The notes beneath the pieces were generated by a model that did not search any database, was not told the origin of the DNA, and saw nothing but the letters and a program-made list of their open reading frames with translations. This document shows, piece by piece, positions 1 through 37,928 of a stretch of 37,928 nucleotides of DNA (the stretch's first letter is position 1; every line of letters begins with the position of its first letter). The stretch covers positions 1 to 37,928 of IMG/VR virus record IMGVR_UViG_3300009408_000017. One strand, 5' to 3'. The translations under genes and the position numbers were made by a program. This DNA is from a virus.

Positions 1-102
1 ACTAAGGGTAGAACATTCTTCAAAAATCTAATGATTTTATATAGAAATTCGTCAAATGGCGAAACCCCCCAAAAGTTTCCTGACATTCACGTAGGGTAAA
101 GC

Positions 103-118
103 ACGACACTTTTTACTT
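103..118. promoter_or_regulatory. repeated motif ACGACACTTTTTACTT (copy 1)
   Basis: This 16-base sequence recurs nearly unchanged at 35790-35804 (one T fewer) and in a looser form at 35926-35942. All three copies lie in control regions and close to leftward reading frames. Function is unknown. A promoter element or protein binding site is the simplest inference. Confidence 0.35.
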
Positions 119-146
119 CTAATCAATACTGTACCTATTTACTCGG

Positions 147-175
147 TTGCTTTATCCTCTCCATGCCTATATCTT
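147..175 (+). promoter_or_regulatory. candidate sigma70 promoter for the first late operon
   Basis: TTGCTT at 147-152 and TATCTT at 170-175 are separated by 17 bases, which is ideal spacing for a host sigma70 promoter. Both boxes deviate from consensus. It points rightward at the gene at 220 and the terminase-portal-scaffold operon. The call rests only on pattern and position. Confidence 0.4.
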
Positions 176-219
176 TAGTGTATGCATAAAATATAAATCA
201 TTCTTAAGGAGAATAAAAA

Positions 220-747
220 ATGGACCAGTCGAAATTGTATGGTGATGTAGTTAATAAGTTAGATGGTGTCGGTGAGGTTGTAGTTCCTACAGCAAAGCCA
301 AGAAAGAGAATCCTACATGAGCAAGCAGGAATCTTTCTTAACTATAGGTATGACCAGGAATGTGATGTTACTAAGAAGATAAATCATGTGTTACAGCAAA
401 CACGTAGATATAAGACAGCACCTCCTACAGTAGGACTTGATGCTAGAATCAGAGAAGCTGGGCTTTGCCCTCACACTCTAGAGTCTCTTGCTATCAGACA
501 AGCTGTTACTGAACATGGTGTTGATAAACAAGGTCCTAAAACTGTTGAAGATATTCAAGCAGCTATGGATTTACTTAAGGCCGAACTAGAAGCTTTAGCT
601 CCTTCTGAGGAAACTGTAACTCCTGAAAATGTTGCTATTGTAGAAGTCTCAGCCGCTCCAGTGAAGAAGGCGACTAAGAAGAAGAAGGCGACTAAGAAGA
701 AGGCGACTAAGGTTACTCCTGTAGGAACTACTGAGCCAGACCTTTAG
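220..747 (+). CDS. unknown protein with Lys/Ala/Thr-rich histone-like tail
   Basis: A 175-aa protein that I do not recognise. Its ATG follows an AAGGAG ribosome binding site with a 9-base spacer. Residues 1-145 look globular and mostly helical. Residues 148-164 are an H1-like Lys/Ala/Thr tail made by three 15-base direct repeats. The protein ends in Pro-Asp-Leu. Its stop codon overlaps the GTG of the large terminase gene by one base, so the two are probably co-translated. In many podoviruses this slot holds the small terminase, but the better small terminase candidate is at 36818. A basic DNA-binding role in packaging or capsid filling is only an inference. Confidence 0.8.
   Translation: MDQSKLYGDVVNKLDGVGEVVVPTAKPRKRILHEQAGIFLNYRYDQECDVTKKINHVLQQTRRYKTAPPTVGLDARIREAGLCPHTLESLAIRQAVTEHGVDKQGPKTVEDIQAAMDLLKAELEALAPSEETVTPENVAIVEVSAAPVKKATKKKKATKKKATKVTPVGTTEPDL
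664..711 (+). repeat. 15-base direct repeat coding the Lys-rich tail
   Basis: Three exact copies of AAGAAGGCGACTAAG lie at 664-678, 682-696 and 697-711, each encoding Lys-Lys-Ala-Thr-Lys. Between the first two is one extra AAG codon. The identity at DNA level suggests recent slippage expansion of the basic tail. Confidence 0.85.
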
Positions 748-2468
748 TGCAGAATTATAAAACAATGAAGGAAGGCCCTAACGATTTGTTAGGGCCTACC
801 TCCTCCCCAGAATTTTATGGTGAGAAGAAGAAGTCTTCTAAACCAGTAAAGAAGATTAAAACGGGTTATAGGCCTCGGAAGCTTCAAGCCTTTCTGCACG
901 GGTCTCTAAAGCGTTTTAATGTTCTCGTATGTCACAGAAGATTCGGCAAGACAGTCTTTGCCATCAACCACCTTATAGACAGAGCTCTAAAAAACAATCT
1001 AAGGAATCCTCAATATGGATATATCGCACCGACGTATAAACAGGCTAGGACTATTGCTTGGCAATATCTTGTGGATTTTACTCGTAACATCCCAGGCGTT
1101 AAACATAATAAATCCGAACTCACTGTCTATATCGAGCGTCCTGGTAGAAGGTGTCCTATTGATGGGTGTGTTGATGGTGATGTCATTAAAATCATCCTCA
1201 TTGGTGCAGATGACCCAGATGCTTTACGTGGGCTTTACCTTGATGGTTGTATTGTCGATGAGTATGCTCAATGTGACCCAATTATATGGGGTCAGATTAT
1301 CAGACCTGCTCTCTCAGATAGGGCCAGAGCTGCTAAAGAGATGGGCCTTTTGGATACTCCTGGTTACTATAAGCCTTGGGCGATATTTATTGGTACGCCT
1401 AAAGGCCAGAATCATTTCTTTAGAAGATATAAAAAAGCAGGTGAATCTCAGACATTGGTAGCAGAATTTGAACAATTGAATGATGTTAAGGCCGAACAGG
1501 TCAAGTGGGATGCCTTCGAGAAGAGTATCGACATTCACGAATACTCCCCTGAGAATGAAGTTAAGGATAAATTATTCTCTATTGCTCCTGCAATTCAGGA
1601 AGCTTATGCCAGGTGGAGGGAGTATCTTGCCTGTAAGGAATGGTTCTGTTGTATCTATAGAGCTAGTGAAACAGGTGTTTTATCCCGTTTTGAAATAGAT
1701 GAAATGAAGCAAGACCTCGAGCCAGAGGAAATTGAGCAGGAACTTGAGTGTTCTTTCTCTGCTGCTATTAAAGGTTCGTACTTTGGCCACCACCTTTCTC
1801 AAGCGAGAAAGGAAGGAAGAGTAGGGGTCTTTCCATATAACCCAAAATATCCTGTAGACACCTATTGGGATATTGGGGTGAGTGATAAAACAGTTATTTG
1901 GTTCCGTCAAAAGATTGGCGGAGGCTGGGTTTATATAGACCATTTTGAATTTAATGGAAAAGGTATTCCCTTTTATCTCGCTATGTTACGTGCCAAAGCT
2001 AATGGCAAGAACACTCGTCAAGAGATTGACGTAGGTGTTTATATAAGTGGTGAAAGCTACCAATATGGTAGACACGTATGGCCACATGATGGGGCCGTTA
2101 GAGAGTTTGGTTCTGGACAATCTAGACAGGAAACTGCTAGAAGTTTGGGGTTAATTGTTGAAGTAGATAAGCGACACGCCGAAGCTGACCAGATACAAGC
2201 TGCCCGAAACACCATAGACGTTTCTTCATTCGACGAAGAAAAGTGTGGACGGGGGCTAGAATGTTTGTATAATTATCAAAAGGAGTATGACGAAAAGCGA
2301 CAGATGTTTAAGGATAAACCTCTGCACGATTGGTCATCTCACAGTTCCAAAGCGTTTTGTTACTCTGCTATGGATACTCGTAAGAGTAAATTCCCAGGAA
2401 GTAGAGAGGAAAATACTAGGCCGCAGTATGCGGATACAACCGGATATGACCCATACGCAGGCTTTTAG
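747..2468 (+). CDS. terL: terminase large subunit (DNA packaging ATPase/nuclease)
   Basis: A 573-aa packaging motor protein. It pumps DNA into the prohead through the portal and cuts the concatemer. The ATPase domain shows a Walker A-type CHRRFGKT at residues 62-69 and a Walker B with IVDEYA around 169-174. The coupling-type segment GTPKGQNHF lies near 217. The nuclease half shows YWDIGVSDKT with its acidic residue near residue 371, and a late Asp/Glu-rich segment. The GTG start overlaps the previous stop; an ATG at 765 is an alternative, and neither has a strong ribosome binding site. Length and motif order fit phage large terminases. Confidence 0.95.
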   Translation: MQNYKTMKEGPNDLLGPTSSPEFYGEKKKSSKPVKKIKTGYRPRKLQAFLHGSLKRFNVLVCHRRFGKTVFAINHLIDRALKNNLRNPQYGYIAPTYKQARTIAWQYLVDFTRNIPGVKHNKSELTVYIERPGRRCPIDGCVDGDVIKIILIGADDPDALRGLYLDGCIVDEYAQCDPIIWGQIIRPALSDRARAAKEMGLLDTPGYYKPWAIFIGTPKGQNHFFRRYKKAGESQTLVAEFEQLNDVKAEQVKWDAFEKSIDIHEYSPENEVKDKLFSIAPAIQEAYARWREYLACKEWFCCIYRASETGVLSRFEIDEMKQDLEPEEIEQELECSFSAAIKGSYFGHHLSQARKEGRVGVFPYNPKYPVDTYWDIGVSDKTVIWFRQKIGGGWVYIDHFEFNGKGIPFYLAMLRAKANGKNTRQEIDVGVYISGESYQYGRHVWPHDGAVREFGSGQSRQETARSLGLIVEVDKRHAEADQIQAARNTIDVSSFDEEKCGRGLECLYNYQKEYDEKRQMFKDKPLHDWSSHSSKAFCYSAMDTRKSKFPGSREENTRPQYADTTGYDPYAGF

Positions 2469-2476
2469 GAGAATTT

Positions 2477-2800
2477 ATGTCATCATCATCAGGAGCTAGG
2501 CCAGCTCCTATTACTACTAAAACTATTACAGATGCCCGTAAAGCATTTGTTTCTGATGTAAATATCTTCAAACAAAAAGGTGACACCCTCGCCTCTCAGA
2601 CAGGAACATTCCAAGCACCTACAGCAGATTCAGCTAAGTTAGGTATTGGTGGGAAGAATGTGAAATCGATAACAGGTGTAGCTATACCAGAATTAGACCA
2701 AATCACAGCTCTCTCTAACTTGTTTAGAGAAAGAGCAGCAAATATATCAAGTGCTAGGGCCACTCCAGGTGCTAGACCTATTTTCACGAAGGATAATTAA
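2477..2800 (+). CDS. small unknown structural-operon protein
   Basis: A 107-aa protein between terminase and portal, with AGGAG eight bases ahead of its ATG. The sequence is rich in Ser, Thr, Ala and Gly, begins with a run of serines, has no visible membrane segment and ends in a short basic region. Its stop overlaps the portal ATG by one base (TAATG), so translation is probably coupled to the portal. I do not recognise a family. Its position suggests a minor head or assembly protein. Confidence 0.7.
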   Translation: MSSSSGARPAPITTKTITDARKAFVSDVNIFKQKGDTLASQTGTFQAPTADSAKLGIGGKNVKSITGVAIPELDQITALSNLFRERAANISSARATPGARPIFTKDN

Positions 2801-4437
2801 TGTCTAAACGAGCAGATAGAATTATCGAAAGACATAGTGAACTAAATGCCGATGCTAGTAATTGGCGTGACCATTGGAGAGAAGTTCTCCGTTTGGTGCT
2901 TCCTAGAAAGGATGATGTCTATACCTTCGGACAAATCAAGTCTATTCAAGGTGAAAAGAAACAAAATCATTTATTAGATACAACTGCCCAGAACCTCAAT
3001 GAGGAACTGGCTGCAGAGCTAGGCTCTAAGCTAACTAACCCGTATGTTCAATGGATGGAACTTACACACCCTGTTAAAAAGATAAATGCGTTAACAGATG
3101 TCCGTAAATTCCTCCAAGAATTGACGAGTAGTTGGTTTACTGTCCTTCAGAATACTAACTTCTATACAGAAATCTCAGAGTTCTACGAAGACTTATTGGC
3201 AGCTGGTACTGCCATTATGATTATGGAAGAGGATAAAAAGGACCTTATCCGATTTGAGTGTTTCCCTATTTATGAATGCAACATCGGGGAAAACAGTAGA
3301 GGGGTAGTTGATACAGTAAGTCGTGAAAAGCTTATGACTGTTAGGCAAGTTCTACAGAAGTTCGGCAAGTCCGGCCATAAGTTATTTGATACAAACCCTG
3401 CATTAAAGGGGATGAAAGAGAAACTTGAAGAACCTATGATTATGATTCACATGGTTATGCCAAAGGCAGACCTTGAGATTATGGGATTGGGTAAGATAGC
3501 TATGTCTCATGCTTCCGTTTGGTTGCATAAGGAGACTCGAGTCATCTTCCAAGAAGGTGGCTTTAAAGAGTTCCCTTATATTGTAGGTAGATGGTCTAAA
3601 AGGTCTGGAGAGAACTATGGTCGTGGGCCAGGTATAAAATCCCTTCCAGCTAATAAGATGCTTCAATCTATGATGCTCTCTACTATTAGAGCAGTACAAA
3701 AATCTATTGACCCACCTACTTTAGTTAATGATGACTCAATTGTAGGTAGATTAAATATAAACCCAGGTGGGGTTACTCCAGTTAGGGGTAAGGCCAACGA
3801 AGCTGCGTTCCCACTATTAACAGGAGCTAATCCTGCTTTGGGTGAGCAATCCATGGAAAGTGTTCGTAAACAATTGAGGGATGCCTACTTTAGGGATAAG
3901 CAGAGAATTAGAGAAGGCGACCGTATGACTACGGTTGAAGTTGACCAAAGAATTAATGAGAACCACTCAGGGTTTGGCCCAATTCTAGCTAGATTGAATG
4001 ATGATGTTCTTGCTCCTCTGGTAAACAGAGGTTTAGGGATTATGTCTCGTAAAGGGAAAGTTCCTGAAAATGTACCCCCTCAATTAGAGAATACTGCGTT
4101 AAACGCTTTCTTCACTTCTCAAATTGCTAAGGCCCAGAGATTAGGTGAGGTTAAAGCAATTAATGCCTTTATGGGTTTGGTTGGGCCATTACTACAAATA
4201 AAACCAGAAGCAGCAGACTTGATAGATGGTGATAATACTCTTAAGATTATCGGAGAGATAACAGGCGTAAATGCAGGAATCTTTTCAGATGATGATAAGG
4301 TTGAAGGCACACGAAAGAAACGTGAGGAAGCGGCCAAACAACAAGAACAACAAGCACAAGAGATGCAAGCTGCTGAAATCGCTAACAAAACGGCACCTGC
4401 TGTACAAGCAGCAGGACAGGCCACAGCAAAGGGATAA
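2800..4437 (+). CDS. portal / head-to-tail connector protein
   Basis: A 545-aa protein of the podovirus head-tail connector family. Twelve copies form the ring through which DNA enters and leaves the capsid. The N-terminus (SNWRDHWREVLRLVLP, residues 21-36) and the segment with TTAQNLNEELAAELGSKLTNP near 62-82 are typical of this family, as is the later SRKGKVP/PPQLENTALNAF region. The C-terminal 50 residues are a Gln/Ala/Glu-rich coiled coil, as in the helical barrel of podoviral portals. It sits between terminase and scaffold as expected and overlaps the upstream gene by one base. Confidence 0.93.
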   Translation: MSKRADRIIERHSELNADASNWRDHWREVLRLVLPRKDDVYTFGQIKSIQGEKKQNHLLDTTAQNLNEELAAELGSKLTNPYVQWMELTHPVKKINALTDVRKFLQELTSSWFTVLQNTNFYTEISEFYEDLLAAGTAIMIMEEDKKDLIRFECFPIYECNIGENSRGVVDTVSREKLMTVRQVLQKFGKSGHKLFDTNPALKGMKEKLEEPMIMIHMVMPKADLEIMGLGKIAMSHASVWLHKETRVIFQEGGFKEFPYIVGRWSKRSGENYGRGPGIKSLPANKMLQSMMLSTIRAVQKSIDPPTLVNDDSIVGRLNINPGGVTPVRGKANEAAFPLLTGANPALGEQSMESVRKQLRDAYFRDKQRIREGDRMTTVEVDQRINENHSGFGPILARLNDDVLAPLVNRGLGIMSRKGKVPENVPPQLENTALNAFFTSQIAKAQRLGEVKAINAFMGLVGPLLQIKPEAADLIDGDNTLKIIGEITGVNAGIFSDDDKVEGTRKKREEAAKQQEQQAQEMQAAEIANKTAPAVQAAGQATAKG

Positions 4438-4440
4438 AAG

Positions 4441-4764
4441 TTGAAGGAAATTCAAGCAGGTGGTAAAAACAAGCAGGGTCGAGGTGCCTTCACAGAGGCA
4501 GTAGTCACAGCTTATCAAAACACATTTAGAGGGAAAGATGGAGACATTGTTCTCTATGACCTAATGAAAGCAGGGCATTTCATAAAACCTACAACCGTAG
4601 AGAATGACCCCGTTACTTCAGCAGTTAATGAAGGGAAGAGAGAGCTCCTCCTTCACATCCTTAATGCACTATACACAGATAAAGAAAGGCTTATAAGAGC
4701 TAGAAAACAGATACAAACAGGTATGGACTTTGAAAAGGAGTATAATTTTGAAAACAATAAGTAA
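4441..4764 (+). CDS. small unknown protein between portal and scaffold (TTG start)
   Basis: A 107-aa hydrophilic, mostly helical protein starting with TTG three bases after the portal stop; AAGGG lies just upstream. No motif is recognised. Its 3' end overlaps the 5' end of the scaffold gene in another frame, which suggests coupled translation. Small genes in this slot of podovirus genomes are often uncharacterised head-assembly factors; that role is inferred from position only. Confidence 0.7.
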   Translation: MKEIQAGGKNKQGRGAFTEAVVTAYQNTFRGKDGDIVLYDLMKAGHFIKPTTVENDPVTSAVNEGKRELLLHILNALYTDKERLIRARKQIQTGMDFEKEYNFENNK

Positions 4765-5761
4765 ATTTTTTGGATTTTTGGTACAATTACTGAATGATGA
4801 ACGAGGAGAAGTTGGATTTGGTGCACCAGGCGGAGCTAACACAGGCGGAGGAGCAGGTGGTGGTGCAGGTGCTGGAGGTTCTGGAGGAGCTGCTGGGGGT
4901 GGCGGAGGAGAACCAGGTTCTAATGCCGGTGGTGGTAAGCCAGCGGGGACGGAGATTAGCTATCCTAGTGATTTAAATAAGGATTTCCACGGAAATGCTA
5001 CGCTAATGAAGTTCTACAATGAAGATAAGAAAGAGTTCAATATGGGTGCTTTGATGCAATCTCATGTTCATCTTCAAGGAATGATGGGGACCGACAAGGT
5101 TAATATCCCTACCAAAGACTCAACAGATGCAGATTGGAGAGCAGTTAAGCATAAGCTAGGCCTCCCCGATTCTGTAGAAAAATATGAACTGACCAACAAT
5201 ATGCCAGAAGGTTTATCGGCTAATGAGGCTTTCCTTAATGAATTTAAGGCCCATGCTTTTGAACAGGGGATTCTCCCAAAGGATGCTCAGAGTGTTATGG
5301 ATTTCTATAATAGCACTATTGGGAAGCACGTTTCAGAAGACAGTCAAAAGGCTACTGACAAACTAAACACTGATTGGCAAAACCTTAAGAACGAGTGGGG
5401 GGGTAATTACGACCAGAACCTTCAAGTCACTAATGAGGCATTGACTCAGTTTGCCACACCTCAACAGATGGAACAACTCAAGTCAGAGGGTCTTTTAAAT
5501 AACCCACTACTTGTTAAGATTTTCCAAAACATTGGGGCCAATATGGGCGAGGACTCCTTTAGTCAGGAATTTAGGTCTAAGGCCACTATGTCTGTAACAG
5601 AAGTAGATTCAGAAATTAAGAAGATTTGGGGTAACCCTGCTTTTAGAAATAAGCTGCTTCCAGGGCATCAAGGTCTTCAGGACAAGTATATGGACCTTCA
5701 TAGAATGAAAGGAAGGTTGAAGAAAGATACTGAAAGTAGACAAGGTGGAATTTTTAGATAA
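4748..5761 (+). CDS. capsid assembly scaffolding protein
   Basis: About 337 aa from the TTG at 4748, which has a strong AAGGAG at 4735-4740 with a 7-base spacer; an in-frame TTG at 4730 lacks one. Residues 1-16 form a hydrophobic/amphipathic segment, followed by NDERGEVGFG and a Gly-rich linker to about residue 60. The segment KHKLGLPDSVEKYEL around 130-145 matches the pattern of podovirus scaffold proteins. The C-terminal third is helical and basic. It is the last gene before a terminator, and the capsid gene follows under its own promoter. The hydrophobic N-terminus is unusual for a scaffold. Confidence 0.85.
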   Translation: MKTISKFFGFLVQLLNDERGEVGFGAPGGANTGGGAGGGAGAGGSGGAAGGGGGEPGSNAGGGKPAGTEISYPSDLNKDFHGNATLMKFYNEDKKEFNMGALMQSHVHLQGMMGTDKVNIPTKDSTDADWRAVKHKLGLPDSVEKYELTNNMPEGLSANEAFLNEFKAHAFEQGILPKDAQSVMDFYNSTIGKHVSEDSQKATDKLNTDWQNLKNEWGGNYDQNLQVTNEALTQFATPQQMEQLKSEGLLNNPLLVKIFQNIGANMGEDSFSQEFRSKATMSVTEVDSEIKKIWGNPAFRNKLLPGHQGLQDKYMDLHRMKGRLKKDTESRQGGIFR

Positions 5762-5817
5762 TAATTATAGTTCTTAGTAACCCTAGTCCCCTTGGGATGT
5801 TGACAGGTTGCCAATTA

Positions 5818-5847
5818 AGCCCAGGAGTTATGACCTGGGCTTTTTTA
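5818..5847 (+). terminator. intrinsic terminator after scaffold
   Basis: An 8-bp stem AGCCCAGG/CCTGGGCT (5818-5825 and 5834-5841) with an 8-base loop is followed by a run of six T residues. This is a classic Rho-independent terminator ending the terminase-scaffold operon. Confidence 0.88.
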
Positions 5848-5848
5848 T

Positions 5849-5864
5849 TTCTACATTCGACGAA
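5849..5864. promoter_or_regulatory. 16-bp palindromic operator-like site upstream of the capsid promoter
   Basis: TTCTACATTCGACGAA is an imperfect dyad (TTCTAC-N4-GACGAA). The same 16 bases occur at 35772-35787, and relatives occur at 35942-35957 and 35960-35975. Here it ends six bases before the TTGACC box, placing its centre near -44 of the expected start. That is a typical activator position, although repression is possible. Confidence 0.6.
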
Positions 5865-5870
5865 AAACCC

Positions 5871-5897
5871 TTGACCTAGATACCCTTTTACTATTAT
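5871..5897 (+). promoter_or_regulatory. candidate promoter for the capsid-tail operon
   Basis: TTGACC at 5871-5876 and TATTAT at 5892-5897 are separated by 15 bases, shorter than optimal. Shifting the -10 box by one or two bases gives better spacing but weaker sequence. It sits just after the scaffold terminator and beside the palindrome at 5849. A suboptimal spacer fits a promoter that needs an activator. Confidence 0.55.
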
Positions 5898-5900
5898 CCT

Positions 5901-6032
5901 GTAGACAGACAATTCTACGGGACACTCAGTCACATGACCCCATTTCATGTAGAAGTTAGGTACGAACCCCTTTTTTGGGACACTTCAGCCGAAGATGTAT
6001 TTAATTTTATAAACCTAAAAATGGAGTCGATG
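5901..6032 (+). promoter_or_regulatory. structured leader of the capsid mRNA
   Basis: About 130 bases lie between the promoter and the chosen capsid start. The leader holds half-sites TTCTAC (5913-5918) and GTAGAA (5949-5954), a direct repeat GGGACACT (5920-5927 and 5979-5986), and a CATGA/TCATG inverted repeat. An in-frame ATG at 5934 would extend the capsid protein but has no good ribosome binding site. The leader may fold and affect capsid expression. Confidence 0.4.
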
Positions 6033-7127
6033 ATGAAATCATTATCTATATTATTCATGGCCGTTGCGTGTTCCGCACTGGGCTTTTATTTCAAGAATGA
6101 AGTTAAGAACTTTATCTCTAAAACAAAATACGAGTTAATTTCCCTATATAACACTGTAAAGCATACAGGTCTGAGCCAGATTGGTTCTTTCTCAGTTGAT
6201 ACAGCATTTGTAGATGGGTTCCACTCAAATATTATGATGCTTACTCAACAGAGGACAGCTCGTCTATGGGGTAAATCTCGTAGGGAAAGTCAATCAGTAG
6301 AAGTAGACTTCTTTGAAAGACTAGCACCGACTGATGCGGAAGATATTGTCGACCGTCACGGTGATACACCAATTATGAACTCTCAACATTCTAAGAGACA
6401 AGTTACTCTTTTAGACGCTGATTGGGGTGACTTAATTGATAGAATGGATAGAGTAAGAATGTTAATCTCTCCAGATTCTTCTTATGCTCTTTCAGGGACT
6501 ATGGCCCTTAACCGTAAAAAAGATGATGTGTTTATCTCTGCTGCACTTGGTGTTGCTAGAGGTGGTCGTAAAGGTGAGTTCAATGTACTTCTACCAGACA
6601 CACAGAAACTTGTTTCTATCGCTGAAAATGGTACAGGTGCTACAAACTTAAATGTTTTCACTCTATCTCTTATCAGTCTTAAGTTTGATACAGCAGATGT
6701 TGATGAAGGAGATGAGGAACGTAGATACTTAGCTTTCTCAGGTTCTCAGAAACAATCTCTATTAAGAGACAACCAAGCTATCGACGCTGACTATACTAAC
6801 GTGAAAGCTTTAGTTAAAGGTGATATTGATGAGTTCTTCGGGTTTGAGTTTGTTCGTACTCAAAGACTTCCAGTAACAGCAGCTATTACAGCTTATAACC
6901 CTGCTACCGGTGAGTTAGGTGGTGCTTCAAACCTTCCTGCAGGTGCAAGACGTTGTTTTGCTTACCTAGAGTCAGGTATGCTTTCTTCTACGGGTGAAGA
7001 CTTAATTGCTAGAATCTCAGAGAGAGATGATAAGCGTTACTCTACACAGGTTTATGTTGCTCATTCAGTGGGTGCCGTAAGAATGGAAGAAGTACAATTA
7101 ATTGAAGTTATTTGTTTAGAAGCATAA
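6033..7127 (+). CDS. major capsid protein with hydrophobic N-terminal extension
   Basis: The shell-forming protein, 364 aa from the ATG at 6033, which has GGAG six bases upstream; ATGs at 6021 and 6030 and an upstream frame to 5934 are alternatives. The core begins near residue 53 with FSVDTAFVDGFHSNIMML, typical of a podovirus capsid family, followed by SVEVDFFERLAPTDAEDI and later the capsid-like ALGVARGG segment. The first 52 residues are odd: a signal-peptide or membrane-like stretch at about 4-20 (LSILFMAVACSALGFYF) followed by a Lys-rich helix. No canonical start codon lies in frame between residue 9 and the core, so the extension is probably translated. It may be a delta-like domain removed on maturation. 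Confidence 0.88.
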   Translation: MKSLSILFMAVACSALGFYFKNEVKNFISKTKYELISLYNTVKHTGLSQIGSFSVDTAFVDGFHSNIMMLTQQRTARLWGKSRRESQSVEVDFFERLAPTDAEDIVDRHGDTPIMNSQHSKRQVTLLDADWGDLIDRMDRVRMLISPDSSYALSGTMALNRKKDDVFISAALGVARGGRKGEFNVLLPDTQKLVSIAENGTGATNLNVFTLSLISLKFDTADVDEGDEERRYLAFSGSQKQSLLRDNQAIDADYTNVKALVKGDIDEFFGFEFVRTQRLPVTAAITAYNPATGELGGASNLPAGARRCFAYLESGMLSSTGEDLIARISERDDKRYSTQVYVAHSVGAVRMEEVQLIEVICLEA

Positions 7128-7161
7128 TAACTTAACCTTTTAATCTTAGCAGGAGGCCGAA

Positions 7162-7671
7162 ATGGCTATTATATTAGGAAAGAATTTAGGGAAGACTCAA
7201 GCTTCACCAATTCAAAAAATTTCACCTGGAGAGTATAACTCTCGAATTAAATGTGTTCAGGAATCATTTATCGGACTTGCAGCAGAACTCGCTCCAGGCG
7301 ACAAACTTCTAGGACCAAACATCCCAGAAGGTGCTGTAGTTATCGATGCAAAGATGCACATTACAGCTTCATTAGGTGCTACGGGTATCATTGATTTAGG
7401 TCACGAAGGCGGTTTTGAAATCAATGAAGCTTCAGTTAATGAAGATAAAAACGATGTTATTGCAGCAGACCAAAACGCATTTGTTAACCAAGCAGACGGT
7501 GGTGGACAAGCAGTTTTAAAAAGCGCAAACATTGAAACGGTTGCTACTATGGGATTAGTTGTAGGTAAGGGTGGACTTCAAATGTCCGGTACTGTTACTG
7601 AAGCTTCTACTAACCTAGTCGCAGGCGGAGCAGAAATTAGAATGTACGTTTATTACACTCTCGAATCGTAG
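7162..7671 (+). CDS. putative capsid decoration / head protein
   Basis: A 169-aa protein directly after the capsid gene, with AGGAGG eight bases ahead of its ATG. The sequence is Gly, Ala and Val-rich with many predicted beta strands, no Cys and no membrane segment. Position, size and beta-rich composition resemble phage head decoration or fibre proteins. I cannot name a family from motifs, so the role is inferred. A hairpin terminator follows, so capsid and this gene can be expressed more strongly than the tail genes. Confidence 0.65.
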   Translation: MAIILGKNLGKTQASPIQKISPGEYNSRIKCVQESFIGLAAELAPGDKLLGPNIPEGAVVIDAKMHITASLGATGIIDLGHEGGFEINEASVNEDKNDVIAADQNAFVNQADGGGQAVLKSANIETVATMGLVVGKGGLQMSGTVTEASTNLVAGGAEIRMYVYYTLES

Positions 7672-7691
7672 ATACCACCTGCATTTGAGTT

Positions 7692-7730
7692 GGGCCTAGA
7701 GATTAAAACCTCTAGGCCTCCCTTTATTTA
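7692..7730 (+). terminator. intrinsic terminator or attenuator
   Basis: A 9-bp perfect stem GGCCTAGAG/CTCTAGGCC (7693-7701 and 7710-7718) with an 8-base loop is followed by an interrupted T-rich stretch. The weak tail suggests partial read-through into the tail genes. Confidence 0.7.
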
Positions 7731-7740
7731 GGAGAGGAAC

Positions 7741-8349
7741 ATGGCCGGTACAGTTACTTCTGATACAGCTATATGTAATTCTGCACTAGTTAAACTAGGC
7801 GTGGAACCTATTGCCTCCTTAACCGAAAACTCTAAACCCGCAAAATTATGTAAGTCTCAATACCCTCTTATGAGGGATAAATTGCTCCGTTCTCATTATT
7901 GGAACTTTGCAATTAAGAGAGCTCAATTGGCGGGAACAGTAGCAGACCCTTTATTTGAGTTTGATTTCCAGTACCAAATACCTCCAGACTGTCTTAGAGT
8001 AATCTACGACCAGGAGAAGGATGTTCCATTTAAGGTGGAAGGAGACAAACTACTCTCAAATCTATCAACAATTACCATTAAATACGTTTCCAGAATAACT
8101 ACAGTGGGTCTTTATGATTCCAGTTTCGTGGACACTCTGGCCTATATGTTGGCGTTAGACCTTACTTACTCCCTCAACCAAAGCAAAGGATTGAGAGATA
8201 GGTTAGAAGCAGCTCTAAAAACAGAGCTTAAAGACGCTAAAGCTATAGACGGACAGGAGGACCATCAGGACAATTTACAGTCAGATGTGTTCTTAAACGC
8301 AAGAATAGGTAATCCTTTGAGAGGTTTGGGAAGAAATGTCAAAGTTTAA
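7741..8349 (+). CDS. tail tubular protein A (gp11-like adaptor)
   Basis: A 202-aa protein matching the podovirus tail tube A family, which forms the ring joining portal and nozzle. The N-terminal pattern ICNSALVKLG (residues 11-20), followed by CKSQYPLMRDKLLRSHYWNF (40-59), is diagnostic, as are the YQIPPDCLRV segment near 79-88 and the FVDTLAYMLALDLTY helix. GGAG lies upstream of the ATG. It overlaps the start of tail tubular protein B by 14 bases. Confidence 0.93.
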   Translation: MAGTVTSDTAICNSALVKLGVEPIASLTENSKPAKLCKSQYPLMRDKLLRSHYWNFAIKRAQLAGTVADPLFEFDFQYQIPPDCLRVIYDQEKDVPFKVEGDKLLSNLSTITIKYVSRITTVGLYDSSFVDTLAYMLALDLTYSLNQSKGLRDRLEAALKTELKDAKAIDGQEDHQDNLQSDVFLNARIGNPLRGLGRNVKV

Positions 8350-10561
8350 CACTTCATTAAATACGTTCACAGCAGGCGAATTTTCTCCTACAATGGAAGG
8401 GCGTTCGGATGTTAAAGAGTATTCTGCTGCGGCGGCTAAACTCTTAAACTATATACCTCGAAAGCAGGGTGGCGTAACCCAACGGCCAGGGACTAGGCTA
8501 ATAACCGAGATTACAGGTCTCGGTTCTCCAGGGAACGGGGGGGCTGCGCTTCTTCCTTTCATATTTTCCAAAACGGAAGCCTACGTTATAGCAATTAAAA
8601 ATAACGGTGTCTTACCTGGAGTCACACCTTTTATCCAAATATTTAAGAATGATGGGACTCCATCAGTCGTTGATAACCAGTATAACCTAAGTGTTATTCC
8701 TGCAACAGTAGACCCAAGAGGGTACAATTTTGCCCAGTCAGGTGACATAATGTTTGTTACACATTCCTCAGGAACTGTACGGCCACTTATAATATTCAGA
8801 ATATCAGACAACGCTTTCCGCGTTACTGAACTAGAGACTCTTATAAACGTTCCAGATGAGACAGACCAGGCCAAGATAGCCCCTGTTTTACGTGTCCCAT
8901 TTAGAGATGTAAATACTACAGCTACTACTATTACCCCAAATAACACAGTGGGGGCAATAACCTTAACTGCTTCTGCAGCTATATTTAATGCCTCTCACAT
9001 AGGTTCGATATTTAAACTTACTCAAGGTGGTGTCACAGGTGCAGTTAGAATAACGGCCTTCACATCTTCTACAGTAGTGGGTGCTCTAGTTTCAAATACC
9101 TTATCTGCGGTTACGGCCACAGATAATTGGGAAGAAGCTGCATGGTCTGACCATAGAGGTTGGCCCAAGACAGTGGCGGGATTCGAGCAAAGAATATATT
9201 GGGGCGGGAATGAAGCCCAACCTGATAAGATATGGTCCTCCAGACTAGGAAACCTCTTTCATCTTATGGAGAGAAGATTTCAACAGGATATAACAGATGG
9301 GGCCAATACCTCTGGAATTAACTACTTTATATCCGCCGCCATACCTGATACAGAGAAGCAACTCATATATAGTTTTGAAGGTATTAGAACACTATCTACA
9401 GACCCGTTTGGGTTTACAATAGCATCACAAGAAGTAAATAAAATAACATGGATGTCCTCTGGGCGTAACCTGCAAATCGGTACTTTAGGTGCCGAGTATA
9501 TTGTGTCTAGTTCAGGGGAATCTCTGAACCGAACTAATATATCTATCGGAAGACAAACTGGAAATGGAGGCTCGCCTACTAAGCCTATCCGTGTTGATAA
9601 CGAGGTGCTTTATGTCGACAGAGATGGCAGACGGGTTAGAAATTTTAAGTTTAATAATGCTAATGGTAGTTATCTCTCAGATGATATAACTAGCCATGCG
9701 GAACATATAGTCCGTCACGGAGTGTCAGATTTCAATGATGTCATACAAGTAGAAAAACAATTTAAGGAATCTAATTATCAAATAAGCCGCCAAATAGGTT
9801 GGTATTTGAATGATATTAACGATTTAGTAGGTATAACATACGCCACTGAATTAGGCACTAGGGCTTGGCATACTCACATATTAGGTGGGAATAGAGTCAA
9901 TGTTTGGGGAGTTTGCTCTATACCAAACATGTCTGGAAGTTTCGATGATGTCTACCTACTAACGGGAAGATTAATTGATGGAGGAACAAAGTATTTCCTC
10001 GAGAAATTTGTTGGTGATTTTGAAGCGGAAACATTAGACAATACGTCTTCATTAGAAGAAAATTTACCTATATTTACAGATGCAGCAGTAGTTCAAACTC
10101 TAGCAGCTTCTCAGTTTCTAACAGGACTTGGGACACATGAGGGAGAGACTTTAACCGTTACGAAAGCAGGGTTAAAGTTCGGTACATTTGTAGTAGTAGG
10201 TGGACAGATTGATTTAGGTTCTGCACAAACAGGTAGGTTCGTTTCAGGATTTCCTATGATTGCAGAAGGTGAAAGCTTAGATTTAGAAGCAGGAGGAAAC
10301 TTCGGTACTTCTAAAGGCTCAATTAAACGTGTAGATGAGGCGACTTTAAGAGTGTATAAGACAGTAAATTTAGAAATTAAAGGTAGTGGAGGCAGCTGGC
10401 AGCCACTTAAGATGTCCAACATTAACGCCCTCAATACTGGAAAGTTCCGAGTTAATCCGCACCAAAGCCCTAATCTAGAGAGTAAAATCTCTTTCCGAAA
10501 TACAGAGCCATATCCTTCTACAGTTTTAGCCCTAATATTACAGGGGGAAACTGATGATTAA
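8336..10561 (+). CDS. tail tubular protein B (gp12-like nozzle)
   Basis: A 741-aa nozzle protein of the podovirus tail. The N-terminus has the family pattern NTFTAGEFSPTMEGRSDVK (residues 9-27) and KQGGVTQRPGTRLI (43-56). The PDKIWSSRLGNLFHL segment near 301-315 and the long beta-rich body are typical. The 3' end overlaps the next gene by eight bases. A run of seven G residues at 8537-8543 lies inside the coding sequence. Confidence 0.94.
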   Translation: MSKFNTSLNTFTAGEFSPTMEGRSDVKEYSAAAAKLLNYIPRKQGGVTQRPGTRLITEITGLGSPGNGGAALLPFIFSKTEAYVIAIKNNGVLPGVTPFIQIFKNDGTPSVVDNQYNLSVIPATVDPRGYNFAQSGDIMFVTHSSGTVRPLIIFRISDNAFRVTELETLINVPDETDQAKIAPVLRVPFRDVNTTATTITPNNTVGAITLTASAAIFNASHIGSIFKLTQGGVTGAVRITAFTSSTVVGALVSNTLSAVTATDNWEEAAWSDHRGWPKTVAGFEQRIYWGGNEAQPDKIWSSRLGNLFHLMERRFQQDITDGANTSGINYFISAAIPDTEKQLIYSFEGIRTLSTDPFGFTIASQEVNKITWMSSGRNLQIGTLGAEYIVSSSGESLNRTNISIGRQTGNGGSPTKPIRVDNEVLYVDRDGRRVRNFKFNNANGSYLSDDITSHAEHIVRHGVSDFNDVIQVEKQFKESNYQISRQIGWYLNDINDLVGITYATELGTRAWHTHILGGNRVNVWGVCSIPNMSGSFDDVYLLTGRLIDGGTKYFLEKFVGDFEAETLDNTSSLEENLPIFTDAAVVQTLAASQFLTGLGTHEGETLTVTKAGLKFGTFVVVGGQIDLGSAQTGRFVSGFPMIAEGESLDLEAGGNFGTSKGSIKRVDEATLRVYKTVNLEIKGSGGSWQPLKMSNINALNTGKFRVNPHQSPNLESKISFRNTEPYPSTVLALILQGETDD

Positions 10562-11012
10562 ATTAGTCCCTTACACACCTGCCCACCTTAGTAAGTTTGT
10601 CCCAAAGGATAGATACGAGAATTTAAGTAGGGATTTATCAGATGCTCATATCAAGCCAGGGGTCAATATGTTGACTCTATTTAAGGATGGTGAAGTTATC
10701 TGTATATCTGGGGTCAATAGACAGAGAGAGGGTGCTGGAGAAGTTTGGTTAATTCCTGGGGTTTTAGTAGATTGTAACAAATTAGATTTTTATAAAGCAG
10801 TTAAGAAGGTTGTCTCCTTCTGCCATGATAAACTGGGGTTTCATAGGTTGGAGATGGCAGTTAACACAAGCACAGATTTTGCTGATAAATGGGCCGAGAA
10901 CTTAGGATTTAAGTTTGAGGGTATCGCAAGGTTCTATGATTGTGCTGGAAATGACTGTAAAATATACGCAAGTATCAAAGAAGTGGAGGGCGTATGGCCA
11001 CAGGCACTATAG
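10554..11012 (+). CDS. GNAT-fold acetyltransferase-like virion-operon protein
   Basis: A 152-aa protein with the strand-helix pattern of GNAT acetyltransferases: a central EVWLIPGVLV strand, a long helix DFYKAVKKVVSFC, then FHRLEMAVNTSTDFADKWAENLGF, which resembles the acetyl-CoA-binding and NAxNxxAxxFYxxLGF-type end of the fold. The place between tail tube B and the internal virion proteins is where GNAT-like proteins are common in podoviruses. Whether it still acetylates anything cannot be told. Both ends overlap neighbouring genes. Confidence 0.75.
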   Translation: MIKLVPYTPAHLSKFVPKDRYENLSRDLSDAHIKPGVNMLTLFKDGEVICISGVNRQREGAGEVWLIPGVLVDCNKLDFYKAVKKVVSFCHDKLGFHRLEMAVNTSTDFADKWAENLGFKFEGIARFYDCAGNDCKIYASIKEVEGVWPQAL

Positions 11013-11437
11013 CCGTTGCAGCGGTAGGGACAGCACTGTCCCTAGAAGCTCAAAGGCAACAGAATAAAGAAATCCAGAGAGCTGCCAAAGAGACAGCAGG
11101 ACTCCTAAAACTTGATGCCCAAGAGAGACTAGACCGTTCTGTAATAAATCAGAAAGTAATTAGTCAGGAAGGCAAGCAGTTTGCTTCTCAACAGTTAGTA
11201 GAACTGGCAGGAAGCGGAGTAGATATTAGTGAAGGGACAAGTCTCTCTATATTAGAGGACACTAGAAACCAAGTATTGAAACAGCAAAATATAGAAAAAC
11301 AATTGGCCGAGTTTGAGGCTGCGTCTATTCTAAGACAAGCTGATGAACAGAACCGAAAGGCAGAAGCTAATAGAAAGGCAGCTCCTTTTAGAACGGCAGC
11401 TACGATTTTCCAAGGAATAGCAGCGGGGAGTAAATAG
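10994..11437 (+). CDS. internal virion protein (gp14-like)
   Basis: A 147-aa, Ala, Gln and Lys-rich protein. A short hydrophobic start (TIAVAAVGTALSL) is followed by a long coiled coil and a C-terminal Ala-rich helix. Such proteins form the small core component ejected into the host envelope in T7-like phages. GGAGG lies just upstream of the ATG. It overlaps the GNAT-like gene by 19 bases and the next gene by one base, consistent with a translationally coupled internal-core cassette. Confidence 0.75.
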   Translation: MATGTIAVAAVGTALSLEAQRQQNKEIQRAAKETAGLLKLDAQERLDRSVINQKVISQEGKQFASQQLVELAGSGVDISEGTSLSILEDTRNQVLKQQNIEKQLAEFEAASILRQADEQNRKAEANRKAAPFRTAATIFQGIAAGSK

Positions 11438-12996
11438 TGGCAAAGATTTCATCACTAAAAACCAATAACCAATTACGAGCACCTCGTAGAAGCGGTGGCG
11501 TTTCTCCTAATTTAGAACCTTCTAGAGCCTTTGGGGCAGCAGCAGAGGCCTTAACAGGTTTGGGTATGCAAATTGCTAGAAAGAAAGAAGCTGCTGAAGC
11601 CACAGATTTTATATCTTCTTCAATGGCCGAGCTAAATGTTAAACATAATGAAAAAAGAATAGAGGCTAAACTAAAATTTCCTGAATCAGGTAAGGGATAT
11701 AGTGCTTTCCTTAAGAGCAGTATGGATAAGGAAATTCTTAGAATCTCTAAAAACTCCCCAAACAGTAAAGCTTCTGCAGCATTTACAGCTAGGGCAAACA
11801 CCTTTATAGGTAGCGTAGAAATAGAGGCTGATACCTTTGAAGCTAAGAGAGCAAACACTTTCTTTAGAGCAAACGCCAAGAAAACAAGTGATGTTACAGC
11901 AGCCAGCTATGTGCTAGGTCCTGACACCGATGGGGCTTTAGTATCGATGGCTTCAGAAGGAGCTAAGTACGATTCTCTAAGTGGAAACACATTAACAATA
12001 GAAGAAGCTAGGAAGATGAAGGAAGAATCCTTAAAGAATATTTGGACGAGTAATATCTCTGGGTACGCTAACAATAAGGAATTTAACCTGTCTAGAAGAT
12101 TGCTCAATGTTAATCCTGGAGGAATGTTTGATGCTGCTGAGATTGTTAGAATAAAGAAGTCTCTAGATGCTCAAGAGCAGAGAGAGCTAGGTATCGATAT
12201 TCGTAATGAAAATCAAAAAATAAAAAAGATGAAGCGAGAGGTAGAAGTTAAACAAGAAGCTACTTTAAGAAATGCTTTTATAGAGGGTGCAGACAGTGAA
12301 ACTGTTTTAAAGAAGGGCCTCGTTGATGGCTCTGTGACACCTTCCCAATACGTTAAATTTAGAAAGCAAGCCACATCTTTACAGCAATTTGACTCTGATG
12401 AGTTTATGGCAAACATAAGAAACCTCCAAGCAGGTGGGTTTGATGACAAGAAAATTCTAGGTATATTGAGAGCAGATGTTAATTCAGCTACAGGTTCTTT
12501 AACAGGGAAAGATGCTGCCCAAGCCTTTAGTGAGATAGCTAGAAGACAAGGTATAGCGGACAGCTCTCTACGTTCTAGAAGATTGAAGGATGCTGAGATA
12601 ACTATAAAATCAGCTATAATAAACCCTCTGTTTCCTACAAAGAGTCAGAAGATGTCTTCAGCTCAAGCTATTACGACCCTACATAAAAGACTAGATGGCA
12701 ATAAGGATTTAGACCCCGACATTGTAGGTAGAGCTATCCTAAAGGACACATTAGGTTCTTTCAAATCTATGAAGTTAGTGTCCGGAGTAAGCCCTCAATT
12801 TCAGATGGGGACATCTAACCAAGAGTCTACACTAAAGAACTTTGGAAGGGCGTTTAAGCAATTAAAATCTTTAAGAGATAGAGGTTTAATTGAGACTAAA
12901 ACATATATGAATAGACTTCTACAGCTAGAGAGAAGGGAAGAAGCATATAAAAGAGATTTCTTTGAGAAAGGCTCATTCGATGAAAAGGCTAACTAA
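11437..12996 (+). CDS. internal virion protein (gp15-like)
   Basis: A 519-aa protein, starting with GTG over the previous stop, with GGGAG seven bases upstream. It is almost entirely helical and rich in Lys, Ala and Glu. The N-terminus is basic (LRAPRRSGGVSPNLEPSRAF, residues 13-32), and the middle holds EIRKMKRE-type coiled segments. Its place and composition match the T7 gp15-type core protein, which helps form the channel for DNA ejection. Sequence identity to any family member cannot be checked here. Confidence 0.78.
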   Translation: MAKISSLKTNNQLRAPRRSGGVSPNLEPSRAFGAAAEALTGLGMQIARKKEAAEATDFISSSMAELNVKHNEKRIEAKLKFPESGKGYSAFLKSSMDKEILRISKNSPNSKASAAFTARANTFIGSVEIEADTFEAKRANTFFRANAKKTSDVTAASYVLGPDTDGALVSMASEGAKYDSLSGNTLTIEEARKMKEESLKNIWTSNISGYANNKEFNLSRRLLNVNPGGMFDAAEIVRIKKSLDAQEQRELGIDIRNENQKIKKMKREVEVKQEATLRNAFIEGADSETVLKKGLVDGSVTPSQYVKFRKQATSLQQFDSDEFMANIRNLQAGGFDDKKILGILRADVNSATGSLTGKDAAQAFSEIARRQGIADSSLRSRRLKDAEITIKSAIINPLFPTKSQKMSSAQAITTLHKRLDGNKDLDPDIVGRAILKDTLGSFKSMKLVSGVSPQFQMGTSNQESTLKNFGRAFKQLKSLRDRGLIETKTYMNRLLQLERREEAYKRDFFEKGSFDEKAN

Positions 12997-15900
12997 TGGA
13001 AGAAGATGAAGCATTAACAAACTCTCCCACTCTTCAAAATATTAAGAGAAATAGAGAGGTAGCATCTAGTGACTCTGAAGAGATTAAGAGGCTAGAGGAA
13101 AGATTTTCTGGAAGAGAAGAAGACCTACCGGAGGAACCTTCTTTGCAGGAAAAGGGAAACCTTTTTACGGAAAGTCTTAAGGATATTCCAGGTTCTGTAG
13201 CTTCAGGTGTTGCCCGTACTGTACAAGAGACAGGTAATTTTGTGATAGATGCTGCTGATATGGTTGAAAACTTTATGGCAGAACAGGGTATTGGGGGGGG
13301 GGATTTTATTAATGAAGGTTCTAGAATAACTGCCCTAACAAACCCCGAAAATGTTTACCAACCTAGAACCACAGTGGGTCATTTGGTATCGGGCATAACT
13401 CAATTTATGGTTCCTTTTGCTTTATTGGGCGAAGTAACTAAAGGTGTTAAAGTAGTTAGCACTTTGGGTAAGTTCGCTAAGGCCAGTGCTTTGGGTGCTG
13501 CTGTAGATTTTACGGCCTTCGACCCAAAGGAAGAAAGACTATCGAATTTAATACAAAGACACACTCCTCTAAGAGACCCCGTTACTACATATCTAGCAGC
13601 TAACCCTAGTGATACTAGAGCAGAAGGTAGATTTAAAAATGCCTTAGAAGGTTTAGGCTTAGGGGCTGTAGTAGAAATGTTCACTATGGGGCTAAAGGCT
13701 TATAGAGGAAATAGAGTAGCTCAATCAGTTAAAAAAGATGCTGATGAGGTACTTAGAATAGCTAATGAAAGAGACATTGTTCTCCCAGATGAAACTGTTG
13801 CACCAAAGCCTGTAGAAGGCGTTAAAGCTGAAGACACGTTTGGTGAGCTAGATGGAATCAAGAAAGAGGTAAAAGAAGCTAGGAAGACTCCTAGAATGGA
13901 ATCCTCCCTACCAGATACGCCTATTGATGTAGAGGACCAGATTCTATCTGCTCTCGAGAGAGGAGATATTGATGCTGCTCTAACTGCTAAGAGAGGCGCA
14001 GGAACTACTCCTGAGTTTAAAAGGGGTGAGATTTCTATAGAAGAATCAACTAAAGCCGCTGAGAAATTAGGTTTAAATGCTGCTGACTTTATGAAACGTA
14101 AAGAGGGTGGACTACTTACGGATGCTGAGACTGTTAAAATAGCTCAAGTTATGGAGTCTACCACAGAGAGATTAAACCAATTAACTAAAAATATGGACCC
14201 TAATAATCCTGCTGACCTAGAGTTACTTCTAGATGAGATGGATAATGTAGACTTGCTAATAGCAAGGTCTGAAGGGTTTGGAGCAGAAGTTGCTAGAACT
14301 CTAAACTTAAATAAATTAGTTAAGAAAGCTAGAGGCCAGATGGTCGATGCTGCTAGAAATAGACAGCTTCAAGATAAGTATGACTTATTTGGTGGCTCTG
14401 AAACTGCCACTAAACTAAAAGAAAGACTTAAGAATATGAAAGCTGCTGATTTAGCAGATGTCTCTAAACGCTCTTTTGGTAGAAAGCTTACTGAAGCTGC
14501 TTATGAAACTTGGATTAATGGGCTTCTATCAAGACCTATGACTCAAATTAGAAACATAGGCTCTAATGCTTCGGTAGTTGCTATGGATGTTGTGGAGTCA
14601 AAAGTAGCTGTAGGTAAAGCAGAAGGTCGTATAGCTGAAGCAATAACTAAAAATAAAGCAAAACTAGCAGGGGCCATTAAGAATGGTGAGTCCTCTCAGA
14701 TTATAGAAGGTATCGAGAACACCATAGAAATGCTTCCAACTTCTGAAAGAGTTTTTAAAGGCGAAGCAGAGATACAGATTGAGTCCATAATAGGTGGCTT
14801 TAAAGATGCTCTAGAGATGGGTAGACAGGCTTTTAAGTCTGGTAAAGTATCCGCTAAGTCGGGTAAAATATCCCCCGTAAAAATGTCTAGCGAGTTCTTC
14901 AAACAAGAAATAGATAAAATACCTGGAGCAGTACCCAAAGCAGTAGTTTCTAAAAGTATCGATATGTTGGGGAAGATGACTACTCTACCAGGAAGAACCT
15001 TATACACTGCTGATGAGTTCTTTAAAGCAGTTAATATGCGTAAAGAAGTTCATAGACTTGCCCACAGAGAAGCAAGTTTGGAAGGTCTTCAAAAGGGCTG
15101 GAGTACAGATGAAGTTATTTCACGCACTGAATCTCTCATCCAAAAGCCTAGCCCTACTATAATTTCTGGAGCTGAGAAAGCTAAATTAGTTAATACATTC
15201 CAGACACCTGCAGAAGAATTGGAATTGTTCTTTGATGCTGCAGCGGTAAAAGGTGCTTTAAACAATCCTATAGGGAAAGTTATTACCCCTTTCATTAACA
15301 CTAACTTAAATTTATTAGACTTCTCTATGAGAAGATTACCTGTAGAACTAGGTCCAGGACTTAGAGCAGACTTACTAGAAGGTGGGGTCAGAGCTGACTT
15401 GGCCAAGGCAAGAATCTCATTATCACGTTCTACACTGGCAGTGGGCGCAAGCTTAACTCTTGCTGGAACTATAACAGGTGGTGGCCCTTCAGACTTTAAA
15501 TCAAAGAAACTTTGGTTAGAAGCTGGAAATGTCCCTTATTCTTTTAAAATACCTGGGACTGATACGAGAATAGCCTTCGATAGATTTGACCCTTTGGGAC
15601 AATTATTAGGAGCTTCTGCAGATGTTTCAGACCTATTAGGCCAGATGGTTGATGATGGGGTTTCAAAGTTAGATTTAGTAGGTGGAGCAGCATTGACGGT
15701 AGGTAGATTTATGACTCCTGAATTTGCTACAGAGAGTTTAGCTCCCTTCCTAGAAATGTTAAGACCTGGCTCAGACAGTGGTAGAGAGATGGAGAAATTC
15801 ATAACATCTTTTGGAAGTAGTGCAATACCTCTTTCAGGAGCAATGTCCACTATAAGAAAAGGCATACCTATACCTTTCACTAACGGGTTTTCTACTGGAG

Positions 15901-16538
15901 ACCCTATAAAGAGAGATTTAAGCGTGGCCAAAGATTCTGAATCCCCTATTTGGGACGGATTTCTTAATCAGTTTAAGAACACTATCCCAGGATGGAGTAG
16001 TTCTTTACCTGCTGCCACTAACGTATTTGGTGAAGAGAAGGTTTACTATACAGGTTTTGGAGACAGTAACACTTCTCCATTGCTGGCCAACAAGCCAGAT
16101 GAGATGTCTAAGTTTGTATCAGGCGAGTTACTTAAGTTAGGTATGGATAATCCTTTAGTAAATGCAGACCCTAAAAAAGGTGAGACCTTCCTAACTGTTG
16201 ATAATCCTAGTAGAATAATTAGAAAAGGAGGTGTTTCAACTCCTCTAAACCCAGCACAATATGAAAAGTATAAAAGGTTGGCAGGTGGATTAGGATTAAA
16301 GGAATCTCCTTTTGGCGGTATGAATTTAAAGGAAGCTTTAAACGAACAATTTAAAAATGACTTTCCTTTAATAGAAGGAAGTAAGTCAGACGAGATGAAA
16401 AGAATTGTTGTTAAGAAGATTTTCTCTGCTTTTAGAAAAGCCGCAGCTGCACAATTTTTTGAAGAAGATGATAATATATATGAAAAGGTACAGCAAAATG
16501 CTGAGAATAGAAGCAACGCTATACTAGGATTGGAGTAG
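12996..16538 (+). CDS. large internal virion protein (gp16-like)
   Basis: A 1180-aa protein, the longest in the window, starting one base inside the previous stop (TAATG). The N-terminal 100 residues are acidic and disordered. Hydrophobic segments near 135-170 and 815-840 could be membrane-active. The segment ending in PFINTNLNLLDFSMRRLP near 760-790 and the FDRFDPLGQLLG segment near 862-874 are typical of large ejection-core proteins. I see no lytic transglycosylase Glu motif, unlike T7 gp16. A run of ten G residues at 13293-13302 would truncate the protein near residue 103 if it slipped. Confidence 0.85.
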   Translation: MEEDEALTNSPTLQNIKRNREVASSDSEEIKRLEERFSGREEDLPEEPSLQEKGNLFTESLKDIPGSVASGVARTVQETGNFVIDAADMVENFMAEQGIGGGDFINEGSRITALTNPENVYQPRTTVGHLVSGITQFMVPFALLGEVTKGVKVVSTLGKFAKASALGAAVDFTAFDPKEERLSNLIQRHTPLRDPVTTYLAANPSDTRAEGRFKNALEGLGLGAVVEMFTMGLKAYRGNRVAQSVKKDADEVLRIANERDIVLPDETVAPKPVEGVKAEDTFGELDGIKKEVKEARKTPRMESSLPDTPIDVEDQILSALERGDIDAALTAKRGAGTTPEFKRGEISIEESTKAAEKLGLNAADFMKRKEGGLLTDAETVKIAQVMESTTERLNQLTKNMDPNNPADLELLLDEMDNVDLLIARSEGFGAEVARTLNLNKLVKKARGQMVDAARNRQLQDKYDLFGGSETATKLKERLKNMKAADLADVSKRSFGRKLTEAAYETWINGLLSRPMTQIRNIGSNASVVAMDVVESKVAVGKAEGRIAEAITKNKAKLAGAIKNGESSQIIEGIENTIEMLPTSERVFKGEAEIQIESIIGGFKDALEMGRQAFKSGKVSAKSGKISPVKMSSEFFKQEIDKIPGAVPKAVVSKSIDMLGKMTTLPGRTLYTADEFFKAVNMRKEVHRLAHREASLEGLQKGWSTDEVISRTESLIQKPSPTIISGAEKAKLVNTFQTPAEELELFFDAAAVKGALNNPIGKVITPFINTNLNLLDFSMRRLPVELGPGLRADLLEGGVRADLAKARISLSRSTLAVGASLTLAGTITGGGPSDFKSKKLWLEAGNVPYSFKIPGTDTRIAFDRFDPLGQLLGASADVSDLLGQMVDDGVSKLDLVGGAALTVGRFMTPEFATESLAPFLEMLRPGSDSGREMEKFITSFGSSAIPLSGAMSTIRKGIPIPFTNGFSTGDPIKRDLSVAKDSESPIWDGFLNQFKNTIPGWSSSLPAATNVFGEEKVYYTGFGDSNTSPLLANKPDEMSKFVSGELLKLGMDNPLVNADPKKGETFLTVDNPSRIIRKGGVSTPLNPAQYEKYKRLAGGLGLKESPFGGMNLKEALNEQFKNDFPLIEGSKSDEMKRIVVKKIFSAFRKAAAAQFFEEDDNIYEKVQQNAENRSNAILGLE
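13293..13302 (+). repeat. ten-G homopolymer in coding sequence
   Basis: Ten consecutive G bases encode Gly-Gly-Gly and the first base of Asp in the gp16-like gene. It is the longest G run I see in an otherwise AT-rich sequence. Such tracts slip in replication and in sequencing. Confidence 0.9.
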
Positions 16539-16540
16539 AT

Positions 16541-17857
16541 ATGACCGTAGCTAATACTACAACTAAAAATTTATATACCAGTAACGGAGTTATAACTACC
16601 TTCGCTATCCCTTTTGCCTTCATTCCTGGAGAAGCCTCCACTGTCACTAAGGTGTTCCTTGTGGATGCTGCAGGGGTAGAAACCTTACAAGTTGAGGGGG
16701 TCGATTATAATTTAGACCCTGTGGGACTTACACCGGCCAATGTTATTATGGTTGTGGCACCTCCTGTTAAGCTACTAGTTAAAAGAACATCCCCAAAGAC
16801 TCAAGGTTTAAACCTAGATGGCAACACTCCCATCCCTGCTGAAGAATTAGAAAAGCAGTTGGATAGAGTTGTACTCCTTAATCAGGAAGTACAGACAGGG
16901 GTTGATGAGGTTGAAGCAGCTACAGCTACTGTCACCCTTATATCAGGAGCTTTAATTCCTGATTGGCTTCCAGCTACTAATTACGTTATTTCTCAAACTA
17001 TTATAGACCCTACTTCTAAGAAGATGTACCGAGCATTAACAGTACATACTTCAGGTGGGGATTTTAACACTGACTTGGTAGGTGGAGAATGGGAACTAGT
17101 TCCAACAACAGGATTAAAAGGGGACCCAGGAGTTCAAGGGCCAAACGGTCTACAAGGACCTCAAGGTATTCAAGGGATAAATGGAAACAACGGAGCTCCT
17201 GGGGTAAACGGAGTCTTCGCTGCTATAGCCTCAAAGGCAGAAGCAGAAGCGGGCGTAGATAATACTAAAGGAATGACACCCCTTAGAACTAAGGAAGCAA
17301 TTGATTTTCAACTTCCTAATCACGCCATTATTGTAGACCTTCTAGCTAGAGTGGTTGCATTAGAGGCTCAAAATGCTGACCAAGAAACTAGATTAATTGC
17401 TATTGAAACTAATGTTATTCCTGGAACTGGAAGGTTCTCAGGTTCACAAATTATAAAAAACGCTGCAGGACCTATCGACATATTAGGGGGAAATAACCCG
17501 ACCCCTGCAGACGGTAGAGGGGATGCCTTACTTAGAAGTTCTGCAGGTACAGAGTTCGCTAAGGTTCAAATGCAAGTTAGACGTAAGACAGATACAGAAT
17601 TTAGATTTGTGTCTTACGACCTAATCATGCAGTTTAATTCTGATACTAATGTTTGGTTCATCGGTAGAGATGGGACTGACCAACTAGACGGAAGTTTAAA
17701 TTTAGATGGAATTGTATTAACAGTAACAACCAATCCTGATGGATTCGGCGAGTTTATAGGGCAAGTGTCTTATACTTCCGATAATATGTTAGGGGCTAAT
17801 CACGACACTCAATCTGAGATGAAATGGATTGGTCAGGAGATACCTAAAAATGTTTAA
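16541..17857 (+). CDS. tail fibre: T7-type anchor, chitin-binding-like module and collagen-like stretch
   Basis: A 438-aa fibre. Residues 1-125 match the T7 gp17-type tail-attachment domain (YTSNGVITTFAIPFAF at 12-27, KRTSPKTQGLNLDGNTP near 86-102, then a helix with EELEKQLDRVVLLNQE). Residues about 142-188 resemble a small carbohydrate-binding module (DWLPATNY ... MYRALTVHTSG ... WEL). Residues 191-224 are eleven collagen-like Gly-X-Y triplets. The C-terminal part is beta-rich, with no recognised chaperone. GGAG precedes the ATG. It lacks a signal peptide, unlike the five genes that follow. Confidence 0.9.
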   Translation: MTVANTTTKNLYTSNGVITTFAIPFAFIPGEASTVTKVFLVDAAGVETLQVEGVDYNLDPVGLTPANVIMVVAPPVKLLVKRTSPKTQGLNLDGNTPIPAEELEKQLDRVVLLNQEVQTGVDEVEAATATVTLISGALIPDWLPATNYVISQTIIDPTSKKMYRALTVHTSGGDFNTDLVGGEWELVPTTGLKGDPGVQGPNGLQGPQGIQGINGNNGAPGVNGVFAAIASKAEAEAGVDNTKGMTPLRTKEAIDFQLPNHAIIVDLLARVVALEAQNADQETRLIAIETNVIPGTGRFSGSQIIKNAAGPIDILGGNNPTPADGRGDALLRSSAGTEFAKVQMQVRRKTDTEFRFVSYDLIMQFNSDTNVWFIGRDGTDQLDGSLNLDGIVLTVTTNPDGFGEFIGQVSYTSDNMLGANHDTQSEMKWIGQEIPKNV

Positions 17858-20576
17858 GATACTAGTATTACTATTGATTTCTACCCAAGCTAACGCTCTC
17901 TTTATGAAGGATGGCCCTATAGGGTTTGGCGATAGAGTAAAACCCCACTCATCTACAGTGGTTCAAATACGCTCTACAACCAAAGGCTTTAAGGTTCCTG
18001 AAATGACTACTGTTCAAAGAGATCTAATCAGTTCTCCAGCAGCAGGTTTAGAGATTTTCAACTTGGATACAAACCAAAAGGAAATCTATACGGGAGTTAA
18101 TTGGGATACTTTAGGGGGGACTAAGATTGCGTTTAAGGTTAATCAAGTGGCCCATGGTAGAGCATTAGGTTGCAACCCTACTCCTGTTTATTTAACAGCA
18201 GGTATTTGGGTAGATGCTAAAGCAGACAATCAGGCAACACTGGCGACCCACGTTATCGTAGAGGTCATCGACGTAGATAATTTTACGGTTGCTAAGATTG
18301 GACGTTTTGAATGTCCTGCCCACGGGTTAACAGTAGAGAAAGCTTATTATACTTCTGAAGTAACAGCGGGTTCTCTAGTTTTAACAGAGCCTCCTGTCTA
18401 TTCAAACCCTGTATTATTCATTGAAAGTGCAAACATAATTCACGTTACTAACCTTAGAGCTTCAGCAAATACTGGAGCAGGTTCAGGAGCAGTAGCTTCT
18501 GTCTTTGGTAGAAATGGTTCAGTGGTTGCCGTAGCAGGTGATTACCAAGCTAATGAAATAACTAATATACCTGCAGGAAATATAGCGGCTATCGAGGTTC
18601 AGAGTGCTTTAAACGAAATCGACGCTGAGAAGCAAGTTCAGTCAGCGGAGCTTGATACTCTTGCCGGAATAGCAACGACCGGTCTTCTAAGTAGAACGGG
18701 GGCAGCGGCTTACTCCACTCGTACCCTTCAAGCAGGTTCCACGAAAATAACTCTAGCAAATCCTGATGGCGTTGCAGGGAATCCTTTAATTGATGTAGAT
18801 GAAACCAACATCGACCACGACAATCTTCTAAACTTTGTTCTAAATGAGCATATAGATTGGACGGGCTCAACTTCAAACTTTTCCACGACAGGAGCTCTAT
18901 CTTCTGGCCCTCAAAATATAACGGGAAGTGTTGCCGTAACTGGTCTTGTAGATGGTCGAGACTTAGCGGCCGATGGTATAAAGCTGGACGGAGTAGAGGC
19001 TTTAGCAGATATAACTGATGCGACAAATGTAGCTGCGGCGGGAGCGGTAATGGATGGAGATTTCTCATCTAATGGCCTCATGGCTAGAACTGCTGCAGGT
19101 AACTATACAAATCGTACCATAGTCGCAGGTTCGGCTAAAGTTCTTGTACTTGATGGTGACGGTGTTGCAGGTAATCCTAGCATTGACTTTGACGAAACTC
19201 AAATAGACCATGACAACTTACTAAATTTTGTAGCTAATGAGCATATAGACCATACTTCCATAGGTTTAGATGTCTCACTACCCACTTCAGGTTTAATTGG
19301 TGGAGGAGATGCCACGGCCAGTAGGACATTAAGAATTGATATTAACTCTCAGACATTAGACCCTGCACCTAACTCTATCGATGAGTTCTTTGTGTGGGAT
19401 GTCTCACTAAACACATTAAAGAAAACCAGGCTCCAGGACATTGTAGCTTCATTCACTCCTCCTGGAGGGGAAGCTAACACAGCTTCTAATGTTGGTTTAG
19501 GTTCTGGAGTCTTCCGTTCTAAACTAGGTATAGACTTAACCTTCCGTTCCTTTGTACCAGGCTCAACTAAACTTTCTATTGTACAAAATGCAGATGACTT
19601 AACATTAGATGTTGTCCCTGCAAATATTGATATAACTACTCTAAACGGATTTAGTGCTAACAACTATGTAGACCACACATCCGTTTCTATTTTAGGTGGT
19701 TTAGGTTTAAGTGGGGGTGGAAACATCTCAGGAAACCAGACACTTAATCTGGACATACCCTCCCTATCAGCAACCATACCTTTTGATAATGCGGATTTAA
19801 TCGCAGTATATGACACCTCCTTAGCAGCACATAGAAAGATGACCCGAGCGGACTTCCTTTCTGGTCTGGCCACAGCACCTGTAGATTCAGTGTTTGGTAG
19901 AACTGGGGCGGTCGTAGCAGTGGGGGGTGATTATGGTGCTTCTCAAATTACCAATGTTCCTAGTGGCAGTATTGCTGCTATTACGACTCAGGCGGCGGTC
20001 GATGAACTCGACACCGAAAAGGAACCAGTTATTACTGGGGCGGCCACAACAATTACAGGGGCAAATCTTACAGTTTCCCGAGCGGTTGTCTCAGACGTAG
20101 CAGGAAAGGTTGCTGTCTCAGCAACAACCGCTGCAGAAATTGGATTCGTTTCAGGGGTTACATCTAGTATCCAAACCCAAATAGATAATATCCCAGTATT
20201 CCCTGAATTTATGTTTTCTGGAGGTGTCTCAGCAGTTAATGCCAACGCCACAAAACCAGTTTCTATAGGGCATAACAGTGCTAATGGAGGTGTTATAATG
20301 CTCCGAAATGGAGAGATTGTAGGTATAACAATTAGAATAAATAACACAAGAACAGCAGGTACTTGCACAGGCTCGGCTCTTATAAACGGAGTAATTCAGA
20401 ACGGTGTGGGGGAGCAGGTTGTTTTAGACGCTGTAAATACTGTTAGCGATTTTCAAGTGATAGCAACACCTATTCAATTCGTAGCCGGAGATAATCTTTC
20501 TATGGAAACAGTCACAGTAGGGTTTGCTCCAACAGGCTCAGATGCTGTTATAACTTTATGGGTGAGGGATAGATAA
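17850..20576 (+). CDS. large tail-fibre-like protein with Sec signal peptide
   Basis: A 908-aa protein from the ATG at 17850, with AGGAG ten bases upstream. Residues 1-16 (MFKILVLLLISTQANA) are a typical signal peptide with an Ala-X-Ala cleavage site. Next comes a fibre motif with MTTVQRDLISSPAAGLEIFN near 51-70. Two copies of VFGRxGxVVAVxGDY (near 218 and 680) and two of NFVxNEHID (near 327 and 456) are repeats common in phage tail fibres. The C-terminal 110 residues look like a beta-sandwich. An exported fibre is unexpected, since tails assemble in the cytoplasm. It overlaps the fibre gene upstream by eight bases. Confidence 0.88.
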   Translation: MFKILVLLLISTQANALFMKDGPIGFGDRVKPHSSTVVQIRSTTKGFKVPEMTTVQRDLISSPAAGLEIFNLDTNQKEIYTGVNWDTLGGTKIAFKVNQVAHGRALGCNPTPVYLTAGIWVDAKADNQATLATHVIVEVIDVDNFTVAKIGRFECPAHGLTVEKAYYTSEVTAGSLVLTEPPVYSNPVLFIESANIIHVTNLRASANTGAGSGAVASVFGRNGSVVAVAGDYQANEITNIPAGNIAAIEVQSALNEIDAEKQVQSAELDTLAGIATTGLLSRTGAAAYSTRTLQAGSTKITLANPDGVAGNPLIDVDETNIDHDNLLNFVLNEHIDWTGSTSNFSTTGALSSGPQNITGSVAVTGLVDGRDLAADGIKLDGVEALADITDATNVAAAGAVMDGDFSSNGLMARTAAGNYTNRTIVAGSAKVLVLDGDGVAGNPSIDFDETQIDHDNLLNFVANEHIDHTSIGLDVSLPTSGLIGGGDATASRTLRIDINSQTLDPAPNSIDEFFVWDVSLNTLKKTRLQDIVASFTPPGGEANTASNVGLGSGVFRSKLGIDLTFRSFVPGSTKLSIVQNADDLTLDVVPANIDITTLNGFSANNYVDHTSVSILGGLGLSGGGNISGNQTLNLDIPSLSATIPFDNADLIAVYDTSLAAHRKMTRADFLSGLATAPVDSVFGRTGAVVAVGGDYGASQITNVPSGSIAAITTQAAVDELDTEKEPVITGAATTITGANLTVSRAVVSDVAGKVAVSATTAAEIGFVSGVTSSIQTQIDNIPVFPEFMFSGGVSAVNANATKPVSIGHNSANGGVIMLRNGEIVGITIRINNTRTAGTCTGSALINGVIQNGVGEQVVLDAVNTVSDFQVIATPIQFVAGDNLSMETVTVGFAPTGSDAVITLWVRDR

Positions 20577-20577
20577 T

Positions 20578-21495
20578 ATGAATAATTTAAAAGTATTACT
20601 GCTTGGTTTACTAGCTTTCAACGCAGTAGCCGCTGATTATTTTATAGTTAGGGATTCAGATACTGTGGTTACTGGAGTGTTCAAAGCTGACCCAGGAGTT
20701 GCACCAATCCTACATACTAAGTATTTTGAAACTGCTGCAGTGGATATTTCAGGCTGGAATAGCGGAACTACTATAACTAGAACAGGTGTAAATACTTATG
20801 TAAAAACTTCCGAAGTTTTTCAGAAGACATCCTTTGCGGTTAACGATATTGCAAACTCTAAGCTTTGGACGCACAGGATTAATGGGACTGTTTACGACTT
20901 CTCTAACCCCTTTACAGTACTTATACCTTTCAAAGCAGCATGGGCGACAGGGCCCACTTTCGCTTTCCTATTTGATTTGTCCTCAGTATTCTACGTCTAC
21001 CTCAAAAACGGTGGGACCAGTCTAGTAACTAGACTATTCGATGCCACATCTAACGAGTCTCCCGCCTACACCTTACCTACAGCGTTAGTAGATAATCAAT
21101 GGGTATGGGTCGGAATAACTTATGATGGGGCAGGTGGGTTTCAGTATATCTTAGATGGTACCTTAATAGCTAACACAGGCTCTAAGGTACTAGTAAACAA
21201 TGCCTCTATATTCAAGTTCGGAGAGCGTTCAGGCTTCACAGTTTCTCAAGATATGGCCATGGGAAATATCCTGATTCTGAATAAGGTAATATCTGCTGCA
21301 GAACTAACAGCGTATTATAATGGGGGTGTTTCTGTAGATGCTAGAAATGTATTTTTAGACTCTGAAATAGTGCATTATTACCGTTCTGACCTAATGCAAC
21401 AAACAACAGTTTTAGATAGTGGAGGAATCAGCTCTTTGCTTAGAGGGGCCTCTACTCAAAACGGACTACTTACTACAATAGATGTTCCTAATTAG
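20578..21495 (+). CDS. secreted LamG/concanavalin-like lectin-fold protein
   Basis: A 305-aa protein with a signal peptide (MNNLKVLLLGLLAFNAVAA, residues 1-19) followed by a beta-sandwich of the LamG/concanavalin type. Visible marks are VDNQWVWVGITYDG near 164-177, the FQYILDGTLI strand near 181-190, and the closing LILNKVISAAELTAYYNGG near 232-250. Such domains bind glycans or wrap phage receptor-binding parts. It starts two bases after the previous stop in the tail operon. Alternative: a minor tail adhesin that happens to have a hydrophobic start. Confidence 0.8.
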   Translation: MNNLKVLLLGLLAFNAVAADYFIVRDSDTVVTGVFKADPGVAPILHTKYFETAAVDISGWNSGTTITRTGVNTYVKTSEVFQKTSFAVNDIANSKLWTHRINGTVYDFSNPFTVLIPFKAAWATGPTFAFLFDLSSVFYVYLKNGGTSLVTRLFDATSNESPAYTLPTALVDNQWVWVGITYDGAGGFQYILDGTLIANTGSKVLVNNASIFKFGERSGFTVSQDMAMGNILILNKVISAAELTAYYNGGVSVDARNVFLDSEIVHYYRSDLMQQTTVLDSGGISSLLRGASTQNGLLTTIDVPN

Positions 21496-21503
21496 GAGAA
21501 CGT

Positions 21504-21725
21504 ATGAAGTTTTTAATTATATTTTTGATAAGTTTCAATCTCTGGGCAGCCGTTCCTATTTATAGTGTGGCGGACACAATCAAAGTAACCCCCCCTTGTG
21601 ATAAGATGAATATGGTGGGTACGATTATAAAGGTGTGGGGTGGGGACATACCGGCTTATATGGTTGAATTTCCTGATGGAGTTCAGATATTATTGGATGA
21701 GAACCAAATAACAATTAATCCTTAA
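21504..21725 (+). CDS. small secreted SH3-like protein
   Basis: A 73-aa protein with a good AGGAG site and a signal peptide (MKFLIIFLISFNLWAA). The mature part of about 57 residues has a KVTPPCDKMNMVGTIIKVW start, then a pair of strands ending YMVEFPDGVQILLDENQI, like a small SH3/KOW barrel. One Cys is present. The signal peptide is nearly the same as that of the protein at 24918. A run of seven C residues lies at 21589-21595. Function unknown. Confidence 0.75.
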   Translation: MKFLIIFLISFNLWAAVPIYSVADTIKVTPPCDKMNMVGTIIKVWGGDIPAYMVEFPDGVQILLDENQITINP

Positions 21726-21733
21726 GAGGTACT

Positions 21734-24700
21734 ATGAAGAAGATAATTTTACTTACCTTACTATTTATATCCCAATCTTGGGCCAACTACCCTGTAGTTC
21801 AGACAGGCGGTGGAGGTATTCCTATTTGGGCACCTACTACTTCCTACACTATTGACCAACACGTTAATAATGCAGACAAGTTGTATAGGGCCAATGCAGC
21901 CTTTACTTCAGGTGCTTTATTTGTACCGGCCAATTGGTCAGAGGTTTCTGATGATCTTAATAGAGAGATAGTCGTAACTGACACAGCCCTAGTTATATGG
22001 GATGGCGTTGGTGGAGATGATGTTAAGGACTCTGTAGTCACACTAGATGGTGCTGGAGTTATGGCAGGTGTTACTGAATTGACAGGGAATTTAACTGTTA
22101 ATGGAAACCTAGATGTACTCGGTACTATAACAACGTCTACGCAAGCAGCTTTAGATATTACTAATGCTGTAATCTCAGTAAATGTTGGGGGAAACCAAGC
22201 TGCTGCCAATGCCAATGATGCTGGCCTTGTTGTTTCTATTTCTGATGCCACTAATTCTCAGATAGGTTATGACTCTACTTGCCCTACATTTTGGCAAGCA
22301 GGTTTAGTAGGCTCCCTTGATTGTGTTGTTACTGAGACTATTGCTCAGTCCTTAACCAATAAAGAGTTTGGTAACTCAGCCTCTATAGACGCTAACCTCA
22401 TGTTGGATATGGTGAGTACGTCTAAGGCCTCTAGGCCTTTCCCTATTATGACTGAAGTTCAGAGAGATGCTCTAACTGCTGTCACTGGTTCAGGGATTTA
22501 TAACTCAAATACAGATAAGGTTAATGTTTATAATGGAACGGTTTGGAAAGCTATTGGTGGGGGAATCGATGCTTGGGCAACAGCTACAGTTTACACAATT
22601 GGGGATGTAGTCCATGAATCTAATAAGATTTATCTAGCTCTTACTAACCATACAGGTGGAGTTTTCGCCACTGACTTAGGTAATAATGAATGGGTTGAAT
22701 TATCAGATGACCTTAATAGAGAAGTGGCCGTTACGGATAACGCTATCACTAGATGGAATGGAGCTGGGGGAGATGATGTCCAGGATTCCTTAGTCATCAT
22801 ATCAGACTTAGGTGCTGTCACCGGAGTCACTGACCTTACAATTACAGGTAATTTAGACATAGGGCTTACTCAGAACTCTGTAGTTTTTGCAGGGGCAGCA
22901 GGAGTTCTTTCAGAAGATAATACTAACTTTACTTGGAACAATGGGACTAAGATTCTTAATGTTACTGGAGAAGTTGATGTAGATAACCTAAGTTTAAATG
23001 GAAATACAATTTCATCTACCGATGTGAACGGCAATGTAATTGTAGATGCAAACGGTACGGGACAGTTTAATGTTCTTGATTACTTCCTAATGCCTCACTT
23101 AGCTGACCCTGCTTCAAGTCCTGCAGCAGCTAGTTCTAACTTATTCTTTAAGGCCGATGAGGTTCTCTATGATATGGACGAGAATGGTGTTGTTAACCCT
23201 ATTGATAATCGCAATTCTAATGACGTATTAGCTAACCGCTCTTTTGAGAAGTCCTTTACAGGTACAGAAGATTTAGGATGGACAGCAGTCGGTGGAGCTA
23301 CAACTCAAACATTATTGAGTGGTACTGCTAACTGCGCACCTGGACAGGGGGACCAATGCTTACAGGTATCTCCCGTTGCTCAGACATTCACATTTACTCA
23401 AAATATAAATTGCGATACTTCCGATGGGCAACTCGTAGGGTTTAGCTCATGGATAGATACTTCGACTTATGATGTTGAGATGTGTTCTCTAAGAGCAGGT
23501 GTTGTGCAGGATTGTATTACTTATTTTGCAGGAAACTCATGGAAGAAAAAGAAAGTTACAGTCTATGCCAGAACAGGTGATACCTGTGGCGTTCAAATTA
23601 GGTCAGTCGCAGCGGCCAGTGGTGCGCTAGGAATTGATGGAGTTAAGTTTGAAACTGAACCTATTAAGTTCTCGCAAAAAAGAGTTTCCCAAGACTACTC
23701 AATAAAAGAAGTACAAAGTACAATGACTTCCCTTTCAGGGGAACTTCAATTCTCAGGTGCGGCCGTAGAATCTACAGGCGCAGTATCTCTAATAGTCGCT
23801 ACAGCAGATGGAGCAAATACTAGAACCAAATGGATAGCTCAGAGAGATTGTGTTGTTACTGTTTCAGCAGATGGACTTATAGTTTCCGGTTCTCGTTCTT
23901 TAGCTGTAGCAAAAAATGACGTTATATTAAAGAGAAGTTCTTATGACATAGTAGGAACTAATGCGACAGTAGGTGTAACACATAGAATAGAGCTTCTTAA
24001 AGGTGATTTTATAACCCTTGGTGTTGCCGGTTCACCAGAGGCCAGTGGTTTTGATATTGGACAGCAGCTAATAGCTAATGCGTCTTTTACTTCTCACGTG
24101 GGGATTGTAGCAGAAGCGTATGAAGAAGTAGCAGCAAGTAGTGCTAACTCTTCTCCTAATGATATGTCAGCTTCAATTATTGATGGTGTTAGTATAGGGA
24201 CTGTTACTCCTGCTAGAGAGACTCAAGACTTTATACAGGGGAATTGTGCGGAAGCTATTGATGGTACTTACGTTTGTACTTATGTCCCAGGTTTTTTTAC
24301 TTCTACTCCTAACTGTCAAGCCACGGTAACTGACGTTGACAATGATTCTATCCTTCATATTCTAGCTGAGTCTGCTAGTTCAATTACGGTTAGAACTGGA
24401 ACTAGTGCCGCAGGTGTAGTAGGTAGGGATTTTACTTTATCTTGTGACAAAACAGGTGCAGATATTAAGCCTGTAGAACTCGATGTTAATATTCCTTTTG
24501 GGAAGACTTGCAACATCTACCCCACAATTAATGATTATATTGTAGTTCTTAACTCAACCACTTTGTATAAAACTACCGAGATGGTGGCAACTAACGGGTC
24601 TTGTGGTTTTGTAACAGTTTCAGCTAACCAAGCCAGGCTTGTTCCAGGTACATATAGAATTGAATACATTGTAGGGGTGGGATTTGGTGCGGATTTCCTG

Positions 24701-24916
24701 TCAGTAAGATTACAAAAAGATGTGACAGGGACTCCTGTAACTATAGTAGAAAAGCCGAAAGTCTCAACACAGACCACCGCAGGTTCTAACACAGCTACGT
24801 TTTTTTATGAGTTTACAATAACCTCCACCACTTCCATTGAGCTTCAAACTAAAGCAGCTTTAGCCGTAGCTGGTGGAGAAATTCATTCAGCAGTATCAAT
24901 AACAAAGGTGAAATAA
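21734..24916 (+). CDS. large modular tail-fibre-like protein with signal peptide and duplicated binding modules
   Basis: A 1060-aa protein with signal peptide MKKIILLTLLFISQSWA. Two copies of a roughly 100-aa unit follow (about 29-130 and 277-375). Each unit has a Trp-X-Pro/Ala...Tyr...Val...Tyr...Trp carbohydrate-binding pattern, then SDDLNREIxVTD and a GGDDVxDS turn. A fibre motif PIMTEVQRDALTA lies near 237. The C-terminal third has C1q/jelly-roll-like beta segments (RTKWIAQRDCVVTVSADG near 697-714) and a Cys-containing end. It is probably a receptor- or surface-binding protein. Its export signal is unexpected for a phage tail part. Confidence 0.85.
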   Translation: MKKIILLTLLFISQSWANYPVVQTGGGGIPIWAPTTSYTIDQHVNNADKLYRANAAFTSGALFVPANWSEVSDDLNREIVVTDTALVIWDGVGGDDVKDSVVTLDGAGVMAGVTELTGNLTVNGNLDVLGTITTSTQAALDITNAVISVNVGGNQAAANANDAGLVVSISDATNSQIGYDSTCPTFWQAGLVGSLDCVVTETIAQSLTNKEFGNSASIDANLMLDMVSTSKASRPFPIMTEVQRDALTAVTGSGIYNSNTDKVNVYNGTVWKAIGGGIDAWATATVYTIGDVVHESNKIYLALTNHTGGVFATDLGNNEWVELSDDLNREVAVTDNAITRWNGAGGDDVQDSLVIISDLGAVTGVTDLTITGNLDIGLTQNSVVFAGAAGVLSEDNTNFTWNNGTKILNVTGEVDVDNLSLNGNTISSTDVNGNVIVDANGTGQFNVLDYFLMPHLADPASSPAAASSNLFFKADEVLYDMDENGVVNPIDNRNSNDVLANRSFEKSFTGTEDLGWTAVGGATTQTLLSGTANCAPGQGDQCLQVSPVAQTFTFTQNINCDTSDGQLVGFSSWIDTSTYDVEMCSLRAGVVQDCITYFAGNSWKKKKVTVYARTGDTCGVQIRSVAAASGALGIDGVKFETEPIKFSQKRVSQDYSIKEVQSTMTSLSGELQFSGAAVESTGAVSLIVATADGANTRTKWIAQRDCVVTVSADGLIVSGSRSLAVAKNDVILKRSSYDIVGTNATVGVTHRIELLKGDFITLGVAGSPEASGFDIGQQLIANASFTSHVGIVAEAYEEVAASSANSSPNDMSASIIDGVSIGTVTPARETQDFIQGNCAEAIDGTYVCTYVPGFFTSTPNCQATVTDVDNDSILHILAESASSITVRTGTSAAGVVGRDFTLSCDKTGADIKPVELDVNIPFGKTCNIYPTINDYIVVLNSTTLYKTTEMVATNGSCGFVTVSANQARLVPGTYRIEYIVGVGFGADFLSVRLQKDVTGTPVTIVEKPKVSTQTTAGSNTATFFYEFTITSTTSIELQTKAALAVAGGEIHSAVSITKVK

Positions 24917-24917
24917 T

Positions 24918-25469
24918 ATGAAATACTTATTGATGTTTTTAATTTCCTTCAACCTTTTAGCTGCAGTTTATCCTCGTATTGATAAACTTACAGTCAAGAA
25001 GACCAGGTATAGACTCCTTAAGCGGATGAACAAGGTGTGTGACTTCTCGGTTAAGCCTTATACTTGTGAAGGTGGGCGACCTACCTCTTTTGCTATGGAG
25101 AATGAGCTTGTCCTACTCAAAGCTGAACTCTACATCAAAGAGGATGCTAGGTTAGCAGAGAGGGCAAGAATTAAGGACTTAAAAAAGAGGTTCAAAAAGA
25201 TTAAACATTCAAAGCATAAGGTTCTTAAGGTATCTAATCCTGCAGCTTGGTTTAGGGATAATAAGAAGTCTATGGATAAAGCATTAATGGAATCTAAAAT
25301 GCAAGAATTAGAAGCCGCAGATGCCCAAGTTAAGATAGACTTAAAGGCTAAAGGGGATGTTAAAACCGCTAAAGATGCCCAAAAGAGTTCTGATTGTGTA
25401 AAATTAAAGAACAGCAATAAGTACCCATTATATTTAAAAAGGCTATTCTATGAAAAACTCTGTAATTAA
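24918..25469 (+). CDS. secreted basic coiled-coil protein of unknown function
   Basis: A 183-aa protein with a signal peptide (MKYLLMFLISFNLLAA). The mature part is strongly basic and helical, with a Lys-rich stretch LKKRFKKIKHSKHKVLK near 91-107 and four Cys (two near residues 41 and 49, two near the C-terminus) that could form disulphides in the periplasm. No family recognised. It closes the block of exported proteins and overlaps the next membrane-protein gene by 20 bases, linking the block to the lysis genes. Confidence 0.75.
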   Translation: MKYLLMFLISFNLLAAVYPRIDKLTVKKTRYRLLKRMNKVCDFSVKPYTCEGGRPTSFAMENELVLLKAELYIKEDARLAERARIKDLKKRFKKIKHSKHKVLKVSNPAAWFRDNKKSMDKALMESKMQELEAADAQVKIDLKAKGDVKTAKDAQKSSDCVKLKNSNKYPLYLKRLFYEKLCN

Positions 25470-25671
25470 TAAGGTAATCCCCTCCCTAATTGTGGGAGGT
25501 ATTGTAGGTCTGTTAGGTCTATTTATAGATGTTCAGGCCACTAAGGCCCAAGTATCTGCTAACGCAGAGCAGATTGGAGTTTCCCATAAAAACAATAAAC
25601 TGATATGCTTAATGTCTGTCAAACTAGAAATGAAAAAAGAAGATGTAGAAAGATTCTGCGTCAAATATTAA
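25450..25671 (+). CDS. small single-span membrane protein (possible spanin or holin partner)
   Basis: A 73-aa protein with one hydrophobic span at about residues 9-27 (VIPSLIVGGIVGLLGLFID), then a short coiled coil with two Cys at the C-terminal side. The topology, short N-terminus in and soluble C-terminus out, fits an inner-membrane spanin or an antiholin-like protein. Position, just before the holin-like gene, supports a lysis role. AAAAGG lies eight bases before the ATG. The role is inferred. Confidence 0.7.
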   Translation: MKNSVINKVIPSLIVGGIVGLLGLFIDVQATKAQVSANAEQIGVSHKNNKLICLMSVKLEMKKEDVERFCVKY

Positions 25672-25681
25672 GGGAGTATAT

Positions 25682-25873
25682 ATGAATGGTTCAAAAAGCC
25701 TATTAACATCTAAAACATTTTGGGGGGCTATGTTAATGTTAGCCTCTACTGCAGGAACTTATTTTAAAGTTGATTTGGGCGACCCTTCTGCTTGGGTTAC
25801 TGCTATCACTGGTTTAGCTGGATCTATATTAGCTATTATTGGTCGTGTTAAAGCGGTTAAGAGAATTGGGTAA
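25682..25873 (+). CDS. holin-like protein
   Basis: A 63-aa protein with two hydrophobic spans (about 12-28 and 38-54) joined by a short polar loop with DLGDPS, and a positively charged tail (GRVKAVKRIG). Small size, two spans and a basic C-terminus fit a class II holin, and the N-terminal KTFWGAML pattern is common in small phage holins. GGGAG precedes the ATG. Its stop overlaps the next start (TAATG). It would open the inner membrane for the amidase encoded at 26866. Confidence 0.75.
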   Translation: MNGSKSLLTSKTFWGAMLMLASTAGTYFKVDLGDPSAWVTAITGLAGSILAIIGRVKAVKRIG

Positions 25874-26106
25874 TGACCTTAGCTCTAATCCAAACACTAA
25901 AAACTGGTTTATCCTTGTGGTTGCACAAGGATAAGACCAAATATCTCAACAAAGTTATTAAACTAGAGAAGGCCTATTATGTCGAAGATAATAAAGTTAC
26001 CGAAGATAAAGACCGTAGGGACTTTGCTGTGCTTGATAACATTGACTTTGAGTTGCGCCTCATCAGCGAAGCGTTTAATTCCCAAGTTGGAAAAACGAAC
26101 ACTTAG
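25873..26106 (+). CDS. small lysis-cassette protein overlapping a lipoprotein gene
   Basis: A 77-aa helical, charged protein with an amphipathic N-terminus (LIQTLKTGLSLWL) and a Lys/Glu/Asp-rich body (NIDFELRLISEAF near the end). The TAATG overlap couples it to the holin-like gene. More than half of it overlaps the lipoprotein gene at 25979 in another frame. That arrangement recalls Rz/Rz1, but I see no clear membrane span, so it may be an atypical inner spanin or simply a conserved unknown protein. Confidence 0.65.
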   Translation: MTLALIQTLKTGLSLWLHKDKTKYLNKVIKLEKAYYVEDNKVTEDKDRRDFAVLDNIDFELRLISEAFNSQVGKTNT

Positions 26107-26281
26107 AATAGCTAAAGACTTCCCTGGTTTCTATTACCAGTATTGTAAAAATAATGTTTGGTACTCAAAAAATAAATGTAAAAAGGGTGAGTGGCAGGTT
26201 GATAAGTATGACTTGCAAGATGAAACTACAAGGAAGAAACTCATTAATATGGGCTTCCTCCTCAAAGTCCGTAAGCGTTAA
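25979..26281 (+). CDS. lipoprotein, o-spanin-like
   Basis: A 100-aa protein with an N-terminal signal ending in a lipobox: GTLLCLITLTLSC, with Cys near residue 26. The mature part is basic (LIPKLEKRTLRIAKDF) with two further Cys and a YYQYCKNNVWYSKNKC segment. The lipobox, small size and nesting in the 3' half of the preceding gene resemble Rz1-type outer-membrane spanins. It is longer than typical Rz1 and not Pro-rich, so the call is tentative. It is the last rightward gene before the bidirectional terminator. Confidence 0.7.
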   Translation: MSKIIKLPKIKTVGTLLCLITLTLSCASSAKRLIPKLEKRTLRIAKDFPGFYYQYCKNNVWYSKNKCKKGEWQVDKYDLQDETTRKKLINMGFLLKVRKR

Positions 26282-26285
26282 TTTT

Positions 26286-26311
26286 AAACTGGCGGATATA
26301 TCCGCCAGTTT
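26286..26311. terminator. bidirectional terminator between late and early arms
   Basis: A perfect 11-bp stem AAACTGGCGGA/TCCGCCAGTTT with a TATA loop lies between the convergent genes ending at 26281 and 26321. T-rich bases flank it on the right and A-rich bases on the left, so it can stop transcription from both sides. Confidence 0.9.
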
Positions 26312-26320
26312 ACTATTTTA

Positions 26321-26869
26321 CTACTCTTTGTCAAGTTTTTTCTTTGCTTCTTCCTTATCTGCTCTTAGTTTCTTCTTAGCTACACCTTCAGCAACAACCT
26401 TGGCATATTGTAAATTAATTTGCTTCTCCCTAACTAGAAGGTACTGATTAGCTACATTTCCCAACTTGTTCTTATTAATGAACTCACGTAGAAGTCCAGC
26501 TTCCTGGTACTTATCTGCATATTGTTCCAAAACTAAATCTTGGTCTTCAATAAGCTCCTGAGTCTTACCTCTAAGGTGAGCATAGTCATCCATCAAACCT
26601 TGAATATGTGGCCAGAGCGTGTCGTGGTAAAGACGGATGTTCAAGTCCGTATTTGGTAGGTTGAACTTCACCTTGCGCATGATGTACTCCCACATGGCAC
26701 GGTCAGATTCTAAACCTGTGTCAGGCCAGCCACCTGGAGGATTTGGTGACCCCTTAAGCATTGCTTTAGTCTCATCGGCAATTCTGTGGGCCTTAAAGAG
26801 ATTCTCCTTAAGCACCTGCTCATCAACAATGACGTTCTCGCCAATTGCCTCATCTACTTCTCTATTCAT
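26321..26869 (-). CDS. unknown helical protein, last gene of the leftward operon
   Basis: A 182-aa protein, mostly helical, with a Pro/Gly-rich turn near 41-50 (SPNPPGGWPD) and a strongly basic C-terminus (AKKKLRADKEEAKKKL). AAGGAGG lies just before the ATG, which overlaps the end of the amidase gene by four bases (ATGA). No family recognised. Its place after the endolysin would fit a regulator or accessory of lysis, but nothing in the sequence shows this. Confidence 0.7.
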   Translation of the reverse strand: MNREVDEAIGENVIVDEQVLKENLFKAHRIADETKAMLKGSPNPPGGWPDTGLESDRAMWEYIMRKVKFNLPNTDLNIRLYHDTLWPHIQGLMDDYAHLRGKTQELIEDQDLVLEQYADKYQEAGLLREFINKNKLGNVANQYLLVREKQINLQYAKVVAEGVAKKKLRADKEEAKKKLDKE

Positions 26870-27324
26870 TTCGCCTCCTTCAAGGTTTCTCTTAATTTAT
26901 AAAAATCAAAATTGGGGCAGGTCTTACCCCTATTAACTGCGTTGTGGGGGATAATATCCTTCCACAACATTGTGTACTGTATACGCAGGGTAGTTATTAA
27001 CCAACTTAATGTTTTAAGTTGAGCTTCGTTTGCAACGTGATTAAGCCCAGAAAGACAAATACCAATGTGGGAATCATTATAACCTCTAGCATGGGCACCT
27101 GAATACTTAAGAGACCTACCAAGCTGTAAGTCTCCATTAAACGTAATGTAAAAATTGTAACCAACATCATCCCATCCTTTACCTTTAGTATATTTATTAT
27201 TCCAGGGAATCGGAACTATAGAAGTATGTAGTTCTCTAACATTCTCAATATCATCCTCTGCATATCTATCACTAGCAGAGCAATGCACAATAATCCCTTT
27301 AATCTTTTTTGTTCTATTCCTCAC
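26866..27324 (-). CDS. N-acetylmuramoyl-L-alanine amidase (endolysin, T7 lysozyme-type)
   Basis: A 152-aa zinc amidase that cuts the bond between muramic acid and L-Ala in peptidoglycan. The zinc ligands of the Amidase_2 fold are visible: His14 in IIVHCSAS, His127 in IIPHNAVN and Cys136 in KTCPNFD. Catalytic Lys134 and Tyr56 (VGYNFYI) are also there, and HARGYNDSHIGICLSG near 78-93 is typical. The GTG start overlaps the helicase stop, with AAGGAG six bases upstream. It has no signal peptide, so it needs the holin. As in T7, it lies in the replication operon rather than next to the holin. Confidence 0.95.
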   Translation of the reverse strand: MRNRTKKIKGIIVHCSASDRYAEDDIENVRELHTSIVPIPWNNKYTKGKGWDDVGYNFYITFNGDLQLGRSLKYSGAHARGYNDSHIGICLSGLNHVANEAQLKTLSWLITTLRIQYTMLWKDIIPHNAVNRGKTCPNFDFYKLRETLKEAK

Positions 27325-28622
27325 ATGGCACTCCTTAATACGACCCGTTTCTTTTCTAGGGCCTCTGTTATCATTTTATCTTGTACACTTCCGACCATAT
27401 AGTGAGCAGTACAAACCTTAGTCTGCCCGTATCTATGAACTCTCTTTAGGGCTTGTATATTATCACCAGGGACCCAGGATAAATCATTAAATATTACGTG
27501 TTTTGCTTTGGTCATATTGAAGCCAGTGTTTCCAGATTGTATAGTCATAAGGAGTACATCCCACTTACCTTTCTGGAAACCATCCACTAAATCCGCTCTA
27601 GTACTAGAGGGTGTGGAGCCGTTAAAGGAGGCCACTCTAATGCCTTTTACTTTAGATAATGTACTTCTAATATTTTCTAGAGAATCAAGATGTGCGGTAA
27701 AAACAACGAGAGGCCCCTCGCCTTCTGCTAAAAGGTCTTTCAGATATTTGGCGGTATAAGAGGACTTTAGAAGTGCAGAAGCGGCTTTCGCCGTGCTTGA
27801 GGCATCTCGTCTAGAATTGTTAGAGGTCCAAGCCTCTTCCAATTCCTTATTATCTTTATAATCTACGATTACTTGTTTTACAATCACTTCCTCTAAACTA
27901 AGTACATTTTTCGCTAATCTTCTAATGTACTTAAGGCTTAGGTATTTCTTAAGGAGGTCTACATTTCGCATCCCTTCAAATTTGGTGATGGACCTACCAC
28001 CTATATTTACTCTTATCGCTTTGGAAAACGTACTATTAAACTTCCAGGTGTTTGGGAAGTCCTGCGAAATATCCCAGCCATTAGTTTTCTTTGGAGAGTA
28101 TGAACAGAGTTTGAGTAGGGAATACCACTCAGTAATTCTATTCTGTATAGGGGTTCCGCTAAGTAAAGCGCACCTTTCCGGTTGGCCCTCATATAGAAAT
28201 CTATGAAAATAATCTGTTCTTTTAGCTGACATATTTTTGAGGTAGTGGGCCTCATCGGCGACAACGAACGTAGCCCAACTAAATAACCCTTTCGCATATT
28301 TGAGCATTGAGTAAGACATAATAATGTACTTGGTATTCGTGAAATCTTGCTCAAAATCGCTCCCTTTCTTTAGAATTTTTACGTTCTTATCTTTACTCTT
28401 ACGAAATTTTATACACTCCGCAAGCCAATTAAATTTTAAGTAGGAGGGACATATAATCAATGTCCTTTGGTTGGTAAGTTCTGCTATGGCGATTGCCTGG
28501 AACGTCTTACCTAGACCCATTTCATCCCCAAGGACGAAATAGTGGTGTAAAAGTCCGAAGCGGATACCAGTCTCCTGGTATCCTTCCGGTGGAAAATTTA
28601 ATACATTCCTAGAGGTCTGCAT
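27321..28622 (-). CDS. SNF2-family DEAD/H-box helicase
   Basis: A 433-aa superfamily 2 helicase of the SNF2 type, an ATP-driven DNA translocase. Motifs: I DEMGLGKT at 33-40, II DEAH at 123-126, III LSGTPIQNR at 154-162, IV VVFTAH, V SGNTGFNM and VI QALKRVHRYGQT at 390-401. All key residues are present, so it is probably active. It lies in a replication/recombination operon with a RecE-like nuclease and an SSB-like gene. Roles in replication restart or remodelling of protein-bound DNA are inferred. It overlaps neighbours at both ends. Confidence 0.95.
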   Translation of the reverse strand: MQTSRNVLNFPPEGYQETGIRFGLLHHYFVLGDEMGLGKTFQAIAIAELTNQRTLIICPSYLKFNWLAECIKFRKSKDKNVKILKKGSDFEQDFTNTKYIIMSYSMLKYAKGLFSWATFVVADEAHYLKNMSAKRTDYFHRFLYEGQPERCALLSGTPIQNRITEWYSLLKLCSYSPKKTNGWDISQDFPNTWKFNSTFSKAIRVNIGGRSITKFEGMRNVDLLKKYLSLKYIRRLAKNVLSLEEVIVKQVIVDYKDNKELEEAWTSNNSRRDASSTAKAASALLKSSYTAKYLKDLLAEGEGPLVVFTAHLDSLENIRSTLSKVKGIRVASFNGSTPSSTRADLVDGFQKGKWDVLLMTIQSGNTGFNMTKAKHVIFNDLSWVPGDNIQALKRVHRYGQTKVCTAHYMVGSVQDKMITEALEKKRVVLRSAM

Positions 28623-29157
28623 TTAACTGTTCTTCCATTAATTCTTTCATCTTTGTATTGAATGAAGCTAAAACTTTCCCTTGTCCAGAGAAAAGGTCAA
28701 CACCATTTAAAGTTTCAGAAGCTAACTTAGCTGCTGCTTTAATGGCCGCATCCTTCTTCCATCCTGGGTAACTCTTCTCTACAACTTCAGCAAACTTTTG
28801 TCTGTGAGCTTCGATACTTCTATCATAAGGAGAGTTTTTAGCTTTAGGAGCAGCCTTCTTAGTGACCTTCTTAGTAACCTTCTTCTCTTCCTTAACTTCC
28901 TTACTCGTACTTGGGTCAACTGTTTTACCTTCTTTAGTCTTAACATTGCCCTCATCAGTAACTTCGGCAATGGCCCCTACTGGAGTCTCACAATCAATAC
29001 CTAGCTCAGATAAAACCTGAAATTTAAGGTTCTGAATTACAGCTGGAGTATCCTTTTCATTCTCACCTACAGCTACAGATATTGTTAATTCTTCATGCTC
29101 ATAGTTTCCAAGGTTTCTTCTACGTGTGTAGGAAACATCAGTCATTCTTGTTTTCAT
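28609..29157 (-). CDS. unknown replication-operon protein with Lys-rich linker
   Basis: A 182-aa protein in two parts. Residues 1-75 hold TRRRNLGNYEHEELTISV near 11-28, a pattern I have seen in several phage proteins of unknown role next to SSB or recombination genes. A Lys/Ala/Thr linker near 88-107 (KKVTKKVTKKAAPKAK) leads to a helical C-terminal part. It ends in Ala-Asp-Leu. GGAGG lies seven bases before the ATG, which overlaps the nuclease gene by four bases. It could assist the nuclease or anneal ssDNA, but this is inference. Confidence 0.75.
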   Translation of the reverse strand: MKTRMTDVSYTRRRNLGNYEHEELTISVAVGENEKDTPAVIQNLKFQVLSELGIDCETPVGAIAEVTDEGNVKTKEGKTVDPSTSKEVKEEKKVTKKVTKKAAPKAKNSPYDRSIEAHRQKFAEVVEKSYPGWKKDAAIKAAAKLASETLNGVDLFSGQGKVLASFNTKMKELMEEQLNADL

Positions 29158-30065
29158 AGTAAATCCTCCAATTCAGATTTAGTTATTGGTTGTTGTTTTG
29201 GGTAAGTTTTAACTTCTTTCTTAGGGCTATCAGTTAGCCAATTGTCACAGACAAACTTCATAGGTCTTAACTCTTCAACAGTATCTTCAAACACCCAACC
29301 TGCGGCTGTATGTTCTTTGATAAGTTGAATGGCCCTTTTATACTTCAAACGACCTACTCTAATGAGGTCAGAAGTAGCACTGTAAACCTGGCAATTTCCT
29401 ACAGTCTTAGAAGCGAACGGCCAATAGAACTCTGTCATTCTTTTGGCATTGTTCTGAGCAGCCCAAACATTGTATAGGTCCATATACATAGCTGCGGACA
29501 TATCATAATTAAATGATTCCATAGAACTTTGAATGTCATAAACACTCTTAGCATTTTTACCTGTAGATTTTAGGTCAACCCCATAGCCCTTAAAACCAAA
29601 GAAGTCGAAACGTATTTTACAAGGCAGCCCATCAAGTTCTCCAAAGAAAGAAACTTCTGGCTCTCCATCCTGTAGAAGCTCTTGAACTCTTTCATTAGCT
29701 AAAGTCACTTCAATTAACTTATCTGCTACAGCAACATTGGCCTGTGAAAGTATGTCCTTCCCTACATTCTCTTGACGAAACTTCTCCCAAGCAGAACCTC
29801 GACGAACTTTCCCGTCAAAGATAGCGAACTCTTCCCCTAAAAGGTGAGGCTCTAAAACTCCTGCGTGGTAGTAACTTCCGATAACTAAAGCATCGGACTG
29901 TTTCATCTCTTCAGCAATTCCAAGTATGTATTTTGAATGGAACATCTCAGGGTCTTGCAACATTGTTTTAAGCTGAGAAGAGGAGAAGAATCTCTTCCCC
30001 TCAAACTCAGGTTTGTGGTAATCACTATTTGGTAACTTGTGAGAAGCTATTCTACGGGCCTTCAT
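29154..30065 (-). CDS. RecE/YqaJ-like PD-(D/E)XK exonuclease
   Basis: A 303-aa nuclease of the PDDEXK superfamily (the DUF3799/RecE-like group). Visible parts: an early helix with GSYYHAGVLEP (63-73), then GEPEVSFFG (134-142), CKIRFDF (149-155, Asp154) and VDLKST (163-168, the D-x-K core), then the helix SAAMYMDLY. Such enzymes resect dsDNA to leave 3' tails for recombination. It ends in Glu-Leu-Glu-Asp-Leu-Leu. The ATG overlaps the SSB-like stop by one base (TAATG). An annealase partner is not obvious; the gene at 28609 is a candidate. Confidence 0.88.
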   Translation of the reverse strand: MKARRIASHKLPNSDYHKPEFEGKRFFSSSQLKTMLQDPEMFHSKYILGIAEEMKQSDALVIGSYYHAGVLEPHLLGEEFAIFDGKVRRGSAWEKFRQENVGKDILSQANVAVADKLIEVTLANERVQELLQDGEPEVSFFGELDGLPCKIRFDFFGFKGYGVDLKSTGKNAKSVYDIQSSMESFNYDMSAAMYMDLYNVWAAQNNAKRMTEFYWPFASKTVGNCQVYSATSDLIRVGRLKYKRAIQLIKEHTAAGWVFEDTVEELRPMKFVCDNWLTDSPKKEVKTYPKQQPITKSELEDLL

Positions 30066-30511
30066 TACAGGTCCATCTCTTCTTCTGGCTCACCGTCGAA
30101 ATCTTCTACTGAAGCCGCAGAATCACTCCCGCCTTCATCTTCAAAAACTTCAACATCTACATCATGGAAAAATTTTCCATTAAATTTTGATTTCTCATTA
30201 TCAATAATTCCTTCCTCAAGGTACGTGAATTTACAGAAGATTTTTACTGACTTATCAGCTGGGTCATAGCTTTCTAACTTATGGTCGATAGAACCACAGG
30301 CATTAAGACATAGTGTAGAACCTACTTCTAAATACTTTCCATTATGCTCAAGCTCAAAGTTAAATTTCTCAACCTTGATATGGTAATTAGGTTTATTGTA
30401 ACTATCTTCTGAGATGTCAATCAATTGACCCTCTAGACAATCACCTTCTGACCATAATTTCCAACCTCGGTAGAACTTACTCCCCCCTATTTTCTTATAC
30501 TTTCGACCCAT
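30065..30511 (-). CDS. OB-fold, SSB-like protein with acidic C-terminus
   Basis: A 148-aa protein that probably coats single-stranded phage DNA, as T7 gp2.5 does. Evidence: a beta-rich body with EGQLIDISEDSY and GKYLEVGSTLCLN, and a strongly acidic disordered tail (about 124-148) ending EEEMDL, as in SSB and gp2.5, which use such tails to bind partners. A strong GGAGG precedes the ATG, with a hairpin 3 bases upstream of it. Location between polymerase and nuclease fits. No decisive OB motif can be seen, so the family is inferred. Confidence 0.75.
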   Translation of the reverse strand: MGRKYKKIGGSKFYRGWKLWSEGDCLEGQLIDISEDSYNKPNYHIKVEKFNFELEHNGKYLEVGSTLCLNACGSIDHKLESYDPADKSVKIFCKFTYLEEGIIDNEKSKFNGKFFHDVDVEVFEDEGGSDSAASVEDFDGEPEEEMDL

Positions 30512-30591
30512 GAGGTCCTCCTTTGAGGGTTTCTCCCTCGGTTATTTATATGTGTTTTCACGTTATTCCTAATAACATTCCTCGCTATCTT
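30512..30591 (-). promoter_or_regulatory. two hairpins between polymerase and SSB-like gene
   Basis: This is the only real gap in the lower leftward operon. On the minus strand it holds a hairpin GTTATT-cct-AATAAC (30562-30576) and a second, GAGGG-N5-CCCTC (30525-30539). The second sits three bases before the GGAGG ribosome binding site (30517-30521). Neither has a clear T-run, so RNA processing or translational control is more likely than termination. A TATAAA lies between them without a good -35 box. Confidence 0.45.
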
Positions 30592-32661
30592 TCACAGTAA
30601 GTCCTCCAAAGATTCATAATCGAAGTATTTACGGAACTTTTCGTATTCATCTATAGACCTATCATCGACATAAATTTTCATCCTCTTAACGTCAAGGCCG
30701 TTAGGTGTTTTAATTTCCTCAATCTTACTCGGGTAATCAGGAGACCATATACAAGAATCGAGTCCCACGTTAGCAAATTTCCTATATTTGTCAGTGAAAA
30801 TATCCCTAAATGCTCTAACCATACAATCCGCCAGAATATCGACAACCCCCAAGTCGCTAGAATCAAATTCAACATACAAAGCGTCGTGTAAAGTGAGGAT
30901 GACATCGAGGTTAGCTTCCTGCGTATATTTGACAGCTCTCCGTAATATGGAGGAAGCTGCACCTTGTGTGGGAAAGTTCGTAACACTTCGCCAATTTCTG
31001 TTGTTTCCGAACATAGTCCAGCCGCATGGGTTTTGTAAATATCCTTTATCTTCGTACTCTTCTTGGACTTCGTCACAATACTCTCCATAGTCAGGGAAGG
31101 TGTCATAGAACATATCAATGTATTCCTGTGCTTCTTCTTCCTCTATATTCTCACCACTATCAGCAGATAATTTCTTGGCCAATGAGAATGAACCCATTTT
31201 ATATTGAACTGCTAAAGTAGTTTGTTTAAATTTATCTCTTAACTCTCCGTGACTTTTCTTAGTAGCATTCTTTGGAATTACTCCACAGGCCTTACCAAAC
31301 CAGAGGTAAACGTCCCCCGATTCATAAGCCCGTATCATATTCATATCACCAGCTAACAGGCCGCCAATTAAGAACTCTTCTGATTTGAAATCGATACTAC
31401 AAATTGCTCGCCCGAGTTTGGGCTGTACAAGACTTCGCATCCATGCTGCCTTAAGAAATATAAAGCCTGTACTAGATGGCTGGTTTCTACCTGACTGGCT
31501 TCCATAGATGTTAAGGAACGGTCTACTCCTCCCATCATTTCCAATCGAATCCCAAAAGGTTCTCTTACTATTTTTCGATGGCATAAATCCATTAAGATTT
31601 TGTTTTGTTTTGAGAAATCTAACAATTTGTGCGCCGAAATTATCGGATGGGTAGCTATGTTTGAAGTCAAAATAGCGTGTGAAAGCCTCCATTGATAAGG
31701 AGATATTACCAGTATCGGTAATCTGCCACATTGGCCCGTCAGGTAGTTCGTCGCCGTCATAATCCCAAGCAATTTCGTTTTTCTCGCAATAGTCTCTAAC
31801 CCACTCTCTCGTTTTGTCTTGCTTCCATACATATTTCCATGTCCTCTTATTTAATTGGTAGGGATGAACCTCTGGGAATAGCCCATTAATCTCTGACTGA
31901 ATGTCGAATAAAATGCTTGGCACGGCATTGCTAAAGTTCTTAGTCGATTCGTAATCAATAGGGTATCCCAGGGATTCAATTATAGCTGTACGAGCGGAGT
32001 ATTCTCCTTGATATAGGAGGTCGCTCTTAAGCTTTTTAAAATCTTCTTTATTAAGCAATTTAGAATAAGCTTCAATCATCTTATTAAATAATTGCTTCAA
32101 ATAAACTATATCCGAAATATTGTATCCGATGATGTCCCGCTCATCTCTCTCACTAAATTCATCAGGTGTGGAAATGATTAAGTCCCTCATCTCTGTCTTA
32201 TGTTTAGTGTCTATTTCAATTCCTAGAAGTTTGTATAAAGCGGATCCTATATTGTGCTCCGCCTGACCCCCTGACACACCCTCTTTCCTTAAATACTTAG
32301 GTTTGGGTGGGAAAGTTCTCTTAACCTTTCCATCTATAAGTTGTTTACCATATTGATACTTGTGACAATGATTGGTTAACTGTCTCCAACTAACGTAAAG
32401 ACATATCCACTTAAAATCTGTTGGTCTTAAACCTAATGCTTGAAATGAACGAGCTTCTGACATCACGCCGAAGCAGATAAATATATAGCCCTGGTTATTT
32501 AAGTCGAGTAAAATGTCTCTTAGTTCTATCTTTCTGCCAGCATCTTTGTGAAGCCAGATAGACTTTGTTTTACCTTCAATCTCCCACGCACAAGACACAA
32601 GGTTTAAAACTTTGTCACTAGTATGGTTGAACTCAAAATCGATTTGGCAGTAGAGGCTCAT
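30592..32661 (-). CDS. family A DNA polymerase with 3'-5' exonuclease
   Basis: A 689-aa replicative polymerase of the T7 gp5/Pol I type. The ATG at 32661 has GGAG six bases upstream and overlaps the homing endonuclease stop (ATGA); an upstream in-frame TTG at 32673 is less likely. The exonuclease domain shows DFEF (residues 8-11) and ISDIVYL near 190. Polymerase motif A is SIDFKSEEF near 420. Motif B is R-x3-K-x7-Y near 482, with Leu where Phe/Tyr is usual. Motif C is LHDALYVEF near 594, with Ala after the catalytic Asp in place of the common Glu. It ends in Leu-Glu-Asp-Leu-Leu. Confidence 0.95.
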   Translation of the reverse strand: MSLYCQIDFEFNHTSDKVLNLVSCAWEIEGKTKSIWLHKDAGRKIELRDILLDLNNQGYIFICFGVMSEARSFQALGLRPTDFKWICLYVSWRQLTNHCHKYQYGKQLIDGKVKRTFPPKPKYLRKEGVSGGQAEHNIGSALYKLLGIEIDTKHKTEMRDLIISTPDEFSERDERDIIGYNISDIVYLKQLFNKMIEAYSKLLNKEDFKKLKSDLLYQGEYSARTAIIESLGYPIDYESTKNFSNAVPSILFDIQSEINGLFPEVHPYQLNKRTWKYVWKQDKTREWVRDYCEKNEIAWDYDGDELPDGPMWQITDTGNISLSMEAFTRYFDFKHSYPSDNFGAQIVRFLKTKQNLNGFMPSKNSKRTFWDSIGNDGRSRPFLNIYGSQSGRNQPSSTGFIFLKAAWMRSLVQPKLGRAICSIDFKSEEFLIGGLLAGDMNMIRAYESGDVYLWFGKACGVIPKNATKKSHGELRDKFKQTTLAVQYKMGSFSLAKKLSADSGENIEEEEAQEYIDMFYDTFPDYGEYCDEVQEEYEDKGYLQNPCGWTMFGNNRNWRSVTNFPTQGAASSILRRAVKYTQEANLDVILTLHDALYVEFDSSDLGVVDILADCMVRAFRDIFTDKYRKFANVGLDSCIWSPDYPSKIEEIKTPNGLDVKRMKIYVDDRSIDEYEKFRKYFDYESLEDLL

Positions 32662-33188
32662 ATATGGCTCCAACTTTTACCAATACTAATATTTGTAATA
32701 GTGTCTCTACAAACTTTAAATCTTTTAGCTACATCTTTCTGATAGACCCCTTCTTTTAGGAGTTTTCTTATCTCTAGAATGTCTTTATTTGTAAGTTTAG
32801 AATTGTAATGTTTCTCGCCTCTATAGTCTCTAAGGCCAGTTTTTACAGAGTGTTGCATATTTTCTAAGTTAGTACACCATTCAAGGTTTGAAACTCTGTT
32901 GTCTGTTTTCAAACCATTGATGTGGTTTACTTGCGGTTTCTCGCCTTCTGGTTTAAAGGTTTGAAGTATAAGACGATGGACGAGTTTATTCACTCTCCCA
33001 CCATCTTTACATAAAAGCAATGCTCTATAGCCGTATATATTGATACAGCCGACCAATACTCTCCCTCGTATAAGAACTCTACTTTTAGACTTTCCAGAAA
33101 CGATGCGCTCTATAGAACGGACCAATCCCAGATTTGATGCCTGGTAGAACCCCTCATATTGAGGTATGTCTTTCCAAATTTCTTTCAA
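32658..33188 (-). CDS. free-standing HNH homing endonuclease (NUMOD4-HNH type)
   Basis: A 176-aa selfish nuclease. Order of parts: NUMOD4-like EIWKDIPQYEGFYQASNLG (3-21), HNH core with LVHRLILQTF (69-78, His71), VNHINGLKTDNRVSNLEW (87-104, catalytic His89) and NMQHSVKTG, then a helix-turn-helix DNA-binding end (KDVAKRFKVCRDTITNI). Start is TTG with AGGCGG six bases upstream. It is inserted between helicase and polymerase, a frequent home for such genes, and its stop overlaps the polymerase ATG. No intron is visible. Confidence 0.92.
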   Translation of the reverse strand: MKEIWKDIPQYEGFYQASNLGLVRSIERIVSGKSKSRVLIRGRVLVGCINIYGYRALLLCKDGGRVNKLVHRLILQTFKPEGEKPQVNHINGLKTDNRVSNLEWCTNLENMQHSVKTGLRDYRGEKHYNSKLTNKDILEIRKLLKEGVYQKDVAKRFKVCRDTITNISIGKSWSHI

Positions 33189-33198
33189 TTTATACCGC

Positions 33199-34728
33199 CT
33201 AAAGAAGACCGTCTAACTCGTCTTCACCGTTATTACTTTCAAAACCACTAACGTCCACTGAGTCAGAAATTTCCTCATCTTGTGGGTGGAATAAACTTTC
33301 TACCAATATTGTCCATGACCCGTCAACCTTGCTCATTTTTGCCAATCGTTGAGTCCCTCCGTGATAATAGGAGGTTAGGAAATCTTCTACCTTTTTATAA
33401 TTTGCTGGAAACCTAGCAAACTTGCCTTTCTCCTTAACAAACTTACGTGTTAAGGATTTTAATGTAATTTCTTTAAAATCTTTTGACATTATTTTATCAA
33501 CTATGAATTTCTGCCATTCAAATAGTGAGTGATAAGCTAAATCGAAGAATTTAACACCTCTTAATACAGAGAACTCATCCATATCTTCATCTTTACCATG
33601 TAGGAAAATGAAGTAGCCAAAGTCATGGGCCAGTTGCTCATCACTTTCTATCAACTTAGAGAGCTCCTTTATCTCCTCAATGTCCATTGTGTCCGTTAAC
33701 AACCTATTAGTTAATTGAGGAACCGAAAATCTTCTATCGTCTGATTCAATGTGCATATCGCTAGAATCGTTATTTTGTACAATATAGGAGTTATAAACCT
33801 CTAGAGTCTCGGCGTCTAAACCCTTTTTTTCTACAGATTGAAACTGATTGGCAAGGCGTTTAAGTTTGGTATGTCCCTTTTTATCCACCCTTTCTTCATC
33901 AAAGGAGATAACTCTCTTGTTCGCTATAGGTCCATTGAATTGAGTCGTTAGGATTGACCCTGGGGCCTCCTCATAATGCTCTTTACCTACTAACATTCTA
34001 ACTAGGGAGCTCAATACCCCTTTACCGATTCCCTTGGCCCCGTTAAGGATAAGGAAGGTTTGATTTCTACTAACTAGTGCATTATAGAGCCAATTAAGGA
34101 CGAAATTTCTGTCCACCTCGTCTGGCAATAAGTGAGTTAGAACCTCCCAAATGGCAGGTGGACATTCGACATTCTGGGGAACGACTTTTGTCCGCCACTT
34201 GGGAGGTATATAAGTATTGACCTTGAGAACCTTCTGGCCCTCAAATTCAATGCCAATAAATGATTCAAGATTATAAGGGTCATAGCTTAAAATAGCGTGA
34301 CGCATTTCCGAATTGTGGTACTCCTTATCAGATTTCTCCAGCATCTTCTCCCAAACTGTATAATTTAATTGAGAGAGTTGCTTCTCCTGGACATTATAAA
34401 GCACTGTATTAGCAGTATATACATCCATAAGAGGAATAAAGGATTTTACCTCCACCCTTAAATTAGGTAGAGCATCGGAACCCATTTCCACATCAAGCAT
34501 ATTGTCAAAACGAAGTTGAATTTCCTCTAAAACTTCACCAAAGAACTTATTTTTACTCTTCTCAGTTTTAGTTAGGATGTCTAGGGAATCCCCCAGATAC
34601 TTAGGTTCTACAAAGTCCTTAAACTTATATCTAAAGGTCTGTTTACCATCTATACGGACTGATTTATTTGTAAAATCAGAAAACTCGAAATGTTCTAATA
34701 GATTGTCTGCTACTTCGACTACGTTCAT
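33199..34728 (-). CDS. SF3-type replicative helicase (primase-associated, DUF5906-like)
   Basis: A 509-aa helicase for the replication fork. Walker A LNGAKGIGKG (228-237), Walker B VISFDEER (273-280), a sensor motif YIVQNND (315-321) and DDRRF with an arginine finger (330-334) match superfamily 3 helicases of phages and plasmids. The N-terminal 200 residues do not show clear primase metal motifs, and no separate primase is seen in the window. It ends in Asp-Glu-Leu-Asp-Gly-Leu-Leu. GGGG lies eight bases before the ATG. Confidence 0.9.
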   Translation of the reverse strand: MNVVEVADNLLEHFEFSDFTNKSVRIDGKQTFRYKFKDFVEPKYLGDSLDILTKTEKSKNKFFGEVLEEIQLRFDNMLDVEMGSDALPNLRVEVKSFIPLMDVYTANTVLYNVQEKQLSQLNYTVWEKMLEKSDKEYHNSEMRHAILSYDPYNLESFIGIEFEGQKVLKVNTYIPPKWRTKVVPQNVECPPAIWEVLTHLLPDEVDRNFVLNWLYNALVSRNQTFLILNGAKGIGKGVLSSLVRMLVGKEHYEEAPGSILTTQFNGPIANKRVISFDEERVDKKGHTKLKRLANQFQSVEKKGLDAETLEVYNSYIVQNNDSSDMHIESDDRRFSVPQLTNRLLTDTMDIEEIKELSKLIESDEQLAHDFGYFIFLHGKDEDMDEFSVLRGVKFFDLAYHSLFEWQKFIVDKIMSKDFKEITLKSLTRKFVKEKGKFARFPANYKKVEDFLTSYYHGGTQRLAKMSKVDGSWTILVESLFHPQDEEISDSVDVSGFESNNGEDELDGLL

Positions 34729-34778
34729 TAATATTTCCCCAGAATTTTATATGAGCTAAAAGGATAAAGACTTAATGG

Positions 34779-34901
34779 TTAATCTGTCAAGTCTCTATCT
34801 TGTTCACATTTACACTTTCCTTCCTCGTCACGCTCCGAAAAGCACGTAAAGCAAGTATCGTCGGCCTCGTGGGCCAAATCCTCTACAGAATACCCAATCA
34901 T
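34779..34901 (-). CDS. 40-aa zinc-ribbon-like microprotein
   Basis: A 40-aa acidic protein with CFTC (residues 17-20) and CKC (32-34), spaced like a tiny zinc ribbon. Its ATG overlaps the stop of the previous gene (ATGA at 34898-34901) and has AAGGA six bases upstream within that gene's end. It sits before the helicase gene in the early operon. The coupling and ribosome binding site make it a likely real gene; its role is unknown. Confidence 0.6.
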   Translation of the reverse strand: MIGYSVEDLAHEADDTCFTCFSERDEEGKCKCEQDRDLTD

Positions 34902-35170
34902 AACTTATCCTTTTTGAATCTCTCTTTAAATAGAAACCCTGCTGCTATACCAATGGCAACACCTACTTGGGTGTCTTTTACCGGTAGAGAGGCTATTTTT
35001 TCAATAATGCCTCTAAGGTTTAGGATTTCTTTGGTTAGTTCTTGGTAGTCTTCAATAGACATAGTCACCAATAGGTTATTCTCTTCACCTATCTTATCCA
35101 CTTCTTTCTCTATGGATTCTAGAAGCACCTTAATGCTTCTAGCACCTTGTAATATTTTATAGCTGCTCAT
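34898..35170 (-). CDS. coiled-coil protein with C-terminal membrane segment
   Basis: A 90-aa protein: residues 1-65 are helical with heptad-like spacing (VLLESIEKEVDKIGEENN, then ELTKEILNLRGIIEKI), and residues about 69-82 are hydrophobic (VGVAIGIAAGFLF), ending in a basic tail. It is probably tail-anchored in the inner membrane with its coiled coil in the cytoplasm. GGAGG lies just before the ATG, which overlaps the upstream gene. No family recognised; early membrane proteins of phages often block superinfection or alter host functions, but this is inference. Confidence 0.7.
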   Translation of the reverse strand: MSSYKILQGARSIKVLLESIEKEVDKIGEENNLLVTMSIEDYQELTKEILNLRGIIEKIASLPVKDTQVGVAIGIAAGFLFKERFKKDKL

Positions 35171-35466
35171 AAATCCTCCAGGACATCTTTGTTTTCATAT
35201 CGTTTTTTGAGGTACTCTGTTCTAACCTCAATTGCGTGTACGATTCTAAAAAACTCTTCAAACTTTAATTGCCACCCCATATTGACTATTCTGAACCATC
35301 TAGTCCTTTCAATACCAAGCATACGTGCGGCTTCTGCTTCTGATTTGGGCTTACAAATTTCCTCAAAGGCCCTAATTATATCCTTCTCCAGCTCGTCAAT
35401 TTTCCCAGGAAGAAACTTTCCTTTATTTACAAAATGTTTGAATAGTAGGGATAGTTTAAGATTCAA
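35167..35466 (-). CDS. helix-turn-helix protein, probable regulator
   Basis: A 99-aa protein, starting with TTG four bases after the upstream gene stop. The central SEAEAARMLGIERTRWFRIV (about 42-61) looks like a helix-turn-helix of the Fis/NtrC C-terminal type, where a related helix pair binds DNA. An acidic helix precedes it. It ends in Asp-Val-Leu-Glu-Asp-Leu. A DNA-binding role is likely; targets are unknown. The palindromes at 35772 and 35942-35975 lie close upstream. Confidence 0.7.
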   Translation of the reverse strand: MNLKLSLLFKHFVNKGKFLPGKIDELEKDIIRAFEEICKPKSEAEAARMLGIERTRWFRIVNMGWQLKFEEFFRIVHAIEVRTEYLKKRYENKDVLEDL

Positions 35467-35469
35467 AGC

Positions 35470-35760
35470 CTATTCATCCTTGTTGTATTTATTTTTAGGT
35501 ATCAATTTTTCTCGCAGAGTTATTAACCTTTCTTGGGATATAAATAGTGGCTCATCACTTAGGCAGAAATTACAGACTCTAGTCCTTATGGAGTTTTTTC
35601 TTAAAAGGAAACAATATAGTTCATCACAAACCCCACAAACCCTATATCGGTTTGGGGCCTTTAAAATCCTGTTAGCTCTATTGTATTCCCCTGTCCTAGA
35701 TTTCCAATAAGAGTAATCCCCACCCTTATAGGTATATCCATTATTTGGTCTAGTTTTCAT
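35470..35760 (-). CDS. zinc-finger-like early protein
   Basis: A 96-aa basic protein from the ATG at 35760 (a GTG at 35766 is an alternative; AGG is five bases before the ATG). CGVC near residues 42-45, a Cys near 50 and CNFC near 65-68 could bind one zinc. The rest is Arg, Lys and Tyr-rich. It is the first gene after the control region, so it is expected to be transcribed early. Zinc-binding phage proteins of this size often bind host RNA polymerase or nucleic acids; the role here is unknown. Confidence 0.7.
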   Translation of the reverse strand: MKTRPNNGYTYKGGDYSYWKSRTGEYNRANRILKAPNRYRVCGVCDELYCFLLRKNSIRTRVCNFCLSDEPLFISQERLITLREKLIPKNKYNKDE

Positions 35761-35771
35761 AAACACCTATT

Positions 35772-35787
35772 TTCTACATTCGACGAA
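35772..35787. promoter_or_regulatory. operator-like palindrome, early site 1
   Basis: TTCTACATTCGACGAA, identical to the site at 5849-5864, lies between the candidate -10 box at 35808-35813 and the ATG at 35760. A protein bound here would block leftward early transcription. Confidence 0.6.
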
Positions 35788-35789
35788 TG

Positions 35790-35804
35790 ACGACACTTTT
35801 ACTT
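35790..35804. promoter_or_regulatory. repeated motif ACGACACTTTTACTT (copy 2)
   Basis: This near copy of the sequence at 103-118 lies two bases beyond the palindrome at 35772-35787, between it and the candidate -10 box. Its role is unknown. Confidence 0.35.
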
Positions 35805-35866
35805 AAATTTATACTTTTTGAATTACCGCCTAAAAAATCAACATTTCCTTAAAATTATTTTATTAA

Positions 35867-35888
35867 TAAGGTGCCTACTAGTACCTTA
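35867..35888. repeat. dyad in AT-rich stretch
   Basis: TAAGGT (35867-35872) and ACCTTA (35883-35888) form a 6-bp dyad with a 10-base loop, flanked by AT-rich sequence on both sides (35850-35900). No T-run follows, so it is not a clear terminator. It could be an origin element or protein site. Confidence 0.4.
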
Positions 35889-35890
35889 AT

Positions 35891-36013
35891 TTAATCTAAT
35901 GAAAAGCACTTTTTGTCACTACATGACGCCACTTTTACACTTTCTACGTCCGACGAAAATTCTACGTTTGTAGAAAATGTTGAAAAAGTAGATGTGTAAA
36001 ATGTTTTAGTCAT
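35891..36013 (-). CDS. possible 40-aa Ser/Thr-rich microprotein
   Basis: A 40-codon frame starting at ATG 36011-36013 with AAGGA eight bases upstream. The product is rich in Ser, Thr and Phe and ends with two Cys and an acidic Leu-Asp. The frame covers two of the 16-bp palindromes and one CACTTTTAC motif, so it may be a by-product of regulatory DNA. The ribosome binding site is the main argument for a real gene. Confidence 0.35.
   Translation of the reverse strand: MTKTFYTSTFSTFSTNVEFSSDVESVKVASCSDKKCFSLD
35926..35942. promoter_or_regulatory. repeated motif ACGCCACTTTTACACTT (copy 3, looser)
   Basis: This is a looser relative of the motif at 103-118 and 35790-35804, directly abutting the palindrome at 35942-35957. 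Pairing with a palindrome is shared with copy 2. Confidence 0.3.
35942..35957. promoter_or_regulatory. operator-like palindrome, early site 2
   Basis: TTCTACGTCCGACGAA differs at three positions, all in the central six, from none of the half-site bases of the site at 5849: both outer half-sites TTCTAC and GACGAA are kept and only the 4-base centre changes. It starts 18 bases from the next palindrome. Confidence 0.58.
35960..35975. promoter_or_regulatory. operator-like palindrome, early site 3 (perfect)
   Basis: TTCTACGTTTGTAGAA has perfect half-sites TTCTAC/GTAGAA. It lies 18 bases (centre to centre) from site 2, under two helical turns, which would allow two dimers to bind side by side. Confidence 0.6.
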
Positions 36014-36075
36014 GATGTGTTATCCTTATTATAATTTTAAACTTATCAGCCTTCTATTCTACTTGACAAGCTACC

Positions 36076-36339
36076 TTATAGCAATTCATCAAGGTCAAAT
36101 TTTTCTTCTATTTCCTCAATTTCCTGTAGTTCTAACAGCTTAGAAATGTTACGAGGGATGAGAAGCTCCTTAATTGGGACCTTCCCATCCGTTAAATGCA
36201 CTATATTGATAGCAATATGCAGTGGCGGCTGTCTGTCACCATTCATATAGTTATAAAGGGTAGAAGTATCACATCCTATAGATTTAGCGAATTGTGCTTT
36301 TTTTACCTTATGTTTGGTTATAAATTCTATGAGTTTCAT
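36076..36339 (-). CDS. Cro/CI-like helix-turn-helix regulator
   Basis: An 87-aa DNA-binding protein of the XRE type. KAQFAKSIGCDTSTLYNYMNGDRQP (about 14-38) is a clear HTH: helix 2, turn and recognition helix with the usual Ala and Gly positions. The rest holds a dimer-like helix and an acidic C-terminus ending in Asp-Leu-Asp-Glu-Leu-Leu. It has a good sigma70-like promoter at 36380-36407 with a palindrome over the expected start, so it probably represses itself. Its ribosome binding site is weak. It is the best candidate to bind the 16-bp palindromes. Confidence 0.88.
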   Translation of the reverse strand: MKLIEFITKHKVKKAQFAKSIGCDTSTLYNYMNGDRQPPLHIAINIVHLTDGKVPIKELLIPRNISKLLELQEIEEIEEKFDLDELL

Positions 36340-36357
36340 TCTTTTACCGCCAGGTGT

Positions 36358-36373
36358 GTAGGATGATTCCTAC
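36358..36373. promoter_or_regulatory. perfect palindrome over the regulator's transcription start
   Basis: GTAGGA-TGAT-TCCTAC is a perfect 6+6 inverted repeat. It lies 6-7 bases downstream of the leftward -10 box (36380-36385), where the start of transcription is expected. Its half-sites run in the opposite order to those of the TTCTAC-type sites, so it may be bound by a different face or protein. Confidence 0.55.
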
Positions 36374-36379
36374 CTATTC

Positions 36380-36407
36380 TTTATATCACAATTTCCTAAT
36401 CGGTCAA
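36380..36407 (-). promoter_or_regulatory. sigma70-like leftward promoter of the regulator gene
   Basis: On the minus strand TTGACC (36402-36407) and TATAAA (36380-36385) are separated by 16 bases. Both boxes are close to consensus. It drives the HTH gene at 36076 and possibly the leftward genes beyond. Confidence 0.68.
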
Positions 36408-36428
36408 ATGCCGTGTAATCTTTACCTT

Positions 36429-36836
36429 ATGAAGAAATTCTATAATTTACAAAAGAAGAAGCTACGTATGGCCTCTTTAACTCATCCTGGAAGGAAGGAA
36501 GTTTTAGACGGTTGTAAGGTTAAAGTTAAGGTAGGTTTGTACAAAAACGGTAAGGACAAGTTTCTTATTTATTATAAATGCGCCACATGTTCTAAGGAAT
36601 TTAGACCTAAAGAGGTGGATGTTGACCATATAATTGAGGTGGATGTCCTTTATAATGAGTATTATATTTGTTTTAGTAATCAGTTGCTTAACATATCGTT
36701 ACACCAACTAGTGATTATGGCACTTTCCGCTGCTATATTTTGCCCTACTTCCAACCTTCAGGTACTATGTAAACCATGCCATAAGATTAAAACCGGAAAA
36801 TTCCAGGAGTTACGCAGATGGAGTCAGTCGCTATAA
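36429..36836 (+). CDS. HNH nuclease next to the small terminase
   Basis: A 135-aa protein from the ATG at 36429; a start at 36354 would add 25 residues and overlap the leftward promoter. Residues 51-54 (CATC) and 114-117 (CKPC) are zinc ligands, VDVDHIIEV (63-71) holds the HNH His and NLQVLCKPCHKIKT (109-122) the N and H. In many tailed phages an HNH protein beside terminase takes part in DNA cleavage during packaging. It overlaps the small terminase start by 19 bases. The ribosome binding site is weak, so the start is uncertain. Confidence 0.85.
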   Translation: MKKFYNLQKKKLRMASLTHPGRKEVLDGCKVKVKVGLYKNGKDKFLIYYKCATCSKEFRPKEVDVDHIIEVDVLYNEYYICFSNQLLNISLHQLVIMALSAAIFCPTSNLQVLCKPCHKIKTGKFQELRRWSQSL

Positions 36837-37408
36837 ATTTTCTTAACCTCCCTACCGAGTTAACAGAAGGGGATGAGGAAGAGAACGAGAATAAGCTGGA
36901 AGAGTATTTCAAGCTTATCATGGTCGAGAACCTAGAGGCGGCCATGTATAAACGACCTGAGAGATATAGGCCAGAATATGCCGCCCTTCTTTATCATCAT
37001 GTAGCAGTTAAGGGCAACACCATAAAAACCTTTGCCCTTTCAATTGGTATTCAGCCTGAAACTTTCTATCGTTGGGGTAGAGAATATCCAGAATTAACCT
37101 TAGCTAAAAAAATGGCCCAGAACGCCCACGCTATAAGGTGGGAAAAGCATTTAGATAAAGCGGCCAGCGGTGAAGCTAAAGGAAATGCAGCGGCCATCAT
37201 CTTTGGTCTTAAAAATAAGCTGCCAGACGAATACAAGGATAAACGAGAAATTGACCATAATGTTGCTCATTATGTGATTGATACTGGTGTTAATTCAGCA
37301 CCAATTGAAGCTGAAAGTCATATTGTGGGACCTGTAGAGGTTATTGAACCCTCAATACCAACCATAGAGACTGGCATTGAGGATGAAAATTTGGACGATT
37401 TACTTTAA
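36818..37408 (+). CDS. terS: terminase small subunit
   Basis: A 196-aa protein that recognises packaging sites for TerL. Residues about 66-84 (NTIKTFALSIGIQPETFYRW) form an HTH, followed by a helix with AIRWEKHLDKAASG and the IIFGLKNKLPDEYKDKREIDH segment (about 127-147) typical of this family. The acidic C-terminus ends Glu-Asn-Leu-Asp-Asp-Leu-Leu. AGGAG lies eight bases before the ATG. It would lie upstream of the gene at 220 and TerL if the window is circular. Its end overlaps the convergent pentapeptide gene by nine bases. Confidence 0.87.
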   Translation: MESVAINFLNLPTELTEGDEEENENKLEEYFKLIMVENLEAAMYKRPERYRPEYAALLYHHVAVKGNTIKTFALSIGIQPETFYRWGREYPELTLAKKMAQNAHAIRWEKHLDKAASGEAKGNAAAIIFGLKNKLPDEYKDKREIDHNVAHYVIDTGVNSAPIEAESHIVGPVEVIEPSIPTIETGIEDENLDDLL

Positions 37409-37928
37409 AATATCCTCGGCCCTATGACTATTTTTTGCATAGTCATAAATTAATGTTTGCATCTCTAACACTTCAATATCATCACAGTCCATCGAACATA
37501 TAAAAGCCGCCAACATTAAAGGTAACGATTTACATGTTTTAATTCCAATACCTCCACACCAAAGAGGGAAACAGGAATAATCAAGGCCAGCACCTTTAAG
37601 GTCAGCACCTCGAAGGTCAGCACCTTTAAGGTCAGCACCTTGAAGGTAAGCACCTCGAAGGTTAGCACATTGAAGGTTAGCACATTGAAGGTTAGCACAT
37701 TGAAGGTCAGCACCTCGAAGGTCAGCACATTGAAGGTCAGCACCTTGAAGGTCAGCACCTCGAAGGTAAGCATTTTGAAGGTCAGCACCTCGAAGGTCAG
37801 CACCTCGAAGGTCAGCACATTGAAGGTCAGCACCTCGAAGGTCAGCACCTTTAAGGTCAGCACCTCGAAGGTCAGCACCTCGAAGGTAAGCATTTTGAAG
37901 GTCAGCACATTGAAGGTTAGCACATTGA
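37400..37928 (-). CDS. pentapeptide-repeat protein (N-terminus beyond the edge)
   Basis: At least 175 aa in the frame that ends with TAA at 37400-37402. About 22 tandem units of the form Ala-(Asp/Asn/Tyr)-Leu-X-X run from the window edge to 37587 and would fold as a right-handed beta helix. The last 60 residues are not repetitive and hold CFPLWCGG, which I have seen after pentapeptide repeats in phage proteins, then an acidic helix. Function is unknown; pentapeptide helices can mimic DNA. If the ends of the window join, the frame continues to an ATG at 84-86, giving 204 aa. Convergent overlap with the small terminase is nine bases. Confidence 0.85.
   Translation of the reverse strand, partial: QCANLQCADLQNAYLRGADLRGADLKGADLRGADLQCADLRGADLRGADLQNAYLRGADLQGADLQCADLRGADLQCANLQCANLQCANLRGAYLQGADLKGADLRGADLKGAGLDYSCFPLWCGGIGIKTCKSLPLMLAAFICSMDCDDIEVLEMQTLIYDYAKNSHRAEDILK
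37587..37928. repeat. 15-bp tandem repeats coding pentapeptides
   Basis: About 22 units of the type GTCAGCACCTCGAAG run to the edge, differing mostly at the bases for the two variable codons and the Asp/Asn/Tyr codon. Leu is always CTT on the coding strand. Near-identity of units at DNA level means they can recombine or collapse in assembly. Confidence 0.92.

Follow-up and report, generated by a model that had tools for sequence, protein, structure and literature searches.

The DNA analysed here, referred to as the window, is a stretch of 37,928 bases from an uncultured virus. Its late genes lie on the plus strand at about 0.2–26 kb; the early genes, at 26.3–36.3 kb, are for the most part encoded on the minus strand. 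Five encoded proteins, namely a RecE-type exonuclease, a family A DNA polymerase, a primase/helicase, a Cro-like regulator and the small terminase subunit (TerS), finish with the pattern L-[DE]-[DEG]-L-L-COOH, and four others carry a looser version of it (Table 1).

Table 1. Tails, their genes and related features (window coordinates unless contig L010 is named)
Feature	Tail	Tail or feature position (strand)	Gene	Remark
RecE-type exonuclease (DUF3799, PDDEXK)	LEDLL (...KSELEDLL)	29157..29171 (-)	29154-30065	core
Family A DNA polymerase	LEDLL (...YESLEDLL)	30595..30609 (-)	30592-32673	core
DUF5906 primase/helicase	LDGLL (...GEDELDGLL)	33202..33216 (-)	33199-34728	core
Cro-like HTH regulator	LDELL (...KFDLDELL)	36079..36093 (-)	36076-36339	core
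Terminase small subunit (TerS)	LDDLL (...ENLDDLL)	37391..37405 (+)	36818-37408	core
182-aa protein	NADL	28612..28623 (-)	28609-29157	looser
Acidic-tailed protein, possibly SSB-like	EEEMDL	30068..30085 (-)	30065-30511	looser
Small protein	VLEDL	35170..35184 (-)	35167-35466	looser; overlaps Shine-Dalgarno of next gene
175-aa protein upstream of TerL	EPDL	733..744 (+)	220-747	looser
Pentapeptide-repeat gene		37516..37928 (-)		15-bp tandem repeats, at contig end of the window
Predicted DnaN-type mini-clamp homologue, 187 aa		L010:886-1449 (-)		outside the window

Five core tails and four looser ones

The original prediction held that unrelated early proteins of this virus share an acidic C-terminus ending in Leu-Leu, which would serve as a docking peptide for one partner. 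The nine C-termini that it quoted are all exact against the window sequence, and its labels for the polymerase, the RecE-like nuclease, TerS and the helicase are backed by family matches, as is that of the Cro-like protein by HTH_3 (E=2e-5). The ‘SSB-like’ label given to the protein at 30065 fared differently, as this protein has no Pfam or PHROG match.

In the core five the tail stands well clear of the recognisable domain. The DNA_pol_A match of the polymerase (E=1e-19) stops at residue 618–620 of 693 and the phrog_309 match of TerS (E=2e-16) at 149 of 196, whilst family matches to the Cro-like regulator are over by residue 60 of 87. Those to the RecE-type exonuclease stop near residues 251–266 of 303, leaving the tail on a 37-residue extension past the domain, and in the primase/helicase LDGLL is preceded by an acidic stretch rich in Ser and Asn. 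Overall the core tails are found 27 to 153 residues past the family-matched domains, a placement as for short linear motifs. The looser four agree in nothing beyond acidic residues and a Leu at the end, and are weaker evidence than the core five. The shared terminus itself is well established.

Chance, coding constraint and selection

Tail statistics were taken from a curated set of 39 window ORFs (12,115 residues). The motif L[DE][DEGNSQ]LL occurs five times in this set, each time at the exact C-terminus. The more permissive LxxLL occurs 15 times anywhere in these ORFs, for a C-terminal expectation of 0.05 and a binomial P of about 2e-9. A data-driven test, in which every three-position pattern in the last six residues was considered, recovered L--LL as common to five proteins; 5,000 resamplings never yielded more than three sharers. 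The core tail is found on 5 of 16 early-region ORFs and on none of the 23 from the late (virion) region (Fisher p=0.008). Among 4,016 ORFs from other phage loci that we fetched, none ends in L[DE][DEGNSQ]LL and three end in LxxLL. The C-terminal motif is strictly terminal and far beyond chance.

A pattern of this kind might reflect a constraint on the DNA, imposed by Shine-Dalgarno sequences or overlapping starts, or the copying of a segment without functional selection. Two tails, the core tail at 29154 and the looser one at 35167, do overlap a GGAG Shine-Dalgarno sequence for an overlapping ATGA start, but they are the only ones to do so: the polymerase, helicase, Cro and TerS tails are not followed by a suitably spaced start. 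Shine-Dalgarno overlap was rejected as a general cause, since it explains at most one of the five core tails. The tails of the polymerase, RecE and TerS are also alike in DNA (TTG GAS GAY TTA CTN; best-trio P about 0.02), and one short DNA segment may have been copied between these genes, which would mean fewer independent gains. The tail codons of the helicase and Cro-like genes are, however, unrelated to these, though the protein pattern is the same. We regard an origin purely at the level of DNA as highly improbable: the persistence of the pattern on otherwise unrelated proteins suggests that the tail is selected for.

Hydrophobic C-termini can act as degrons, as in the ssrA/ClpXP and FtsH systems, so that the tails might be signals for a host protease that clears early proteins late in infection, in keeping with their restriction to non-virion genes. 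Acidic residues beside the C-terminus disfavour known C-terminal degrons, however, and the small terminase is needed late. Degradation is a very unlikely function on these grounds. It is highly likely that the tails dock on some partner, whichever it is, and this hub is probably a third party, given that the polymerase itself bears a tail. One candidate is a hub for which the tails would compete by mimicking an acidic tail of the SSB type, all of them addressing one basic-hydrophobic pocket on a partner from phage or host. T7 gp2.5 and gp4 are proteins of the acidic-tail type, and both the looser EEEMDL tail at 30065 and the acidic character of the tails in general resemble SSB and T7-type tails. 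The core leucines are, by contrast, spaced L-x-x-L-L rather than forming an acid run with one terminal aromatic residue or Pro-Phe, and the polymerase, which in T7 is the receptor of acidic tails, here carries the tail itself. With the SSB label at 30065 also lacking family support, an SSB-type hub is unlikely.

The 187-residue protein of contig L010

A scan with an alignment of the portal protein detected a second contig, L010, the other matches being distant relatives (37% or less). L010 matches the window at 100% over 1–14434 and at 99.99% over 14371–22728, and the EPDL tail of gene 220–747 is identical in sequence in the two; by this match it is clearly the same phage. It extends 4,430 bases upstream past base 1 of the window. 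These 4.4 kb probably bridge the gap between the two ends of the window, given that the right end of the window lies in tandem repeats, a likely assembly break; the pentapeptide-repeat gene would then mark the probable break ahead of the clamp-bearing segment, and base 1 of L010 would lie beyond position 37928. The genes of L010 1–4430 are on the minus strand, with a GC skew of -0.136 against -0.145 in the early region, and a GC content of 33% against 38.5%. Among the genes of this segment is one for an ArdA antirestriction protein (E=1e-17). The whole phage would be roughly 42 kb and podovirus-like.

Within this segment lies a gene for a 187-residue protein that has no match in Pfam. Only two PHROG families match it below E=0.5, phrog_3007 (8e-4) and phrog_6615 (9e-4). 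Both are also matched by E. coli DnaN (6.5e-24 and 1.2e-7, respectively), and for this reason we take them to be beta-clamp families, despite the RusA-like label attached to phrog_3007. A six-frame search of 40 phage records with the two families returned only the 187-residue reading frame (E=1.2e-5 and 4.7e-5). With an HMM of mini-clamps from IMG/VR the protein reached 20.2 bits (E=5e-5), whereas 2,000 shuffled versions of it scored no higher than 7.1, and hhalign placed residues 23–187 colinearly on the clamp alignment (P=0.0015). The clamp signatures VATDGH (ATDGHR), VDGRFP (DGRFP) and VVMPMRL (C-terminal MP[MV]RL) appear in order as VATNGH, INGKYP and a terminal IIMPLKL-COOH, with conservative changes in each. 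Pairwise comparison with E. coli DnaN alone was not significant (z about 2). Single-sequence AF2 gave no usable clamp model; with a 24-row clamp alignment a model was obtained with a pLDDT of 62 and a pTM of 0.59, and beta-clamps were the top Foldseek hits for it (best PDB E=6e-3, best viral E=3e-4), but both results are partly circular, as clamp homologues guided the model. By sequence similarity the protein is a divergent homologue of DnaN-type beta-clamps, and the homology is remote.

At 187 residues the chain would hold about 1.5 clamp domains. In this it is like the mini-clamps of isolate phages, namely Serratia phage Eta gp10, Shigella phage EP23 gp08, Burkholderia phage Bcep43 gp15 and Vibrio phage pYD38-A gp08, proteins of 170–193 residues that belong to phrog_3007, in which mislabelling as RusA-like is frequent. 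Such phage mini-clamps span roughly 1.5 domains of a beta-clamp and carry the DGH and DGRFP signatures. Two of the records note the relationship: that of Eta gp10 cites the beta_clamp motif cd00140, and that of Bcep43 gp15 a DNA Pol III b subunit fragment. The L010 protein differs from 23 aligned mini-clamps in its divergence (17–27% identity) and in the still shorter part corresponding to the middle domain.

Clamp docking as the candidate function of the tails

In E. coli beta, the two final hydrophobic residues of clamp-binding motifs are taken up by subsite I (R152, L155, T172, G174, H175, R176, L177, P242, R246, V247, V360 and M362) and the Gln at position 1 by subsite II, with acidic flanks and the C-terminal carboxylate assisting binding (PMC11139829). 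When the 187-residue protein is aligned, L155, T172, G174, H175, L177, P242 and M362 are identical, V360 becomes Ile, P363 is kept, and M364 and R365 become Leu and Lys; R176, R246 and V247 are changed, and N320, Y323 and V344 (E. coli numbering) are not recognisable. With subsite I mostly kept and the Gln pocket not recognisable, a Leu-Leu motif devoid of Gln would fit what is left, a match between tail and pocket that we infer from a remote alignment.

The tails themselves resemble bacterial clamp-binding motifs such as the C-terminal QLVLGL of Pol IV and AMSLF of the clamp-loader subunit delta (PMC11139829) in being short, often C-terminal and terminated by two hydrophobic residues, and in their acidic flanks and free carboxylate. 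The canonical C-terminal pair [LM][FL] is present as Leu-Leu in all five core tails. They differ in that none of the five has the canonical Gln of position 1, whether the terminal five or six positions are considered, and none matches Q-phi-x-[LM]-[FL] or its hexamer. A hydrophobic residue falls at position 4 in the five-residue reading alone. The aliphatic residue at position 2, a Leu, requires a hexamer reading, in which Asp, Glu or Gly occupies position 4. The earlier remark that known clamp motifs differ in sequence is correct for the Gln, although ligands devoid of Gln exist, delta being one (PMC11139829).

The existence of such ligands, and the largely conserved pocket of beta-clamps across bacteria (PMC11139829), make it conceivable that the tails dock on the clamp of the host, the phage mini-clamp being otherwise employed, perhaps as a decoy or an adaptor. 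Among the genes of the window we recognised no clamp loader; a phage clamp would have to be loaded by that of the host or form a ring that opens by itself, whereas the host clamp has its loader at hand. The five tails nevertheless lack the Gln and the hydrophobic residue at the canonical position, features that host clamps prefer (PMC11139829), and a phage clamp with a changed pocket on the Gln side is the better fit to the motif. Docking on the host clamp is improbable in our view.

The reading that we favour, with modest confidence, is that the tails constitute a C-terminal sliding-clamp-binding motif, most likely read by the phage’s own 187-residue clamp homologue. It is better supported now that the same phage has been found to encode a beta-clamp-like protein, in sequence missing from the window. 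Of the partners named in the original prediction for a shared docking peptide, the sliding clamp gains from that protein and its mostly retained subsite I, and loses from the absent Gln and from the other mini-clamp phages, which show no shared tails. The motif would take the form [x]-L-(acidic)-(D/E/G)-L-L-COOH. Its terminal pair of leucines, together with the free carboxylate, would fit into the hydrophobic subsite I that the reduced beta-type clamp has kept, and the charge of the acidic residues would help. Sliding on DNA, the clamp would tether the polymerase, the RecE-type exonuclease and the primase/helicase during replication and recombination, and recruitment of the Cro-like regulator and small terminase to replicating DNA would link both regulation and packaging with replication. 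These downstream effects are all predictions, as are binding, its specificity and the formation of a ring.

There is a precedent in phage T4, where the clamp-binding motif (SCBM) on gp43, gp55, gp33 and DNA ligase acts on the clamp gp45 (PMC2988020, PMC7892883). Removal of the last 20 residues of the gp41 helicase abolishes stimulation of priming by the clamp (PMC3012046), and gp55 joins the clamp to the terminase gp17, linking late transcription and packaging (PMC9026906). The present tails are likewise hydrophobic and acidic extreme C-termini on linkers, borne by unrelated proteins, and the clamp homologue is again encoded by the same phage, as revealed by L010. Differences are that the clamp is of the beta (DnaN) type and about half size, not of the gp45/PCNA type; that the motif is LxxLL rather than PIP-like; and that the carriers include RecE, the primase/helicase, the Cro-like protein and TerS, with binding of tail to clamp predicted here. 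A fuller proposal, in which a DnaN-type clamp of half size reads a Gln-less code of its own, LxxLL-COOH, and gathers all five carriers, and so couples replication, regulation and packaging on a single ring in a T4-like tool-belt built from unrelated parts, is somewhat doubtful. If it is true, a small phage has evolved the tool-belt logic of T4 with another branch of the clamp superfamily and another peptide code. The half-size DnaN proteins present in many phages, which PHROGs and RefSeq often misname as RusA-like resolvases, would then also have a function. Tethering to a clamp would be a simple means by which a small terminase or Cro-like regulator couples packaging and gene control to replication, and phage-specific terminal motifs can direct attention to a docking hub from sequence alone.

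Co-occurrence of mini-clamps and tails was assessed in 80 other mini-clamp phage loci, and shared C-terminal tails were found in none. A general rule that mini-clamp phages have shared tails fails in these loci: a mini-clamp alone does not predict tails, and the present phage is the sole mini-clamp phage found here with shared tails on other proteins. Close relatives were sought in several ways. Leaving aside the same phage, no portal protein closer than 37% identity was found, and scans of viral contigs with the polymerase, primase/helicase, SNF2 helicase and clamp gave a best relative of 26%; genome contigs scanned for relatives yielded none. Pelagibacter phages and Manatee Spring podoviruses, which have similar portal and TerL proteins, differ in their replication genes and lack shared tails. 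The nearest polymerase from an isolate is that of a Silvanigrella phage (30%), and its record ends before the C-terminus. L004 ends in VRT, and L002, the 26% relative of the helicase, ends in GDDDL, which is suggestive only.

Naming of phrog_3007

The Escherichia coli DnaN protein matches phrog_3007 (PHROGs v4) with E=6.5e-24, and that release names the family RusA-like Holliday junction resolvase. The members of phrog_3007 are thus beta sliding clamps of half size, and RefSeq phage genes called RusA-like resolvase are mislabelled; examples from four phage loci are tabulated.

Early genes beyond the window and further C-termini

The window contig ends in a pentapeptide-repeat gene with a 15-bp tandem repeat. 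At least 4.4 kb of early genes missing from it are present on L010, another contig from this phage, among them those for ArdA antirestriction and the clamp, with a weak match to DUF4942. A 49-aa ORF on L010 has the acidic-hydrophobic C-terminus DKELIELF, which resembles a hexameric clamp motif with a final Phe. In a different phage (L002), a DUF5906 helicase relative ends in GDDDL and a DNA methyltransferase homologue in VLDEL; these may be a less strict version of the window phage's tails.

Polymerase relatives and neighbouring ORF

The phage's family A polymerase is a rare one: among isolates, the sole clear relative (30% over 78%) is encoded by a phage recorded from Silvanigrella aquatica. 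This similarity does no more than hint at a Silvanigrella-like bacterium as the possible host. The polymerase ORF start is overlapped by an ORF that, by eye, resembles an HNH homing endonuclease and lies between the polymerase gene and that for the primase/helicase.

Coordinates of the features discussed
Feature	Location	Strand
phrog_3007 example	L096:4330-4869	
phrog_3007 example	L099:5926-6438	
phrog_3007 example	L101:3229-3765	
phrog_3007 example	L100:10407-10988	
Pentapeptide-repeat gene	window:37516-37928	
Missing early region	L010:1-4430	
49-aa ORF	L010:3790-3939	minus
DUF5906 helicase relative	L002:9470-11128	
Methyltransferase homologue	L002:15491-16561	
Family A polymerase	window:30592-32673	
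Putative HNH ORF	window:32658-33188
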